A DNA stretch of 64,000 bases from positions 62,001 through 126,000 of the forward strand of contig JAKSLB010000004.1 in assembly GCA_024401435.1 (NCBI GenBank), written 5' to 3'. This stretch comes from Paludibacteraceae bacterium. Its GTDB lineage: Bacteria; Bacteroidota; Bacteroidia; Bacteroidales; Paludibacteraceae. Each line of letters opens with the position of its first letter. The stretch's first letter is position 1. Both the position numbers and the translations under genes were made by a program. The notes under the pieces are model-generated. The model was not told the origin of the DNA, did no database searches, and worked only from the letters and a program-made list of their open reading frames with translations. Shown here one piece after another: positions 1-64,000 of the stretch.

Positions 1-579
1 AAGAATGTTTCTAAATATGTATCTACAGCTCTTAAAATATCATGATGAAATTTTTTGTTACAAATTGTTCAGATCTCTGTTACAAATTTGTTACAAATTT
101 TCAAAAATGAAGGCTTAAATCTATGATATTGTTAAAGAAGTGTGTTACAAATCTGTTACATTTCTCCCATTTTCCTGTTACAAATTGAGAAAAATCGTGA
201 TTTTCAAAACTAACGATTTTGATGTAACACTTAATCTATAATTGTAATATTAACAACAACTTACAGAGTATACTTAGAAACTTTCTAGATTCGGGTCTAT
301 AGAGATATATTTTCTATTATACCTACATATACCTACAATGTAGGGAAACGTAGTTTTCCCAGACCAAAAACTTTCCGCGGGCACCAAGTTGGATCATATA
401 GGTTTTCCCTTATTTCTTATATTATATATATTCTTTTTAATAGGAAAAAGACAAAAAAAGGGGAAATCTTTTTTGAAAGAAAAATCAATAAAATTGATAA
501 CTTATAAAACAGGTCATTTTTTAGTCAATTTGATGTTCTTAAAAAGCATCAAAATTGGTTAAAAATGAGGGAAATCTTA
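1..579. other. Non-coding region with iterons and stem-loops
   Basis: No convincing gene is present here. The first 190 bases hold six TGTTACA repeats (separate entry). An inverted repeat AAAATCGT/ACGATTTT pairs 191-198 with 213-220, and an inverted TGTAACA lies at 223-229. CCTACAT/ATGTAGG (322-328 and 338-344) and GGGAAA/TTTCCC (343-348 and 355-360) can form overlapping hairpins. The rest, about 400-579, is very AT-rich and follows the stop of the leftward helicase-like gene. It could hold an origin, an operator or a transcript end, but the sequence does not decide between these. Confidence 0.6.
56..187 (+). repeat. Six phased TGTTACA iterons
   Basis: Direct copies of TGTTACA, four of them followed by AAATT and a fifth by AAATC, start at 56, 78, 89, 143, 154 and 176. 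The spacings are 22, 11, 54, 11 and 22 bases, so the array is nearly symmetric and close to whole turns of B-DNA. One inverted copy (TGTAACA) lies at 223-229. This arrangement is typical of cooperative protein binding, such as an initiator at an origin or a repressor at an operator. The binding protein is not identifiable in this window. Confidence 0.6.
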
Positions 580-2370
580 TTAAAACAGAATTAAGTCGAT
601 ATCTTTAGTTTGAATACCATTCTTTCTAGTAGTTAAACTTTGTTTAAAGTCTTCTTCATTTAAAAAATTAGAAAACAGGTGTCCTCTGAGAATTTCATAC
701 TTTTTAAAAAGATTACAAAGTCTAATAACTACTTTTTCCCATCTGTTAGATTGACAAATGTCTAAAAGATCTTTTTTGTGAAGAATCTGTTTTTTGTTTT
801 TAGCATTAAACAAAAAATTGACAATATCAGTATTGATACCAAAGTTAATTGAAAGAACTGAATATCCTTCTATTGGTTTAAACTTGAAATTTAAAGATCG
901 AAGTTCTTGTGTTAGAAAATTATAAAATGTTGGATCAATTAAAGAACAAGCTGTCATTTTCTTATCACATCTGATACATCCTCTATAAAGTTCTTGAATA
1001 TGGTTAGATAAAGCTAATGTGTTTGATGTTACATTTTCATAAACCATATTTAGAATTTTTAATGCATCAGGATGAATTCGATAATCACCAATTTGGATAA
1101 CACATTCACAATCTCTGAATTTGTTTGATCCTCTAGTCTGTCCAAAATTTGTAATATAGATAATTTTCTTACTACTGTCTGAATCAGAATAAAGTTCATC
1201 TGTTGTGTTATCAATGTCTGTATCAAGAAATTGTTGTGTTTCCTTGTTATCAAAGTATTCAATCTTATAATCAGGATAATGATCCTTTAAATGTTTTTCA
1301 ACAGTGTCAAGAACTTTTCCTTTAAAAGTTACAAGATATATTTTACGATATCTACGTAGATCAAGCTTTTCTAGAAAGTCAATAGCTGTTTGTGGGTTCT
1401 TTTCAAGTTTTGTACGTGTATTATCTTTATTGACAGACACGTAATGTTCAATAAGTTCAGCATTCCAATTAATAGACCTGTGTATTTCAAAATCCCTGCA
1501 CAAAGATGGGTTCACAAAAGCTGTAGCGTCCATAATGATAACCTGACTGATTTCCTTCCAGGATTCATGTATTGCAATCGGTATTTTGATGTAGCATTGT
1601 CCGTTTACTTCCAACCAGTTCCCGTTTGCTATAGAAAACGCTATAATCTCGTACAGATTCTCAAAACGTTGTCTGACACGTATATTTGCCATGTCGGACC
1701 CAGAACTGAATCCTACGTCATTTGCAAGCGTTATTCCCAATACCTCCAAATTACACAGGTGTCCGTTTTCATCTGGTTCCAATAAACAGTCTCTGATTTT
1801 TCTATATGCTTCTTCAGGAACATGCTGTGTTTCCAGATAATCACGATGATTCTGTTCTCTAGTGATAATACCGCTATCACGAAGAATAGTCTTCAGCGTT
1901 CGTGTATACATACACGCGACATTGCAGTCTTCAATAGACTCATCCAGAAACACTAAAGGTTTTGCATGAAATCTGTTCTTAGGTTCTTCAAAGAAGAAGT
2001 TCAGCACGGTTTCAAACTTCATGCGTTCATGTGTTATCAGGATAATAGTTGAGTTTTTAATTTTTCCCTGTAGTTTATCCAAGTGGTCTTTACTGCAGCA
2101 TTGTTTGTAATCAATACTTGAGGAATGATAATTGAATATCAGATGTTCAGGAATCCCTGCTTCAATGAGACTCATCTTCATCTGATCCAATAAAGACTTC
2201 GTCTGCGCCACGTAGATGACTTTTCTGTTGAGTCTGGATGTTTTTACCTGTTCTACTAAATAATCGCATATAGCGGATGTTTTGCCGCTTCCTGCGGGGT
2301 ACGCAAAGACAGCGTTCTTTCCTGTATCAATTGCTTTCTTTAATATATCCTTGTTGAATTCATGTAGCAT
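580..2370 (-). CDS. SF2-type helicase-like ATPase
   Basis: A 596-residue protein with a Walker A loop near the start (AYPAGSGKT, about residues 23-31) and a Walker B-like strand (LVFLDES, about residue 140). A C-terminal region contains GQTRGSNKF and QELYRGCIR, resembling motifs V and VI of superfamily 2 helicases. Those motifs couple ATP hydrolysis to movement on nucleic acid. It is the last gene of the leftward cluster, 13 bases downstream of its neighbour and next to the iteron region, which could suit a role in replication or transcription. The substrate is unknown. A helicase-like ATPase is well supported; a specific role is not. Confidence 0.7.
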   Translation of the reverse strand: MLHEFNKDILKKAIDTGKNAVFAYPAGSGKTSAICDYLVEQVKTSRLNRKVIYVAQTKSLLDQMKMSLIEAGIPEHLIFNYHSSSIDYKQCCSKDHLDKLQGKIKNSTIILITHERMKFETVLNFFFEEPKNRFHAKPLVFLDESIEDCNVACMYTRTLKTILRDSGIITREQNHRDYLETQHVPEEAYRKIRDCLLEPDENGHLCNLEVLGITLANDVGFSSGSDMANIRVRQRFENLYEIIAFSIANGNWLEVNGQCYIKIPIAIHESWKEISQVIIMDATAFVNPSLCRDFEIHRSINWNAELIEHYVSVNKDNTRTKLEKNPQTAIDFLEKLDLRRYRKIYLVTFKGKVLDTVEKHLKDHYPDYKIEYFDNKETQQFLDTDIDNTTDELYSDSDSSKKIIYITNFGQTRGSNKFRDCECVIQIGDYRIHPDALKILNMVYENVTSNTLALSNHIQELYRGCIRCDKKMTACSLIDPTFYNFLTQELRSLNFKFKPIEGYSVLSINFGINTDIVNFLFNAKNKKQILHKKDLLDICQSNRWEKVVIRLCNLFKKYEILRGHLFSNFLNEEDFKQSLTTRKNGIQTKDIDLILF

Positions 2371-2383
2371 GAATCACTCCTGT

Positions 2384-2911
2384 TTATTTCAGTATGTTAT
2401 GCACAACAGATAACATCTTTTCATATTCATTATCATTTGTGGGGGCGGGTCCTATAAGCTGTCCCCGTAGAAACCAGGAGCTATGACAATAATTAACATA
2501 ATCCGGTTTATTCTGTTCAGATATATACTGATTGATCTTATGAAAATAATATGTATGTTTTATTTTTGACTGCTCGACTGTCAGTAGCGTTGGTAAACAA
2601 TCTATACAACCCTTTATTATTTTAGACAGTGCATAATCTTTCCAGGGGCGCGTTGCTGTAGACATAATATGTATGGGATAGTCCTCTATAAACGTTTCAT
2701 AAACCATGTATAAACGTTTGTTCCTGAATCCTATCTGATATGATTTGTCTATAGTTGAAAACGCTTCCTGAAGCTTCAGAAACCTGTCAGATTGTTTACA
2801 TGTACGTAGAATAGATTTGATTCTGTTTTCCTCGTAAATCGCTTTATTGACCTCTGCAAGCTTAATAAGACGGGATATCTGATCTAAATATACGTCTAAT
2901 TCATATATCAT
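2384..2911 (-). CDS. Hypothetical protein, 175 aa
   Basis: I do not recognise this protein. It is mixed charged and mostly helical in look, with a hydrophobic C-terminal third and no membrane segment. The start at 2911 (MIYELD) is chosen because GGAG sits a few bases upstream; an in-frame extension to 2956 would run through the terminator hairpin. It lies between that terminator and the helicase-like gene, so the two are probably co-transcribed from a promoter near or upstream of the terminator, or by read-through. Confidence 0.6.
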   Translation of the reverse strand: MIYELDVYLDQISRLIKLAEVNKAIYEENRIKSILRTCKQSDRFLKLQEAFSTIDKSYQIGFRNKRLYMVYETFIEDYPIHIMSTATRPWKDYALSKIIKGCIDCLPTLLTVEQSKIKHTYYFHKINQYISEQNKPDYVNYCHSSWFLRGQLIGPAPTNDNEYEKMLSVVHNILK

Positions 2912-2931
2912 AGTTTTTCTCCACGTCATGA

Positions 2932-2986
2932 AGACAAAAAGGGGAAAGCCCCTCACGTAGGATTATCTACATGACAGACTTTCCCC
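2932..2986 (-). terminator. Rho-independent terminator
   Basis: On the minus strand GGGGAAAG (2979-2986) pairs with CTTTCCCC (2941-2948), and the stem is followed directly by a run of five T (2936-2940 on the plus strand is AAAAA). An inner GTAG/CTAC pair extends the stem. It follows the stop of the 3004-3675 gene and precedes the start of the 2384-2911 gene, so it probably limits read-through into the helicase segment. Confidence 0.75.
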
Positions 2987-3003
2987 TATGAGTAAAAGTT
3001 ATT

Positions 3004-3675
3004 TCAAATGTGTAGTGCAGCCTCTGCAGCTGTCATATCATTTACCTTTTCTATCAGGTCTTTAGCTTCTTCCAAGAGCGCCCTTGTACACATAGTGACA
3101 TCTTGGGCGCGTCGTAAGTTACACAAAGTTTTACGTAACTTCATAGCAGCATCAAAGGTTTTACCTGTGAGACCTTTTACTACAAGAACCTTGATTTCTA
3201 CAGGAACATCTTTACAGAGCTCTTCCCATTTAGTTTGTTCTTTAGACATAATTCCCGCAAGATTTTGCGCTAAATTTTCTGGGTTAGATAAGACGTTTAT
3301 TGTCAGATTTTTAGGTTTTGTATTATCCTTAAAATCTGCTAACAGAGTACGAATTTCACTAAGAAATTCAAGACCTTGTCTCAATTCTTTGAAGTTACGT
3401 TTTTGTTTGCGGCGGGTCTGGATCATATTGTTTAATTGCAGTTCTTCTGAATCAACCCATTCCGCACAAGACCGCACTTCAGCATCAATTTCCCGCAAAA
3501 TTATGCGGGAATTTTCACCCTTTTCCCGACGGTTCATCAGTGCTTCAATATTACTGATATACTTACCACAGATGCACATTAAGTCTGTAATAACACCTGG
3601 GAAAGAGAATGTTTGTGTACCTTTGTAAACAGCTAGACAATCAGCAAGAGTTACGTTAAAGCTTTGTTCTTTCAT
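3004..3675 (-). CDS. Hypothetical coiled-coil protein, 223 aa
   Basis: The protein is not recognised. It is rich in Lys, Glu, Leu and Arg, with long stretches compatible with coiled coil (about residues 50-110) and no cysteine-rich or membrane motif. The start at 3675 is used because AAGGAG precedes it. Its ATG overlaps the TGA of the dTMP kinase gene (ATGA), a layout typical of translational coupling. It ends just before the terminator at 2932-2986. Confidence 0.6.
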   Translation of the reverse strand: MKEQSFNVTLADCLAVYKGTQTFSFPGVITDLMCICGKYISNIEALMNRREKGENSRIILREIDAEVRSCAEWVDSEELQLNNMIQTRRKQKRNFKELRQGLEFLSEIRTLLADFKDNTKPKNLTINVLSNPENLAQNLAGIMSKEQTKWEELCKDVPVEIKVLVVKGLTGKTFDAAMKLRKTLCNLRRAQDVTMCTRALLEEAKDLIEKVNDMTAAEAALHI

Positions 3676-4274
3676 AGTTGTTCTCCTTTTAGAGATAGTT
3701 TGTTTAAGATTGCATTCACACAATCGTTGGTTATTTGTTCAATAGACTGCATTGCATCTATGACACATGTATTAGGATCAGAATCAGAAAATTTATCGTA
3801 GCGGTCTTTTACCATAGATAGGAAACTGTTTTCTTCAAACAGTTCTGTTTTTCCTCCACGATGATTTCTTCGATTAAAAGCCTCTTCAGTTGTTACTGAG
3901 AAATACAGGGTAAGATCACTGTTGATTGCTTGTGAATTGATAGCTTTCACCCATTCATCAGAGCAATCAACACCTTGGTAAACAAGGGATGAAATAACAT
4001 ACCGGTCACAGAGAACAATTATATTCTGTTCTAATGCAGGTTTCAGTACATTATAGATATGATCTAAACGATCAGCTGCAAACAATAGTGCTAAAGTTTG
4101 CTTGTCTGCAGATTCTTCTTTTGTCAATATTTTTCTTATATATTTTCCAATATTTCCATCAGAAGGTTCTGCAGTGATAAGTGTCTGATATCCCAGTGCT
4201 TCCAGTCTATCAGAAACACGTTTAAGTTGTGTGGTAGTACCCGCCCCATCTAAACCCTCAAATACGACAAACAT
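3672..4274 (-). CDS. tmk: Thymidylate (dTMP) kinase
   Basis: A 200-residue protein matching the usual length of bacterial and phage dTMP kinases, which phosphorylate dTMP to dTDP. Seen are the P-loop FEGLDGAGTTTQL (residues 5-17), the EPSDG segment near residue 37 that holds the Glu-Pro of the family, and the DRY motif LCDRYVISSLVYQG. The P-loop has Thr where most kinases have the catalytic Lys (GAGTTT rather than GAGKST); this variant occurs in some TMKs. It works with the dCMP deaminase at 7051 and perhaps the ThyX-like protein at 16250 to feed dTTP for phage DNA. Confidence 0.9.
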   Translation of the reverse strand: MFVVFEGLDGAGTTTQLKRVSDRLEALGYQTLITAEPSDGNIGKYIRKILTKEESADKQTLALLFAADRLDHIYNVLKPALEQNIIVLCDRYVISSLVYQGVDCSDEWVKAINSQAINSDLTLYFSVTTEEAFNRRNHRGGKTELFEENSFLSMVKDRYDKFSDSDPNTCVIDAMQSIEQITNDCVNAILNKLSLKGEQL

Positions 4275-4276
4275 GT

Positions 4277-4588
4277 TTAATCCTTAATAAAAGATTTTAT
4301 CCGTTGAATCATTAGTTGACAGTTAGAAATCGCAGTTCGACAAGTATTAATCCTGTCAAGAATTTCTTTAATGTGAGCTTCAGCAAATATAGTTTTCATT
4401 TCATCCTGATGGGATAAAAGTTCTGCAACAACGCTGTATTCATCCTCGATGTTTTCGAGTAAACAAGACAACGTACTGATGTCAGGTAATTTAGTGTGAT
4501 AGATAATACACCATTCCGCTAATCCAACTTCACAGTTGTTTAGCGCTTTGATAGATATACTACAAATATCTTTCATATCAGTATTCAT
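4277..4588 (-). CDS. Hypothetical protein, 103 aa
   Basis: A small acidic, helical protein with several Cys residues spread through it and no recognisable motif. Its ATG overlaps the stop of the upstream 54-residue gene (ATGA), and the dTMP kinase gene starts three bases downstream. Translational coupling with both is likely. Function unknown. Confidence 0.6.
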   Translation of the reverse strand: MNTDMKDICSISIKALNNCEVGLAEWCIIYHTKLPDISTLSCLLENIEDEYSVVAELLSHQDEMKTIFAEAHIKEILDRINTCRTAISNCQLMIQRIKSFIKD

Positions 4589-4749
4589 ATATTTTCCTCA
4601 TGCTTCCAGTTCCATGTTTTGTCATTCTGACAAAAATTCTTTTGGATTACGGCGTACCAGTACTCAAGAAACTGAACTAAAGTTTTATTTGAATACTGTT
4701 CGTCTTCGATAGTGATCTGCTTCTTTCCATCGATATATAGAGTGTACAT
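4585..4749 (-). CDS. Small hypothetical protein, 54 aa
   Basis: This short frame begins MYTLYIDGKK and ends before the next ATG. The start overlaps the TAA of the upstream gene (TAATG) and the stop overlaps the downstream ATG (ATGA). It is rich in Trp and Tyr and has the look of a small compact host-takeover protein, but no family is recognised. Perfect fit into the gene chain is the main support. Confidence 0.6.
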   Translation of the reverse strand: MYTLYIDGKKQITIEDEQYSNKTLVQFLEYWYAVIQKNFCQNDKTWNWKHEENI

Positions 4750-5189
4750 TATTTTGTCTTCTTTACAGTCTTAGTAGTCTTAGTTGTTTTTGCAGGTTTA
4801 ACAGTTTTTGCATCTGTCTTAGTTTTCTTAGAGGCGATCTTTGTCTTTTCAGATTTTACAGGCGCCTTTACATCTTTCTTCTTTACTGTTGTTTTCTTAG
4901 GACTTTCCTTTTTAGTAGGTGCCTTCTTAACAACTGATTTCTTTTTCTCAGTAGATTTTTCTACAACCTCTTTAGTTTTCTTAACAGGTTTTTCAGGTTT
5001 CTTTTCAGGTGTATCAAAATAAACAATATCTATTGAATCACCTACGTGGAAAACCTCGTACCGAGATCCGATTTTAAAATCAATATTTTTACTGGTAACA
5101 ACACAATGATGTGAAGTCTCATAATCTTCCGCGTGCAAAGTCACATAATTTGGTTTTATATCCACGCAGGTAAATAGATTTTCATTCAT
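4749..5189 (-). CDS. Lysine-rich histone-like tail protein
   Basis: A protein of 146 residues in two parts. The first 60 or so residues look like a small folded beta domain. From about residue 65 to the end the sequence is almost entirely Lys, Thr, Pro, Val, Glu and Ala in KK-x-P or K-T-T-K patterns, like histone H1-type tails. Such tails bind DNA or RNA by charge. ATG at 5189 is preferred because GAGG lies five bases upstream. A role in covering phage DNA or in perturbing the host nucleoid is inference only. Confidence 0.6.
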   Translation of the reverse strand: MNENLFTCVDIKPNYVTLHAEDYETSHHCVVTSKNIDFKIGSRYEVFHVGDSIDIVYFDTPEKKPEKPVKKTKEVVEKSTEKKKSVVKKAPTKKESPKKTTVKKKDVKAPVKSEKTKIASKKTKTDAKTVKPAKTTKTTKTVKKTK

Positions 5190-5197
5190 GAAATACC

Positions 5198-5614
5198 TCA
5201 AAAACTAGTTTTTGGCAAATTGTTGACAAGTTTATGAACAGCTTTTCGTTGCAGATTTTTGTTATCAGCAGGAAAACCTGTTGAGAACTTACAACGAATA
5301 CCTGTTTTATCTAAATAAAATACTTCATAGATTAAATGATCTGTACAAGCTGTGATGTGTGTTTCAATTACCATATCCACATCTTCAGGCAGAAACAAAC
5401 TATAAACAGTCAATGCGGGGTTTTGTTTACTAGGGTGTCGGACAAGCTGCACGTTATTATATGAGGAGTAAAAACTTTCTAATAATCGTGCAGTACTTGC
5501 CACAACTTCAGTATCACTGACATCATGTGAATAATGTCGTATCTCACAGTTGACCGGTTTTGGTTGAGAACAAGCTGATAGGAATATCAGCATCAAAAAT
5601 ATCAGCGCTCGCAT
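5198..5614 (-). CDS. Predicted lipoprotein, 138 aa
   Basis: The N-terminus MRALIFLMLIFLSAC is a short signal peptide with a lipobox (LSAC, Cys15), so the mature protein would be lipid-anchored at the host membrane. The rest is a hydrophilic domain with three further Cys residues. It overlaps the end of the upstream 61-residue gene and probably depends on it for translation. Possible roles are superinfection exclusion or a lysis accessory (an outer spanin), but no partner inner spanin lies next to it. Confidence 0.65.
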   Translation of the reverse strand: MRALIFLMLIFLSACSQPKPVNCEIRHYSHDVSDTEVVASTARLLESFYSSYNNVQLVRHPSKQNPALTVYSLFLPEDVDMVIETHITACTDHLIYEVFYLDKTGIRCKFSTGFPADNKNLQRKAVHKLVNNLPKTSF

Positions 5615-5787
5615 GCATCATTCACTGCAACTTCAACACTACGAATCGCACTTTTAATATCAGATATTTGTTCTACGATCTGATAGTAGTCTTTGTTCTC
5701 AATATGGCCACCCTTAGAGATTTCATCAGCTATCTGCCTCAGGTAATCCGTGAACTCTTTAATTTTCAAAATATCAGTATCATTCAT
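5602..5787 (-). CDS. Small hypothetical helical protein, 61 aa
   Basis: A charged, probably all-helical protein with no recognised motif. It overlaps the upstream gene by eight bases and the lipoprotein gene by thirteen, so it sits firmly in the leftward gene chain. Confidence 0.55.
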   Translation of the reverse strand: MNDTDILKIKEFTDYLRQIADEISKGGHIENKDYYQIVEQISDIKSAIRSVEVAVNDACER

Positions 5788-6283
5788 GGACGTCTGCTTC
5801 TTTTCCGTCTTTGAAAATCTTTTCTTTTAGATCTTCGTTGACAGTTACTTCGTCCAAAGTTCTTTCATAGTAAGAAATAAGTTTCTCTGCATACGGTAAA
5901 AATCTTTCTTCAAATTCTTCAAATGCAGAAATCATATTTTTACGATAATGGTGCAAAAGAAATGCATCCATCCCCTTGCATTCAAACTTTTTCCCGTCAA
6001 ATGCATACATGGAGTTAGCTTCATCCATAAAACCCAGTTCAGTTTTACGGTCTCCTTTTATAATTCCGAAGGTCGCATCAGTAGCTAAGAACCGTTTAGG
6101 AATTTCACCACTTAACTCATAGCAGTCTGTTACACATTGAATCAGATCGGATACGCGCTCTCCAATCTGTTCTTTGGTGTGGTTTTCTAAGACCGCCCCT
6201 TTGAGACGATAGACTTCACCGAGTTCCTGTTTTCTAGAAATGAGGTCTTTGAGTTTCTTGTTAATTTCTTCAATATTTTCCAT
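5780..6283 (-). CDS. Hypothetical protein, 167 aa
   Basis: The protein starts with a helical Lys/Glu-rich segment (MENIEEINKKLKDLISRKQE) and ends in a charged helical region. No known domain is recognised. It overlaps the next gene by eight bases. Confidence 0.6.
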   Translation of the reverse strand: MENIEEINKKLKDLISRKQELGEVYRLKGAVLENHTKEQIGERVSDLIQCVTDCYELSGEIPKRFLATDATFGIIKGDRKTELGFMDEANSMYAFDGKKFECKGMDAFLLHHYRKNMISAFEEFEERFLPYAEKLISYYERTLDEVTVNEDLKEKIFKDGKEADVHE

Positions 6284-6295
6284 AATAAATTCCTT

Positions 6296-6619
6296 TCAAC
6301 CCGCTTCATACAGGATAGTTGTCAAGTCCCAATTAGTTTCTGCATCTACTTTTTTCAATTGATTAACAAAATGCTGAAACTCATAATATTCGTCATCACC
6401 GGGATTTTCTGTCAGTTCTGTAAGATGTTCCACAGCATCATTGAGTAAATCTACAAAATCTTCGTGTGCCAGCATTCTGCAGTTACTTGATGACATCTCA
6501 GAACACAACCACTGGTTATGACAAGTTAAATATAACAGTGTTTCTTCAACAACTGTTTTCATACGTTTTCTATCTTCACAGATGATAGTTCTTTTAGTTA
6601 AAGATTGTTCGTACGACAT
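6296..6619 (-). CDS. Hypothetical protein, 107 aa
   Basis: An acidic protein with no clear family. The start at 6619 (MSYEQS) follows AGAGGTG at a good distance, and its ATG touches the stop of the Cys4 gene upstream. The middle contains a WLCSEMSSSNC stretch, but no paired CxxC motif as in the neighbouring Cys4 family. Confidence 0.55.
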   Translation of the reverse strand: MSYEQSLTKRTIICEDRKRMKTVVEETLLYLTCHNQWLCSEMSSSNCRMLAHEDFVDLLNDAVEHLTELTENPGDDEYYEFQHFVNQLKKVDAETNWDLTTILYEAG

Positions 6620-6855
6620 TAAACACCTCTTTTGGAGTCTCTCCATGCTTCAGTCGGTTGAAACCCACAACATGGCCAGTTATTTTGTTCACAATTACAG
6701 GAACGCACATTTGGTGCTGAAGATGCTTGAACAAAATGGACGCAGTTGTTACAGAATATAGCATTCTCTCTGACAAGCTGTCTGCGTTCTTTTTCAAGAT
6801 TGGTGATTTGTTTAGATAATTCAGCAATCTTTTCAAGTAGTTGTTGCAGGTTCAT
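6619..6855 (-). CDS. Small Cys4 zinc-ribbon-like protein (family member 1)
   Basis: A 78-residue protein. The N-terminal half is a coiled coil (residues 1-30). A Cys cluster follows, CNNC near residue 36 and CNCEQ with CC nearer the end, closed by GFQPTEAW. The layout of two Cys pairs followed by F-x-P-S/T-x-x-W recurs at 12531, 12739 and 15673, with looser relatives at 8955 and 10494. Such Cys4 sets usually bind zinc. Function unknown. Confidence 0.6.
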   Translation of the reverse strand: MNLQQLLEKIAELSKQITNLEKERRQLVRENAIFCNNCVHFVQASSAPNVRSCNCEQNNWPCCGFQPTEAWRDSKRGV

Positions 6856-7048
6856 CTATTTGTTCCTCTTCTGGGTATGGAAACAGAATGCGTTCTAATC
6901 CACAACCAATATCATCAATAAACATTCTCATACCTGGAACGATTTTATGTGCAGTAAAAATGTTCACAGGATATTCACGAACATTTTTATCTTTATCTTC
7001 AAAGATTAAAGTCTCTTCTGTGATTTTCACTAAAATGTATTCTTTCAT
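6833..7048 (-). CDS. Hypothetical protein, 71 aa
   Basis: A small protein predicted to be beta-rich, with an acidic C-terminus (PYPEEEQIDEP). No motif is recognised. It overlaps the next gene by 23 bases, and the dCMP deaminase gene ends two bases upstream. Confidence 0.55.
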   Translation of the reverse strand: MKEYILVKITEETLIFEDKDKNVREYPVNIFTAHKIVPGMRMFIDDIGCGLERILFPYPEEEQIDEPATTT

Positions 7049-7050
7049 GA

Positions 7051-7527
7051 TTATTCACAGTCTGACAGCTGCTTAACTGTTAACCCTGAAGCTTCCAGGA
7101 AATTTACACCGGAAGAGCATCTGTCATATTCTTCCAGAAAATAAACTTCAGATATACCTGCAGCGACAATAAGTTTACTGCAGTCAGAGCACGGAGCAAG
7201 GGTGATATAAAGCGCACAACCATCAGTAGAAACACCGTTTTTAGCAGCAAATGCAATAACATTCTGTTCTGCATGTACTTCATTTTCAACTGAAAACTTG
7301 TGATGCTCTGCTGAAAGTGAAGAATCCAAATTGACATGGTTCCAATCTGCTAATGAAAAGCGTTCGATTTCATTACAATGTTTATGTCCTGCAGCAGTAC
7401 CGTTATATCCCGTTGAAATGATTCTACCATTCTTTACGAGGACCGCCCCGACTTGTTTTCTGCAGCATGTCGATTGTGTCGCAAAACATTTTGCAATATC
7501 CATAAATAGTTTGTGTTTGTTTTTCAT
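7051..7527 (-). CDS. dCMP deaminase
   Basis: A 158-residue zinc enzyme of the cytidine/deoxycytidylate deaminase superfamily, which converts dCMP to dUMP. Seen are HAE (residues 85-87, zinc ligand plus proton-shuttle Glu) and APCSDCS (about 111-117, with Cys113 and Cys116 as zinc ligands). The N-terminal strand GAVLVKNGRIISTGYNGT is typical of the dCMP/ComEB branch. The length fits the family. With a thymidylate synthase and the dTMP kinase it would supply dTTP. It overlaps the GNAT gene by four bases. Confidence 0.9.
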   Translation of the reverse strand: MKNKHKLFMDIAKCFATQSTCCRKQVGAVLVKNGRIISTGYNGTAAGHKHCNEIERFSLADWNHVNLDSSLSAEHHKFSVENEVHAEQNVIAFAAKNGVSTDGCALYITLAPCSDCSKLIVAAGISEVYFLEEYDRCSSGVNFLEASGLTVKQLSDCE

Positions 7528-7919
7528 AAGTTAATCCCTCGAACCATGTAGTACGCTTTGTTTTCTTCTTTGATAATTTTAAAACCCAAACGTTGATATA
7601 ATCTGAGCGCGGGGTTCTTTGTGTACACATACAAACTTAACGGATTATCTGTAGGAAGCTCCGATATAAGTTGTGCACCATAGCCCTGGTTTCTAAACTC
7701 GGGGTAAATATAAAGTGATCCGATATAATAGCTCAGATACTGATCCTGATAAACAACAAACCCATGTTCGTTTTTCTTATATAAAATTTTACAACCTGGA
7801 TTATTTATACATTTAAAGTCATCTTTAGCTTTTTCTACGGGATCAAAATCATCATATTGTGTAATTTCTTTATAAAATACGATTAAGTCATCAAGAGTAA
7901 GTTCATTTTCTTTTTGCAT
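7524..7919 (-). CDS. GNAT-family N-acetyltransferase
   Basis: A 131-residue single-domain GNAT. The acetyl-CoA binding motif A is visible as YIYPEFRNQGYGAQLI (R/Q-x-x-G-x-G/A pattern), followed by a YTKNPALRLYQRLGFK strand-helix typical of motif B. ATG at 7919 is used; an upstream TTG is less likely. The substrate could be a host protein, an amine or a small molecule and cannot be read from the sequence. Confidence 0.8.
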   Translation of the reverse strand: MQKENELTLDDLIVFYKEITQYDDFDPVEKAKDDFKCINNPGCKILYKKNEHGFVVYQDQYLSYYIGSLYIYPEFRNQGYGAQLISELPTDNPLSLYVYTKNPALRLYQRLGFKIIKEENKAYYMVRGINL

Positions 7920-8139
7920 GGTCAAGCATCACTTGCATATCTTTTTGAGCGGTTTTCATAAATTCATTTAATTCTTCTGTTGAAACAACAGAATTCAGCG
8001 TGTCAAGTAACTGTTGTCGTAAAGATGCAGCAGTTTTTGAAACCTCTGAGTCTGGAGCTTGTTTTGGCTGTAACCAGCTTAAATAAGCAATAGTATCTGC
8101 AAGATTTGTCATCAAACGTTTAATCTGATCTTTTTTCAT
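7903..8139 (-). CDS. Small hypothetical helical protein, 78 aa
   Basis: The protein is all-helical in appearance and Gln/Lys/Asp-rich, with no recognised domain. GGAG seven bases upstream supports the ATG at 8139. It overlaps the GNAT gene by 17 bases and is the first gene after the structured gap at 8140-8339. Confidence 0.6.
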   Translation of the reverse strand: MKKDQIKRLMTNLADTIAYLSWLQPKQAPDSEVSKTAASLRQQLLDTLNSVVSTEELNEFMKTAQKDMQVMLDHAKRK

Positions 8140-8176
8140 CGTAGGTCTCCTGAATCTAAAACGGGTGGAATAAGAG

Positions 8177-8230
8177 TGACGGTCTTTTGATAGTAGAGAC
8201 CGTCAAGAACTACGAGCCCGTCGTGGGCTC
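8177..8230. other. Two adjacent strong stem-loops in a 200-base gap
   Basis: In the gap 8140-8339, TGACGGTCT (8177-8185) pairs with AGACCGTCA (8197-8205), and GAGCCC (8214-8219) pairs with GGGCTC (8225-8230). On the minus strand GTAGAG next to the second stem could also pair with CTCTAC in the loop of the first, giving an alternative or pseudoknotted fold. Neither stem has a clean T-run, so simple termination is not proved. It may be an RNA processing site, an attenuator or a small RNA. The remainder of the gap shows no gene. Confidence 0.5.
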
Positions 8231-8339
8231 TACGTCTGCAGACTGACTACAATAAGTAGCTGTGCACATTGTCTGCAGCAATATCTGCATTATTTCATGG
8301 TTGGTTTAAAAATACAATCACCTTGACTGATGTTTTTTG

Positions 8340-8678
8340 TCAAACCAATTTGTCTAAGTATTTAATCATAACAAGTTGACTGATATCAATTTTCTTACCT
8401 GCAATCAAATCCTGCATAATTTGAAATTTCATAATTTGTTCAATAGACAAATCTTTCTCATCATCCTTTAACAGGCTTTCTTGTAACTTTGATTGAAGTT
8501 TCATTGAAATGATGTCGTTAATATTTAACGTTTCACCATTAGACAACTTCTGAACCATCATTAGTTTACATGGATCCATAGTCCCCTCGTCCATTACTTT
8601 TGTAGCGATTTTCATTTTTAAGAGCTCGCTCATGTTGATAGAATTGTTGAGACCACTGTTGTTGTTCATGTTTTCCAT
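8340..8678 (-). CDS. Helical-repeat protein, 112 aa
   Basis: The sequence reads as about four to five tandem units of roughly 18-24 residues with the pattern L/I-M-K-x-Q/K-x-L/M ... G-x-x-I/L-D/N-I. Examples are LLKMKIATKVMDEGTMDPCK, LMMVQKLSNGETLNIND and IMKFQIMQDLIAGKKIDISQ. Met content is high. Such repeats suggest a small helical solenoid used for binding. The start at 8678 has AAGGAG upstream; an in-frame ATG at 8744 lacks a good site. Function unknown. Confidence 0.6.
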   Translation of the reverse strand: MENMNNNSGLNNSINMSELLKMKIATKVMDEGTMDPCKLMMVQKLSNGETLNINDIISMKLQSKLQESLLKDDEKDLSIEQIMKFQIMQDLIAGKKIDISQLVMIKYLDKLV

Positions 8679-8770
8679 AACACACTCCTTTGTTAATTGA
8701 TCACTTTTTGTGACCAAATTTAAGTTTAGTTTAATTGGTTCCATTTTAAGACTCTTTTATTTGATAGGTG

Positions 8771-8793
8771 ATAAAGTAGACAATCTACTTTAT
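8771..8793. other. Perfect 10-bp hairpin after a stop codon
   Basis: ATAAAGTAGA pairs perfectly with TCTACTTTAT across a three-base loop. It overlaps the TAA of the 8790-8951 gene and precedes the next leftward start. There is no T-run after it, so it is more likely an RNA stability or processing element than a terminator. Confidence 0.55.
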
Positions 8794-8951
8794 TCGTGTT
8801 GTACCTCTATCCAGTCGCCATTTTTGTTCTGGATAACTGCTACGGCTTCACCTTCATCCACAGCATTCTTCATGATGCCATCAGTACTGCAGTAGTACCA
8901 TTCGTCATAGGTACGGACATCACCGGTGTAGATATTCATGTAATAATCCAT
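8790..8951 (-). CDS. Small hypothetical protein, 53 aa
   Basis: This short acidic, Tyr/Trp-rich protein begins MDYYMNIYTGDVRTYDEWYY and ends GDWIEVQHE. It lies three bases from the upstream gene. The composition resembles the other 50-60 residue protein at 13938, which also has a WYEY-like stretch. No family is recognised. Confidence 0.55.
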   Translation of the reverse strand: MDYYMNIYTGDVRTYDEWYYCSTDGIMKNAVDEGEAVAVIQNKNGDWIEVQHE

Positions 8952-8954
8952 TTT

Positions 8955-9245
8955 TTACTCTTTGATTTGATATGTAATAAAGTATTCAAGTGCTTCTTTA
9001 CACTCAGTATCAGTCGGATACGAATGTAGTCTATCCACTAAGTCATGCAGTAATTTAGTTAATCTTTCATAAGGTGAAGTAGTACAATAGTCCCATGGCT
9101 TATAATACTCACATACTCCAACGTGATTTGGATTTGTTAAACAGTCATAATCCTCATGATTGTCATTATAATGCATACAATTATGACAACAGCATTCATA
9201 TTGTTTATACAAACCTTCTTCTAGTTCTTTAATATAGTTAGTCAT
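8955..9245 (-). CDS. Small Cys-rich protein (relative of the Cys4 family)
   Basis: A 96-residue protein with the cluster YECCCHNCMHYNDNHEDYDC followed by another Cys before EYYKPW, a spacing compatible with one zinc site. The flanks are helical and acidic. It belongs loosely with the Cys4 proteins at 6619, 10494, 12531, 12739 and 15673. Function unknown. Confidence 0.55.
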   Translation of the reverse strand: MTNYIKELEEGLYKQYECCCHNCMHYNDNHEDYDCLTNPNHVGVCEYYKPWDYCTTSPYERLTKLLHDLVDRLHSYPTDTECKEALEYFITYQIKE

Positions 9246-9250
9246 TTTAG

Positions 9251-9529
9251 TTAATCTCCTTTTGCTTTAAATCTTTTCTTTTTCAACTTTCTGCCTTTTA
9301 CCTCTATCAAATAATAGAAGTCATCATCTTCAACAATATCATTATGACTCCAAAGGACAGTTTCGTCTTCTACAGAAAATAGCTCATCCAACGATTTTAG
9401 GAAGTCATCTTTCTTTGCAAGTGGCATACTATTCACTGAAAATTTTAAGATTTTTATTGCTTCTTTAAGTTTCTCTTTTCTGTATTTAGCATAGTTATCT
9501 AATTCTAATTCAGATAATGTGACATTCAT
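9251..9529 (-). CDS. Hypothetical protein, 92 aa
   Basis: The N-terminal half is helical and the C-terminus is strongly basic (VKGRKLKKKRFKAKGD), possibly for nucleic acid contact. It overlaps the upstream gene by four bases (ATGA-type). No family is recognised. Confidence 0.55.
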   Translation of the reverse strand: MNVTLSELELDNYAKYRKEKLKEAIKILKFSVNSMPLAKKDDFLKSLDELFSVEDETVLWSHNDIVEDDDFYYLIEVKGRKLKKKRFKAKGD

Positions 9530-9750
9530 GTATTTACCTCGTAATTAATAGTCACTTCCTTTATGACATAGTTTTCTTTGTGCCATTCGTCCGTCCACCA
9601 CCATGTATTGTTCAATTGCTTTTCAGCTGAATCTCTAGTGGTATAGATTTTAGCTCCGATCATGTCAGGAATAAAGAAATTATTTCTGCCGCCCATCCAA
9701 AAGAAACCATCATTTCTTTGGACAACATAACGTGTATATGTTTGAGTCAT
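9526..9750 (-). CDS. Hypothetical protein, 74 aa
   Basis: A small aromatic-rich protein containing GFFWMGGRNNFF and NTWWWTDEWH, the look of a compact beta fold. It is coupled to the downstream gene by a four-base overlap. Function unknown. Confidence 0.55.
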   Translation of the reverse strand: MTQTYTRYVVQRNDGFFWMGGRNNFFIPDMIGAKIYTTRDSAEKQLNNTWWWTDEWHKENYVIKEVTINYEVNT

Positions 9751-9766
9751 TGTTCTATTTCTCCAG

Positions 9767-9964
9767 TTACCATAACACTACCGAATTATCATACTCGTAA
9801 TACGTGGCGCCGCCGATATCTATATAATCGTCATAGGATGACCAATCATCAATGCCACCAGCCTGGACCGTATGCAAGACACTTACTTTACTATCAGCTG
9901 GAAACTGTTCAAGAAATTCAATCAAGTCTTTAATCGTTTCAATTTTCGCTAATTTTGTGTCCAT
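9767..9964 (-). CDS. Small acidic protein, 65 aa
   Basis: The ATG at 9964 is preceded by GGTGGAG. The pattern LIEFLEQFPADSKVSV followed by a strand and an acidic DDWSSYDDY stretch recalls a small phage family in which a helix with L-x-x-L-x-x-x-P leads into a beta sheet. The 12060-12263 product has the same outline (LLKWLQKVP). They may be distant paralogues. Function unknown. Confidence 0.55.
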   Translation of the reverse strand: MDTKLAKIETIKDLIEFLEQFPADSKVSVLHTVQAGGIDDWSSYDDYIDIGGATYYEYDNSVVLW

Positions 9965-9991
9965 TGTCTCCACCACATTTGTTCCTTCATT

Positions 9992-10195
9992 TTATACCTT
10001 CTCAACAATAGCTTTAAAGAGGTCACGGACTGATACACTTGACAGTCTACTGCTACTTTTAGATTCTAAGTCCTTGTATTTAGTTATAATGTTATCTAAC
10101 AAGTCGGGTTCATTCCAATGTTTAACAATACGAATAATAAACGCAAGTGCATATTGTTTTATTAATTGTTCAAATTCTTCATCAGTTAATTGCAT
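9992..10195 (-). CDS. Small helical protein, 67 aa
   Basis: A predicted all-helical protein with no recognised motif. GGAGG nine bases upstream of the ATG gives strong support for translation. It overlaps the upstream gene by 14 bases. Confidence 0.55.
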   Translation of the reverse strand: MQLTDEEFEQLIKQYALAFIIRIVKHWNEPDLLDNIITKYKDLESKSSSRLSSVSVRDLFKAIVEKV

Positions 10196-10454
10196 CGGTT
10201 TCCTCCAAGAAATATACTAGCTCATCACCTTTTAGGGTGTCATAACAATAGTTGTCTAAGTGGTCCCACAGTCCAAAATACAAATGGCAATACTCTACAG
10301 TACCCTTCTCACGATGCTCCAACATTTTACGTTTTAGAGCAATCACTAAAGATGTCATCATTTTATAGTCAGTTTTCAACTTTCTACAAGCCATGTAAGT
10401 ATCTACAATCGCATCCAAGCTGACGTGCTCAGCAAATGTAAAATGCTCGTACAA
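10182..10454 (-). CDS. Hypothetical protein, 90 aa, TTG start
   Basis: The frame is closed upstream by a TAG, and the only early start is a TTG at 10454 with no clear ribosome binding site. The product is helical (residues 10-60) with an HLYFGLWDHLDNYCYDTL segment. The next in-frame ATG would lose about 20 residues. The gene chain position and a 14-base overlap with the next gene support it. Function unknown. Confidence 0.45.
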   Translation of the reverse strand: MYEHFTFAEHVSLDAIVDTYMACRKLKTDYKMMTSLVIALKRKMLEHREKGTVEYCHLYFGLWDHLDNYCYDTLKGDELVYFLEETDAIN

Positions 10455-10493
10455 GGCTCTACGCGGCTAACATCATTGATTATAACTGACATT

Positions 10494-10706
10494 TTAGGTC
10501 TCTATTTTCTCAACAAAGCATTTTGGATAACCATCAAGCTTCCCACTGCTAAATTGACAAAACTTATAGTTTGTGCAATTACCGCAACAAATGCCGTTTT
10601 CCGCCATTTCTTCCCATAATGCGACTTCAGCCTCATGTATCGCTTTTTCTTGCTTCCAGAGAGATTGTAAATTGTCATAATACTTTGCTAAAATTTGTGT
10701 ATCCAT
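10494..10706 (-). CDS. Small Cys4 protein (family member 2)
   Basis: A 70-residue protein with a coiled-coil N-terminal half and a Cys cluster, CCGNCTNYKFCQF with a last Cys in YPKCF. The start at 10706 follows GAGGA. It shares the helix-then-Cys4 plan of the products at 6619, 12531 and 12739 but lacks the closing F-x-P-x-x-x-W. Confidence 0.55.
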   Translation of the reverse strand: MDTQILAKYYDNLQSLWKQEKAIHEAEVALWEEMAENGICCGNCTNYKFCQFSSGKLDGYPKCFVEKIET

Positions 10707-10728
10707 AAAAATTCCTCGAAGAAATCCT

Positions 10729-11193
10729 CTAGTCTTTAGACAAGGGTAGTTGACCTGCATCTAAATCTTCCAATAGAAGCCAATCAGGATGTTCATTTTT
10801 TAGTGACTCAGCACGATCAGCCGGTGCTTTAACCAACATAACAAACTCTTCTACACAACGAAAAATATACTGTACCGTATATGCATAAATCTCATTTGAA
10901 GCAAAGGGAACAAACGGAATATGTAGATATTCCAAAGTCATCTGTGCCGCATGAAAAGACTCATGCACCCAAACACTAGTATTATCCATGTCACTTTTGT
11001 TGAGACAGATACATACACAAGATACCCGTCCACGAAAAGCAAAAAAGGCACATCCTACTTGCTGCTTGTCTAACTTAGGCAGAACAAATACGTTACCGTC
11101 TTTATCGAAAAATTTGTATGTCTCAAAGTCTGCTTCAGTATCGCTGAAGACAAATTGAATAGGAAATAGTTCAGTATGGGCGACTTTGATCAT
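10729..11193 (-). CDS. HExxH zincin-like protein
   Basis: A 154-residue protein with HESFH at residues 77-81 inside a helix (WVHESFHAAQMTL) and a Glu about 20 residues later (NEIYAY, Glu101). Together they form the HExxH...E arrangement of zinc metallopeptidases. Small phage proteins of this type are common, but a substrate has not been assigned here. The fold could be catalytic or only zinc-binding. The start at 11193 has GGAG upstream. Confidence 0.55.
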   Translation of the reverse strand: MIKVAHTELFPIQFVFSDTEADFETYKFFDKDGNVFVLPKLDKQQVGCAFFAFRGRVSCVCICLNKSDMDNTSVWVHESFHAAQMTLEYLHIPFVPFASNEIYAYTVQYIFRCVEEFVMLVKAPADRAESLKNEHPDWLLLEDLDAGQLPLSKD

Positions 11194-11229
11194 CGTTATC
11201 TCCTTTATTTACTACTATAGAATATATCA

Positions 11230-11721
11230 TCAGTACATACGCACTGTGACTTTACATCCAGCTTTAAGATGTAGGCCATCATCCTTTTCATCACATACTT
11301 CTAGCAATTTAACATAAAGCAATCCTGGCATCAGAGCTCTATTACCAGACAAGTAAAAATAGGATCGCCAGTAAGCTGTTTTTGATGGCTCGTCATTCCT
11401 ATATAGTGCATCTTTAAAATATGTAGGAGAGAAGTACTCATGGCATAGAATGTCTTTATCAGTTACCTCACTCCACGAATGATGGATCTTCTTTAGATCA
11501 TCATCATAGGTGTCTTGCGTCAATCCATCTTTCAGCATACTCAAAGAGTCGTATGTTACGGCTTCTAACAGACCTTGTGGATTGGATATTTCTTGCTCAT
11601 CAATAATACCATCATCCATATCCATCTCGATACCAGACTCTTGAAGAAATTGTAAAGTTCTTTTACCGATCTCATTGTTACCGAAAGGTTGAAAACCGTT
11701 TATGTAAAATCTCTGACTCAT
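11230..11721 (-). CDS. Hypothetical protein, 163 aa (paralogue of 12277)
   Basis: The first 60 residues match the product at 12277-12534: both start MS-x-RFY-I/V-N, continue QPF, then EGI or SGI with an acidic D-rich stretch and QGLL-E/D-A. The C-terminal 100 residues are extra, with FYLSGNRALMPGLLYVKLLEV. Duplication within the cluster is clear by eye. Function unknown. Confidence 0.6.
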   Translation of the reverse strand: MSQRFYINGFQPFGNNEIGKRTLQFLQESGIEMDMDDGIIDEQEISNPQGLLEAVTYDSLSMLKDGLTQDTYDDDLKKIHHSWSEVTDKDILCHEYFSPTYFKDALYRNDEPSKTAYWRSYFYLSGNRALMPGLLYVKLLEVCDEKDDGLHLKAGCKVTVRMY

Positions 11722-11735
11722 AAATCATCTACTTC

Positions 11736-12026
11736 TCAATCATGTAAGATGTTTATATTATATCGGCAGCACACTTCATGCTCAACACAACATCCATTTG
11801 CATTCTCCCATCCGTCCATAAAATATGCAACAGTAGCATCACTTAAAATTTTCAGTGACTCTCCGAGATACCACACAGATGAATGTGGTTCACTGATATC
11901 GATTATTGAGTCGATAATGATGGCATCTGGATGCTCAGACAAAATCTTATTAATAACAATATCACGATTTTCTTTAATCTGTTCAGTGGTTAAACCTTTC
12001 ATTGGTTGTGAAATAAATACCTTCAT
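11736..12026 (-). CDS. DUF4406-like / nucleoside deoxyribosyltransferase-fold protein
   Basis: The 96-residue product starts MKVFISQPMKGLT and later has FMDGWENANGCCVEHEV. Both are hallmarks of the DUF4406 group, which shares the Rossmann-like fold of nucleoside 2-deoxyribosyltransferases. The GW-x-x-A-x-GC-x-x-E segment holds the Glu used by that fold. A role in nucleotide salvage or modification is inferred. The start has GGAG upstream. Confidence 0.6.
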   Translation of the reverse strand: MKVFISQPMKGLTTEQIKENRDIVINKILSEHPDAIIIDSIIDISEPHSSVWYLGESLKILSDATVAYFMDGWENANGCCVEHEVCCRYNINILHD

Positions 12027-12059
12027 CTTTTTCTCCTTATATTAGACTGTTGCTTTCCA

Positions 12060-12263
12060 TTATCTTTCATAGTTGTCATAGGTTTTCTCACAGATAAACG
12101 GAATCTGACTTGGATCATTATAAATAACTTCACCAAGCATAGCGAAAATCCTGTGGTCGTAATCATCATCACAGGTTGATACATCAACAGAAATAAGAAT
12201 CTCATTCTTTAGATTCTCTTCTGGGACTTTTTGGAGCCACTTGAGTAATTCTAATCCAGTCAT
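12060..12263 (-). CDS. Small acidic protein, 67 aa
   Basis: The ATG at 12263 follows GGAGAAAATT; an upstream TTG is less likely. The sequence LLKWLQKVPEENLKNEILI then an acidic CDDDYDH loop resembles the 9767-9964 product in outline. Function unknown. Confidence 0.5.
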   Translation of the reverse strand: MTGLELLKWLQKVPEENLKNEILISVDVSTCDDDYDHRIFAMLGEVIYNDPSQIPFICEKTYDNYER

Positions 12264-12276
12264 AATTTTCTCCGCG

Positions 12277-12534
12277 TCAGATTTGTTCAACAGTTACTTC
12301 TGAAAGATCTCGTATTTCATCCAGTTCAGGATTGAATTCAATACCTAGATCCTTGCAATCATTACTAATTGCATCTAATAACCCCTGAACATCATTAACG
12401 ATTTGTGGTTCAATAATATTTGCATCATCCTCTGCAAACTTAATTCCTTCTTTCATGAGAAAACTTTCAGTATGTTTTGGACGTAATGAACCACAAAATG
12501 GTTGAATGTTATTTACATAAAAACGAATACTCAT
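12277..12534 (-). CDS. Hypothetical protein, 85 aa (paralogue of 11230)
   Basis: The product begins MSIRFYVNNIQPF and carries the same D-rich and QGLLDA features as the first 60 residues of the 11230-11721 product, with a shorter C-terminus. It overlaps the Cys4 gene at 12531 by four bases. Confidence 0.6.
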   Translation of the reverse strand: MSIRFYVNNIQPFCGSLRPKHTESFLMKEGIKFAEDDANIIEPQIVNDVQGLLDAISNDCKDLGIEFNPELDEIRDLSEVTVEQI

Positions 12535-12752
12535 TCCGACACCTCAATATCCGGATGTTGGCTTTTCCATTCTGATGTTGGTGTAAAGTTGCTGTAACCA
12601 GAACAATCAATGCAAGGATCGTTACGCATACTACGGTTGACGTACTGACAATTAGCGCAGTAAATTTCGTATCTTTGAGTTTTATTTATCAAATCTATTG
12701 CGTATTTTTGCAGTTTAATAATTTCCTGCAGACTCAGGTTATCTTTGCTCAT
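12531..12752 (-). CDS. Small Cys4 protein (family member 3)
   Basis: A 73-residue protein: N-terminal helix, then CANC, PCIDCSGYSNFTPTSEW and a short tail SQHPDI. Two CxxC pairs and the F-x-P-T-x-x-W closing motif match the products at 12739 and 15673 closely. Probably zinc-binding; function unknown. Confidence 0.65.
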   Translation of the reverse strand: MSKDNLSLQEIIKLQKYAIDLINKTQRYEIYCANCQYVNRSMRNDPCIDCSGYSNFTPTSEWKSQHPDIEVSE

Positions 12753-13062
12753 CTTTATTTTCTCCGCATTCTTCCTCTAACCATTCTGGACTAGGGGTGA
12801 ATGATGTACACATCCAACATGATTCGCATGGGGCGCTAGTCATAGCATTGTCTCCATGCTTACAATTCTTACAACTCATTCCTTGAGTTTGAGCCCATAG
12901 CTGTAGCTCTGCTAATTTTTGCCCATAAAGTTGTACCAAGTCGTGATGTTTCATTTTATCTCCGTCAGCTGTCAATGACTTAAGAAGTTCAATCTCTTGG
13001 ATCCTACTTCCTATACAGATAGCATCTTCAATCTGTTTCTCTATGTATTCATCAAAGCTCAT
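12739..13062 (-). CDS. Small Cys4 protein (family member 4)
   Basis: A 107-residue protein with an N-terminal coiled coil (residues 1-65), then CKNCKHGDNAMTSAPCESC and TSFTPSPEW. This is the clearest member of the two-CxxC plus F-x-P-S-x-x-W family. It overlaps member 3 by 14 bases, so the two are tandem paralogues. Confidence 0.65.
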   Translation of the reverse strand: MSFDEYIEKQIEDAICIGSRIQEIELLKSLTADGDKMKHHDLVQLYGQKLAELQLWAQTQGMSCKNCKHGDNAMTSAPCESCWMCTSFTPSPEWLEEECGENKDEQR

Positions 13063-13081
13063 TTTTAAGCCCTCGATAAAA

Positions 13082-13609
13082 TCATTCGATAGGTTTCCAG
13101 ATTACAACCTCAGACAAAGTGGTTTCTCTGCTAAGTTTTGTATTAGCAAAGTCGTCTTGATACCATCCGGTGTTTCTATGTTCTGCAATTATGGGTTTTT
13201 CAAAGATTTCACCTGTCATAGAATCTTTAGTTTTCACTAAAACCCGGCTCTCACCGTATAATTCAGGTAAATCATTTGGCGATTCTTCTAGATTATGCCA
13301 AGAAGGAGAAAACTCGACCTGTTCAAATTTCTCGATTCCTTTTTCCAAAGCTGCAGCTTGATCTTCCAATTCTGCTACATAGCTTTTATAAGAAGAAATT
13401 TTTGAACGAATAACTTTTAAGTTATGCTTTGCATCTCTGGTGTTAGTGTAACTCAGTCCTTTTACATAACCTACATAGAATGCATTAAGAACCTGAGAAC
13501 GAACTGCATCTGTAATATCGTCTGAAGATGTGAGCACTGGATCTAATTGTTCTTTTATTTTATCAAAATAGCAATTAGCTTCTGCTATAAGTAGTGTACT
13601 TGCCCTCAT
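13082..13609 (-). CDS. DUF551-like protein, 175 aa
   Basis: Residues 1-95 are helical. The C-terminal part begins WHNLEESPNDLPELYGESRV and continues LVKTKD, with a later GWYQDDF, resembling the DUF551 domain common in phages (W-x-x-x-x-E-x-P ... VLV ... W). The function of that family is not established. The ATG overlaps the upstream stop. Confidence 0.55.
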   Translation of the reverse strand: MRASTLLIAEANCYFDKIKEQLDPVLTSSDDITDAVRSQVLNAFYVGYVKGLSYTNTRDAKHNLKVIRSKISSYKSYVAELEDQAAALEKGIEKFEQVEFSPSWHNLEESPNDLPELYGESRVLVKTKDSMTGEIFEKPIIAEHRNTGWYQDDFANTKLSRETTLSEVVIWKPIE

Positions 13610-13884
13610 TCGGATTTCTCTTGCATCTTTTTATTCAACTCACGTGAGCGATTTTTCAAATAAATATCTAACTCTTTGAGTTGTTTGGATAATTTCTTAT
13701 AAACTTCTTTACACCCGAGATAATATGCATATTCATGCAACCTACTGATATTAATAGGAATTCTCTTTTCTTTTAAGATTGTAATTTTATCTGTAAGAGA
13801 CTTTTTAGCAGTTAGTAGCTCTGCTTCAGCATATCGATAGTCAATCCGTAAATTCCTGCGCACAATATAATCATCAAATTTCAT
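13606..13884 (-). CDS. Hypothetical helical protein, 92 aa
   Basis: A basic helical protein (ILKEKRIPINISRLHEY, then a Lys/Glu-rich coil to the end). GAGG lies upstream of the ATG. Its stop overlaps the next start by four bases. Function unknown. Confidence 0.55.
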   Translation of the reverse strand: MKFDDYIVRRNLRIDYRYAEAELLTAKKSLTDKITILKEKRIPINISRLHEYAYYLGCKEVYKKLSKQLKELDIYLKNRSRELNKKMQEKSE

Positions 13885-13937
13885 AGTTAAACCTCAATAT
13901 CTTGATGTTGTTCTTTCAGCTCCACTGCTGATTCCTT

Positions 13938-14105
13938 TCAGTCGATTTCAACTCTTTGCAAGGTCCCATTGCGATACTCGTACCACAAGCCTAGTACGAA
14001 ACCGTTACCGTAGCAGCTAAAGGTATCACCATCTTGATTTCTGAAAACCCAAGCACCATCCTTTAGATGGTCAACGCACATATACATACCCCGTTTTGAT
14101 TCCAT
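13938..14105 (-). CDS. Small hypothetical protein, 55 aa
   Basis: The frame runs MESKRGMYMCVDHLKDGAWV to RVEID and has the compact beta-rich look of small phage proteins (GLWYEYRNGT). It is the first gene downstream of the IscB element. No family is recognised. Confidence 0.5.
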   Translation of the reverse strand: MESKRGMYMCVDHLKDGAWVFRNQDGDTFSCYGNGFVLGLWYEYRNGTLQRVEID

Positions 14106-14142
14106 TTAATACTCACTCATCCTGATCGTTTTCATAATATTT

Positions 14143-14190
14143 GTCGCAAGGAAACCTCGACGCTTTTTAAGCTAGGGGATGAATTGCGAC
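14143..14190 (-). other. Right-end-like inverted repeat after iscB
   Basis: GTCGCAA and TTGCGAC (14143-14149 and 14184-14190) form a perfect 7-bp inverted repeat spanning the iscB stop codon. On the minus strand the region reads GCAATTCATCCCC, an imperfect inner stem around GCTT-AAA-AAGC, then GTTTCCTTGCGAC. As recalled, IS605-family right ends often have an ATTCATCCC-stem-TTTCTTGC layout. This is pattern memory, not a database result. Confidence 0.45.
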
Positions 14191-15423
14191 ATTTCTCCTT
14201 TCTTGTAAATACCCACCTCTTCTGGATATTAATATTAATTTGTTGCAGCTAGCTGATTTATGAATACTATAACCGTCTAAAGTTCTGATATCAAAATAAC
14301 CAGAAGTTCGTCTGCCAAAGATGAAACCTATTTGATTGTCAAATTTTACCTTATCGAATAACCTAAAACCCTTTACTAGGTAAGGGGCTTGGTTAAGTTT
14401 CTTAATGCCACCCTTTAGAAAATTAGATTTGTGAATCTGACGATTTTGACATCTAACTTTCTTTAAGTACCAGACATAACCTAAAGGTTCAGCTAACGGA
14501 TTGCCACTTATACATCTAGCATCTATGTAATGGTCTTTAGGCAGGTTATTTTCTATTCGGGTATTCTTTGTTATGTATCCATAAGTCATAGAAACATCTG
14601 GATACATAACTTTTAACTTCTCATAAAAAGCCCATCTCATAATTCCCATAAAAATGGCGTCTCTGAAGGACACTCCTCTTTTAATATTTTTAGGTAACTT
14701 TACAGTTCCTTTGTGATAACCAGTGTGACAGGTTTCACATAAAGTAATCAGATTATCAGGAGAATTTCCGCCTGTCTTTCTTGATTCAATATGATGTACA
14801 TTCAAAATTGAATCCTTAGATTTACCTTTACAACACTGACATACATGACTATCTCTTGCTAAGACATATTCTCTTACATTCCAAAAACCTAACTGCTCAC
14901 CCTGTTGATACTCTTTCCCTTCGATATCAGGATTCTTAATCTTCTGAAAATCAAAAGAGGCAACTTCAACTATCACTTTAGAAACAGGAAGTATCTTATG
15001 TACATCTTCAACTACTTTTAAGTGACAGTTTATTTTCTGTTCAACACTTGGTGCTAACCGGTCTTTATTTTTAGAGTGCACTCTGTTGTTAAATCTAGCC
15101 TGACGATAACGAAGCCTATTCCTTCTAGTTCTACGATTTTCACGTCTGGTAGAAATCAAATCTACGATATCATTTCTTAATTCAACATCTGCTGCATACA
15201 ATTCCTTTTTATCAGTAGTAGCACTTAAACCAATATGTTTAGAACCTGCATCAATTCCAAGAGAAATCTCCTGTTTGTAGCCACTAGAACCATACAATAA
15301 CTGAATTGTAAATGGTTCTTTTTTCAAGACTCTTGCTTTCTTCTGTTTGAGAAGAAGTCTTGCTTTTCTTACACTACATGGCATTAAAACTTTTCCATGA
15401 CAGTTAATAACGTAAACTAGCAT
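14167..15423 (-). CDS. iscB: IscB, RNA-guided RuvC/HNH nuclease
   Basis: This 418-residue protein has all IscB parts in order. There is a PLMP-like N-terminus (KVLMPCSVRKARLLL, residues 11-25), RuvC-I GIDAGSKHIGLS with Asp58, and an Arg-rich bridge helix at about 92-114. RuvC-II IVEVASFDF has Glu153. The HNH domain has CQCC, VHHIES (His210-His211), Asn220 and LCETCH. RuvC-III is DHYIDARC, with His298 and Asp301. No catalytic residue is obviously missing. IscB proteins are the ancestors of Cas9 and cut DNA guided by an omegaRNA encoded just upstream. Here it probably acts as a guided homing nuclease. GGAGG precedes the ATG. Confidence 0.85.
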   Translation of the reverse strand: MLVYVINCHGKVLMPCSVRKARLLLKQKKARVLKKEPFTIQLLYGSSGYKQEISLGIDAGSKHIGLSATTDKKELYAADVELRNDIVDLISTRRENRRTRRNRLRYRQARFNNRVHSKNKDRLAPSVEQKINCHLKVVEDVHKILPVSKVIVEVASFDFQKIKNPDIEGKEYQQGEQLGFWNVREYVLARDSHVCQCCKGKSKDSILNVHHIESRKTGGNSPDNLITLCETCHTGYHKGTVKLPKNIKRGVSFRDAIFMGIMRWAFYEKLKVMYPDVSMTYGYITKNTRIENNLPKDHYIDARCISGNPLAEPLGYVWYLKKVRCQNRQIHKSNFLKGGIKKLNQAPYLVKGFRLFDKVKFDNQIGFIFGRRTSGYFDIRTLDGYSIHKSASCNKLILISRRGGYLQERRNVAIHPLA

Positions 15424-15672
15424 AAAGTTTACCTCCGTTAAGAGTTAGTAGTCTTCGCCAATGTTATAAAAGGTTTTTGCATACAGCACTGTTCCTACCG
15501 TTCAGAACTGTTTAACCATATGCCGTAGAGCAGTGGACTAGACTAAATATCCACTGGTACCTATATATTCTTAAATAACGTAGTTCAAAGTAGTAACACT
15601 ACTTATCACTTAGGCTAATCAACTAGAGCTTTTCACAAGCCCCGATCTTTTAAGGTCGTGGGTAGTTGATTT
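15424..15672 (-). ncRNA. Putative omegaRNA of IscB
   Basis: A 249-base gene-free stretch directly upstream of iscB is densely structured. AATCAACTA/TAGTTGATT (15617-15625 and 15663-15671) closes a 5' hairpin with an inner CCC-CGA/TCG-GGG stem. Further along the minus strand AAGTAGT-GTT-ACTACTT, CAGTGG/CCACTG and GCATA/TATGC stems follow, ending near the iscB ribosome binding site. Position, length and structure match IscB omegaRNAs, whose guide lies at the 5' end outside the element. Boundaries are approximate. Confidence 0.6.
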
Positions 15673-16068
15673 TCATCTCTCCAGAATGTAGTTTGGGTGT
15701 GTATCACACCAGAATTGTGTCGGATTAAAATGACTGCAGTGAGTGCAAACTTTACAGGGATATTCATTAGAACCACAATCGTCTTCGAGACACATACAGC
15801 ACTCAATACGATGTTTGTCTCGTAGTTCTTTAAACTCATCTGAGTCTATATCCAAATTTGCAAGTTCTGCTTTCACATCAGCAAGTTTAACTTTACGAAA
15901 TTTTTCCGGTTTCTTTGTTTCACACATCTGCTGAAGCTGTATTAAACGATTTTCAATAGTATACAACTCCGTGATTGTGGGATGAAAAGAAATGATATCA
16001 TTTAATTGTTTTGTAATCGCTTGAAGTTGATTACGGACTTCTTTCATTTGATAAACGTGGTCTTTCAT
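15673..16068 (-). CDS. Cys4 protein (family member 5), IscB insertion neighbour
   Basis: A 131-residue protein with a long N-terminal coiled coil and, near the C-terminus, CCMCLEDDCGSNEYPCKVC followed by THCSHFNPTQFW. It has the same two-CxxC plus F-x-P-T-x-x-W signature as members 3 and 4, and an ending DTHPNYI like QHPDI in member 3. The start at 16068 has AAGGAAA upstream. Its stop codon marks the boundary of the IscB element; the last codons may serve as the IscB guide. Confidence 0.6.
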   Translation of the reverse strand: MKDHVYQMKEVRNQLQAITKQLNDIISFHPTITELYTIENRLIQLQQMCETKKPEKFRKVKLADVKAELANLDIDSDEFKELRDKHRIECCMCLEDDCGSNEYPCKVCTHCSHFNPTQFWCDTHPNYILER

Positions 16069-16085
16069 GATTGTAGTTTCCTTTC

Positions 16086-16253
16086 TTAGTATGAATCCAA
16101 ACACCAACCAATACACTGAGCGAGATCGGTTGTACCGTCAGCATAGTATGGAAGGCATTCTTTTCTACAATGTTCCTCAAAACTACCAGTCCAAAGATAT
16201 AGAGCTGCAACTAAACTTGACAGTAGAACTGCTAAAGTGATCCAGGTCTTCAT
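16086..16253 (-). CDS. Small single-pass membrane or secreted protein, 55 aa
   Basis: The sequence MKTWITLAVLLSSLVAALYL is a membrane helix or uncleaved signal; the short outside part has four Cys (HCRKEC and CIGWC) that could form two disulfides. The ATG overlaps the stop of the ThyX-like gene (ATGA). It may act in the host envelope, for example in superinfection exclusion or lysis timing. Confidence 0.55.
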   Translation of the reverse strand: MKTWITLAVLLSSLVAALYLWTGSFEEHCRKECLPYYADGTTDLAQCIGWCLDSY

Positions 16254-16915
16254 AACTCACGCCCTTTGAAAAGAAGTTCTTCTGCATACGGCAACTGTTT
16301 ACACCAGTCCATAAAATCTACCTTCCATTCTTTTAGACGGTGATTTTTACGTTGTTGAATGATGTTACGAATAACAGCATAGTTGAAATCGATCATAGAG
16401 GTATACAAGTAGCTGCTTGGAATCATTTGTCTAAGTTGTCTGAAGTACTTCATGTCTTTAGTTTCTAGATACTTAGAACGGACTAGGTTCAGATCGTAAA
16501 TAGTGGTTCTCCAATAATCTGCAAAGGGCGCGTTGTTCAGAGAAGAATCATCGAGAGATTCTGTGTCAATTTCAAAATCATCCAGAGTGAATTCCCGTGA
16601 TGTACCTTTATGCATAAAACTTGAAGAGTTTCTTACTACACCAATTTTATAGGTGTCAAACTCAGCCCACCAATACACAGGCGCAGTTATACAAACCTGT
16701 ACATGGACCATACGTAAAAACTTACTGTTGGGATTACTGTTATAGGTATGATCAGCATGAATGAGTTTCCCCATAACCCTGCAGTCATCTTCACCGATAT
16801 CACTGATAGATGTATCAGCTTTGTTTTGTGCGTCAGTATAAGACAGGTTCATAGGAAGTCTCATACCGACTGCTGCAGCTTCAAAACCAAAAACTTTTGT
16901 ACCTTCGAATTTCAT
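16250..16915 (-). CDS. ThyX-like (flavin-dependent thymidylate synthase family) protein
   Basis: This 221-residue protein resembles a divergent phage branch of ThyX. It has KFLRMVHVQVCITAPVYWWA followed by EFDTYKIG, then RNSSSFMHK, and a C-terminal LRQMIPSSYLYTSMIDFNYA with a basic helix. True ThyX has R-H-R-x-x-S for FAD and dUMP; here only R-N-S-S-S is seen, so catalysis is uncertain. If active it would make dTMP between the dCMP deaminase and the dTMP kinase. Overlaps its neighbours by four bases each. Confidence 0.5.
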   Translation of the reverse strand: MKFEGTKVFGFEAAAVGMRLPMNLSYTDAQNKADTSISDIGEDDCRVMGKLIHADHTYNSNPNSKFLRMVHVQVCITAPVYWWAEFDTYKIGVVRNSSSFMHKGTSREFTLDDFEIDTESLDDSSLNNAPFADYWRTTIYDLNLVRSKYLETKDMKYFRQLRQMIPSSYLYTSMIDFNYAVIRNIIQQRKNHRLKEWKVDFMDWCKQLPYAEELLFKGREL

Positions 16916-17568
16916 AAAGTCTCCAACTTTTTAGTTATGCGAGAAACTTCCTCGCTGATTATTTTTACAACAGAACTGATTTCAGTATTATAAGGTATAA
17001 ATACAGGTTTAGTTTTAATGACTTTGTCATTTACCATTAACATAAATTTATATGTGATACCTTTGTCATTATAACTTGTCAGAGGATGCCAAGATTCAGG
17101 AATAATGTCTTTTAAAACTGTTTCATGTAATTCAGTTACAGCTATTCGTTTTAAGTTCAGATCTAAGAATTCTTCATAGTAAGAACCAACATCATGATAT
17201 AATTTTTCTATGATTTTCATAAAATGAAATAAATCGTTACGTGTGGGTAGATCTGATTCAAATATTGTAAAGAATCTGAGAACATAATTCTCATGTTGTA
17301 CATGTATCGCATATACAGGTTCTGGTAGATGACGTGAAAACATTTTATATACGTTAAACTGTAAACCTTTTTCTTTAGCTGATTCAAAATATTCATTATC
17401 GCTTGTAGAATCTACTGCAATAGCAGGAACAACATTGTGACTGATGTAAGCTCTCTGCAATACATCAAATGTTTTATGATTGAATGTCTCAATCAAAAAC
17501 TCTCTTTTGTTCTGGGTAACTATATGTTTACAGATATTTCTAACTGCATTTTTATGAAAATATTTCAT
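16912..17568 (-). CDS. Hypothetical protein, 218 aa
   Basis: I do not recognise this protein. It has mixed alpha/beta composition with a basic N-terminus and no membrane or metal motif. The ATG overlaps the upstream stop region closely and the stop overlaps the ThyX-like start. Function unknown. Confidence 0.6.
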   Translation of the reverse strand: MKYFHKNAVRNICKHIVTQNKREFLIETFNHKTFDVLQRAYISHNVVPAIAVDSTSDNEYFESAKEKGLQFNVYKMFSRHLPEPVYAIHVQHENYVLRFFTIFESDLPTRNDLFHFMKIIEKLYHDVGSYYEEFLDLNLKRIAVTELHETVLKDIIPESWHPLTSYNDKGITYKFMLMVNDKVIKTKPVFIPYNTEISSVVKIISEEVSRITKKLETL

Positions 17569-17955
17569 TCACGTCTCTTTTCTGCAATGTGAAGTAAAAT
17601 CTGGAGAACCAACCTCAGACTCATCATAAAGACCACCGAATTTTTCCTGCAGTTTGAAATCAATAAATTTAAGCAACTGGTCTGAGGTCTTCTTAGATGC
17701 GTCTACATCAGACATACCCCATCTCTTTGCTTTCCACTCTAAAGACTGACGTTGAGCGTCCCTCGAATCACGATCTGCTTGGGAGAATCCTGTATCGTCT
17801 GGTTTAAAGTATTCAATATTTTGTTTAAACCGTTGATTTAAAAGATTAATTGCGAGTTTACGTTCGACAGGATTCAGTTTTCTGTTAGCATTTATTTTCT
17901 GTAAATTGGTATCATAATCCTGCTTTGTCATAGGTTTAATTGTGATCGGATACAT
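17569..17955 (-). CDS. Hypothetical protein, 128 aa, first gene of the leftward cluster
   Basis: A charged, mainly helical protein with a Gln/Arg/Asp-rich middle (SQADRDSRDAQRQSLEWKAK) and no recognised domain. GGAGG precedes the ATG and the leftward promoter candidate lies at 17977-18008, so it should be the promoter-proximal gene of the leftward operon. Confidence 0.6.
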   Translation of the reverse strand: MYPITIKPMTKQDYDTNLQKINANRKLNPVERKLAINLLNQRFKQNIEYFKPDDTGFSQADRDSRDAQRQSLEWKAKRWGMSDVDASKKTSDQLLKFIDFKLQEKFGGLYDESEVGSPDFTSHCRKET

Positions 17956-17976
17956 GAAAAATACCTCCGCGCAGAC

Positions 17977-18008
17977 TTGTATTTTAATATTACAGGCTTT
18001 TGACTCAA
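17977..18008 (-). promoter_or_regulatory. Leftward promoter candidate (CCTGT motif)
   Basis: On the minus strand TTGAGT, then CAAAAGCCTGTAATAT, then TAAAAT resemble -35, spacer and -10. The middle GCCTGTAAT matches the rightward motif AAATCCTGTAAT. It sits 22 bases upstream of the 17955 start, with GGAGG between. Confidence 0.5.
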
Positions 18009-18023
18009 AAAATTTCAGCTATG

Positions 18024-18037
18024 AAAAACTAGTTTTT
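18024..18037. repeat. Perfect 14-bp palindrome, repeated at 5200
   Basis: AAAAACTAGTTTTT lies between the two divergent promoter candidates. The same palindrome followed by GG occurs once more at 5200-5215, across the stop of the lipoprotein gene. Position between divergent promoters would suit an operator. Confidence 0.4.
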
Positions 18038-18060
18038 GGTACTGGACTGTCAAGACTGTT

Positions 18061-18090
18061 TTCAAGTCATTCAAATCCTGTAATTATGAT
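18061..18090 (+). promoter_or_regulatory. Rightward promoter candidate (AAATCCTGT motif)
   Basis: TTCAAGTCATTCAAATCCTG followed by TAATTATGAT matches the elements at 42747 and 55131. The -10-like TATGAT ends 39 bases before the first rightward ATG at 18130. Confidence 0.6.
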
Positions 18091-18129
18091 AAGCAATTAG
18101 CTTTGTTTTACCAAATTTGGAGGCTATAT

Positions 18130-18975
18130 ATGACAAGCGAAAATTTTTCATTGGTTAGGAAAATCTATCCAGATAAACCACTTACATTGAAGCTTGGAAC
18201 TGCAGAATTAGAAATTTCTTGTGAAGTTTTAAGTACAAGCGAAGCGCCTGATATTAAATATATGGTCTTTAAGTTGGAAAACAGGAATTCGTCTCCCGTG
18301 AATTCCTGTGTAATGGACACAGTAGAACTGTTTAAGACTAATGGAGAGTCTTTTACTGAATTAGACCTTCTTACAGAAAACCATTTAAAAGTTCCTATGT
18401 GTGGTGCAAAAGGTGCAAAAATTTGGGAATTCCTCGTTGCACTAAAAAGCGCAATTGTCAGAGGGATACGACACAGGGGCACCAATGACTTAGACGCATT
18501 AATTAACGAGTTGCTTTTGTTATTAAAGTCAGAATTACTTAAGCTAGGCTTAAGCGGTGTTGGTATTCGTGCTGGACACAAGACTCTATTAGACAGTACA
18601 CTGAAAAATATGTTTGGTTCTACTTTTGCTTCTACATTTAATGGAAAATTTCCTAAACCTATTTTGGTTAAAGAATCGATTGCACAATTAGAACCAGGAC
18701 AGTCCTTTATCTTTGCTGTAGTAAAAGTAGACACAACTAATGATACTACAGATTTTGTTTACACTCTAAAAAATATCTATGGATCAGAAGATGATGACAC
18801 ATTTGTTGCAGCTGTCTTGACTTATCAAGCAGACGAGCGCGAACGTGAAGAAAAGAAAGAAGCAAAAGAGCAAGCATCACAGGAACGTTGGAGTAAGACA
18901 TTCGACGATATATTTAAATACATGATGATTAATAGAGGTATGGATATTGCAGATAAAGCTGCAGATAATTTATAG
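18130..18975 (+). CDS. Probable virion protein with N-terminal ENFS, 281 aa
   Basis: The start at 18130 follows GGAGG at the right distance, giving MTSENFSLVRK, with the Asn-Phe-Ser motif at residues 5-7. The rest is an alpha/beta region and a charged C-terminal helix (EREREEKKEAKEQ). No family is recognised. It is the first gene after the rightward promoter and ten bases before the next. Confidence 0.6.
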   Translation: MTSENFSLVRKIYPDKPLTLKLGTAELEISCEVLSTSEAPDIKYMVFKLENRNSSPVNSCVMDTVELFKTNGESFTELDLLTENHLKVPMCGAKGAKIWEFLVALKSAIVRGIRHRGTNDLDALINELLLLLKSELLKLGLSGVGIRAGHKTLLDSTLKNMFGSTFASTFNGKFPKPILVKESIAQLEPGQSFIFAVVKVDTTNDTTDFVYTLKNIYGSEDDDTFVAAVLTYQADEREREEKKEAKEQASQERWSKTFDDIFKYMMINRGMDIADKAADNL

Positions 18976-18984
18976 GAGACAGCA

Positions 18985-20904
18985 ATGAATTTAGTGAACG
19001 ATATTCGCACATATAACTTTGCTGATCCACAAGCAATTGAAGTCCCAGAACGAATCACTCTCTTTTTCACAGAAATTAATAATCACTTTATAGATGTCCT
19101 GATGTCGATTGGAAAACAAGGTTGGAGTAGGGACCTTGATGATGAATATATTTCTGTAAGATCATCCATTAAGAATTTTATGACATTCACGACAGTACAT
19201 AAACTTCGTGGTAATCCGGATGCTGCTAACGATTATGATGTGTATCTTAATAGAAATAAGTCAAAATGGGACAGTAAAGACTTTGAAACAAAATATCAGG
19301 GGCTGTCTGCTGGACCGGTAAGATCCATTTTACAGAATACACGTAAAGTCCAAAACCAATGTTTCAGAACGATGGTGATTGAAGGAAACAGTGTACATTA
19401 TAAAAACGATCTGAATCGTTTGCATGTTTTATTATATCATCTGTTTTTAGCAATGGCTTTAGTGGAAAAACAAAAACAGAAGGCTATCACAAAAGTTTTT
19501 GATGTGAACGGTAAAAAGATGACCATACAGGACTTATATAATGAGTCTGTAAATATTATTGGGAAATTACATAAAGAACTTTTTAATGAAGATGCTAAAA
19601 TAGACAAATTAAAAATTGAAGGTTTGGATAAAACTACTAGTCTAAAAGCAGAGAAAGCAGTGGACTTGACTAAAGCTACTGCACAAAGCAATACATCCAC
19701 AGAAGACGAATCTGATATCGCACAAATGAATGTCAACACTGATCGTAATTTCAAATGGTGGGAAGACATCAGAGCGGTTTTTGATAAGATCAATGCTACA
19801 GACGATCTAAAGCAATCAACTCTGTATAAGAACTTGTCAGGTTTTATGTCAAAGCGTTTAGATGATATCAAAGATACAAAAACTTATGCAGAGTTAGACA
19901 CTATATATAATAGTGTATTTGGCGCGCCCAATAGAAAAGACTCTGCGAAAGCTTTAACAGATGCAACAAGATATACCGCACCTAAAGAAGAACGTCTGAA
20001 CAACACTGATTTATCATATAAAGGTTCTGAGAAGTTAGCAGAAAAGCGCGATAATCGACATGACAGGTGGGATGCATATCATTTAATTAAAGATACTGGA
20101 GATTTTACACACAATAAATTTCAAGAGTATCTTAAAAGAAATCCAGATGCAGTGTTGGAAACCTGGAAAGTTAGAGCAGAAAAAATCTGGAGACTTGTGT
20201 ATCTGTTAGAGAGGATAGCTTTGATTGAAAAAGAAGGTTACAATCGAGGAAATTTGAAAAAAGCAGAAAAAGCAGATGAGTTAAAATCCACAGATTGGTT
20301 GGTTCTAATGAAGGCACACTTTAAAGGGCTCCCAAATAAAGAGCCTTATATAGTGATGCATACAGGGTGTCCTTTAGCAGGGGTACTGTTTAAAGACAGT
20401 TTAAGCAGTAAAGATAAAGACACAATCAGCTATATAAACGATTCTTACAGAAAACTTTTAGATCCTGATGATGGTCAAACATGGTACAAGGATGCAAAAG
20501 ATCTTCTAGATGAATCTGCTGCGAGATTTTTAGTTCGTTTCAGCCGCGCTTGTATCAACCAGACAACTGATGAGATAAAAGATGAACTGAACGGACTGGA
20601 GCTTTTGCGCGTATCAAAAGGTACACATATATTAGTTAAAGCTTTTAGAGAAGAATTTGTAAAATATAGAGAAAAGAAAGAAAATCTTATTGATCACAAG
20701 AACAATAAGTTAGCAGAAAGAGCCTGGTGCTTATATAGTCTTTTACACAGTAGTTATAAAATAGGTACACAAAAAGCAAATGATTTTTCTTTTGCAGAAT
20801 ACCCACCGGTAATTAACGCAGTTTTTCAAAAGACCTTTGAAAAGAATGCAACAGAAGGACGTTTATATCCTAGAGTAAAAGAAAAAGTAACACCTTGGTT
20901 ATAA
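18985..20904 (+). CDS. Probable head-associated protein, 639 aa
   Basis: A large, soluble, mainly helical protein of unknown family. Its N-terminus MNLVNDIRTYNFADPQ carries the NFA motif at residues 11-13, as in other presumed head proteins here. AGGAG lies upstream. Confidence 0.6.
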   Translation: MNLVNDIRTYNFADPQAIEVPERITLFFTEINNHFIDVLMSIGKQGWSRDLDDEYISVRSSIKNFMTFTTVHKLRGNPDAANDYDVYLNRNKSKWDSKDFETKYQGLSAGPVRSILQNTRKVQNQCFRTMVIEGNSVHYKNDLNRLHVLLYHLFLAMALVEKQKQKAITKVFDVNGKKMTIQDLYNESVNIIGKLHKELFNEDAKIDKLKIEGLDKTTSLKAEKAVDLTKATAQSNTSTEDESDIAQMNVNTDRNFKWWEDIRAVFDKINATDDLKQSTLYKNLSGFMSKRLDDIKDTKTYAELDTIYNSVFGAPNRKDSAKALTDATRYTAPKEERLNNTDLSYKGSEKLAEKRDNRHDRWDAYHLIKDTGDFTHNKFQEYLKRNPDAVLETWKVRAEKIWRLVYLLERIALIEKEGYNRGNLKKAEKADELKSTDWLVLMKAHFKGLPNKEPYIVMHTGCPLAGVLFKDSLSSKDKDTISYINDSYRKLLDPDDGQTWYKDAKDLLDESAARFLVRFSRACINQTTDEIKDELNGLELLRVSKGTHILVKAFREEFVKYREKKENLIDHKNNKLAERAWCLYSLLHSSYKIGTQKANDFSFAEYPPVINAVFQKTFEKNATEGRLYPRVKEKVTPWL

Positions 20905-20919
20905 AGAGGGGCCCGATAT

Positions 20920-22254
20920 ATGAATAACCCGGTATATAATTTTTATGCTTCGCAAATACTGCAGGATAAATGCAATTTTGCGAAGGAGAATGTTGTAAGA
21001 CTGACAGAAGATGTCAAAAATCGTTGGATAAGAGCCTATGCAACTATTATAGTATCATATTTCAACAATCTTTCACGAGAAGATATTATTTCCAATTGTA
21101 AAGACAGTTCTGGAAATGTATTTTTTCCTGTCAGAGAGCTTTTATTGAAGAACGATCCCAACAAAAAAACTTTAGCTGAACTTATCAGAGATGATCCGAA
21201 TATTTTACTGAATCAAGATGCTATGCTTAACAAGATAATGAGATTAAGCAAAAAGGATCGTTACAGAGTTTTTGATTGGGCGCTTGATTTATGTGCATCC
21301 TTTTTAGATCCATTATTTGAAAAAGCTTCAGGAAAAGCAAAACGAATCGGTGGACCTACTGTAAGAACCTATGACAAGGTTTTATCAGAGTTGAAACATT
21401 TTCTTGATCAGGTATCACCGAACAGTAAGAATCATGTTTCTTATAAGCGGAAGAATGAAATCATTAACAAGCAGCGTGCTCTCCGGTTCCATATTAATCA
21501 ACTGAGACATCTTGCATCGTTGCGCAAAGCTAATGATAACATAGATGATTTGCTTGCTAATATCGTATCAAATATGGAAGCAAGTGGGATTCTTGTAAAA
21601 GAAACTAAAGATAAAGGCAGACAACGGACAGCTGGTCGTCAGAGTAAGAATGAAAGTGCTGCTTTTGATGATCTTTTAAAAGGCATTATCTTTACCACTG
21701 ACAGATCCTTGTCTAAGAACGCAGAAACAGCTTTGTTGAATTTGAGTTTAGCTGATTTTGCTAAAAACAATATTCCAAAAGTCGACATTTCTTATATTAA
21801 AGAAACTGATAGTCCTACCTTTGGCATCTTGTCACAAGGATTTTCCAGGATCAGAGAACAAGTAGCACAAATGTCTGATTTATCCAAATATGAGAAAACT
21901 TTTAAATCAGTTAAGTTGCAGGGATACTGGTTTGCAATGTATGCAAACAGGAAAGACGCACAAGCAAGCAATGAAAAGGTTGCAACTTTTGTTGTCAATC
22001 GTGATGAAAGTCTCAATGTTTGGAAGCAGAACGTTGACGGCCTTGTAAATAGTATGAAGCAGGGATCTGCATTTAGTGTTGCGTCCTTAAAACCCGGTCC
22101 AATGAAGACTAGTTCAGTGAAGACTGGTGCATCGAGTACTAATCCTGTTGTAGCTAAAGCATCAACAGTTCCATCAAAGTCTGCATCTTCACAAAAAGTT
22201 GCTAGTCCATCTTATGTTTCTGTTGAACAGTATGTGTTAAGTCGGAAAGGATAG
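20920..22254 (+). CDS. Probable head-associated protein, 444 aa
   Basis: The N-terminus MNNPVYNFYASQILQDKCNF continues AKE, giving a tag-like region ending in the NFA motif near residue 20. The body is helical. About residues 385-435 are a low-complexity Ser/Lys/Ala/Val linker, then a short conserved-looking tail. No family is recognised. GAGGGG precedes the ATG. Confidence 0.6.
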   Translation: MNNPVYNFYASQILQDKCNFAKENVVRLTEDVKNRWIRAYATIIVSYFNNLSREDIISNCKDSSGNVFFPVRELLLKNDPNKKTLAELIRDDPNILLNQDAMLNKIMRLSKKDRYRVFDWALDLCASFLDPLFEKASGKAKRIGGPTVRTYDKVLSELKHFLDQVSPNSKNHVSYKRKNEIINKQRALRFHINQLRHLASLRKANDNIDDLLANIVSNMEASGILVKETKDKGRQRTAGRQSKNESAAFDDLLKGIIFTTDRSLSKNAETALLNLSLADFAKNNIPKVDISYIKETDSPTFGILSQGFSRIREQVAQMSDLSKYEKTFKSVKLQGYWFAMYANRKDAQASNEKVATFVVNRDESLNVWKQNVDGLVNSMKQGSAFSVASLKPGPMKTSSVKTGASSTNPVVAKASTVPSKSASSQKVASPSYVSVEQYVLSRKG

Positions 22255-22312
22255 TAAAGGGACTGGCAAACAATGATTCTTAAAACTATCCACTAACAAA
22301 GGATAAATCATT

Positions 22313-23005
22313 ATGATTTCAGAGAACGATGTAAAAAGACTTAGTTTTGATATCAGTGATGAATTTAAAGAACTGGACACTAAAGATCGCGTCTTTGAAG
22401 CTGCAAACCAACAAATTGAAGTCTTAGACAGTTTTGACCCACGTGTTGAATATGCTAGAAACAATTATTTAGCAAAGCAGCGGGTATCTGACTATGATGA
22501 ATTTGACACAGATTCATTGCAGTCACCCGAGTTAAAGGAAATCATTGAGAAATCCTTCAACGATTTGGGTGATAAACATCATATTTCAGTTAACTTTAAA
22601 GATTTCACGGATATTGCAGGTCATCTTGGAGAATACTCGGAAAAGGATTCTCAGTTTGCAAAACTATATGTTTCAAAGATGATTAATGCTGTTGCAGATG
22701 CTGCAAACACAAAAGCTGCGATATCATTGGGTTTCTTGACAGACCGTGCCCTAACACTTGCAATGAAGCGCGCTCAGGACCCCAACATCAACGACCTTGG
22801 TGAGATCGTTGCAGTTATTCGTGAAATTTATGACTGGTTAAACAAACTACAGGATTTGAGAGATAAATATAATATTGTTGGTTCTGATAAACTTATGTCT
22901 AAGATGTCAGAGGAAGCCGTCAAGGAATCCGAGAATGCAGAGAGACTTTCCTCTGCAGCAATTCAGGATATTGTCGCTCAAATCAATGCAAATTCAGGAA
23001 AGTAA
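22313..23005 (+). CDS. Hypothetical structural-region protein, 230 aa
   Basis: An acidic, helical protein without the NF[SA] motif and without a known domain. A hairpin of AATGATT (22272-22278) with AATCATT (22306-22312) would enclose the AAGGA site before its ATG and may tune translation. It precedes the nuclease gene by three bases. Confidence 0.55.
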   Translation: MISENDVKRLSFDISDEFKELDTKDRVFEAANQQIEVLDSFDPRVEYARNNYLAKQRVSDYDEFDTDSLQSPELKEIIEKSFNDLGDKHHISVNFKDFTDIAGHLGEYSEKDSQFAKLYVSKMINAVADAANTKAAISLGFLTDRALTLAMKRAQDPNINDLGEIVAVIREIYDWLNKLQDLRDKYNIVGSDKLMSKMSEEAVKESENAERLSSAAIQDIVAQINANSGK

Positions 23006-23008
23006 GTT

Positions 23009-23530
23009 ATGAAAAACGAATCGGAATTTTGTACTATAGTTAAAAATTCGCTTTCTAACGGGTATAAAATTCCCGATCCGTCCTCACAGTTCTCCAGTAC
23101 TACCTTGAGATGTTTCGATGGTATTGGACAACTACCGGAAAACTTTGTGATCCCCGGGGGAAACCCCGGGGTCATGAGGTTTGTCTGCTGGGAAGCGAAG
23201 CATTTAAAAAAGATGCAGTCATTCTCATTTAAGAGAGTTGAGGAGCATCAGGATAAGTATCTTTCAATTTATGGCAAATCTCAGGGAGTTGTTTCCCTGT
23301 TAATTGTAGGTGTTGATGCGGGTCCCCGAGACAAGCGCGCATACGTGTTTGATTACATGGACTGTGGTATCGATCTTTATAAAGCTGCTTTTTCTATTCA
23401 TATGAAATACCTGAAGCAGCTTCCTTTCAACAAGATAACTAAAAAGTTGTTTACATTTGAAAATATAATCCATTGGAGCGACATTGAGAATGTCTACAAC
23501 AAGTCAAAAGCGGAGATTTTAAATGAGTGA
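23009..23530 (+). CDS. PD-(D/E)XK nuclease, RecU/Holliday-resolvase-like
   Basis: A 173-residue protein with a nuclease core: CFDGIGQLPENF (Asp37), FVCWEAKHLKK (Glu62-x-Lys64) and SFKRVEEHQDKYL with Gln81, then a hydrophobic strand VVSLLIVGVD. The E-x-K plus downstream E-x-x-Q pattern resembles RecU-type Holliday junction resolvases. In phages such enzymes trim branched DNA before or during packaging, which fits its place just before the portal gene (eight-base overlap). It lacks the NF[SA] motif. Confidence 0.6.
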   Translation: MKNESEFCTIVKNSLSNGYKIPDPSSQFSSTTLRCFDGIGQLPENFVIPGGNPGVMRFVCWEAKHLKKMQSFSFKRVEEHQDKYLSIYGKSQGVVSLLIVGVDAGPRDKRAYVFDYMDCGIDLYKAAFSIHMKYLKQLPFNKITKKLFTFENIIHWSDIENVYNKSKAEILNE

Positions 23531-25220
23531 AGAAAAGAAAAGTTTTATTGCTAATTTTAGCTCCTGGGTTGCAGGAACATTTAATGGAGCTATGGATTCG
23601 TTAGCATCAAGAATGAATACAAATCTATCCTCAATGTATTCTCCTGCAAACATGCCCGGGTCATATTCGTCAAGCAAGACATCTGACTATACGAATTCAA
23701 TGAATTATGATCCACAGATGTACTATGACATTTTGGATAATTTTCCCTACTTCAATGCGCTGGTAAATATATATGCAGACGCATTGTATGAGGTTATCAG
23801 TAAAGATCCTATTCAGGTTACATGCAACGATAATAAGTTGCAGATGCATGTAAATAAAGTTATCGAGGAATTTAAACTTAAAGACTTTATTCTTGCACAC
23901 ATAAAAGATTTCGTAAAACATGGAACTTTTGTTGGATTCATCGAATCAAGTAAGGAAATAACTGAAGTTATTAATCCATATCAGGTAAAATTTATCAATA
24001 AAAAAGGACGATTTCTTGCTGCATCACTGGGTGATGTACAACTTCCATTTTATGATCTGTTTACGTATTGGTATGATAAAGACGTAAAAGATATGTATAC
24101 GGAAGAGGAGATGGAAGCACAATCACAAAAAGCTGCTAGTAATAGTCAAGAAGTAGACTACAAAAGCCTAACAGACGACATTGAATCAGATTTGAACATA
24201 CATAGCGTTCGAAACACCGCAGGCGAAAGTGAATCTGCGATGGTAAAGAAATTCAAAAAGTCTGTAGAAGTAAATACAGTATTGTATACCGGAAAAGGCT
24301 ATTTTGACGAACATCTTACTGATCTATATCGGTTGTTTGTTAGACAGTATGTTTATGATGCATTATCGTTATCAGACTATCTGAAATGCAATGTTATTAC
24401 TGCTACGGTCAACTCACAAAAGACAGATGTACGAAAAGTTATGGAAGTCGTCAATAACATTGAAGCTCTTTTAAATGAAGACAATATTAATGTTGTTATG
24501 TCTTATTCTGACCCATTGCAGTTATTAAATCAGATTAATGATAAATTGATTAATCGGATTAGAGTTGTTCCACAGATTACTGACTATTCTGACTTACAAA
24601 GATTAGATCTGACCTCAATAAAAGAACAGCTTGATGCTTTGAAAGAAGATATCGAGAAATCAAAAGAACAACTACAGAACGATTTAAAGATCCCCGAAGA
24701 CATCTTTACAGGAAACGGAAACCGTTGGGAGCTTTCTTCCAAGTACGAAGAATATACAAACACATTAACACACATGTTGAATACTGTATCAGCAGCAATA
24801 TGTCGTTTTTGTACATCATACATGTATCGTCTGGATGCAAAATATTATCCTGTAAATGTTTTTACGCATAAGTTTGATTTAAACAAATATATTTCCCCTC
24901 ATATGCAGAAAAGTAATCTCACTGCATTATCAGAACGTTTTGGTGAAATTAACAGTGTTTTGGAATCAGCGACTAGTATTTTAAGTAATAAAGCTATTGA
25001 TAAGTCTAAATTCCTAGTCTACGTTCAAAACGAGTTAGAAAATGCAGATCCTGATTTACAAGGTATGATTGATTATGACGTTATTGCAGGTAATGATAAG
25101 AGTAAGTCTACCGAGAAAAGTGAGTCATCCAATACCGAAGAAGATTGGGGATCTGATACAGGAGAAGAAAGCTCTGAAATTTCTACAGAGGACGCAGCAG
25201 ATGCGTTCAGTGATTGGTGA
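23523..25220 (+). CDS. Portal protein
   Basis: A 565-residue protein of the size and position expected for the portal, two genes upstream of the large terminase. The look is that of T4-like portals: an N-terminal region with Tyr/Asn-rich ILDNFPYFNALVNIYADALY, a middle with an RVVPQITDYSDLQRLDL strand-turn, and an acidic Ser/Glu-rich C-terminus. Residues 10-14 are ANFSS, so the N-terminus may be trimmed. The portal forms the dodecameric DNA entry ring at one head vertex. Confidence 0.75.
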   Translation: MSEEKKSFIANFSSWVAGTFNGAMDSLASRMNTNLSSMYSPANMPGSYSSSKTSDYTNSMNYDPQMYYDILDNFPYFNALVNIYADALYEVISKDPIQVTCNDNKLQMHVNKVIEEFKLKDFILAHIKDFVKHGTFVGFIESSKEITEVINPYQVKFINKKGRFLAASLGDVQLPFYDLFTYWYDKDVKDMYTEEEMEAQSQKAASNSQEVDYKSLTDDIESDLNIHSVRNTAGESESAMVKKFKKSVEVNTVLYTGKGYFDEHLTDLYRLFVRQYVYDALSLSDYLKCNVITATVNSQKTDVRKVMEVVNNIEALLNEDNINVVMSYSDPLQLLNQINDKLINRIRVVPQITDYSDLQRLDLTSIKEQLDALKEDIEKSKEQLQNDLKIPEDIFTGNGNRWELSSKYEEYTNTLTHMLNTVSAAICRFCTSYMYRLDAKYYPVNVFTHKFDLNKYISPHMQKSNLTALSERFGEINSVLESATSILSNKAIDKSKFLVYVQNELENADPDLQGMIDYDVIAGNDKSKSTEKSESSNTEEDWGSDTGEESSEISTEDAADAFSDW

Positions 25221-25225
25221 AAATA

Positions 25226-26494
25226 ATGAGAACACGTATTAATTTTTCCGTTAACAATAAACCTCTATTAACTGTTTTAGATGTTGTCAGCTTGATTGAT
25301 GAAGATAAAGACTTTAGCTTGTCAGACCGTTTTGCAGATGCACTTTCTGCTGAAACACCCGAAGAAAAAGAAATCATCAAAGCAACATTTGAAAAAATGA
25401 ATGCGTTTTGGAAAACCGTTTATTTCTTGCTATCAGAAGATGATTGGGAAATGAATGGAGATGTTGACAGTCAGACTGAAGAACTTATGTACAATTATCA
25501 GAATGAAGTTCCAGACGAACATCCAAAACTTCTGTTTTATTTAACAAAAGACGGTGCAGTTTATGTTTACTATGCTATGAGATCTCTTTTGTTCGATGGT
25601 GTATTTCGTGGAAAAATTTTAGAACATACATACACCGATGGTGTCCTTAGTAACACTGCAGTATTCAGCTTCTCTTCAGAGAAGGAGAATCTTGACAAAG
25701 AAGTTTTCCGTAGATTTATTGACGATCTTTCAGAACATAGTGCAGTCATTCATGAATACTTTGACAGTTTATCGGATGAAGAATCTGAAGAATCAGAGGA
25801 AGACCTCACTGAGGAAACCGAAGGTACCGAGGAAGAATCTGAGGAATCTGAACCAGAGGCTGAGACAGAAGAGAACGAGGAAGCAGAAACTGAGTCTGAA
25901 GAAGAAACAGCTGAACCTCAAAATTTTAGTAATGTTTTATCAAACGGTCGAAAAGCTTTAGGTGAATTCTTTACTAAGCACCCACCTCTCGCGTATCTTG
26001 AAGGTGGTTTATTGACATTAGCTTTTGGGGGCATCATTGCTGCAACAATATATGCCAACAAAAACTATACTCAAAAACGACAACAGCTGTATGACTATTT
26101 CAAGCAGTTATTTGTTGACCATACAAATGAATGGCTATCCCCTGAAGATGGAAAGGTTCTATCAGGAGACCAAATGGATTCTCCAGAAAAATATTTCAAA
26201 CTGGATCCACCCGTTGACAGAGTCAGTAAAAGATTAATGGGTCTCATTTCATTAAATAATGGGAATACAATAGCGGCTGGGATGATGAACAAGGTTTATA
26301 ATGTCAATCCAGCTATAGGGTTTGATGGTGATTTCGGAATGGCATTGTCTACTGATGACACACACTATGGAAAACTTCATATCGGTGTTTATGACAATGC
26401 AGGACAACTGATAGATGAAAGAATTTTAAGACCCAATGCATCTATTCTAGAACTCACAGATGCTTTAACTACACTTGTTGAGTATAACAAATAA
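25226..26494 (+). CDS. Acidic membrane-segment head protein, 422 aa
   Basis: The start at 25226 gives MRTRINFSVNN (NFS at residues 6-8). A long Glu-rich stretch (about 185-235) ends at QNFSNVL, then a hydrophobic segment GGLLTLAFGGIIAATIYANK follows. The C-terminal part is a mixed domain. Acidic propeptides ended by a cleavage motif are common in phage internal proteins. No known family. Confidence 0.6.
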   Translation: MRTRINFSVNNKPLLTVLDVVSLIDEDKDFSLSDRFADALSAETPEEKEIIKATFEKMNAFWKTVYFLLSEDDWEMNGDVDSQTEELMYNYQNEVPDEHPKLLFYLTKDGAVYVYYAMRSLLFDGVFRGKILEHTYTDGVLSNTAVFSFSSEKENLDKEVFRRFIDDLSEHSAVIHEYFDSLSDEESEESEEDLTEETEGTEEESEESEPEAETEENEEAETESEEETAEPQNFSNVLSNGRKALGEFFTKHPPLAYLEGGLLTLAFGGIIAATIYANKNYTQKRQQLYDYFKQLFVDHTNEWLSPEDGKVLSGDQMDSPEKYFKLDPPVDRVSKRLMGLISLNNGNTIAAGMMNKVYNVNPAIGFDGDFGMALSTDDTHYGKLHIGVYDNAGQLIDERILRPNASILELTDALTTLVEYNK

Positions 26495-26506
26495 GGATTA
26501 ACAAAC

Positions 26507-28336
26507 ATGGCAACTGGACTTGAAAAATATACAAATGACCAATTATTACAAGTTCTTAAAAAGGATATTGGTTTCCGTTTTGACGTTCCTGATATTCTCA
26601 CGTTTATCGATGATGAATATTATATGGGATGGAAATATTGGAATAAAAATAAAAACAAGTCTGGTGTCTATCCTTTTTGGAGAGAAAAACTTAAAGAACT
26701 CTATCCCAATCCTATTACTACAAAAAGTAGTTATGTTGTTGTAACAGGATGTATTGGTAGCGGTAAGTCCACATTTTCCACAATCATGATGCTGTATGAT
26801 TATTGCAAACTGATTGCTATGGAAAACCCGGGTTCGTTCTTTGACTTACTTAATATTAATGGTATTCGTTTGTTTGGTGCATCAATCCATAAATATAAAG
26901 CAGAAGAATTTATCGAACCTATCAATGAGATGCTTGAGAAAGCTCCATTTATTCAGGACTTAAAAAAGAGTGGACAGCTTAACACAAATATTCGTATTGA
27001 ACCTGCTTACTCTGTAAAGTCTATCGTTTCCACCGATGCTGCTGTTATATGGTTGTCTGAGGTCAATGAATATAAAGAAGCTGACGCATTGATTGCTTCA
27101 GCTTTGTCCCGTATGCAGGGTCGTTTCCAGAAAGGTATGGGAACATTCTGTCATTTTATCTTGGACTGTTCTGATACAACTGTAGATTCTCCTACAATGA
27201 GATTCACACATAAGTCAGCATATAGCAGTAAGGTATTTCTTGTCCAACCAAACATTTGGACGGTTAAACCTTGGTTATATGGACACTGTGAACCTAAGAC
27301 ATTTAAAGTTTATGGTGGAGACGCAGTTGTAAGCCCACACGTTTTAACAGAAGGTGAAGATACAACAGGGTTTGACGAAAGTCGTATTATTGACGTACCG
27401 ATGGAGCTTTATCCAGAGTTTTGTACAGATGTACAACTTGCTTTGAAAGAAAAAGCAGGTCTTGCACTTATTGCAGGTGGTATGTTCTTCCCAGAAACAT
27501 TCATCAAAGATTACTTTAGTATTAAACCTCTGATTAAAGACGTTGAAGTCGTTGACTTTTATGATGAGAGTCAAGTTATGGATTTGGACGGTATGTCCGA
27601 TATGATAGACGCATACCTCCCAGAAGATAAATATGTATTTGTCGGACTCGACTGCGGTTATGCAACGGATGAGTACGGTATAGCTGTTGGATATGCAGAG
27701 TCTGTATCCTTTGCTAAGATTGAAAACAATCTGGAAGAAAAAGTCGTACAGGATTTCTATATTAAAATTCCGATTGTTTTTGGTTTAGGTCGTAAAAAGG
27801 GACAGACAACCAATATATCAAAGGTACGTAACTTTTTATTCTCATTGAATGAACGTCACCCTATACATACAGTTTGTTACGATTCGTTTCAGACTGAACA
27901 GCTCGCTCAGGAAATGAGAATGCTGAAAATCAACACCAGATCACTGTCTGTTGAAACTGATAAATATTATTTACCATTTAAACACGCGTTGTGTGAAGGT
28001 AAGTTACAGCTTCCTGATAACAATACTTTGTATAGGGAATTTAAATGTCTAAAACTTTATGATGATCATAAAGTAGACCACTCTAATGTAGAAGCTTTGG
28101 ATGACAGCACAACAGGTGATAATGCACTCAATGCAAAAGATATGTGTGATGCTGTAGTCAGATGTTTCTCTATGATTAGACATCATCTTGGTGAGTCTAT
28201 GGACATTCCGTTGGAAAATACGGAGTATCATTCTAATTACTGGATGGAAGGTTTACAAGATTTGGGTTTAATGAGACAAGAGCGTATGAATTATCAAAGA
28301 TTCGCACAGCGTGTCAATAAAGGGATGTTCAGATGA
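26507..28336 (+). CDS. terL: Terminase large subunit
   Basis: A 609-residue packaging motor. The ATPase has Walker A GCIGSGKST (81-89) and a Walker B-like VIWLSEVNEY with Glu185; the usual Asp is Ser. The nuclease domain has LDCGYATDEYG (Asp382), CYDSFQTEQ (Asp459) and an Asp-rich end DNALNAKDMCDAV. It cuts concatemeric DNA and drives it through the portal. It has no NF[SA] motif, as expected for a protein not kept in the virion. ATG with AGGA upstream. Confidence 0.9.
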   Translation: MATGLEKYTNDQLLQVLKKDIGFRFDVPDILTFIDDEYYMGWKYWNKNKNKSGVYPFWREKLKELYPNPITTKSSYVVVTGCIGSGKSTFSTIMMLYDYCKLIAMENPGSFFDLLNINGIRLFGASIHKYKAEEFIEPINEMLEKAPFIQDLKKSGQLNTNIRIEPAYSVKSIVSTDAAVIWLSEVNEYKEADALIASALSRMQGRFQKGMGTFCHFILDCSDTTVDSPTMRFTHKSAYSSKVFLVQPNIWTVKPWLYGHCEPKTFKVYGGDAVVSPHVLTEGEDTTGFDESRIIDVPMELYPEFCTDVQLALKEKAGLALIAGGMFFPETFIKDYFSIKPLIKDVEVVDFYDESQVMDLDGMSDMIDAYLPEDKYVFVGLDCGYATDEYGIAVGYAESVSFAKIENNLEEKVVQDFYIKIPIVFGLGRKKGQTTNISKVRNFLFSLNERHPIHTVCYDSFQTEQLAQEMRMLKINTRSLSVETDKYYLPFKHALCEGKLQLPDNNTLYREFKCLKLYDDHKVDHSNVEALDDSTTGDNALNAKDMCDAVVRCFSMIRHHLGESMDIPLENTEYHSNYWMEGLQDLGLMRQERMNYQRFAQRVNKGMFR

Positions 28337-28620
28337 CAAAATATTCTGACGCACTCATAAAAAAAGACTTATATGAAGAATACAAAAACCAGATTGATCG
28401 ATATATGCCAATAGAAGATGTACAAAGGGAGATGCAGAAATATAACATGAAATATGTTCTGCAACAGTACTTGAGGGTACGAAACTTGTGCGATCAAGGT
28501 ATAGACGATCCAAAAGATGTTGCTGAAATATTGGGTATTCCTGTGTATTTAGCAGGTGATTTGATCAACGAGTATTTCCTCATCCCTGAGTCTATGGATA
28601 AAAGAACACTTGTTTATTAA
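28333..28620 (+). CDS. Small helical protein after terminase, 95 aa
   Basis: The product begins MTKYSDALIKKDLYEEYKNQ and contains a helix-turn-helix-like stretch (DPKDVAEILGIPVYLAGDLI). It overlaps the terminase stop by four bases. It could aid packaging or bind DNA; no family is recognised. Confidence 0.55.
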   Translation: MTKYSDALIKKDLYEEYKNQIDRYMPIEDVQREMQKYNMKYVLQQYLRVRNLCDQGIDDPKDVAEILGIPVYLAGDLINEYFLIPESMDKRTLVY

Positions 28621-28637
28621 AATTAAGAGGTGTAGAC

Positions 28638-29306
28638 ATGAATAATGCCGCATTAGTTTTTTATGCAAAAAAATATTTTGCTAATCAAGCCCGAAGGGAA
28701 CAGTCTGCTCAAGAAAAGACTCCTGACTCGATACAATTATTTTTAAAAGACGTCGGGGGAAGTCAAAAAGCAAAACCTTTGTTTGATGAATTGGTCAGTT
28801 CAGGGAAAGACTGTATCAAAGCCTATAAAAATAACGCATCAGAGAAAGAAAAAACAGATGCGACAACAAAAGTTTTGTTAGCTATTTATCGGATTGACGA
28901 AGCCCGACGTAATCAAGGCGACAGTAAGTTATCTTATAAAAACAGCCAATATACAACTCGCAGTTTATTGGAAAAAGCATATCCTGATTTAATGAAACGT
29001 CTTCAAATGTTGTTGAAATCTGCACCGATGCAGAAAATTTTTGACAATATTAATGAAGATTTAGAATTCTCTTTAAATTTAAGCAGTGTTGAATCCACAT
29101 TAGACAGTGTGTTTTTTGTTCCAGAAGGAACAACTTATGATGAGATTAAAAATAAAGAACAAGAGAAGATTAAACAACTTGCAGAAAAATTCATGAATAA
29201 AGAGCAAGACTTTAAGAAAAATATGGAAGACAGTATGGCTTCAAAAGTTAAAGGAAGTTCTGTGACTAAGGTTGCGAATAACAGTCCCGATAAGCGCATA
29301 TCCTGA
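28638..29306 (+). CDS. Probable packaged protein with N-terminal tag, 222 aa
   Basis: The N-terminus MNNAALVFYAKKYFANQARR follows the tag pattern of several neighbours (MN-N, then FYA, then aromatic-Phe-Ala/Ser). The rest is basic and helical. It ends overlapping no gene but runs close to the next start. No known family. Confidence 0.55.
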   Translation: MNNAALVFYAKKYFANQARREQSAQEKTPDSIQLFLKDVGGSQKAKPLFDELVSSGKDCIKAYKNNASEKEKTDATTKVLLAIYRIDEARRNQGDSKLSYKNSQYTTRSLLEKAYPDLMKRLQMLLKSAPMQKIFDNINEDLEFSLNLSSVESTLDSVFFVPEGTTYDEIKNKEQEKIKQLAEKFMNKEQDFKKNMEDSMASKVKGSSVTKVANNSPDKRIS

Positions 29307-29319
29307 AATGGAGATCCCA

Positions 29320-30762
29320 ATGGAAAATAGACTTGACGATAAAAATGTACAGCCAACAAACCCACAGGGAGTACCAGAGGAAAAAGAAGATCTCTCCTCC
29401 GACATTAAAAAGGGCGCGCTTGTTATGGGTGCAACAGGCGCTGCTGTTACAATCCCGCAGGAAGCAAAGTATGGTTCATTTGTTGCAGATGAATTACGTT
29501 CGCGGGTTCATTTAAAACATGGTACATCTGAAGCAGCTAAGAAATCTATTCAGGAACAAGGTTTACTGAAAAGTCATGCACTTGATCCATACAATATAAC
29601 TAACCGAGTCGCTCGTGAAACGGGCTTTACCCCGATTGAAGCTGTTTATACACAAAGAAGCTCTGCTAGTGCTAAAAAAAGCTCACATGCTCTTATACCA
29701 ACGATTAAAGATAATGTAGTTGAAATTGAAATCCCGTGGAAAGATTTCGATGAATTGGAAAAAGCAGGAAAGCTTATACAAGAAAACCCGGAGTTACTCG
29801 GTGGTAAGAAATGGGAAGAATACTATACTGCATGGAGAAAGACTGACGCTGTAGGTAAGATATTCAAAGATAGAAAATTATTTTATCTTAACGGTGGGTA
29901 TCCAGAATTTCTTGCAGAAAAATTAGCTGAGTTCGACCTTAAAGCGACAGCTAAGAATACATATAAGATACTTGCTCCTAGCGAAAGAAACACTGTTATT
30001 ATAGCAGACGATATTGCAACAAAGTTTATCAAAGGGTCAAAAGACTTTAATCCTTCTAAGTTTACAGATTGGTTAAAATATGTCAAAGAAAATCCTAAGC
30101 GTTTTTTAACAGGTATAGGTAAAGAAGGAAAACTTATGCTCAAGTTAGCAATTCCGATTGCTTTATGGGGCACTGCAGGTGCAGCATTAGGTGTGTTGGG
30201 TTATAAGCTATCTAAAATGGTAGAAGATGAAAGCGCCAAGGATAACGACGATATGTTACAAAATGAAAATTTAAAGAATTTTAGTCGCATTGCAAAGAAA
30301 TATTTTGATAGTACAAATGATCCTAAAACTAAAAAACCAATCAGTTTAGCTGATGAGAGCTATAACATTAGTTATAAACAGTGTACTGCTGCAATGATCG
30401 GTGGTGCGGCAATCAGCCAACAAAAGACTATGCTTACCAACATGTTGTCAGACCACAGTCTTGAAAAAGATTCACCTGCAATTTATTCCTTTAATAAATT
30501 AATGAAACAATTAGGACGCAATAAAGATATTATTGATGTTGGTGATATGAAAGCAGATCTATCAAACAATCGTGTACTACAAGATACCAAGAAAATATTC
30601 GACTACATGGACGACAAGACAAAATTTAAATTCTCAAGTATGTGGCGAGGCCAATACGAAAAGGTTATCAGTAAGTGTATAGCTAGCGGTTTGGTTAGTG
30701 AGAACAGTAAGCTAAATAAATTGTTCAAAGGCGCATCACTTCAGGAATTAATGGCTGCTTAA
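29320..30762 (+). CDS. ADP-ribosyltransferase-like packaged protein A, 480 aa
   Basis: Residues 60-240 resemble an ART/PARP/Tpt1-type fold: RVHLKHGTS (67-70) and IQEQGLL, then AVYTQRS, VEIEIPW and a closing NTVIIADDIATKFIKGS. The next gene has the same series. A hydrophobic helix (about 273-296) and then KNFS (residue 319 onward) separate a 150-residue C-terminal domain. Phage T4 Alt is a packaged ADP-ribosyltransferase processed by the prohead protease, a good precedent. Enzyme activity is inferred; the catalytic Glu is not assigned. Start at 29320 after GGAG. Confidence 0.5.
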   Translation: MENRLDDKNVQPTNPQGVPEEKEDLSSDIKKGALVMGATGAAVTIPQEAKYGSFVADELRSRVHLKHGTSEAAKKSIQEQGLLKSHALDPYNITNRVARETGFTPIEAVYTQRSSASAKKSSHALIPTIKDNVVEIEIPWKDFDELEKAGKLIQENPELLGGKKWEEYYTAWRKTDAVGKIFKDRKLFYLNGGYPEFLAEKLAEFDLKATAKNTYKILAPSERNTVIIADDIATKFIKGSKDFNPSKFTDWLKYVKENPKRFLTGIGKEGKLMLKLAIPIALWGTAGAALGVLGYKLSKMVEDESAKDNDDMLQNENLKNFSRIAKKYFDSTNDPKTKKPISLADESYNISYKQCTAAMIGGAAISQQKTMLTNMLSDHSLEKDSPAIYSFNKLMKQLGRNKDIIDVGDMKADLSNNRVLQDTKKIFDYMDDKTKFKFSSMWRGQYEKVISKCIASGLVSENSKLNKLFKGASLQELMAA

Positions 30763-30777
30763 TAAATAGGAGAAGCT

Positions 30778-31794
30778 ATGAATGCATTCGAAGATATAGC
30801 AAAAAAGCATTTTAGCAGGAACAATTATGCTAATAAATATGTAGTTGGTGCACTGACTGGTGCTGCACTTGGTTTAGCTGGTGAAGCAGTCAGTAATCAG
30901 CTCGGTGTTGGTCCCTTTAAAGATAATGATATATCAGGTCGTGTAAAACTTGTGCACGGTACAAAATCTACAGCTGTTCAACCGATACAAGATACAGGTC
31001 TTTTAAGATCACATGCTAAAGACGCAGACAATACAACCAATCGCGTTGCAGGTAATATAAATCAGCAAGCATCTTCAGATATATTTAAAGTTCCAGAAGT
31101 CGTTTATACACAGAAAAGTATTCCAGGTGCCTTGGGTATGTCTTTGATTGCAGAAGAAGGTACCACCAACAAAAAAGAAATTCTGTATAAACGTCTGCAA
31201 AAGTTAGATGAAGAAGGCTGGGATCCCAACTTGGTTGGTTCATATGTTGAATTAAGTATTCCATATGATGAATATATCAAATTACCAACTTTAGCTGAAA
31301 ATCCTGAGATGTTAAATGCGAAAAGTGCAGAAGAGTATTTTCAGTTGTATACACGCCACGTACTTAAACGTGATCCAGAAACGTTTGAATTGTTAGAACC
31401 GACTGCTGAAGGTGTTGATCCACAAATGGAAGCAGCACTTCGAAAAAGAGGTGGTCTCTCATCTGTAATTGACGGGACGGAAGAAGGTTTCTTGAAATTC
31501 AAGAACATCAAAAAAGATGTTCTAAATGAGTTAAAAGAAGAAATGAGATCTAAATGTTATAGCAAGTGGTCACTTCTTCAACCGAGTGAAGGTAATACTG
31601 TTATTTTTACTGAGGATATACCAACTAAATATATCGTAGGTTCAAAAGACTATAAAGGTCTATCTTTATCTGAACAGTTACAATATATCAAAAATCATCC
31701 TGCTCGGGTTGTAAACGGTATAGTCAAGTGCGTGTTACCTGTCGGATTACTGGCGACGTTGGGCGCAGTGGTTCCTAAATTATTGCGACGTTAA
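30778..31794 (+). CDS. ADP-ribosyltransferase-like packaged protein B, 338 aa
   Basis: This is a paralogue of the preceding gene: RVKLVHGTKS, IQDTGLLRSHA, VVYTQKS, VELSIPYDEY and NTVIFTEDIPTKYIVGSKDY align by eye with its ART-like core. The N-terminus MNAFEDIAKKHFSRNNYANK has the HFS tag. A C-terminal hydrophobic helix (VVNGIVKCVLPVGLLATLGA) ends the protein; the extra C-terminal domain of protein A is absent. Confidence 0.5.
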   Translation: MNAFEDIAKKHFSRNNYANKYVVGALTGAALGLAGEAVSNQLGVGPFKDNDISGRVKLVHGTKSTAVQPIQDTGLLRSHAKDADNTTNRVAGNINQQASSDIFKVPEVVYTQKSIPGALGMSLIAEEGTTNKKEILYKRLQKLDEEGWDPNLVGSYVELSIPYDEYIKLPTLAENPEMLNAKSAEEYFQLYTRHVLKRDPETFELLEPTAEGVDPQMEAALRKRGGLSSVIDGTEEGFLKFKNIKKDVLNELKEEMRSKCYSKWSLLQPSEGNTVIFTEDIPTKYIVGSKDYKGLSLSEQLQYIKNHPARVVNGIVKCVLPVGLLATLGAVVPKLLRR

Positions 31795-31795
31795 A

Positions 31796-31853
31796 TCTAT
31801 TCTTATTAAGCACATCAGCATACGGTTTGTTGGTGTGCTTGCTTAAGAATAGA
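31796..31853. other. Long stem-loop between virion genes
   Basis: TCTATTCTTA pairs with TAAGAATAGA and the stem continues with AAGCACA/TGTGCTT, leaving a large loop. It follows the stop of ART-like protein B and precedes the SD of the next gene. With only TGATTTATTT after it, partial termination or RNase III processing are both possible. Confidence 0.5.
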
Positions 31854-31877
31854 TGATTTATTTAAAGGAGTTATTAA

Positions 31878-32825
31878 ATGAACCCGACCAGTCTATTTTA
31901 TGTAAACAGATATTACACAAAAAACTTTGCAGAAACAAAGACAAATGCTGTGTATACATTACATACTGTAAAAAAGATCGACGTAGAGGATCATTGGTTT
32001 ATTAAAACTGGTGAATTCAATGTTAAGCTTCTTTGTGATGGTAAAGTTAGATATTATTATCTAACAGAAGACAAAGGTCATGCTGTCAGCACAAAGTCCG
32101 CGTTGTATTTTAAAATCCAAAAGAACGATGGCGATGTTATACCTGTATTTCTGGGATTTAGTTCCGATACTGGAGACAGTAATGGATTAGGTCTATATCT
32201 TGGGGGAAAATATCCAAGTGAAAAAATGGGTTCTAAATTTGATTACGGTACATTTGCACAGAATTTTTATGTACAGATAAACGAAAGTAGAAAAGATTAT
32301 AAAGACTATAAGCAATTTGCACCATGGGTAATGAAACATTTAGATAAAATTATTAAGGATGCATTAAAAGAACAACAGATTGATTATGATATGGACTCAT
32401 TCGACAAATGGGATTTCGTACATATCAGAGGAACAGAATCAATTGGATTTATAGCTGGTTTATTCAGTAATGAAAATGGGAAACAATTTCTTGATACCGA
32501 TATTTTATTAGAGATTATCGGTTATCGAATTTTCGCTGCTAAGAAGAATTTGTATAAGTTTACTTTGGATCAAGATTTTATTGCTAACGCATATGAAAAA
32601 GCACTTAAGTATATTGAAGAAAGCAAATTCGGTTCAGTGAAAGACGTTCCTGCAAAAGGAATTAATTCTGATAATATTGAAGTCTATAATATAGCACCAC
32701 ATCAAACAGTTGAACTGGGTTCTGGTCCGCAATCTGCAGTGTCAATACGTTTAGACGGACTTCCTCAAGTTTGGACAAAACACTTTATGGAACCGAATTA
32801 TAAAGGAGACACGACTAATGAATAA
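31878..32825 (+). CDS. Probable head-associated protein, 315 aa
   Basis: The N-terminal tag MNPTSLFYVNRYYTKNFAET ends in KNFA near residue 16. The remainder is a soluble alpha/beta protein with a Gly-rich stretch (LGLYLGGKYPSE). No known family is recognised. Its stop overlaps the next start region by eight bases. Confidence 0.55.
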   Translation: MNPTSLFYVNRYYTKNFAETKTNAVYTLHTVKKIDVEDHWFIKTGEFNVKLLCDGKVRYYYLTEDKGHAVSTKSALYFKIQKNDGDVIPVFLGFSSDTGDSNGLGLYLGGKYPSEKMGSKFDYGTFAQNFYVQINESRKDYKDYKQFAPWVMKHLDKIIKDALKEQQIDYDMDSFDKWDFVHIRGTESIGFIAGLFSNENGKQFLDTDILLEIIGYRIFAAKKNLYKFTLDQDFIANAYEKALKYIEESKFGSVKDVPAKGINSDNIEVYNIAPHQTVELGSGPQSAVSIRLDGLPQVWTKHFMEPNYKGDTTNE

Positions 32826-33621
32826 TCAAGTTTTTAATTACTATGCCACAAAAAACTATTATGCTGCTAAAAATTTTTCTGCAGCTGTGGCAATTGAAAC
32901 ACCTGACGTCCACAAATGGCTAAATATAGTTGAACAATTTAAAGATAAAAATACATATGAGAAGAACAGGGTTTTAGCTCAAGCTTATTTTCTTTTAGAA
33001 AATGCGGAAAAAGCAGATGAAGCTAAAATACTGGACGCATTAAAAACTTATGCAAACACTGTCAAGGTAAACGCACAAACAGGTATGATTGACGGAGAAG
33101 TCGAAACAGATCCTAAAACAGGTTTAACTCGACAAGAAAGATATTTTTATAAAATAGTATATCCAGAGGCTGCAGGCAGTGATGATGTCTCTCTACCACA
33201 GGTGGAGCCCTATTTGCGTTTTAAGAACTATTCGAAGATATTAGACACTGTAGACAACCAAAAGATCTTATGTAAATGTATATATGATGGTTTCAAAACT
33301 GCAGAAGCATCTTTTTGGCGTCCAGGTTCAGATGAGATAGTTTATACTCTTCGTGAGTTTTGTAGAAAATGTTTGGAGGAAGATTGGGATACCTATTCCA
33401 ATAAACTGCAAGATTTTCTTAAAGATGAAGGAATAACTCATCTCCAAACCATGTACGATTGGGACATGTTTGTAAAATTCTGTCCTGATCTATTGTTCAT
33501 TAAAAAGGCATATGAACATCTTGCCGGACAGTATTACAAAGTAAGAAACGAAAATCTTGACAAGGTTGATAGTTTTATCGTGCTTGGCGGGATTTGGTGT
33601 GATGCAGTTAAAAATAAATAA
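32818..33621 (+). CDS. Probable head-associated protein, 267 aa
   Basis: The N-terminus MNNQVFNYYATKNYYAAKNF continues SAAV, giving the tag plus KNFS near residue 19. The body is helical with several Cys and Trp residues. No family recognised. GGAG lies upstream and the gene is tightly packed. Confidence 0.55.
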   Translation: MNNQVFNYYATKNYYAAKNFSAAVAIETPDVHKWLNIVEQFKDKNTYEKNRVLAQAYFLLENAEKADEAKILDALKTYANTVKVNAQTGMIDGEVETDPKTGLTRQERYFYKIVYPEAAGSDDVSLPQVEPYLRFKNYSKILDTVDNQKILCKCIYDGFKTAEASFWRPGSDEIVYTLREFCRKCLEEDWDTYSNKLQDFLKDEGITHLQTMYDWDMFVKFCPDLLFIKKAYEHLAGQYYKVRNENLDKVDSFIVLGGIWCDAVKNK

Positions 33622-33636
33622 TCCATGGAGTTATAT

Positions 33637-34812
33637 ATGGAACATATAGTCGACCGGTTATTTACACGCAGCATGTTTGTAAAGAATTTTTCTAATGCAA
33701 ACAACTCTTTACAAATAAGTTTGCATTCTATTTTGAAGAAATGGGCAAAACGAACAAAACAACAAATGTTATTTAATGCTCTGACATCTTCAGACTTTCC
33801 TTCAAAAATTTTTTCATTTAATGATCATTTCGCCGCTTTAATCGAATCTCTCAGTAAACACAGCAATGGGGCTGGTACATGGAAAAGCGGTATACCTTCA
33901 GATTTAACGACAATGACATTTAATGATATTGCTTTTGTTCCTGGTAAAGACACATACGCTCTTGTTTGGAAATTTGAAAAAGAATTTAAGATGCTTAAAC
34001 CTGAAGATACCAAAGCTGTCTTATTTAATAAGTCTGATTTAAAGAACTTTGTTGATAGCAGTGATGTATCAGATGTTTTATTCTTTTCTTATAAGAAAGC
34101 AAATAATAAAACTGTTTCAAATTCTACAGAATCCAAAAAACAAATCTCAGGGCTGTCAGAAGAAAGTTTATCCCGATCAAAAATATCGAGTTATAATAAA
34201 GGTTTTAATAAAGTAATCCCTATGACTTATGTGAGTCAAGGGAGAGACGCGACAGGTTGTTTGAGAGCATCTACAAAAATGATCAATGGGTTTTTTAATA
34301 AAGAGGTTTTACCACCCCGAGGTGATACAAGTCAGGCGCACTGTATTATTGATAGATATGGAATGCAGTATCCTGGGGATAAGAAAAATAAGACTACTGT
34401 CAGAGTTAATACACGTGCTATGTACGCCGCTTTACTATATATACACAATTGTCTTGACCGTAAGCGCCCAGTATTAGCAGGTATCAATTATAAATTAATA
34501 CCTATTAGAAACAATGACGATGTTACAGATCATTTTATTGTTATCAATGGTTATGGAAAAGACTCTTATGGAGAATATTTGACCATTTTGGATCCTGCGG
34601 ATAAATATACAGAACACCATTTGGTAAAGATGTACGTACACGATGGCGCAGATAAAAAGGGTGTTTATCCTATGTCTGAGGCAAGTGACCAAAAAGATAG
34701 CAAATGTTATAAAGATAACTATCAATTAACTCAGATCCGTGTGTATACAGATGATAACTTTGAACAGATTACAGGGATGAAACAAATTACTGCAGAACAA
34801 TTGCCTAGATAA
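33637..34812 (+). CDS. C39/papain-like cysteine protease, packaged candidate
   Basis: The 391-residue protein has the tag with VKNFSNAN at residues 15-22. The C-terminal half resembles a C39-type cysteine peptidase: a Cys in DATGCLRAS (Cys208), a His in VTDHFIVINGYG (His299) and an Asp in ILDPAD (Asp319). Those three are the expected catalytic triad. Such domains cut peptides or isopeptide bonds. A packaged protease could process a host or capsid target after injection. The start at 33637 has GGAG six bases upstream. Confidence 0.55.
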   Translation: MEHIVDRLFTRSMFVKNFSNANNSLQISLHSILKKWAKRTKQQMLFNALTSSDFPSKIFSFNDHFAALIESLSKHSNGAGTWKSGIPSDLTTMTFNDIAFVPGKDTYALVWKFEKEFKMLKPEDTKAVLFNKSDLKNFVDSSDVSDVLFFSYKKANNKTVSNSTESKKQISGLSEESLSRSKISSYNKGFNKVIPMTYVSQGRDATGCLRASTKMINGFFNKEVLPPRGDTSQAHCIIDRYGMQYPGDKKNKTTVRVNTRAMYAALLYIHNCLDRKRPVLAGINYKLIPIRNNDDVTDHFIVINGYGKDSYGEYLTILDPADKYTEHHLVKMYVHDGADKKGVYPMSEASDQKDSKCYKDNYQLTQIRVYTDDNFEQITGMKQITAEQLPR

Positions 34813-34846
34813 TATCTAGTATCGTCTTAAGGAGGTGAACAAAAGA

Positions 34847-35617
34847 ATGGAAGCTCTATTAAATATAGATCCACAACATACATATTCTTTGTGTATATTG
34901 TTGATTGTTATAACCACTTGTCTTGCAACATTGGTATTGATACTTTGTCGTTTCTTTAAAATCTTAAAAGTTCAACGAGTAGAAACCAAAGCGGGTACGC
35001 TTTCCTTTGCATCTCCTAAAGACGGAATGTCTTTGTTTGCTATGGATAAAGAAGATTCAAATGTGATATTTTCTCCTGATGATTGGTCTAGACATTCATA
35101 TTTTAATCTTCTTGCAAATTTAAAAACAAAGGGTGTTAAAGTAGAGTGCAGTTCACCTGTTAAAGCGCAATTTATCAGTGAATATATGAAGATATATTGT
35201 TCCATCTACTATGATTCTTTGTTGGCTTGGACTGAGACTTTGGTTAAAGAAGACGGAAAAGGTTTGGAACAGGTTGCTGCTGTCATGCAGAAAATAGAGA
35301 AAAATAGTCTTGATATGCTAAGACAGTCTCGTGTATACATTTTTGCTAACGGTAAAGAATACCTTGTTCCAATCCCCAGAATTCTTATTGAAAAATTTAC
35401 TGACCAGTATAGTTTTACGCAAGCTGCGGGGTTTGATACATTGGAAATGTCTTTGGACAGTAAATATTATGCAGGATGGAGAGTGCAATTAAATTGCATG
35501 CTTGCACAACTGTACACAATCACCGCCACAAACTTCATTGGAATGAATGCAGCAATCAAAACCTTAAACGGTGAACTGGATCATTATTTTGAAGATTTTG
35601 CAAAAAACTTAAATTAA
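34847..35617 (+). CDS. Membrane-anchored protein, 256 aa
   Basis: The N-terminus has one strong membrane helix (about residues 17-40, SLCILLIVITTCLATLVLIL) followed by a soluble alpha/beta domain. A GGAGGTG site ten bases before the ATG supports 34847. The NF[SA] motif is absent; it may be an envelope or inner-head protein. Function unknown. Confidence 0.55.
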   Translation: MEALLNIDPQHTYSLCILLIVITTCLATLVLILCRFFKILKVQRVETKAGTLSFASPKDGMSLFAMDKEDSNVIFSPDDWSRHSYFNLLANLKTKGVKVECSSPVKAQFISEYMKIYCSIYYDSLLAWTETLVKEDGKGLEQVAAVMQKIEKNSLDMLRQSRVYIFANGKEYLVPIPRILIEKFTDQYSFTQAAGFDTLEMSLDSKYYAGWRVQLNCMLAQLYTITATNFIGMNAAIKTLNGELDHYFEDFAKNLN

Positions 35618-35645
35618 GTCATTGCTATCCTGTATATTTAGATAA
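35614..35645 (+). promoter_or_regulatory. Weak match to the AAATCCTGT promoter motif
   Basis: TTAAGTCATTGCTATCCTGT with TATATTTAGAT resembles the elements at 18061 and 42747. The same bases can form an imperfect hairpin (CATTG-TATC with GATA-CAATG), so function as a promoter is uncertain. It lies before the protease gene. Confidence 0.35.
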
Positions 35646-35682
35646 CAATGTTATTACACCCCTGCACTCTTAGGAGTTAGAT

Positions 35683-36705
35683 ATGATCACACGTGATGCT
35701 GACTTGATTGTCAGAATGATTGACTTTACTAAACCTGGTGTTGGTACTAATCAGTTTATGTCAAAAGACTCTTTCATAGAAAATGTCATAAACAATGATT
35801 ATCATAAAAAACGTCTTAAAAATGGTATGTTAAAATGTTTACTGACACACCAGGGACGTGATTTTGCAGACAACAACCGTACAGGTACACCATATGATGA
35901 CATCCTTGCAACACACCCTGATATGTGTGGTGTTATGCGGGATGTCTGGATCGAAGGTGATTCTGCATATGCAGCAATTGATTTGTTCGATCCTGTTGCT
36001 TTTCCTGCTGCAGGTAAAGTAAAAGAACTTATCAAAAAAGGAACCTATGTAGGTGTTTCAATGGCAACAGAGTCTATTGAAGGACCACAGGGTAACTATG
36101 AAATTAAAGAACTTATCGGATGTGATTTCACTCTTGATAATTTCTTCATTGGAAGCGGTATCGTTACTATCAAGAAAAACTTCAGTCGTGGTAAGAACGG
36201 TTCCATTATTATGAACTTCTCCAATACCCCTGACAAAGAAAGATCATCTATTATTAAAGATAATTTTTCACTGAGGGAAATTATTAGAGAATCAAAAATG
36301 CCATATTATATGGTATTATCCAAACGTATCGTAGAAGCAATTACTGTGCTGAAAAACTTATCTCCGGAATTGATTAAAAAGAGCGCGCCCCAAATTAAAG
36401 CTTATATCAATGATATGATCTATAATTGGACAGCTGATGCACTTGTAAATCCGGGGCGGATTAACATTGCATTAGGTTTAAGAATCAATCGTTATTTGGA
36501 AAACCCACAAATTGCCAGTAGCTTCAATCAACGTATCAATATGATTAAGAACACCTATTCCAGAATGGGTTTTCTATCTAAAGTGCACCAAGCTAACTTA
36601 AATACCCTCATGGAAGAGCTACTGGACTCTCTATGGTCTTTCATCTGTAAGAAAGCAGGGATAGATAAAACTCTGTTAGCTGGTGTGAACCCAACAGAAA
36701 AATAA
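35683..36705 (+). CDS. Prohead maturation protease, 340 aa
   Basis: The N-terminal 165 residues fit a herpesvirus/T4 gp21-type serine protease: LLTHQGRD with candidate His56 and GTYVGVSMATE with candidate Ser126. The 70-residue spacing is typical. It then has KKNFSRGKNGS (166-168), MNFSNT (178-180) and DNFSLRE (194-196), three copies of the motif found in about twenty head proteins; self-cleavage there is plausible. The C-terminal 140 residues would be a scaffold-binding or delivery region. Position is before the scaffold-like genes and major capsid gene. Confidence 0.7.
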   Translation: MITRDADLIVRMIDFTKPGVGTNQFMSKDSFIENVINNDYHKKRLKNGMLKCLLTHQGRDFADNNRTGTPYDDILATHPDMCGVMRDVWIEGDSAYAAIDLFDPVAFPAAGKVKELIKKGTYVGVSMATESIEGPQGNYEIKELIGCDFTLDNFFIGSGIVTIKKNFSRGKNGSIIMNFSNTPDKERSSIIKDNFSLREIIRESKMPYYMVLSKRIVEAITVLKNLSPELIKKSAPQIKAYINDMIYNWTADALVNPGRINIALGLRINRYLENPQIASSFNQRINMIKNTYSRMGFLSKVHQANLNTLMEELLDSLWSFICKKAGIDKTLLAGVNPTEK

Positions 36706-36725
36706 TTATGATGGAGAAATTTATC

Positions 36726-38897
36726 ATGGACGATATCCACACTGAAGCTTTTGATAATGTTGCACCAATCCTTAATGTAGCAAGCATTGCAAGCTATCTT
36801 GATCCCAATTTAGTTGACAGTAACACTATCGAAGCTATTGCTGAAAGAACCGGTACTCCCACTGATTTGGTAGAGTCCATGGTAGAAGCCGTGTCTGAAG
36901 TGAAAGACCTTTTGTCTCAAGAAAATACAGACAAACAAGCTGTTCAACAACAGTTCTCTCGTTTTGTCAAACAATTGGGTAGAGAACTGGGACGTGTTCC
37001 TGAACGACGTCATTTTAGTAATCCAGTAGCTACTGCAGAAATCCTTCATGCGGTAAGCACTGACTGTATTCAAAACTTTAGCCATGACTCCCCTATCGTT
37101 AAAGATTTCTCGAACAGTCTTGGTGAAAATAAAGAGCTCGTGATTAGTTCTTTGAATGCTATGCATAAAAACTATGCGCGTACAGTTAATTTTGCTAACC
37201 CAAGAGTTATCAAAAAAGCTGTTCAAGGAACCCAGGCTCTAAACAAGATGGTGAAGGAAGCAGCTAATAAATCAGCTGCAGAAGCTGCTGTTAAAAAGAT
37301 AGACAATCTTGCTAAAACAAATTCTGAAGTGCAGAAAGTTGTTACAGACGTAATTAAAGAAAATGCACCGCGGGTTTATGGTGAAGCAGGGAAAGACATC
37401 GTAAAACAGTTAGAATCTGTTGTAAAAGACGCCAAACCTGGTGATGTAGTTAATGCTGTAAAAAATGCAACAGGTGATTATCTGAAAGCATTTAAGCAAA
37501 ATATTCTTGGGGTGGGCGTCAGTGCTGATCTTTGGAATTTTAAAGATCTTGTTAATTTAAAACTCCTCTCAAAAGATTCTGCAAAATTATTGGAGAGTAC
37601 AGGTGTTCGAGGCGAAACCTTAGCAGATGCGCTGAAAAACGGAAATCTCGCTATGGAAATCACAAAAGACATCGAAAAACAACTTTTAGATCTGAGAACA
37701 ATGACTGCTAAAATTGAGAAAGCTGCTCGTGAAGGAGCAATGTTCCCTGAAGGATGCTTACCTCCAGAAACAATACAGAAATTAGAAAAGCAGTTAAATA
37801 AACAGTTGAGTGCTAACAATAAGTTTATTGAGAAAAAGGTTCTTCCAGAAGCAAAGCGGTTACAGGATGTTCTTAACAATAGACAGGAAGCTTATCAACA
37901 GCTGTCCAATCTTTTAGCGGAATCCGGTGAGACATCGTCGAAAGCAATAGAAAAAATTCTTCCTAAAGACTATGTAAAGAGTGCTTCAGGAAAGAAATTA
38001 TTAGAACAATTGAAACGTGCAGAGTCTGTAGAAGAGCAACAAAAGGTTGTTCGTTCTATTAGAGAAGATCTTAGCAAATCAAATCAAGCGTTATCTGATT
38101 CTATAAAACAATGTCAGTCATTATCATACGAGACAACGAAGGTTGCAGATGAAGCTGCTACTGCTACTAAAGAAGTTCAAGCAGGAGTACAGCGTACTGT
38201 TGAACCAAGTGCGGATGAAATTATGGCTAACCTTGACAAAATGTCCAACGAGCAGAGAGCTGCACTTAACAAATACATGTTTAAAGATGTTACAAGTACT
38301 GCTGCTACGGAAGCAGCTCAAAAAGACATTGAAGAAGCTAAAGTTGTTGCTAAAGGTATTAAAGAAAAACTAGCTTCTGCAGGTAAAAAAGCTTTGGTTG
38401 GTACTGCTTTAGTTGGGGTTCCATCAGCTTTGATTTGGGCGGGTACAGGATCCGAAGATGATTTCTTAGGACAAAGATTGTTCCTGTACGATATTGATCA
38501 AGCAGAAAAACTCCGTGTCCAGGTTCAAGATCTTGAAAACCAGATCAAGCAACAGCAAAATGAACTTGTACGTGAAAATGAAGAACTGGTTGCAATGTCT
38601 CAGTCCGCTGAACAGAAGAACTTTTCAGCGGGTAGTATTTTAAAATCATTAGCTAAAGGAACCTTAACAGTTAGTGCAGTAGCTGCATCTGGTGCTGCCA
38701 CAGTTTATGGCGTAGCTGCAGTCAGAGATAAAATTCTTCGTATCAAAGCTCGAGAAAAAGAATTAGCGAACACTGTTAAAATGTATCGTATTAAGAAAAG
38801 TGAACTTAACCATACATTGCATAGAATGAACACTGCTGCAAAAAGATTCCAGTATGGGTATGATTATACCTTACCAGAACTTGCAAATGCCAGGTAA
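36726..38897 (+). CDS. Large coiled-coil internal/scaffold-like protein, 723 aa
   Basis: This is a long Ala/Lys/Glu-rich helical protein with RHFS, QNFS, VNFA and KNFS sites. It has two hydrophobic segments: GKKALVGTALVGVPSALIWA and, after KNFSAG, TLTVSAVAASGAATVYGVAA. Coiled coils and multiple cleavage sites suit a scaffold or internal protein dismantled by the protease. ATG at 36726 follows GGAG by nine bases; an ATG at 36708 is also possible. Confidence 0.6.
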   Translation: MDDIHTEAFDNVAPILNVASIASYLDPNLVDSNTIEAIAERTGTPTDLVESMVEAVSEVKDLLSQENTDKQAVQQQFSRFVKQLGRELGRVPERRHFSNPVATAEILHAVSTDCIQNFSHDSPIVKDFSNSLGENKELVISSLNAMHKNYARTVNFANPRVIKKAVQGTQALNKMVKEAANKSAAEAAVKKIDNLAKTNSEVQKVVTDVIKENAPRVYGEAGKDIVKQLESVVKDAKPGDVVNAVKNATGDYLKAFKQNILGVGVSADLWNFKDLVNLKLLSKDSAKLLESTGVRGETLADALKNGNLAMEITKDIEKQLLDLRTMTAKIEKAAREGAMFPEGCLPPETIQKLEKQLNKQLSANNKFIEKKVLPEAKRLQDVLNNRQEAYQQLSNLLAESGETSSKAIEKILPKDYVKSASGKKLLEQLKRAESVEEQQKVVRSIREDLSKSNQALSDSIKQCQSLSYETTKVADEAATATKEVQAGVQRTVEPSADEIMANLDKMSNEQRAALNKYMFKDVTSTAATEAAQKDIEEAKVVAKGIKEKLASAGKKALVGTALVGVPSALIWAGTGSEDDFLGQRLFLYDIDQAEKLRVQVQDLENQIKQQQNELVRENEELVAMSQSAEQKNFSAGSILKSLAKGTLTVSAVAASGAATVYGVAAVRDKILRIKAREKELANTVKMYRIKKSELNHTLHRMNTAAKRFQYGYDYTLPELANAR

Positions 38898-38913
38898 TTA
38901 AGGAGTATATATT

Positions 38914-39894
38914 ATGCAGTTAACACAAGCACACGCGCTTTATGGTACACAGCTGATATCAAATACTTTGAAAGATGCTGGTATGTTAGAGGAAAATAAA
39001 GCGCTCTATATTAAAGCAGAAGACTTAGAAGATGCTATCTATGCATGTAAGAACATCGAGAAGATTCAGGAAAAAATAGGCAACATCCAATCACAAATTG
39101 ATGCTTTAGACCACAAGATGTCCGACCTTGAAGCTGATATTCAAAATGCTCTGTTGGTTGAAGATCAACATTTGTCAGACATATCAGTAAATAAAAACTT
39201 TTCTGTACCAACAGCTATTTCAAGCGTATGGTCAAAAATAAAACCTTTTATCGAGATGATAAAAACAGGATACACTAAAGTACCAAAAACTTTAAAAATC
39301 ATTTTAAGCGGATTTGCTGTTCTTGGTGCTACATATTTTATTACTGCACTTCCCGGGATGTGTAAAGCATTTCTAGATGCAGAAAGAGAAAAGAAAGCCC
39401 TTGAACAACGTGTTGCTGAAATAAATACAGATGAGCTCTTAGTTGAAAAAGAAAGACTTTTAAGTTATCTTTTAGATTTAAAAGAAGCTGATGATGCAAA
39501 ACAGAAACAAGATCTTGTATTAGCATTACCCGCCCCAGAAGAAGAGACGACAGTTAGTGATGTAGCTGTTGACAATGATGTTACAGAGCCTGTTACTGAT
39601 ATTCCACAAATCAGCTTTTCCAAACAAAATTTTAGTGTTGATGGAAACGTGTTAGATAAGTTAACTCAGTATTTTCTATCACTCAAACCCGACGCAAAAA
39701 AATTAGGTGAGGGGGTATTGAGCTACATTATTATACATTATGTTGGTAACATGCTGAATACAATAGATAGCTTGACAACAGAAAAAGCGAAACAGCTGAT
39801 CAGCTCACCAGAGACACCTGAGGTTACTGAGGAGTCTGTAGAGCTAAAACCACTTCTAATGAGGAATGGAGATATTCAAAATGAACAACAATGA
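38914..39894 (+). CDS. Coiled-coil membrane-segment head protein, 326 aa
   Basis: The N-terminal part is a coiled coil (about 40-75). KNFSVPTA (about residue 92) is followed by an amphipathic region and a membrane-like helix IILSGFAVLGATYFITALPG, then another coil and KQNFSVDGN. Two motifs would release a hydrophobic middle piece. Function unknown. Confidence 0.55.
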   Translation: MQLTQAHALYGTQLISNTLKDAGMLEENKALYIKAEDLEDAIYACKNIEKIQEKIGNIQSQIDALDHKMSDLEADIQNALLVEDQHLSDISVNKNFSVPTAISSVWSKIKPFIEMIKTGYTKVPKTLKIILSGFAVLGATYFITALPGMCKAFLDAEREKKALEQRVAEINTDELLVEKERLLSYLLDLKEADDAKQKQDLVLALPAPEEETTVSDVAVDNDVTEPVTDIPQISFSKQNFSVDGNVLDKLTQYFLSLKPDAKKLGEGVLSYIIIHYVGNMLNTIDSLTTEKAKQLISSPETPEVTEESVELKPLLMRNGDIQNEQQ

Positions 39895-41152
39895 TATTGT
39901 TTTGCAAGAAAAAGATCTCCAGGGTGAACATGTTAATTTTGTTCTGCCCGCTATACCTCTTATTTGGAGTGCAATTAAAGCTATTGCAGGAGTAGTCGGT
40001 GTAATTTTATTTGCAAAAGACGTTTATAAATTTGTAACAGAAACAGTTCCTAATTTAATATCAAAATTAAATAAATATAAGAAAGCTTTACAAGAAGCCG
40101 CCCCTAAACAGAAGGAAATTGATAAGAAGCGTGAACGATTGATTGAGCAGCAAAAGAAATACGTACAGAAAATGATTCCGATGCTTGCTGAATTGGTACA
40201 TATTTCTGAAGAGAATCCATCTTTATATAAAATGGATCCGCAGAAGAAAGCTTTCATTGTTCAACTTAATGATTTCTTTCAGGGGCCCGCTTTTAAAAAT
40301 TTATTGGAAAATAATGAACTGTCAGAACTTGACGCTCAAAAGCTTCAATCTCTTATGAGTGATTTTCAGAACACAGGCTTTATAAAAGAAGAACATGCAG
40401 AAGCATCTGCAGATTCAAGTGTATTGAAAAGCGCTGCAGAAATGGGGTTGAGCTTTGCAGGTTTTGAGCTGATGTTGCAATCCGAAAAAGACGCTGCTTT
40501 ACTTGGTGGAAAGCTGGTTTCAAAAGCAGGAGAAACTGCAATCAAAAAAGGTGCAGAAACAGCTGCGAGTAAAGCAATGATGGGTGCTGGTAAGACATTA
40601 GCTTTTGCAGGGAAAGCGTCTGCAAAATTATATAGTATGGCAGGTTTTGCAATAACTGCTGTTATTTTAGACGGTTTACCGTGGATAGCTAACTCTGCTT
40701 TAGACAGTAAGTTTGAAAAATTGAGTAAAGACCAGTTGACATATGATAAAACCATGTTAGAACTGGATCAAGCTGAAAACGTCATTACACAACAATTATC
40801 ACAGTACCAAGCTATGATTGAAACGGATATAAAAACACTTCGTGATAAAGCTAAAGAATCAGATTTATCTCCTCAGAAGAGAGAAATGTTGGAAAAACGT
40901 TTAACCAAGTTGGAAAAGTCTTTAGCTGAAGTACAACAAACAAAAAACTTCTCTGTTGCAAGCACTGCATGGGAAGCAACTAAGTTAGTTGGGAATGCAG
41001 CTAAAACAATTTTAAGCAACAAAACTGTTGATGCAGCTCTTGTTGGTATGGTTGCAGGTATGGCCATAGAAAAATATCGTACCAAGAAAGAGAAAGAAGA
41101 AGCTGAAAGACTTCTGATGGAACAAGCACGTCTGATGAAGAAGTTTCGGTGA
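39881..41152 (+). CDS. Membrane-segment head protein, 423 aa
   Basis: The start at 39881 (MNNNDIVLQEKD) has GGAG nine bases upstream, inside the preceding gene's end. A hydrophobic N-terminal segment (LPAIPLIWSAIKAIAGVVGV) is followed by a coiled coil, an Ala-rich amphipathic region and TKNFSVAST (about residue 354), then a second hydrophobic stretch. It overlaps the previous gene by 14 bases. Function unknown. Confidence 0.55.
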   Translation: MNNNDIVLQEKDLQGEHVNFVLPAIPLIWSAIKAIAGVVGVILFAKDVYKFVTETVPNLISKLNKYKKALQEAAPKQKEIDKKRERLIEQQKKYVQKMIPMLAELVHISEENPSLYKMDPQKKAFIVQLNDFFQGPAFKNLLENNELSELDAQKLQSLMSDFQNTGFIKEEHAEASADSSVLKSAAEMGLSFAGFELMLQSEKDAALLGGKLVSKAGETAIKKGAETAASKAMMGAGKTLAFAGKASAKLYSMAGFAITAVILDGLPWIANSALDSKFEKLSKDQLTYDKTMLELDQAENVITQQLSQYQAMIETDIKTLRDKAKESDLSPQKREMLEKRLTKLEKSLAEVQQTKNFSVASTAWEATKLVGNAAKTILSNKTVDAALVGMVAGMAIEKYRTKKEKEEAERLLMEQARLMKKFR

Positions 41153-41171
41153 ATAAACAGGAGATATTCTT

Positions 41172-42743
41172 ATGGATATGTTAAATACAAATGAACCACT
41201 GACTGATGCACCTATGCTTGATCGTATGGTCGTACCGCCACAGAATCCGCTTGCAACTGCAAACATGTTAAATCTAATGGACCCACTTAAAATCGGTGAA
41301 GAAGAACGTTCAATGTTAGCTGATGCTACTGGACTTCAACATCAATTTATTGATAAAGTTTTACACGTAATAGACAGATCCTCTGATGAATGTGTCAACT
41401 TTTCATTTGCAGTAGCGAAAGAAAATCTGTCTTCACGTGTAAACTTATTATGCAATGCTGTCAATTTTTCTGAGTTACCACAATTGGAACCAGTTGATGC
41501 TAACGTAAAACTGTTTGAAGTAGCAAACATTGTTCCATTATTTAGTGATGAAGTGATTGCAGAAGGTAATCCTGAAGCCATTGCAGACATCGTATCTAAA
41601 GCGACAGGTGTTGATAAAGATCAAGCAAAAGAAGTTATTAGTGTCGCACAGCGTTTTGATCAGGAACAGTTTTTATCAGATAAATCTGAAAATGAAGACT
41701 TCAGACCAATTTTAAATATGACAAGCGATGATTCTGATGTACAGGATGTTTATGATTCCTGGCATGCAGTAAAAACAGACATCGCAGAATCTGCATCATA
41801 TGGTGCAACTGAAGCAATACAGGAAATTGCTTTGGGTCTTTGTGGAGATGATGTCAAGATAGTACCTATGTCAGTAGACTATGAGCAGATGAAAACTGAA
41901 GACAGTCTTAGTCTACATGTAGCATCATCTACATCTGTATCAGCTATCGCGCAGTTAGCTGTCTCTATTGCTGACACAATTGTAATGAAAGCTGCAGCTG
42001 AGTTAGAAGAGGACAAGTCTGAAAAATTTGATGATGAGTCCATTGAAAACAGCATTGTTGCTGGTACATGCTTACAGAATTTTTCATCTATCAGAGAAGA
42101 ATATTTTATCAAGCAAAGTACAGAAGAAATTGATCAGTTGAAAAGTGATTTTGCAAAATATTTATGTATGTTAGGTAACAAATTCAATCTTGAGGATGGT
42201 TTCTGGGCAGGACTATGTGATTTCATTTCCAGACACAGTCATGTCTATGGAGAACATTTAGGTAATATCTTAGTAAAAGTGTTACCGACAAAGGTCCAAA
42301 CTAGAAACAAACAATTTTTGTTTGGTGTCTGTGCTGACAATAGAAATGATATGCTTAAAGTTTTTCAGTGTAATCTAACTAAGAGTGATGCTATAGACCT
42401 TGTATCCAAAGATGTAGAAAACAACTATATGTTATGCTTAGGCGTAGCTGTATATGCTTGGATAAAGGTCTGTGATGGAATGATTACAGCATTGGACAAC
42501 ACAGATAAAAGTTTGTTAGCTCAACTGGAAACTACAGAGAACAATATTGTTGAGTCCATTGTAAAATATGGTACATCTTTACAAGGTTGTGTTTCTAATC
42601 ATAATTTTTCAGAATCAGAAGACATTATGTCATACGATGATGCTTTAACTGATGAATTACCAGATGAAGATAATTTAGAAGGTGAAGCAAAGTATTTAAG
42701 AGACGATCTGGTCTCTGCTGATCAGTCTGCATTGATAAATTAA
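41172..42743 (+). CDS. Acidic head-associated protein, 523 aa
   Basis: An acidic helical protein with VNFS twice, QNFSSIREE and HNFSESED sites. No known domain is recognised. GGAGATATTC lies upstream of its ATG, and the promoter motif at 42747 starts four bases after its stop. It may be a scaffold or internal protein. Confidence 0.55.
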   Translation: MDMLNTNEPLTDAPMLDRMVVPPQNPLATANMLNLMDPLKIGEEERSMLADATGLQHQFIDKVLHVIDRSSDECVNFSFAVAKENLSSRVNLLCNAVNFSELPQLEPVDANVKLFEVANIVPLFSDEVIAEGNPEAIADIVSKATGVDKDQAKEVISVAQRFDQEQFLSDKSENEDFRPILNMTSDDSDVQDVYDSWHAVKTDIAESASYGATEAIQEIALGLCGDDVKIVPMSVDYEQMKTEDSLSLHVASSTSVSAIAQLAVSIADTIVMKAAAELEEDKSEKFDDESIENSIVAGTCLQNFSSIREEYFIKQSTEEIDQLKSDFAKYLCMLGNKFNLEDGFWAGLCDFISRHSHVYGEHLGNILVKVLPTKVQTRNKQFLFGVCADNRNDMLKVFQCNLTKSDAIDLVSKDVENNYMLCLGVAVYAWIKVCDGMITALDNTDKSLLAQLETTENNIVESIVKYGTSLQGCVSNHNFSESEDIMSYDDALTDELPDEDNLEGEAKYLRDDLVSADQSALIN

Positions 42744-42746
42744 AAA

Positions 42747-42775
42747 TTGAGTCATTCAAATCCTGTTATTATAGA
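42747..42775 (+). promoter_or_regulatory. Rightward promoter candidate (AAATCCTGT motif)
   Basis: TTGAGTCATTCAAATCCTGT followed by TATTATAGAA is the best match to the 18061 element, sharing GTCATTCAAATCCTGT exactly. It lies about 70 bases before the 42844 start, in a gap of 100 bases. Confidence 0.6.
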
Positions 42776-42824
42776 AGAACTCTAACTGAGCGTCTTCGAA
42801 AGTATACAATTAGATTAGAGTTCT
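42776..42824 (+). other. 5' leader hairpin downstream of the promoter
   Basis: AGAACTCTAA (42776-42785) pairs with TTAGAGTTCT (42815-42824), closing a 29-base loop. It would sit at the 5' end of the transcript made from the 42747 promoter, a place where stem-loops often protect mRNA. Confidence 0.5.
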
Positions 42825-42843
42825 CATTGTGAGGTAGTTTACT

Positions 42844-44892
42844 ATGAAAAAATCACGTTATTTTAGTCGTTGGAATTTTGCTGAAGGTGATATGACTGAG
42901 GAACAACCACAAGGTTCCGTCGAAGAGCTTGTCGAAGCTGAAACTGCCGAGACTGCTGAACCTGCTGCAGAACCAATGTTAGCAATTGAAGAACAACCCG
43001 TACAAGAAAGCATTATGCTTCCATCTATCACCAGCGATGACTATGTTATCAATGGTTTGAGTGACGCTGTTAACTTTGTTGTTAATGATGCTAATGCTAT
43101 GAAACTTGTTATGGAGTTTCTTGTAAGTCTTTGTGGGGCTGAAAAAGCTGCACACGAAATGATTAATCATTTAGATGAAGAACAACTTGCTCAACTTGAT
43201 GAAGCTATTGAGAGCTATTTTGACAGCAAGGAAGGTTTGTCTGAAGAAGAAAAAGCTACAGAAAAAGCCTATGTCAAAACATGGTTGAGAACCAAAGTTG
43301 CTGTTGCACAAAATTTCTCAAGTATTCGTTATGCTGAAGACGTTGCTAATCTTCGTAAGATTAAACACTCTATGCGTCGCTACTATTCTGCCTGTCGTAA
43401 AAATTTTGGATTAATTAACGGTGCAAAAGGCATATATAACGATGCTGTTATGGGCGTTGCTAAAGTATTAAATAAACCTAAACAGTATCAACAGCTTAGA
43501 CAGGTTGAAAAATACAAAAATGTCTTACAGAAAGACATAAATGATTACAAACCCATGAAAGGCGTTGCTATTAGAGCTTGGGGTGACAAACTAAAACAAG
43601 AGTCTGAAATTGCAAAACTTACACATCAACGTGATCAAGCAGGACTTAAAGATCGTATACTTGATCATCTTGATGGTGGCGACAGAAAACGAATTTTGAC
43701 TAATCAGATCGAAGATGCAAAAAAACTACTGGAAGCTGATAAAAAAGTCATTGCTGACGACGTAAATGCCTGGGAGGTCTTTAGACAAAGAGATGCTCAA
43801 ATTAAAAAGCTTCATGATCTTGCATTTCTTCCAAGCGATCGTACTAAAACAGCAGCTAAAGTTTTAGTTGACTTGGGCCTTGTTTCTCCATTGATTATTG
43901 CCGGTGGTACACTTATCGATGCAAAAATGGAAACAGCTAAAGAAGTTGCAAAATTAAAAATCAGTGTAGCTCCAATGATTGATTATGCTCTTTGTGATAA
44001 GATCAATGAGTTAGCAGGTGATGCACTTATGTCTGACGATCTGTTAGATGCAATGCTCTTGGACCTTGTTCTTGATGAAAATAATCCTAAATTTGATTTG
44101 AATGCAGAAATTCCAGAAGATGTTTTGAAATTCTATGCTGACAAATTGAACGAAAAACTTGCTAATTTCCTCGAAGTAAAACTTGCTGAAGGAAAAGAAC
44201 CAGAAGTTCAAGCTCTTCCTGAATCTACTGCAGAGTTTTCTTGTAAGAAAGATTTCTCTGTGAAAAAGAAACGTTCTAATCCATTTGGTATTTATAACTT
44301 CGCTGATGAAGATGAAGAGTCTGAAGAAGCTCCTGCTGATGAGAATGAGGAACCTTCTGATGACATGTCCGACGAAGAAGCCATGGATGATAGTTCTATG
44401 GAATTCGATGATGAAGGTCTAGATGAAGCTAATGACTCTGAAGATTCAGAAGAAGATTCCGAAGAAGAAGCTGACGAAGAACTTCCTGAAGAAGACGAAG
44501 AATATGACATGTCAAACGACGAAGTCGGTTATGATGAAGAAGAACATGAAGATGAGTTGACTGAGTCTCACGAAGAAGCTCCTGCTGCACCTGCAGTTGT
44601 CGCTCCTCGTGGTGAAGATATCCAAATTCCACACAGCAACGATCAAGTCATGGGTTCATCTATTTCTGATGAAAGTATGCGTCAGAGTGCTGACGCTGAT
44701 GCTTTCGATTCAAAACCTGGTGAGTTGACTTTGTCTGCAGCTAATGCTGGTGAAGCTATGGCTATGCAGAATGAAATGGCAACACTTCGTGGTATTAGTA
44801 GCACTGAAAGTAACTTCTCAAGAAAACAACAAATGTCTGCTGGGAAAAACAGTTCGCTGTTAAGTCTTCTCGGTGATCGTTATATCCGATAA
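42844..44892 (+). CDS. Acidic scaffold/internal protein with LLGD tail, 682 aa
   Basis: The N-terminus SRYFSRWNFAEGD is followed by Glu-rich, helical and hydrophobic regions, then QNFSSIRYAED, KKDFSVKKK, YNFADED, an Asp/Glu/Ser-rich run of about 90 residues (about 480-580), and SNFSRKQQMS. It ends LLSLLGDRYIR. The same LLGD-x-YI-K/R ending closes the next two proteins. The plan, acidic scaffold with many cleavage sites just upstream of the capsid gene, suits the major scaffold or core protein. Confidence 0.6.
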   Translation: MKKSRYFSRWNFAEGDMTEEQPQGSVEELVEAETAETAEPAAEPMLAIEEQPVQESIMLPSITSDDYVINGLSDAVNFVVNDANAMKLVMEFLVSLCGAEKAAHEMINHLDEEQLAQLDEAIESYFDSKEGLSEEEKATEKAYVKTWLRTKVAVAQNFSSIRYAEDVANLRKIKHSMRRYYSACRKNFGLINGAKGIYNDAVMGVAKVLNKPKQYQQLRQVEKYKNVLQKDINDYKPMKGVAIRAWGDKLKQESEIAKLTHQRDQAGLKDRILDHLDGGDRKRILTNQIEDAKKLLEADKKVIADDVNAWEVFRQRDAQIKKLHDLAFLPSDRTKTAAKVLVDLGLVSPLIIAGGTLIDAKMETAKEVAKLKISVAPMIDYALCDKINELAGDALMSDDLLDAMLLDLVLDENNPKFDLNAEIPEDVLKFYADKLNEKLANFLEVKLAEGKEPEVQALPESTAEFSCKKDFSVKKKRSNPFGIYNFADEDEESEEAPADENEEPSDDMSDEEAMDDSSMEFDDEGLDEANDSEDSEEDSEEEADEELPEEDEEYDMSNDEVGYDEEEHEDELTESHEEAPAAPAVVAPRGEDIQIPHSNDQVMGSSISDESMRQSADADAFDSKPGELTLSAANAGEAMAMQNEMATLRGISSTESNFSRKQQMSAGKNSSLLSLLGDRYIR

Positions 44893-44906
44893 TGGGAGGA
44901 CCAACC

Positions 44907-45827
44907 ATGAAATGTAATTTTTCTGAAGAAGAAATTCAAACAGCAGTTACAGAATGGGCAGAAGAAAATCCTGAGACCGCGCAAGCTATTGTCAGTAACC
45001 CTGAACTTTTAGATACTATACCTGAATCTAAAAGCAATGCATTTGTTCAGTGGATTAAAGACCATCCTATTAAGTTTGGTGCACTGATCGGAGCTATCGG
45101 TTTAGGAACTATAGGTGCACTGAAGGGTAATAGAATATTGAAAGACCTACCAGACCTAGAAAAAACGATAATGGAAGGGTATATAAAAGACACAGCCAAG
45201 GCAGTGAATATGGATCCAGATAAGCTCAAAAGAGGTATTAATGGAGCATTTACCACCGCTGGTGCACTTGGCTATGGTATAGAGGGTGCTCTTTTAGGTA
45301 CAGGTGGTGGTGCTGTTGCAAATGCTATTATCAATAAAAACTTCTCTTCAACAGAAGCTGAAGACGAAGAAATGGTTGAAGCTGCAGCAGAGATGGTGAA
45401 AAATGATCCTGAAGCTGCACAAGCACTTGCAGTTACCATACTTAATCCTGAACAACTAAAACAGTTACAAGATGCAGATACCGAACATTCAAACAAATTC
45501 TGCAAATGGGTTTTACAAAACCCCGGAAAAGCTTTAGCTGTTTTTGCAGGATTATTGGGAAGTGTTGCACCCATGATTAAAGGTCGTGGGCCAAGTATAA
45601 TGGGAGCTGCTCTTGCAAGCAATAGCGGATTGATTATCGGTAGAATGTTAGGGTGGTTAGGATTAGATAACCTTGCTGAAGATCTTTACAAAGATGAAGA
45701 CAGCACATCAGAACAACAAAAAGATACTGATAAACCTGCTCCAGAAACACATAATTTTTCTGTTAAACAGCCTGTTGCTTCAACCAAAGGTTTAACCCGT
45801 TTACTTGGCGATAACTATATCAAGTAA
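44907..45827 (+). CDS. NFS-module internal protein with LLGD tail, 306 aa
   Basis: Two related modules are present: MKCNFSEEEIQ ... ENPETAQAIV ... WIKDHPIKFGALIGAIGLGT and KNFSSTEAEDEE ... NDPEAAQAL ... WVLQNPGKALAVFAGLLGS. It ends HNFSVKQ then TKGLTRLLGDNYIK. Each module is an acidic helix pair followed by a Trp-Pro-hydrophobic segment. The N-terminal 75 residues are paralogous to those of the next gene. Start at 44907 has GGGAGG upstream. Probably packaged. Confidence 0.6.
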   Translation: MKCNFSEEEIQTAVTEWAEENPETAQAIVSNPELLDTIPESKSNAFVQWIKDHPIKFGALIGAIGLGTIGALKGNRILKDLPDLEKTIMEGYIKDTAKAVNMDPDKLKRGINGAFTTAGALGYGIEGALLGTGGGAVANAIINKNFSSTEAEDEEMVEAAAEMVKNDPEAAQALAVTILNPEQLKQLQDADTEHSNKFCKWVLQNPGKALAVFAGLLGSVAPMIKGRGPSIMGAALASNSGLIIGRMLGWLGLDNLAEDLYKDEDSTSEQQKDTDKPAPETHNFSVKQPVASTKGLTRLLGDNYIK

Positions 45828-45843
45828 TCATAGAGGTATTTAT

Positions 45844-47670
45844 ATGAAACGTAATTTTTCAGAAGAAGCTGAGATTAAGGTTGTCAGCGATTGGGTCGTT
45901 GACAATCCTGAATTAGCTCAAGCTATAGTTGAAGATGTTGAGACTCTTGATGTTGTCCCAACAAACGAAGAAAACGAGGGTATCCTTGGTTGGATTAAAG
46001 AAAATCCAATTAAATTTGGTGCGATCGCTACAGGTATTCTTGGCGTGGGTGTAGCTGCTTTAGTTCCATCTTTTAGAAATAAAATTGCAGAAAGCGCCCA
46101 AAAACTGTTACCAAAAGCAAAAGAAGCTGCTGCAGAAGCGGAAGCTGTTGCTGCTGAAGCTAGTAAAACCACCAGTACTGTTGCTCCTGAAGCCAGTAAG
46201 CTTTCTCCTTTTGAAAAATGGTTAGAGGAAGAGAAGAAAGCTCGTGGACTTGCTCACAATTTTGCTGCTTGTGATGCTTTAGCGCAAAAACTTACACAAG
46301 ACTGGTTTATCTGTGAACCACAGTGTCAACCATTGATCGCGGAACAACTCAAAGCTGCTTGTGTCCCTTGTGATACCTTTGAACCTGCTTTAAGATGTAA
46401 TCGTTTCCAATATGATGGTGATGCTCCAGTTTCACATAAAGAACTGGAAGCTCTGGATCGTATCCAAGGATTTGTCGAGGACTTACGTAAAGAAGCTACT
46501 GCTGGTAATCTCCCAGGAATCATTATGGTTTCTGAAAAGAAAGCTTTTGCAAAGAAACAAGTCTTACGTAAATTCTTAAAGAACTTTGCTTTAGATATGG
46601 AAGATCTTGGTACACCAGAAGATATCATGGAAGCTGAAGAAGCTGATGTCGATCTGATGAAACCAGAGATGTATCAAGAAGTAGCTGAAGCTGCTGAAAA
46701 TGGTACTCTTCCTGAAGGTTTAGTTGCTCCTTCTTCAATGGATCCTGCAGAGATGGGTCATGCCTATGATGAAGTGATGGATTCTACCATTGCAGATGAC
46801 GATGTTGGTATCGAACAAGAAGACATGAGCAATTATGATGCTGAACAGGGTGAATTGAGTCTCTCAGCTGCTCCTGCTGGTGATGCTATGGCTCGTATCA
46901 ACAGTGAAGCTATTATCAGTGATGATATTATGGTTCAAAACTTTGCCAATATGTCTGAAACAGCTAAAAATGCTTTCAAATGGTTGCGTGATGCTCAATT
47001 CGGTAAAATGATTGAAAAAGCTGGTGCTCCGTTGAAAGAAGCTGAAGCTAAAGTTGCTAAAGCAGACGAACTCTTTAAAAACAATGCAGAAAATATAGCT
47101 GATGCAATCAAAGAGGCTAAAAGCATAACTAAGAAAAATTCTAAGCTATCCAATGCTGATATTTTAGATAAAGCTTATAAGTCTGCAGATAAAAATATCC
47201 AAGAATTTAAAAACTTAGTAAATGCTGACCAACTATATCAGGCTAGTGAAAAAGGTTTGCAGAAAGCTGTTGAAGAAGCAGATGCTATTCGACCAGGTGT
47301 AGAAGAAGCCGTCAAAAACGCCAATAAGATTGCAGACAATGTCACTAAAGCTGAGGTAGGTGCTATTGGTGCTGGTGCTATTGGTGGTCTTGGCTATGGT
47401 GGTTATAGTCTTTACGATGCATTGAAAGATAACTCTGAAGAGCTTTCAGCAGAAGAGCCAATGTATTCAGAAGAGGAACCCGCTGTAGAAGAGTCAGCTG
47501 AAGAAGTTATTGCTCCTGTTCAACCTATCATGGCTGATGAAGCTGCTGCTCAGAACTTCTCACGCAGTTTACATCGTAAACAAGCTGCTTCTCAGAATTT
47601 CTCTGCTAAGAAACCAGTTGTTACAACTAAAGGTTTGTCACGTTTACTCGGTGATAAATACATTAAATAA
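45844..47670 (+). CDS. NFS-module internal/scaffold protein with LLGD tail, 608 aa
   Basis: The product starts MKRNFSEEAEIKVVSDWVVD and carries the same Trp-Pro-hydrophobic module as the preceding gene (WIKENPIKFGAIATGILGVG). HNFA, KNFA, QNFA and two QNFS sites follow, then an acidic and helical body, and the tail TKGLSRLLGDKYIK. ATG at 45844 has AGAGGT upstream. It lies directly before the major capsid gene, the usual scaffold position. Confidence 0.6.
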   Translation: MKRNFSEEAEIKVVSDWVVDNPELAQAIVEDVETLDVVPTNEENEGILGWIKENPIKFGAIATGILGVGVAALVPSFRNKIAESAQKLLPKAKEAAAEAEAVAAEASKTTSTVAPEASKLSPFEKWLEEEKKARGLAHNFAACDALAQKLTQDWFICEPQCQPLIAEQLKAACVPCDTFEPALRCNRFQYDGDAPVSHKELEALDRIQGFVEDLRKEATAGNLPGIIMVSEKKAFAKKQVLRKFLKNFALDMEDLGTPEDIMEAEEADVDLMKPEMYQEVAEAAENGTLPEGLVAPSSMDPAEMGHAYDEVMDSTIADDDVGIEQEDMSNYDAEQGELSLSAAPAGDAMARINSEAIISDDIMVQNFANMSETAKNAFKWLRDAQFGKMIEKAGAPLKEAEAKVAKADELFKNNAENIADAIKEAKSITKKNSKLSNADILDKAYKSADKNIQEFKNLVNADQLYQASEKGLQKAVEEADAIRPGVEEAVKNANKIADNVTKAEVGAIGAGAIGGLGYGGYSLYDALKDNSEELSAEEPMYSEEEPAVEESAEEVIAPVQPIMADEAAAQNFSRSLHRKQAASQNFSAKKPVVTTKGLSRLLGDKYIK

Positions 47671-47673
47671 TTT

Positions 47674-47777
47674 CTGATTGAAAAAAAAATCAGTTACAAC
47701 AAAAGTCTTCAGCGGATGAGACTTTAATGAAAGTCCGCACCCTTTAACTACTTTTATTACCGAACAAGAGTGTTCGG
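47674..47777 (+). promoter_or_regulatory. Structured leader of the major capsid gene
   Basis: In the 127-base gap CTGATT/AATCAG forms a first hairpin. GACTTT-AATG-AAAGTC flanked by GCGG and CGC forms a second (about 47713-47738), with an alternative AAAGTCT/AGACTTT pairing. CCGAACA/TGTTCGG forms a third at 47760-47777. A weak CCCTTTAACTACTTTTATTA element (47740-47759) resembles the promoter motif. These would set the level or stability of capsid mRNA. Confidence 0.4.
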
Positions 47778-47797
47778 ATCATTGAGGAGATATTATA

Positions 47798-49495
47798 ATG
47801 TCTAACTATTTCCAATCTACTATGAATGGCGTTGGTGAAAAACTTAACTTTGCTCGTAACACCCTCATGGGTCGTGGCAAGAAAATCCGTGATGAGAAAG
47901 GTTTCAGCTACACTGCTGATCGTATTCTTACCTCTATCGGTAACTTCATGGATCTCGGTTCTACCACCAAATTTTCTCTGAACGATGCTATCGCTAACGG
48001 TATGCGCGCTGCTGGTCGTCGTAACTTCTCTGCTTCTGACCTCGCTTCTGTCCGTGATGTCGATGTTGCTGATATCGCCATTGCTACTACCGTTGCTTCT
48101 CATGGTTTGACCTACATCGCCATGGAACGTGCTATGGACTCTGTTGCTCAGCAGATTTCTTTCCAAGGTCTTCGTGCTTTGAATGATGTTGGCGGTATCA
48201 AGAAAGGTCAACGCGTTGTTGATCCTCGTCAAGCTTACCCGGTTGGTACTGATTTCAGCCGCGATGGTGCTCGCATTATTAAAGAGATCACCGCTGCTGG
48301 TGACATCTTTGCTGATGATGACAAAGCTCTTCCAGTTGTTATTGGTGAAACCAAAATTGAAATGTCTGCTATGTTGGGCGACAAAGAGATCGCTCGTTCA
48401 GTCATCGCTTTTGATGCTGCCCGTAACCAAAACCCACAAGAAGAAGTCCGTTTGGTTATCTTCGAAGCTGACATCATCGGTAACTGCAAATTAAACTATG
48501 GTACCGGTGCTCTGAACATCAAAACCTTCACTGCTCCAAGTGCTTACACTGTCGGTGATGAAGACCCAGGTTTCCTCCAAGGTATGGGTCTTACTGTTGG
48601 TGAAGATGGTTGCTTGTATTGTCACCACCACAAAGTTGCTGAGAGTGGTGAAACTGTCACTTTTAAATGCTTTGCTTCTTTCTGTGTAGACCGCATTGCT
48701 GAGAACGATGGTGCTCACACCTTGAAACTGAAACCATATATGGAGTCTGCTGAACTCGTTTCTACCGAGAACCGCGTTATCCTCCAATCTTCAGTTGAAG
48801 TTCAAGCTCAAATGAACAAAGTTCTCCGTAAGAACGCTCAATATGGTGTTAACGTTGACTTCGGTAAACGTGCTATTGACCAAGTTGTCAGCTTGTACAC
48901 CTACTTCATTGATAACATGATCGTTCGTAAACTTTGGGAAGGTGTTGGTAACCACGTTGAAATGCACCTCGATCTCAAACTCTTCGAGGGTGGTGCTAAG
49001 AACGGTGGTTTTGCTAACTTCGTTGCTACCAAGAATGATCGTTTGAGTCTCTTCACTGACAACCTCTGCGCTCGCTTCTTGAACCGCACTGGTTCTCCTG
49101 TCACTGCTCTCGTCGTTGATGAGAAAGCTGGCTTGATGTATCAATCTGATAAAGAGTCTTTCGTTGCTGATCCTGCTATCAATATGCGCCGTGATGGTAT
49201 GATCGGTACCTACAAAGGTATCCCGGTTATCCGTAACGTTCTGTTGAATGGTAGAGATCGTGACGCTGAGGGTAATGAACTCGGTACTGTTATCGGTGTA
49301 TTCAAATCACCTGACGGTAGCGCGGCTCCAGTTGCTTTAGGTGATTACTTGCCACCATACTCCACCTTACCAGCCGTTAACGCTAATAATCCTGGTGAAT
49401 TATCACAAGCTTTGTTCTCACAAACAGCTTGTAAATGCGTTGTTCCTGAGTGGGCTATCCACGGTACAATCAGCACCTATGGCTTAGGCATCTGA
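47798..49495 (+). CDS. Major capsid protein precursor, 565 aa
   Basis: Reasons for the call: size, place between scaffold-like genes and the tail genes, the strongest terminator in the window after it, and codon use shifted to GGT, GCT, CGT, AAC, TTC and ATC as in very highly expressed genes. LNFARN (17-19) and RRNFSASD (76-78) would release a propeptide of about 76 residues, close to the 65 removed from T4 gp23. Direct similarity to a capsid family was not established by eye. TGAGGAG precedes the ATG. Confidence 0.75.
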   Translation: MSNYFQSTMNGVGEKLNFARNTLMGRGKKIRDEKGFSYTADRILTSIGNFMDLGSTTKFSLNDAIANGMRAAGRRNFSASDLASVRDVDVADIAIATTVASHGLTYIAMERAMDSVAQQISFQGLRALNDVGGIKKGQRVVDPRQAYPVGTDFSRDGARIIKEITAAGDIFADDDKALPVVIGETKIEMSAMLGDKEIARSVIAFDAARNQNPQEEVRLVIFEADIIGNCKLNYGTGALNIKTFTAPSAYTVGDEDPGFLQGMGLTVGEDGCLYCHHHKVAESGETVTFKCFASFCVDRIAENDGAHTLKLKPYMESAELVSTENRVILQSSVEVQAQMNKVLRKNAQYGVNVDFGKRAIDQVVSLYTYFIDNMIVRKLWEGVGNHVEMHLDLKLFEGGAKNGGFANFVATKNDRLSLFTDNLCARFLNRTGSPVTALVVDEKAGLMYQSDKESFVADPAINMRRDGMIGTYKGIPVIRNVLLNGRDRDAEGNELGTVIGVFKSPDGSAAPVALGDYLPPYSTLPAVNANNPGELSQALFSQTACKCVVPEWAIHGTISTYGLGI

Positions 49496-49544
49496 TAAGT
49501 CTTTCTTAATACCTATTCTGGTAAAAATCACACAATAGAAGGGT

Positions 49545-49580
49545 TCCCCTGGGCATAGTCCCAGGGGACTTTTCTTTTTC
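49545..49580 (+). terminator. Terminator after the major capsid gene
   Basis: TCCCCTGGG (49545-49553) pairs perfectly with CCCAGGGGA (49560-49568) across a six-base loop, followed by CTTTTCTTTTT. This is a classic intrinsic terminator on the plus strand and also separates the capsid operon from the convergent homing-endonuclease gene. Confidence 0.85.
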
Positions 49581-49590
49581 TTAAAGAGTT

Positions 49591-51435
49591 TTAGTTGAGG
49601 GTGTATTTGAGGTTTCCACAGTCATAGATCTTTCTATAGCCTGCGTTGATCATATTCTCTGTTTCAGATAAGCTATCGTCGTATTTGTCTTTAAGTTTTT
49701 CTTTTAGTTTCCATTTTTGACAGGAAACACGGCTTAAAAGTTTCATTGTCTCCATATCAATATAGAAATAATTCAGATCAGTAGGACCTTTATCTTGGAA
49801 ACCTAAGCTTTTATACAGGTTTCCTGTACTCCATCTTCGATTTGCATATGACAAAATGGATCCTTCGTAATTTTTTCTGAAGTAAGATAAGAGTTTTCCT
49901 GCTCCACCAATAACGTTGACAAATTTCTTATTGCAATAGCGTAATAGTTCATAAGTATATCCAGAATCATAACGACTCTTGCAGAATGTCATGACGGATA
50001 CAAGTTCTTCACCCAAATAAAGTCCTAAACAGATACTTCCAGGTGCATTTCCTTGTAAATGATTTTCATTGAGGAATTCTTCAGATACTTTTGATTCAAT
50101 CTCTTCAATACGACATTTACGAGCATACACGCGCTTGTTTATTCCCAAATGAGAAGATATTACAGATTTCCAAATATCTCTTTTAACAGGGTCTAACCAC
50201 TCTCCTTCAAATATGTGAAGCAATTGTATACCTTGTTTTTCACAAGCATCGTTTTTGTTACGATGATAGTTTTTGTCGAACTGTTCTATGTTAGTCCAAG
50301 GATGATATCCGTCTGTACATTTACCGATTGAATGATATGCATATCCGTCAAACTCTATAGCTAATTTGATATCTGGAAGATAAACATCCAATTCCAGCGG
50401 GGTGATGATTTGACGTGTATTACAGAGTATTTCACCTGCATAATTATCCTTTACAAAATCATAAACTTGGTTTTGTAAGTAATGACCACTGCTTACATTA
50501 GGACAAAGGATACCCCAGGAAAATCTTGCTCGTTGGATACGTTGATAGTTACACTGGAAATAATCAACTGCTTTCCACAAATTAAAACGATCTTTTTCTT
50601 TATCGAGGAAGTGCTCGACAATAAATTCTTTGTTGAAGTCCTCGTAGTGCTGAATGTATTTCTCATCGGAGTATACAGTTACATTTCTACGAGAAACTAG
50701 TCTAGATCTTGATTCTGGATCAAAATTTCCAGCTAAGAAATTGTGAGTACCCTCTGCTAAACGTTTTTGGTTTAGCTGTGTAACATGTTCACTAGTAAAA
50801 CTATGTCTACCTTCTAATGCAAGCTGTTTCTGCTGTTTTGAAACTTGTAAAGAACGATGCTCATGTTTCAACGCTTCTTTGCAGGTTGTGGAACTGCAGA
50901 CTTCATGAACAATATGATCTATTTCTACAGGTTCACCACAGAACTTACATTTGGGTATATCATTCAAAGTGATTCCCTCACGGAGCATTGTATTTTCTGC
51001 AAGCGTATGTTGATGTATTTTAAGTAAATGATCCGCGATTCGTTTCTTGGTAATGTTCTTGCCACAAAACTCACATTTTACTTGTTCAAGGTTTAAAATA
51101 CCTTTTGATACATGACGTATACCTTTGTGCTCAATATGTTGAAACGGATGACTACCGTTTGCAAACTGTGTTTTCGCGGCTTTCTTTCCACCTTCAACTA
51201 AGTTATCATGATGCAGTTTCTTTTTACATTCAGCATCACCACAGGTTTTCTCAATTTCATTTTCTACTGCAACATGTTTTTCACAGTATGGACACTTCGG
51301 AACAGTCTCTTCTGTCAGATGTTCTCTGAGGAAAGTGTTTTCTCTCAGAGTTTTCTGATGAGTGTTCATTAGATGTTTCTTTAATGTGTTGTTTGAAAAA
51401 GTCTGCTCACAAAACTCGCACTTCGTAAATTTCAT
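49591..51435 (-). CDS. Homing endonuclease-like protein 1, 614 aa
   Basis: The N-terminus holds two copies of a zinc pair: a C2H2-like finger (CEFCEQTF ... HLMNTH) with a Cys4 knuckle (CPYC ... CGDAEC), then CEFCGKNI ... HLLKIH with CKFC ... CSSTTC. Middle repeats of the G-S/T-H-x-F type follow. The nuclease core is LELDVYLPDIKLAIEFDGYA, then HRNKNDACEKQG and LLHIFEGEW, resembling the Vsr-like EDxHD family (I-Bth0305I type). A GNAT/Mom-like C-terminal part has SYANRRWSTGNLYKSLGF. GGAGG precedes the ATG. Confidence 0.7.
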   Translation of the reverse strand: MKFTKCEFCEQTFSNNTLKKHLMNTHQKTLRENTFLREHLTEETVPKCPYCEKHVAVENEIEKTCGDAECKKKLHHDNLVEGGKKAAKTQFANGSHPFQHIEHKGIRHVSKGILNLEQVKCEFCGKNITKKRIADHLLKIHQHTLAENTMLREGITLNDIPKCKFCGEPVEIDHIVHEVCSSTTCKEALKHEHRSLQVSKQQKQLALEGRHSFTSEHVTQLNQKRLAEGTHNFLAGNFDPESRSRLVSRRNVTVYSDEKYIQHYEDFNKEFIVEHFLDKEKDRFNLWKAVDYFQCNYQRIQRARFSWGILCPNVSSGHYLQNQVYDFVKDNYAGEILCNTRQIITPLELDVYLPDIKLAIEFDGYAYHSIGKCTDGYHPWTNIEQFDKNYHRNKNDACEKQGIQLLHIFEGEWLDPVKRDIWKSVISSHLGINKRVYARKCRIEEIESKVSEEFLNENHLQGNAPGSICLGLYLGEELVSVMTFCKSRYDSGYTYELLRYCNKKFVNVIGGAGKLLSYFRKNYEGSILSYANRRWSTGNLYKSLGFQDKGPTDLNYFYIDMETMKLLSRVSCQKWKLKEKLKDKYDDSLSETENMINAGYRKIYDCGNLKYTLN

Positions 51436-51543
51436 AATACACCTCCAGCAGCCTTTCGCGGCTTATGTGTATTATGTACACCATATAGATTTACTTTTCA
51501 AGAATTATTTTAGTCTCTAATCGGGAGTGATTTTCCTGTTGCA

Positions 51544-53244
51544 TCAACCGATATATCTAAGATTGCCACAATCATAGTATTTCATGTAACCATTTGCATA
51601 CATATTCTCTTCCTCTGTAAGATTTTCATTGTAGTTAAACCCAGGAAGTTCTTTGAGTTTATGTTTTTGGAAAGAAATCCGATGATATAACTGATAATCT
51701 TTTGGATGAAAGTAAAAATAATCAGGTTCGGTTTTTCCGTCAAAAGTAAAACCTAACTGTTTGTATAAGTTACCGTTAGACCATCTTCTGTTTGCATACG
51801 AGACTATACTTCCAGGATGATCTTCTCTAAAAGCTTTCAATAAACGACTGGCCGCCCCTTGAATGGTGATTCCACACTCACAACAGAATCTCATAAGTTC
51901 GAAATCAACTTTGTTTCCAAAACGGACTTTGTTGAAAGTCATCACTGCAACAGTTTTACCATCATAGGTTAACCCATAATTGAAGGATGAGGGCGCGTAT
52001 CCTTGCAAGTGATTCTGTTCTAGGAATGATTTGATATTAGATACGTTTTTGATTATCTGACACTTACGAGCTCCTATTCGAGTAGTGACACCCAATTTAC
52101 TTTTAATTACGGACTTCCAGATATGTTGTTTTGGACTTAACCATTCAGAATCTGTAATATGTAACAACTGAATTCCTTGTTTCTCACAAAGTTCAGTTTT
52201 ATTTAAGTGATAGTTTTTAGGAAATATCACTTTTTCACCAAAAGGATTTACTCCGGAAGAGTGAAACTTTAATCCATCAAATTCTATCGCAAGTTTTGCT
52301 TCAGGAAGGTAGATATCCAATTCATAACTGGGGATTACATTTCTGATACTGCAATGAATTTCTTTATCATAGAAGCTTCTTATATAATCAAATATCTGGT
52401 CTTGTAAGACGTGAGCATTTGAAATGTTTGGTGTATAAATTTCAAACCGTCGTTTCATTAGGTTGATACGAGATACACTTAAATTAAAATAGCTACAACA
52501 TTCATCAAGATTGAAACGATTATCTTTAATAAAATGCTTTATTAAAAACTCACGATTCAAATCATCTGGATGAAGGTTGTGTCCCTCCCAAGGATCCAAC
52601 TCTATACCGGATTCTTTGATAGTCTGATAAGCTTTGAGATGACTAACTGATTTACCGTTTTCATCTAACAAAAGGTTTTGTTTTAACCATTGATGTGTAC
52701 CAGCTTCACTTCGTTTAAGGTTTCTTTCAGTAGCATGCTCTGACATCTTATCATGTCCACCAAAGAATGTACCTTTTTCAATCTGTACAGCTGCTACCTT
52801 CTTTGCAAGCAGGTCATTTCCTTCTTCGTCACGCGGACGGTTTTTACTGAGAAAACTACATTTCCCAGATTTTACTGCAGACTGAGCGGCTTTCAGATTC
52901 ATAAGACATTTTCCGTTTTCATCGTACTCACGATTTTGTTTTTGGAAATTATGTTTCCCTTCTGCAATAAGTCTCTTATGCATAGCAATTGTAGCTGCAG
53001 ACTTCTTTTGGTGCGTAAGTTGTTTTTTACAATCTGGACTTCCACAGGTTTCCTTGAAAGAAAACAGATCGCTCTCACAGACTTCTTTCTGACAGATAGG
53101 ACACAGAGGAATATCTTCTTTTGTTTTACCTAGGGTGAAAAGAAGATAATCTGTTTTTGTTTTGTTGTGTGCCACACGAAGATGTTTTGGTAAAGACGCG
53201 GGGATTGTTTCTAAACTACAGTATGGACATTTCAGCTTTTGCAT
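51544..53244 (-). CDS. Homing endonuclease-like protein 2, 566 aa
   Basis: A paralogue of its two neighbours. It has one C2H2 finger plus Cys4 knuckle (CPYC ... HLRVAH, CPIC ... CGSPDC), four middle repeats (GKHNFQKQN, GKCSFLSKN, GTHQWLKQN and relatives), the nuclease core YELDIYLPEAKLAIEFDGLK with LCEKQGIQLLHITDSEW, and the shared C-terminal domain with SYANRRWSNGNLYKQLGF. A TTGACT box lies upstream on the minus strand. Confidence 0.7.
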   Translation of the reverse strand: MQKLKCPYCSLETIPASLPKHLRVAHNKTKTDYLLFTLGKTKEDIPLCPICQKEVCESDLFSFKETCGSPDCKKQLTHQKKSAATIAMHKRLIAEGKHNFQKQNREYDENGKCLMNLKAAQSAVKSGKCSFLSKNRPRDEEGNDLLAKKVAAVQIEKGTFFGGHDKMSEHATERNLKRSEAGTHQWLKQNLLLDENGKSVSHLKAYQTIKESGIELDPWEGHNLHPDDLNREFLIKHFIKDNRFNLDECCSYFNLSVSRINLMKRRFEIYTPNISNAHVLQDQIFDYIRSFYDKEIHCSIRNVIPSYELDIYLPEAKLAIEFDGLKFHSSGVNPFGEKVIFPKNYHLNKTELCEKQGIQLLHITDSEWLSPKQHIWKSVIKSKLGVTTRIGARKCQIIKNVSNIKSFLEQNHLQGYAPSSFNYGLTYDGKTVAVMTFNKVRFGNKVDFELMRFCCECGITIQGAASRLLKAFREDHPGSIVSYANRRWSNGNLYKQLGFTFDGKTEPDYFYFHPKDYQLYHRISFQKHKLKELPGFNYNENLTEEENMYANGYMKYYDCGNLRYIG

Positions 53245-53304
53245 AGCAAGCCTCCTTCTTAAGGAGAAGCTTACCGCTAGTAATGTACAGAGTCAAGGAA
53301 AATA

Positions 53305-55038
53305 TCAATACACGTATTTAAAATTTCCACAGTCAAAAATTCTCATGTAACCATTATTTAACATGTTTTCGACTTCAGTGGATTTCTCATCAAATACGAA
53401 ACCAGGAATATCTTTTAGTTTTCCTTTTTGAAAAACCATACGATGTTTCAATTCTTTATCCTCAGGTTTGAAATAAAAATAATCAGGTGGAGTTGTCTGG
53501 TCTTTTGTAAAACCGAGTGATTCATAGAGATGCCCGTTACTCCAGCGTCTATTAGCATAAGACACTAATGAAGAACCATGGTTTTTAATGAAGTGTTTCA
53601 ATAACTTACTTGACCCACCGACAACTGTGCAGTCTCGTTTATTGCAGAATCTCAGTAGCTCATATCCATAACTTTTATCAAATCTGGACTTACCAAAAGT
53701 CATCAGTGATACGAGCTCCCCCTCGAAGAACAGACCATAATTTATGGTTGAATTTACTGCTCCCTGGAGATGGTTTTCCTCTTGAAAACTTTTTGATATA
53801 GCTGAGGGTACTTCCGCAATGATTGTTTTTCTTGCATAGATTCGTTTTGAATATCCCAGTTTATTTCTGATTACGGATTTCCATATTTCTCTTTTTACCG
53901 GTGAAATCCACTCATCTTCAAAAATGTGTAGCAATTGATAACCTGCTGCTTCAGCTGCTATAGTTTTTTGCAGATGATATTCTTTATCAGTATTTACATT
54001 AAAACCAAGCGCGTTGGTTCCCTGTCCATGAAAGTTCAATCCGTTGAATTCGATAGCAAGACGTTTCTCGGGAATGACAATATCAAGTTCTTTTGGAGCT
54101 ATGATGTTTCTATCGTCTACCAGTATAGTTCCCTGATAAAAAGATCTAATGAAATCATAGACTTCTATCTGCTGTTTGTGAACATCTGTTTCATTTGGAG
54201 CTGTAATATTGTTGTCGCGTTTGAACTTGTTGATTGGAGATACTGTCATATTGAAATATGAACAACAAGCTTTCAGATCGAACTTACCATCTTTGACGAA
54301 AGTCTTTTCAATGAACTCCGGATTGTAATCTGAGACATGATCTTTATGTCCATGAAGATTACCTAATGCAGTTCTTGTAGCTGCAATTTTCTTGTGGACA
54401 ATGGATTTTCCAGACTCATCCAGAATAAGATTTTCGTGTTTAAGATTTGATGTATGATTTCTTCTTGTCGTATCTGCGATTTTCTTACCGTTATTCTTGT
54501 GTCTGATGGATTTACCTTGTTCATCTCGTTCAAGGTTCTTTGCTAACCAGGGGTGACTCCCATCATCGATCCGTTTTTGAGCGGATGTTTTGTGAAGAAC
54601 GGATTTTCCTTCATCGTCTTTCACTAAGTTCTGAGAACTGAATGGATGAGTACCCTGAGAGATTTTTGTCTGATTAGCTTTTGATGCGCTCTTAGAGTGC
54701 ATAATAGACTTCCCAGACTCATCACGTAAAAGATTTTCTTTTAAAAAATGATATGTACCATTTTTGATTTGAGTCTGAGCTGCTTTTACTGCACCAAGAT
54801 GTTTACGTAATTTACGAAGTTCTTTTTTGCAATTTTCGTTCTCACAGACTTCCTGCAGTTCGTGCAGTATCTCGACAGAGTTGTTGCAAAATTTGCACTT
54901 CGGAATACCTTCTTCAGTCAAGTTCAATCGTTTTAATGTATTTTCCCGAAGTGTTTTGTTATGAACTTTATTCAAGTGTCTTTCTAAACAGCTTCGGATT
55001 GTCGTATAGTCGCAATATTCACATTTTACATATTCCAT
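53305..55038 (-). CDS. Homing endonuclease-like protein 3, 577 aa
   Basis: The protein starts MEYVKCEYCDYTTIRSCLER with a C2H2 finger (Cys6, Cys9, His21, His26) and a Cys4 knuckle (Cys48, Cys51, Cys65, Cys70). Four G-x-x-H/F ... N-L ... DE-x-GKS-x-x-H repeats begin near residues 94, 129, 160 and 196. The nuclease core is PKELDIVIPEKRLAIEFNGL with YQLLHIFEDEW, and the C-terminal GNAT-like domain has SYANRRWSNGHLYESLGF. ATG 55038 has AAAGGAG upstream; an in-frame extension to 55080 lacks a site. Confidence 0.7.
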   Translation of the reverse strand: MEYVKCEYCDYTTIRSCLERHLNKVHNKTLRENTLKRLNLTEEGIPKCKFCNNSVEILHELQEVCENENCKKELRKLRKHLGAVKAAQTQIKNGTYHFLKENLLRDESGKSIMHSKSASKANQTKISQGTHPFSSQNLVKDDEGKSVLHKTSAQKRIDDGSHPWLAKNLERDEQGKSIRHKNNGKKIADTTRRNHTSNLKHENLILDESGKSIVHKKIAATRTALGNLHGHKDHVSDYNPEFIEKTFVKDGKFDLKACCSYFNMTVSPINKFKRDNNITAPNETDVHKQQIEVYDFIRSFYQGTILVDDRNIIAPKELDIVIPEKRLAIEFNGLNFHGQGTNALGFNVNTDKEYHLQKTIAAEAAGYQLLHIFEDEWISPVKREIWKSVIRNKLGYSKRIYARKTIIAEVPSAISKSFQEENHLQGAVNSTINYGLFFEGELVSLMTFGKSRFDKSYGYELLRFCNKRDCTVVGGSSKLLKHFIKNHGSSLVSYANRRWSNGHLYESLGFTKDQTTPPDYFYFKPEDKELKHRMVFQKGKLKDIPGFVFDEKSTEVENMLNNGYMRIFDCGNFKYVY

Positions 55039-55071
55039 AAACAGCTCCTTTCTATGCTGATTACGTGTATT

Positions 55072-55100
55072 AATTAACACATGGAAAATGTATTTGTCAA
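55072..55100 (-). promoter_or_regulatory. Sigma70-like promoter of homing gene 3
   Basis: On the minus strand TTGACA and TTAATT are separated by 17 bases, about 30 bases upstream of the ATG at 55038. Homing gene 2 has TTGACT-17-TAAGCT, and homing gene 1 has TTGAAA followed by TACATA/CATAAT. These host-type boxes differ from the motif used by the virion genes. Confidence 0.5.
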
Positions 55101-55130
55101 AATATTCTTTTTATTGAAAATCATTTTAAA

Positions 55131-55162
55131 TTTAAGCCCTTTAAATCCTGTATATATAGAAG
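55131..55162 (+). promoter_or_regulatory. Rightward promoter candidate (AAATCCTGT motif)
   Basis: TTTAAGCCCTTTAAATCCTG with TATATATAGAA matches the elements at 18061 and 42747. It would restart virion transcription after the homing-gene insert and lies 28 bases before the 55190 start. Confidence 0.6.
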
Positions 55163-55189
55163 GAACTGTTACGGTCAGGAGGTGCCAAT

Positions 55190-56392
55190 ATGGCAGATAA
55201 CGTAAAAACCAGTTCACAAATCTATGATGAACTGAATAAATTAGCAAATCAATGTACTACTGAAAGCTTGTGCAGTGAATTTGCACGTCTTTTAGACCGT
55301 GCAGAGTCTCTGTTAAGAAAAGAATCAGAAATTACACGTAAACTTAATTTGATTAACAGCGCAGATGCAAAACAAAATATCAGTGATAGCGAGCAACAGA
55401 AAAATAATGAAGCACGTGAACAATTGAAAAAAGACCATGAAGCACTTATTTCAGAGTGTCAAAGTTTATCTGCGGATGTGGATAGATTTAAAGACAGCAT
55501 TAAACGGGAAAATACCCGACAACTAAACAACAAGCAAGAAGAACAAATTGCTTCCGGTAAATTTGATAAACCGAGTCCGTCTAATACAATACAGAAAAGT
55601 TTCAGTTTGTCTGTTTTAAACAAGGATGAAGTTCTTGAAAAATCACAATTAGTAAAAATAAGTGACGCAATTAAAAGTTCTTATGTTTTATATAAACAAC
55701 AGTCACTTTTAACTGCACAAGCTGGTTCTCGTTTTCTTGATAAACTGTTTGACTTGTCTGATTCTATTCTCAATTTTGAGAATATTGAGGAAGAGGCACT
55801 GAATAAAAATATCACATTAGCTATTCTCCAATCGTTTTATTACAAAGAAAACCTGAAAGCTATGCTGACAATTTTGAAAGAATTGCGCTACAAAATTCAA
55901 TTGTCTAATAGCAGAGATTGGTATAGAGAGTTTAAACAATATCAAACTGAGCAACAACCCCTGTCATTACAATCAGCTGATAGTGAAAAACCGACACTTG
56001 AAGAAAAACAGGCTAAGTTAAGACAGTTAGATCGTGATATTCTTAAACTGTCTGCAAAATATATCAATACAGATGAAAGAAAAGCTGATCTACTTCAATA
56101 TAAACATGTTCATAAATATGATCGTCTTAACAATATTACTACGTTGACTTTTACCAATGTACAAAAAGAAAACCAAGACATCAGTAGATTATGGGCGAGT
56201 GCACTAAGTGACTTAGAATCTGTAAAGAATCTGATTGATCAAAATGATTTTGTTGCTGTATCAGATTTCAATGCTGCTTATTTAAAAGCAATACAGTCCA
56301 TGAATCTCTATGAGTCTTTGGTTAATAAAGCTATTCAGAGTGCAGAAAACTTCTATGCAACAGTGAAGACACTTGTCAACACTAAGGAGTAA
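55190..56392 (+). CDS. Hypothetical head/neck-region protein, 400 aa
   Basis: A charged, coiled-coil-rich protein with no recognised domain. The closest thing to the cleavage motif is QKSFSLSV, not NFS. AGGAGG precedes the ATG and the promoter motif lies just upstream, so it is the first gene of a new transcription unit. Confidence 0.6.
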   Translation: MADNVKTSSQIYDELNKLANQCTTESLCSEFARLLDRAESLLRKESEITRKLNLINSADAKQNISDSEQQKNNEAREQLKKDHEALISECQSLSADVDRFKDSIKRENTRQLNNKQEEQIASGKFDKPSPSNTIQKSFSLSVLNKDEVLEKSQLVKISDAIKSSYVLYKQQSLLTAQAGSRFLDKLFDLSDSILNFENIEEEALNKNITLAILQSFYYKENLKAMLTILKELRYKIQLSNSRDWYREFKQYQTEQQPLSLQSADSEKPTLEEKQAKLRQLDRDILKLSAKYINTDERKADLLQYKHVHKYDRLNNITTLTFTNVQKENQDISRLWASALSDLESVKNLIDQNDFVAVSDFNAAYLKAIQSMNLYESLVNKAIQSAENFYATVKTLVNTKE

Positions 56393-56397
56393 ATTAA

Positions 56398-59352
56398 ATG
56401 AATAATGCAGAAGATATCCAAAAATGGGTTGACCAACTTGCGTCTTTTACTGATGTTTCTAAAAACAATGTTATTGAATGGGCTAAGCAAGCTCCTATTA
56501 TTAGTCTTGAACAGTTTGAAACCATACCGTTATATCTTTATGGTGATGTTACACTAGATAAAGCTATCACAAATATCTTACAAAATGGTGCTGTTGAACC
56601 TGAAATTTCAAATATTTATAATATCTTATCAAATTCTTACAGGGCTCCATTGATTGAGGATAAAGAAACCGCATTGGTTTTATCTGACATACCTGCTGAA
56701 CATAATAGTCAACCTGCTGATTGGAATAACTATATTCAACAATCAGTTGAAAAGATCCAACCAAAAGAATTAAATAGTAACACAATCAGTCGTGATAGAA
56801 TTGGTGATGAAATAACTGTTCTTAAATATCAACAAGCTCATCAAGTTGACGCACGTTTAGACAGTCAAAATGCTGTTAATTTCTCCAATGGAAATATTCA
56901 ACAAGCTTTTGATCGTCATCCGTTTTTCAGTGCTCATGGTTTTATTACAGATGCATATGACGAAAAGAACTTTATTTTAACTAACGGGTCTTTGACATAT
57001 ATCTGTAATTATTTACCAGTTGCTGGTGTATATGAATGTGAAAATAACGATGGTGATGGATTTTCTTCTAAAGATCCTATTCAGGATATTATGAATGACA
57101 TTCAAAAGCAACCAGCTGAAAAACAAACATATTTCAGCGTCAATTTTGATGAAACAATTCAGGATAACGATATGCAAGAAGTTTCAACTGTTATATTAGA
57201 AAACAACAGTATGCCAGACGTGTCATTTAGCATGTACCAACTTGCTAATATTATGTGCTTATTCCAAAATGATTTACTGTATATGCATCATCATGCTATT
57301 GGTGATCACTTTGATACAGTACATAATGTTACACAAGAACTGTACGAAAAAGCTGCAGAGCAAGTTGACACTTTAGCTGAAATGGCGATCCGTCTCGGTG
57401 AACCTATTAATAATTTCAATAATGCACAATCTGTGATCAGCAGTGACATTTATGCACCCATCAATGATGGTGAGTTTGATGCTGATAAAATGGAATCAGA
57501 ATTAAATAAACGTGGTGAAATCGTAATATCTGCAATGAAACGTTGCAGACAATACGAGAGTGAAATCATGTCTAAGATGGATGAGTTGATCAGTGCATGG
57601 GCAAAAGAAATTGAATACAAGAACGTGGCCCGTATGAAAAACTTCTCTGCTGAAAATAAAACAAGCGCTGCAGAAAATGACATTGTACAAAAGGTTGCTG
57701 CTACAGCTACAGCTATTGCAGAAGACTTATCCGAGAAATATGAACAGCTGTTGACTAAGATCAGTAACAAATATGCTATGTACAAAGAACTAACCGCGTT
57801 GCAGTCAAAATTGATGGAATATGTTGACGAAACCACTGGTACAGTCGACGATGAACATAAACAACTGTTAACAGATACCAATCTGAAACTGGAAGCTGTT
57901 TATGCAGATTTGGTTGAATTATTAGCTCTTGAAAAAGAATACAATGATGTTACTGTTAGTAAGACCAGAAAAGGTTTCAAGAAAGAACTGTCAGAACTAA
58001 CACATATTATTGAAAATAAAAACTTTGCTAAATCTGCAAAAACAATTAATCAGCGTGCTCAAGAGGCTGCTAGAAATCTTGGTCTAGATCCTGACGTTTA
58101 TAAAAATTTAAATCCACGAAATCCTGACGATTTTAATGATCTTATTGATGTTATAGAAAGTTCAGAAGCTAGAAATGCAAGGGTTGATACAAATGCTGCA
58201 CTTGAACGGTCTTTCTGGGAAGCTAAGGTTAGAAACGACGAGCTTGACGATAATGCAATTGATGAAATAATTGATAGTAAGAAAATCGAGGATTACATTA
58301 AAGGTAAAAGTTCGCGTTTAGCTGAAATAGATTTAGAACCTGAACTCTATGAAGTCGATAGACAAAAAGCACAGCGTGCACGAGATATTACAGCAAAATT
58401 CAGAGACAAAGACCTAGCACAAAGATACAAAGATCGGAAAGCTGAAAAGCGACAAGACCTGGCTATATCAAATGAATTATTAGAGAAAGAGGCAGATCTC
58501 GATGCAAAGAAAGCTGCTGCTCGTGCTGAACTAGAACGTAACTTACGTAAACAATATCTAGATGATGATCTAGAATATCAGGGTATTGTTGCTAATGCTG
58601 GTAAAGATCGCGATTTAAAATGGAGACAAGATCACCAAAAGGATGAAATTGCTCTTGAACAAGCTAAAGATAAAGCTCGTAGAGCATATCTGCTTGAACA
58701 AATGAATCCTAACATAAAAGATTCTGATATCAATCTTGAGATCCAGAAACGTCGTATCTTGCAAAAAGCTCAACGTTTGGATGACTTTAAAGACGCTGTA
58801 ACTGATGGTGTCATTGATGTTATCTTTGATAATATTGATCCTGCTGAAGCATTAAGTGCATATGACGAGATTCTTGGTGAGAACATTATTGAGAATCACC
58901 CTGGAATTGATAAAATGCTTTACAAATCTCTTGGAACCATTGTCAAAAGCAAAGAGCCACTGCGTCTTTTAACCAAAGCTGCTGCACGTGCTATCGGATT
59001 CTCAAGTAAAGTTGATCGGAATGAAAAACGTGTTGAGGATCGTGCTGTAAAAATGGGCTTCAGTCGTGAAGATGCCAAACAGACTATCAAAATGTTGGAT
59101 TTTCCAAACATGCCTGTTGAATTGCTCACTCTTGATAATATGACCAAAGAAGTTTTGTTTTCATTAACCGCCATGAAGGGTAGTGAGAAACAAAAACGTC
59201 AATTTGAAAAAGTAAGACATAACTTCAGTAACGAAACTTACGAAGAAATCAGTTTTTCATCAATGCCTGCACGATTAAAATACAGTATTCAGAATCCTAG
59301 ATACAATTATTCAGAAGATAGTTGGGCAATAGGAGACAAATCAGATGTCTGA
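56398..59352 (+). CDS. Large head/neck or internal protein, 984 aa
   Basis: This is the largest gene in the window. It carries VNFSNGN, MKNFSAEN, NKNFAKSA and RHNFSNET sites. The N-terminal half is alpha/beta and acidic. About residues 440-820 are long charged helices (KAEKRQDLAISNELLEKEAD and similar). Multiple motif copies suggest processing and packaging. No family is recognised. It overlaps the next gene by eight bases. Confidence 0.6.
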   Translation: MNNAEDIQKWVDQLASFTDVSKNNVIEWAKQAPIISLEQFETIPLYLYGDVTLDKAITNILQNGAVEPEISNIYNILSNSYRAPLIEDKETALVLSDIPAEHNSQPADWNNYIQQSVEKIQPKELNSNTISRDRIGDEITVLKYQQAHQVDARLDSQNAVNFSNGNIQQAFDRHPFFSAHGFITDAYDEKNFILTNGSLTYICNYLPVAGVYECENNDGDGFSSKDPIQDIMNDIQKQPAEKQTYFSVNFDETIQDNDMQEVSTVILENNSMPDVSFSMYQLANIMCLFQNDLLYMHHHAIGDHFDTVHNVTQELYEKAAEQVDTLAEMAIRLGEPINNFNNAQSVISSDIYAPINDGEFDADKMESELNKRGEIVISAMKRCRQYESEIMSKMDELISAWAKEIEYKNVARMKNFSAENKTSAAENDIVQKVAATATAIAEDLSEKYEQLLTKISNKYAMYKELTALQSKLMEYVDETTGTVDDEHKQLLTDTNLKLEAVYADLVELLALEKEYNDVTVSKTRKGFKKELSELTHIIENKNFAKSAKTINQRAQEAARNLGLDPDVYKNLNPRNPDDFNDLIDVIESSEARNARVDTNAALERSFWEAKVRNDELDDNAIDEIIDSKKIEDYIKGKSSRLAEIDLEPELYEVDRQKAQRARDITAKFRDKDLAQRYKDRKAEKRQDLAISNELLEKEADLDAKKAAARAELERNLRKQYLDDDLEYQGIVANAGKDRDLKWRQDHQKDEIALEQAKDKARRAYLLEQMNPNIKDSDINLEIQKRRILQKAQRLDDFKDAVTDGVIDVIFDNIDPAEALSAYDEILGENIIENHPGIDKMLYKSLGTIVKSKEPLRLLTKAAARAIGFSSKVDRNEKRVEDRAVKMGFSREDAKQTIKMLDFPNMPVELLTLDNMTKEVLFSLTAMKGSEKQKRQFEKVRHNFSNETYEEISFSSMPARLKYSIQNPRYNYSEDSWAIGDKSDV

Positions 59353-60808
59353 TGAGAAGAAAATAAAAGACGAAGTTGAGAATCGTATTGCTGCAGATAA
59401 AGAAGCTGAACAGGTAACGCAAAAATATGTTGACAAGATGAAAAATCCTACTGTCGACCAAAAGAATGCTGTTCTGTATGTGAAAAAGACTAATGCAGAA
59501 ATAAAACGTGTTAGTAATCAGATGCTGAACAACGCAGAAGAAAAAATTAGAGAAAAATATCGTCCTGTTATTGAAGCTTTAGCTAATATGTCAATTGCAT
59601 TACGGTCTCCATCATTAGCTTTAGGAAAATTAACTGATGATCAATTGGTTGGTATTGCATCCTTTGCAAAGTATTCTGACGACCATCAAGTTGATAACAT
59701 TAAAGGTGTTCCTGTTCTCAAGAAAAATGATTTTGTCAGTTTTATACTTCAGGTTGTCTACTATATCTGCAGTATCCAAACTTATGTACAATTATCTGCT
59801 TTAGACATGAAAACAGTTTCAGAAAACACTGGTTTACGTATGCATCAGATTAAATCTTGGGATGAAGTTCTGAAAGCAAAAGTAAATCAATTTGAACTGA
59901 AAGGTTTTATTGTTGCAACATATTTGTTTAACAGCAATGAGTATGACAAGAGCAATTCAATTCTCAACAATATCAGAGCTGAATATGAAAAAGCGATGGA
60001 AATTCTATTTAAAACAGAGTCTCCATTCTCTTTCACCATCACTGGTACTGGTGAGTCTGACCAATTCTCAAAAATGTTAAAACTCATCGGTGCTGTTGCA
60101 GATAATGAAACTGGATTTAGTCTTTGGGAAAGATTTAAAGGTGTCTTTAAAAGCGATAACGAGGACGACGTCGATGACAGTAAAGCTCGTGAAAGTCTGA
60201 TAGAACTATGTGAGTCTTTCCTGCTCGCAAGTAACAAGGATTTACAGACAACGGGCGGATGGGGTGATTTGGATGACACCATCAGATATTTCTTCAAAAA
60301 TCTGTCTAAATCAAAAGATCGTAAAGAGCGCGCCCACGTTATGCAGGATGCTTTAGATAAAGCTCGCGCAAGCATCAAATACTGGTTAGAAGAAAAAGTT
60401 GAAAAGATGCTCAATGCTGTAACTAATTCTTTAATCAGAAATACTTCTGCTGTTCGGAATATTGCTGCAAGTATTACAATGTTTATACGGAAGTGGTCTG
60501 ATCGCGGTTCTCCTACTGCAGGATCAACCTGTCTACTTTTTGCTGGATCTTTGGATACAATCGCAGACAAGTACATACAGTTTAAACAGATTGAGTCTGA
60601 TATCCAGGAATCAAAGATTTTAGACGATGATGGCAAAATGGTTGTTGTTCAACTAGAAGCTGCAATAGCTGAGATCATACATGCTTGCACAAACTATGCA
60701 GGTCAAGAAACTGCAAACTGTAAAATACTGATTGATGAAGCAGCTAAAAAGATTAAGAAAGCAACTGGTAAAGACATATATTCATTTAGTCTGAGAGACA
60801 TTAATTAA
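59345..60808 (+). CDS. Hypothetical virion-region protein, 487 aa
   Basis: A helical protein with basic and acidic patches and an ending DIYSFSLRDIN. No NF[SA] motif and no recognised family. It overlaps the 984-residue gene by eight bases, implying coupled translation. Possibly a neck or head-completion protein. Confidence 0.55.
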   Translation: MSDEKKIKDEVENRIAADKEAEQVTQKYVDKMKNPTVDQKNAVLYVKKTNAEIKRVSNQMLNNAEEKIREKYRPVIEALANMSIALRSPSLALGKLTDDQLVGIASFAKYSDDHQVDNIKGVPVLKKNDFVSFILQVVYYICSIQTYVQLSALDMKTVSENTGLRMHQIKSWDEVLKAKVNQFELKGFIVATYLFNSNEYDKSNSILNNIRAEYEKAMEILFKTESPFSFTITGTGESDQFSKMLKLIGAVADNETGFSLWERFKGVFKSDNEDDVDDSKARESLIELCESFLLASNKDLQTTGGWGDLDDTIRYFFKNLSKSKDRKERAHVMQDALDKARASIKYWLEEKVEKMLNAVTNSLIRNTSAVRNIAASITMFIRKWSDRGSPTAGSTCLLFAGSLDTIADKYIQFKQIESDIQESKILDDDGKMVVVQLEAAIAEIIHACTNYAGQETANCKILIDEAAKKIKKATGKDIYSFSLRDIN

Positions 60809-60822
60809 AAGAGGTGGTTAGC

Positions 60823-61395
60823 ATGGGTGAATGGGATCAAGGTGATTTTAGAAAATTCCAAAGCGTGTTTGATATGGATCAAAACCCCCATTCAAACTTC
60901 TTACAGTATTACATTGCTAACCGTCAAATATATGCAAACTGGTGTAAAGTGTTCTGTAAGCCCTGTCTGTATAAAAAGCTTCGTAAAGAAAACGCAAACT
61001 TAACAGAGGGGCCTACAGATTTTTCTAAAGTAGACAAATATATTATCGCATACGGTAAACAAGCTGCTACTTTTACACAAAATACTGAAGCATATATTGA
61101 TTATTGGACACATTTACCAATTGAAACCGAGGCATATTCTAAAATTGACAGTCAATTCACGGAAAACATATCTGTCAATGCTCCATATGATGATAGGTTT
61201 GATTATACACAAGGTGATCTTATTATATTTAAAATTAATGAATATCTTTTTCGTTTTAAGATTGTAGATCAACCTGAGTCTTATGCTGGCATACTTTATA
61301 AACTAAATCTTAAGTATATTGATAAGTATAAGACAACAGACCTTACACAAAAAGAGAGCGAACCTGAAAGACAGGATGAGTGTGAATACTGGTAG
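60823..61395 (+). CDS. Hypothetical neck/tail-region protein, 190 aa
   Basis: The ATG at 60823 follows AGAGGTGG. The product MGEWDQGDFRKFQSVFDMDQ onward is a mixed alpha/beta protein lacking the cleavage motif. Position between head and tail genes suggests a neck or tail-completion protein. Confidence 0.5.
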   Translation: MGEWDQGDFRKFQSVFDMDQNPHSNFLQYYIANRQIYANWCKVFCKPCLYKKLRKENANLTEGPTDFSKVDKYIIAYGKQAATFTQNTEAYIDYWTHLPIETEAYSKIDSQFTENISVNAPYDDRFDYTQGDLIIFKINEYLFRFKIVDQPESYAGILYKLNLKYIDKYKTTDLTQKESEPERQDECEYW

Positions 61396-61416
61396 TCTAC
61401 TACATAGGAGATCCAT

Positions 61417-62166
61417 ATGATTATAGGTGGTGCATATTGTGATAATTGTGAAAACTTATTAGCTGCATGTGATAACACATTTCTTCCTATGGATCACATT
61501 CACAACATCATTCGTCGTAGAAACTTTCCATTTTGTCAGGATCTGTATTCTCTCATGGGAATGACACGACTTGACGGAATGCAGAACTTTGCAGACATTG
61601 TACTTGAAGCTAAAAATGAGTTTGAAGAATACAATGGTCTTGTCATTAAAATGACTTTTGATATGGATGCTGGGGAACCTTATATGTTTAAGGGGAACTT
61701 CTTTGATTGGATTGATAAGAAGATTCCTGCTTCAGATGTTGAGTTCTTCCCCACATCCATCATCCATATGACTAATGTTGTAAGAAATCTTCCACAAGTC
61801 CGTGCGTCTTCACAATGGACTTATGACAAAGTCACTGGTAGATTCTCATCATTATGGTCAACATATTGTTTACATTATTTCACACAGTATCCATACAGAC
61901 ATGAAATTTCTGAAGCTACAACTTCACAACTTCCTGTATGGACTTCAACATCTGGTGTCTATCTCATTTCTGATCCTGATTATTTTATCGATCAAGTCAG
62001 TTATGCAGTATTAATGAGAATTCAGATGTATTCAAAGATGGTTCCTCTAGAGGGTTTCAGTGGACAGCTGCAACTTGATGATATTGTCAATAGACTCAAA
62101 GAACGCGTTGAAGAAAATCGTTCAAAGACAAGCAGTATCTACACCAAATGGAGAACCAAAGCTTAA
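61417..62166 (+). CDS. Hypothetical neck/tail-region protein, 249 aa
   Basis: An aromatic-rich soluble protein that may contain QNFA by chance (MQNFADIV). Cys are clustered at the N-terminus (YCDNCENLLAAC). The size and site resemble T4 gp14-like neck proteins, but no motif confirms it. AGGAG lies upstream. Confidence 0.5.
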   Translation: MIIGGAYCDNCENLLAACDNTFLPMDHIHNIIRRRNFPFCQDLYSLMGMTRLDGMQNFADIVLEAKNEFEEYNGLVIKMTFDMDAGEPYMFKGNFFDWIDKKIPASDVEFFPTSIIHMTNVVRNLPQVRASSQWTYDKVTGRFSSLWSTYCLHYFTQYPYRHEISEATTSQLPVWTSTSGVYLISDPDYFIDQVSYAVLMRIQMYSKMVPLEGFSGQLQLDDIVNRLKERVEENRSKTSSIYTKWRTKA

Positions 62167-62189
62167 TCTTGGAAAGGAGGCACTATACA

Positions 62190-63368
62190 ATGCAACAACG
62201 TACATATTATTTAGCATTATCCAATGTAGTGCTGAAATCCAACTATACTGCAATTAAATTTATAGAAGACCAGTCAGCAGAGATGGTTACTATCGAGGAT
62301 GATCTCGATAAAAGTTTAACTAAAGTAACCGTTCCTGACATTACAAATGTCCGTTGCTCTGATGTTGCACCTCTTATTATTAAAAAGACTTTCACTGAAG
62401 ATGAGGATAAATTAGACATAGAGGAAGGTGTTTATCACTTATACCGGGATGTCTCTTTAAATGGATTTCACATGGTAGTTTCAGACGAAACTATTGATGT
62501 TGCAATCAATCAATATGTTGTAAAGAACCCGCCCATTTATCCGTCAATCAGAAAAGAAAAAGATAACGTGCTTATCAAGTTTAATAGCAAATTACATAAC
62601 CGTGATTATGTAGAAATGATCAATGAATCAGGGTTATTCTACATCATTCATGTAGAAAAAGATGCATATTTAGCATCTATCTACGGTGTAGTGTTAAATC
62701 GTACGAATAAGACTACACTGAAAAGTCATGACATTATTGATTTATCAGGTGATCACCTTCTTATTGAAGAAGCAGACTATGTTGCAGCTTTGATAAAGAA
62801 ACTTGAATATCTGTATCCACAAGTACAATTCTACAATGTAGATTCTGATACAGATGATTCATCGTACAGCGAGTTCTTTAAATACAGAGCTCAGATGGGT
62901 GATTTTACAAGTGATCTTATCACGACACCTGTTTTTAACGATCCGATTTACGGTAGTGTTATGACAACAACTTTACAAATTGAATTTGAATATCATACTG
63001 CAGATCTGGTAAAATTTTCTAAAAGAAGATTTGATTATCAGATCAATAGGTTCTTATCGGGTGTTACAACTTGTGATCTGAAATTTCCAAATACGGATCG
63101 TAAGATGTCATTCACAGTTCATTGGGATCGGGCGGCTACTGCCCCAGGTAGTGATGATCTAACAACCGGTACCACAATGAATGAAGCCAATAAAACACAG
63201 TACAAATTCAGTTCAACTATTAAACTTGTAGTAACAATTTATCGTTTAGCAATGGACTATCCTGTCATTAAGAAAATAATATTGGGTACTCCAATTTTTA
63301 TGGATAAAGATTTAGTTTACGATGGCACAGGCAGTCAGTTTGTACAAGTTGACAAAGGTGCTTATTAA
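62190..63368 (+). CDS. Hypothetical tail-region protein, 392 aa
   Basis: A beta-rich protein without NF[SA], located directly before the sheath gene. The C-terminal part with TVHWDRAATAPG and VTIYRLAMDYPVIKK suggests a virion structural role such as tail terminator or connector. The ATG at 62190 follows AAGGAGG; an upstream in-frame start inside the preceding gene is unlikely. Confidence 0.5.
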   Translation: MQQRTYYLALSNVVLKSNYTAIKFIEDQSAEMVTIEDDLDKSLTKVTVPDITNVRCSDVAPLIIKKTFTEDEDKLDIEEGVYHLYRDVSLNGFHMVVSDETIDVAINQYVVKNPPIYPSIRKEKDNVLIKFNSKLHNRDYVEMINESGLFYIIHVEKDAYLASIYGVVLNRTNKTTLKSHDIIDLSGDHLLIEEADYVAALIKKLEYLYPQVQFYNVDSDTDDSSYSEFFKYRAQMGDFTSDLITTPVFNDPIYGSVMTTTLQIEFEYHTADLVKFSKRRFDYQINRFLSGVTTCDLKFPNTDRKMSFTVHWDRAATAPGSDDLTTGTTMNEANKTQYKFSSTIKLVVTIYRLAMDYPVIKKIILGTPIFMDKDLVYDGTGSQFVQVDKGAY

Positions 63369-63384
63369 TTAGGAGAAAATAAAT

Positions 63385-64000
63385 ATGATCGAGCCTAATG
63401 TTAAATCAACAGTCTATGATATGAGTGGTGGTCTTTTACCTGCTCCAGCTGATGATGGTTTTAACATCGTTATGCCTGTGTTCACACCAACCGGTCCTGT
63501 TGAAAAAACCAAAGTTTTTAGTCAGAAAGATTTTATCGATCGTTTTATGACTAACACAAAAATGTTACCCACAGATAACATGTCTGCACAATTTGCTTAT
63601 ATGGTTCTTAATCAGAATCCCGTATATGTTATTCGTGCATGTCCTACAGAACTCCGTGAAGGTATGTCCTGTGAAGGTACAACATATCTGTTTGACAGTG
63701 AGTACAATCTTCTTGACTCTTACAAGAAATTCAATTTTGATATTGCTCCTAACACTGCTACATTTGCTATCACACCTGCAATCGGAAGTCCTATGACATC
63801 TGAGGAAGGTGAATCCTTGGAACACTTCATTGAAACCCTTGAAGAGAAATACAACGGACAGGGTATTTTAAGTTCAAACAATGAACTTGTTGTTTCTACC
63901 ACAAAACTGTCCCCATCATCTAATATCGGTAAATTTGAAGAAAGCATCAAAACTGGTGCTTTCCAAATGTTACAGGTATCAGCTGGTGAATTGCAACCAT
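63385..64000 (+). CDS. Probable tail sheath protein, 5' part
   Basis: Only the first 205 residues are in the window; the gene runs off the end. The series FSQKDFIDRFMTNTK then SAQFAYMVLNQNPVYVIRAC fits the N-terminal domain of contractile tail sheaths (sheath monomers often have A-x-x-F/Y-x-x-N-P-V-Y-V-V-R). AGGAG precedes the ATG. If correct, the phage is a myovirus. The assignment rests on this segment and position. Confidence 0.6.
   Translation, partial: MIEPNVKSTVYDMSGGLLPAPADDGFNIVMPVFTPTGPVEKTKVFSQKDFIDRFMTNTKMLPTDNMSAQFAYMVLNQNPVYVIRACPTELREGMSCEGTTYLFDSEYNLLDSYKKFNFDIAPNTATFAITPAIGSPMTSEEGESLEHFIETLEEKYNGQGILSSNNELVVSTTKLSPSSNIGKFEESIKTGAFQMLQVSAGELQP

Follow-up and report, generated by a model that had tools for sequence, protein, structure and literature searches.

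The gene of a putative prohead protease (P0001, 340 aa) lies at positions 35683..36705 on the plus strand of a 64,000-nucleotide window, which covers positions 62,001-126,000 of the 203,429-bp contig C139. All positions given below are window coordinates, and features are on the plus strand unless stated otherwise. Genes were called on the whole contig with our own simple hexamer-based method, and 219 genes were obtained. The P0001 gene sits in a head cluster, downstream of the terminase large subunit gene (TerL, P0003, 26507..28336) and upstream of the major capsid protein gene (MCP, P0002, 47798..49495). Its product has a catalytic region of approximately residues 1-165, with His56 (35848..35850) as the candidate catalytic histidine, Ser126-Met127-Ala128 (36058..36066) carrying the candidate nucleophile, and Asp148 (36124..36126) as the candidate third residue of the triad. 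Three copies of NFS, at residues 166-168 (36178..36186), 178-180 (36214..36222), and 194-196 (36262..36270), read exactly as a previous sequence-only reading of this DNA had described them, and each is a candidate autocleavage site.

For counting, the head block was defined as genes 108-139 with the three homing nucleases excluded, giving 29 genes and 12,188 aa, with boundaries chosen after the NF[SA] sites were known. The comparison set consisted of the 187 genes (48,501 aa) outside the block on the same contig. The homing nucleases are three related minus-strand ORFs at 49591-55080, which lie inside the plus-strand head block just past the MCP gene.

Family and active site of P0001

P0001 gave no Pfam or PHROGs match at E 0.1. 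An HK97-type protease (Peptidase_S78) was considered and rejected: PF04586 gave no match at E 0.001 anywhere in the bin. With five proteases as the reference, an earlier hhalign comparison gave a weak result for P0001 (E 0.0038, probability 8.8%). When 29 gp21-type homologues were used in hmmsearch, P0001 ranked second of the 219 proteins, with an E value of 0.73. When the same homologues, with P0001 left out, were used in hhalign, P0001 ranked first of 167 contig proteins with a score of 42.3 (next 27.5), an E value of 1.6e-5 for the single comparison, and a probability of 79%.

Alignments were built from P0001 and 29 of 43 IMG/VR homologues (A5, 30 rows) and from P0001 and 12 other sequences including T4 gp21 (A7, 13 rows). 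N23, H56, S126, and D148 were invariant in both, so the His-Ser-Asp order of the gp21 group is also found in P0001. In the hhalign comparison, S126 and D148 fell on the family Ser and Asp, and His56 matched the family's His column in the Viterbi alignment and was displaced by one position once realigned. For SPN3US gp245, the triad is H77, S153, and D178 (PMC5694885); its columns were invariant in a seven-sequence alignment (A8), but the His column was filled there by a P0001 histidine other than His56. The gene order is also that of T4 gp21 (PDB 5jbl), the P0001 gene lying between the packaging and portal genes and the MCP gene, and the His, Ser, Asp, and Asn23 columns are common to both enzymes.

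A departure from the group was found two residues after the nucleophile. This position was basic in all 43 IMG/VR homologues (42 Arg, 1 Lys), which are not independent sequences, as two are on the same contigs as loci L016 and L017 and some are near-identical. It was also basic in T4 gp21, SPN3US gp245, 201phi2-1 gp268, and the enzyme of KTN4 (phiKZ species), which served as a stand-in for phiKZ. T4 gp21 has Ser-Ser-Arg and the other three have Ser-x-Arg, whereas P0001 has Ser-Met-Ala, with Ala128 at the family Arg/Lys position. The basic Ser+2 residue is our own observation on the gp21 group and not a published criterion.

P0001 also differs from T4 gp21 in its longer C-terminal part and its NF[SA] sites. 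The three NFS sites lie 19, 31, and 47 residues past Asp148; SPN3US gp245 autocleaves at E203, 25 residues past the triad residue D178 (PMC5694885). Taken as a family assignment, it appears probable from these comparisons that P0001 is a very diverged gp21-type enzyme, the prohead protease of a large tailed phage.

NF[SA] is enriched in the head block

The sequence-only reading had counted about 43 copies of Asn-Phe-Ser/Ala in about 20 head-side proteins. Our recount gave 42 copies in 19 of the 29 head-block genes, the other 10 having none. In 2000 within-protein shuffles, which preserve amino-acid composition, the expected number was 4.45±2.06 and the maximum was 13. Outside the block, 17 copies in 16 genes were found against 15.18 expected (SD 3.78), which is background, so the motif is neither at its shuffled frequency in the head-block proteins nor raised in the others. 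No tripeptide was more over-represented in the block than NFS (30 versus 2.15, p 4.2e-24), while the best p value of any tripeptide over 200 shuffled head sets was 2.1e-7.

The motif was absent from TerL, which served as an internal negative control, from the RecU-like ORF at 23009-23530 (read from the ORF list, since our own gene call makes this ORF shorter), from the three homing-nuclease ORFs, and from the 38 leftward genes of the window (genes 69-106). These absences had been claimed before and all hold. The 32 genes downstream of the block (140-171) contain two copies.

Could such an excess arise from composition, shared gene ancestry, or a DNA-level motif? There are two paralog clusters within the block (genes 117-118 and genes 128-130), and its boundaries were drawn after the motif had been seen. 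Because of these post hoc boundaries, a fixed tiling of the whole contig into 22 blocks of 10 genes was also performed. Genes 120-129 had 22 copies versus 1.3 expected (p 1.6e-19) and genes 130-139 had 13 versus 1.9 (p 1.5e-7), and these two tiles hold most of the excess; genes 110-119 (5 versus 1.3, p 0.01) and genes 170-179 (4 versus 0.9, p 0.013) were weakly raised. When only the member with the fewest sites was kept from each paralog cluster, 26 genes remained, with 31 copies versus 3.93 (p 7.3e-18). Moreover, the 42 sites are encoded by 21 distinct 9-base words, and such varied codons indicate that selection acts on the peptide and not on the DNA. With composition preserved in the shuffles, an artefact of this kind is refuted unless the gene calls are grossly wrong, and we regard it as extremely improbable. 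The NF[SA] excess is real, far above chance, at the protein level, and confined to the head block among all proteins of the contig.

The related motif YF[SA] was not raised block-wide (4 in 12,188 aa versus 19 in 48,501 aa outside), and 9 of the 20 contig copies of [KR][YH]F[SAD] were within the first 40 residues of their proteins.

Positions of the sites in head proteins

Of the 42 block sites, 11 are within the first 25 residues, against 2.51 expected (p 2.6e-5). N-terminal sites are present in the head-block proteins encoded at 18985..20904 (NFA at 11), 20920..22254 (NFA at 19), 31878..32825 (NFA at 16), 32818..33621 (NFS at 19), and 33625..34812 (NFS at 21), and in an acidic head-block protein at 25226..26494, with NFS at 6 and 233. 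The product of 23523..25220, with NFS at 11, is the probable portal protein, as judged from gene position and a weak tblastn match (E 0.8) to a Va2 protein adjoining the Va2 terminase. The protein encoded at 33625-34812 weakly matches a C39-like cysteine peptidase, at an E value of 0.0007 that does not reach the Pfam cut-off, and is a possible packaged peptidase.

Downstream of the protease gene lie three core or scaffold-like proteins at 36726..38897 (sites 117, 155, and 632), 38914..39894 (sites 95 and 239), and 39881..41152 (site 356), followed by a core protein at 41172..42743 (sites 76, 98, 303, and 478). Next are three scaffold-like paralogs, at 42844..44892 (sites 11, 157, 485, and 657), 44907..45827 (sites 4, 145, and 283), and 45844..47670 (sites 4, 139, 247, 366, 571, and 585). 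They share a C-terminal LLGDxYI[KR], present as LLGDRYIR, LLGDNYIK, and LLGDKYIK, respectively, and the last NFS of each is 25, 23, and 23 residues before the end. In herpesviruses, assemblin is freed from its C-terminal part, cuts Ala|Ser, and clips the scaffold tail approximately 25 residues before the end. The three tails resemble the herpesvirus tail in this distance from the end, which is a likeness of position rather than of compared sequences, and the predicted site here is NF[SA], unlike Ala|Ser. Herpesvirus assemblin is related to gp21 (PMC5694885).

The MCP carries NFA17 (47846-47854) and NFS76 (48023-48031), with GFS35 and KFS58 between them. Aligned to nine MCPs, identified by annotation or position, P0002 showed 16-19% identity, and its single weak tblastn match was the Vibrio phage Va2 MCP. 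NFS76 lies about 12 alignment columns from L-T-E65 of T4 gp23 in a poor alignment (12% identity); T4 gp23 loses 65 residues (PMC9958956). Further sites were found in a large head-block protein at 56398..59352 (161, 415, 542, and 942; PHROG DNA-binding match, E 1.1e-9) and in the last gene counted in the block, 61417..62166, whose NFA at 57 may be there by chance.

T4 capsid targeting sequences (CTS) are short N-terminal peptides that bring cargo into the head and are cleaved off by the prohead protease (PMC9026906). The same types of place, namely core proteins, the capsid arm, and N-terminal targeting peptides, are substrates of T4 gp21 (PMC9026906), and the site positions in this phage match those of known gp21-type substrates. 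N-terminal peptides here would end NF|[SA], unlike the T4 CTS with L/I-x-E.

The predicted scissile bond

Within the block, Phe and Ser/Ala are both strict. Among NFx tripeptides with other residues at x seen at least three times, Val (4 versus 1.7) and Tyr (3 versus 1.2) were the most frequent relative to chance. The position before Phe is looser, with Asn at 42 versus 4.4, Gly at 11 versus 3.4, Ser at 13 versus 5.3, and Asp at 10 versus 5.5; GF[SA] is thus raised in the block, but KF[SA] is not (2 versus 6.4). Lys or Gln is ahead of Asn at 21 of the 42 sites, and the residue after Ser/Ala is hardly constrained.

SPN3US gp245 favours Ser at P1' (PMC10052503). Together with this preference, the strict Phe and Ser/Ala fit an assignment of P2-P1|P1' as N-F|S/A, and with moderate confidence we favour a cut between Phe and Ser/Ala, as predicted from the motif. 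Alternatively, the same protease could cut these sites behind Ser/Ala (NF[SA]|), so that P1 would be small, as it is in herpesvirus assemblin. Ser/Ala and Phe are equally strict, and the missing basic Ser+2 residue would suit a small P1 equally well. However, such a cut needs a strict Phe at P2, a position left free in the gp21-group motifs as published in the sources available (L/I-X-E, A-X-E), and it would place the hardly constrained next residue at P1', where gp245 favours Ser. We therefore consider a cut after Ser/Ala unlikely and retain Phe|Ser/Ala as the predicted bond.

Glu motifs in T4, in this phage, and in a second phage of the bin

According to the sequence-only reading, gp21-type enzymes cleave after Glu. 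PMC9026906, PMC5694885, and PMC10052503 agree with this, as far as their available text goes, and the published gp21 motif is L/I-X-E (PMC9026906). A two-residue scan of six T4 substrates ranked I.E and L.E at the top (p 5e-4 and 0.003), which is modest among 800 patterns. [LI].E was counted 46 times versus 22.5±4.1 in these substrates and, in eight T4 proteins outside this set, 34 times versus 27.4±4.7. None of the x.E patterns was head-specific in this phage (L.E 117 versus 85.6 in the block and 364 versus 290 outside), and a Glu motif in the head proteins was rejected for this reason.

The same bin contains a second phage contig, C172 (137,303 bp; L094-L100), with a gp21-type protease at G000:C172:11884-12687 (L093:1498-2301) that has Ser-Ser-Arg. 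In a scan of the first 30 residues of all genes, NFS was the top pattern of C139 (11 versus 1.32), while C172 gave LNE (15 versus 2.84), L.E (62 versus 33.9), and LTE (10 versus 1.77). In seven C172 genes the N-terminus follows the pattern MKxxLLTExExxxVxxIL.E and resembles a capsid-targeting sequence that has L-x-E sites. NF[SA] was at background in C172, both near the protease (1 versus 1.7) and elsewhere (10 versus 14.2). In the 21 genes around the C172 protease, [LI].E was not clearly raised (69 versus 58.5±7.5), and the top patterns were SA and LS. The two phages thus both combine a gp21-type protease with recurring N-terminal peptides, but they differ in the motif, and each motif agrees with the Ser+2 residue of its own protease, the specificity of the C172 enzyme being predicted.

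These comparisons also bear on whether NF[SA] is a docking motif of core, scaffold, or targeting peptides, with the protease cutting elsewhere, perhaps still after Glu. NF[SA] recurs at N-termini and scaffold tails, places that are also used for targeting; a two-part form, NFS[RD]xx[KN][KR]YF[ASD], occurs in three N-terminal copies and one internal copy and resembles a docking helix; and cleavage at NF[SA] is predicted from sequence. Several observations argue against docking: the block offers no head-specific x.E pattern as a substitute, the protease itself carries sites past its catalytic region, as does the arm of the MCP, P0001 is missing the Ser+2 Arg found in those compared enzymes that are tied to Glu cleavage, and the recurring N-terminal peptides of C172 carry L-x-E instead. 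A docking role in place of cleavage is thus, in our judgement, quite improbable, and NF[SA] is treated below as a predicted cleavage site.

Candidate cargo outside the head block

Outside the block, 6 of the 17 NF[SA] copies are in the first 25 residues, against 1.65 expected (p 0.004). Four of these genes, 173, 183, 192, and 200 (sites at 7, 4, 7, and 9), look like cargo, while the sites of genes 61 and 164 (at 16 and 21) may have arisen by chance. Gene 192, at L007:6065-8068 (contig 172065-174068), encodes an SNF2-type helicase with NFS at residue 7, is distant from the head block, and is a candidate packaged helicase. Genes 153, 200, and 201 (L005:12388-14061, L007:18876-19079, and L007:19072-19338), also distant from the head block, begin with N-terminal KYF[AS] or RYFD, which may be a second flavour of N-terminal peptide.

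Relatives of the phage

Single-protein queries with the protease, TerL, or MCP found no close relatives in viral contigs, and neither did the MCP or the TerL alignment in genome contigs. TerL alignments against viral contigs found 8 and 21 loci at 22-32% identity, while the MCP alignment and a DNA pattern of the scaffold C-terminus gave no viral-contig match. The MCP was searched for in genomes of the family (300) and the phylum (395), and TerL in genomes of the order (393) and the phylum (395); these searches returned only the phage's own contig, besides one short TerL match with stops (E 9e-4). The distant relatives with head genes (L010-L014, L016, L017, and L023-L025) had no clear NF[SA] excess, and among 101 sources scanned for NF[SA] only the phage's own contig stood out. 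Next after it came L023 (Vibrio phage 1.031.O), with a slight excess of 7 copies versus 1.69 (p 0.0018), which is not significant for 101 tests. L015, the nearest TerL relative (32%), has KNFS near the start of its first ORF, which overruns the contig end; it is a single, uncounted case.

Proposed role of P0001

The enrichment of NF[SA], its confinement to the head block, the positions of the sites, the triad alignment, and the missing basic Ser+2 residue were computed directly. On this evidence, and with no head-specific x-x-E, the proposal that a prohead protease here uses an NF[SA] site instead of x-x-E is well supported. P0001 is probably a diverged prohead protease of the T4 gp21 and phiKZ gp175 group, with a His-Ser-Asp triad, that would recognise NF[SA] and cut Phe|Ser/Ala. 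We infer that the sites are cut, that the bond is the one named, and that the lost Ser+2 Arg explains the change at P1; the Ser+2 residue would then be the one that reads P1 Glu in the rest of the group.

P0001 would be enclosed in the prohead together with core, scaffold, and cargo proteins, where it would recognise Asn-Phe-Ser/Ala, preceded by Lys or Gln in half of the sites, and cut the Phe|Ser/Ala bond. By cutting itself at one or more of the three NFS sites it would release its catalytic region, and it would trim the N-arm of the capsid protein at NFS76, break up the core and scaffold proteins, and clip the C-terminal tails of the three scaffold-like paralogs. It would also strip short N-terminal targeting peptides off packaged proteins, some of them encoded distant from the head genes. 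This predicted programme resembles that of phiKZ gp175, 201phi2-1 gp268, and SPN3US gp245 (MEROPS S80), which have many head substrates, N-terminal propeptides, and C-terminal autocleavage (PMC10052503, PMC5694885). Unlike the cut predicted for P0001, these enzymes are reported in the available text to cut after Glu (S/A/G/T-x-E, A-x-E).

It seems reasonably likely that P1 of a gp21-group enzyme has switched from Glu to Phe here, that the basic Ser+2 residue was lost, and that the sites were rewritten to match in about 20 head proteins and in distant cargo genes, including that of the SNF2-type helicase. A Phe specificity would be new, as the studied members of the group (T4, phiKZ, 201phi2-1, and SPN3US) cut after Glu according to the available portions of the papers cited, and a Phe-specific prohead protease was found in none of the titles and abstract openings among the open-access literature matches listed. 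If P0001 is Phe-specific, an essential assembly protease can acquire a different S1 preference even when dozens of sites have to follow, and comparing such a member with the rest of the group would help to show how specificity is determined. It would also mean that the specificity of prohead proteases can evolve, and that motif statistics on the head block and on N-termini allow it to be read blind from a genome. A blind scan of this type, which ranked the known T4 motif first, may make it possible to predict, for uncultured phages and from sequence alone, the protease specificity, the substrates, and which proteins are packaged; its cargo nominations in this phage are the SNF2-type helicase and several small unknown proteins.

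Other genes of the contig

Two head-block proteins, encoded at 29320..30762 and 30778-31794, are paralogs with 29% identity and a V/L-HGT...GL stretch reminiscent of ADP-ribosyltransferase or Tpt1-like folds. The first of them, without a Pfam match at E 0.01, has an internal NFSRIAKKYFD at residue 320. The contig also encodes a Cas3-like HD-helicase (L001:4366-6537), an intein-containing protein (L002:89-2431), a protein with a weaker, below-cut-off intein match (L002:16042-18480), an anaerobic ribonucleotide reductase (L003:8611-12063), and a protein with Rpb2 domain 6 of RNA polymerase (L008:2364-5414).
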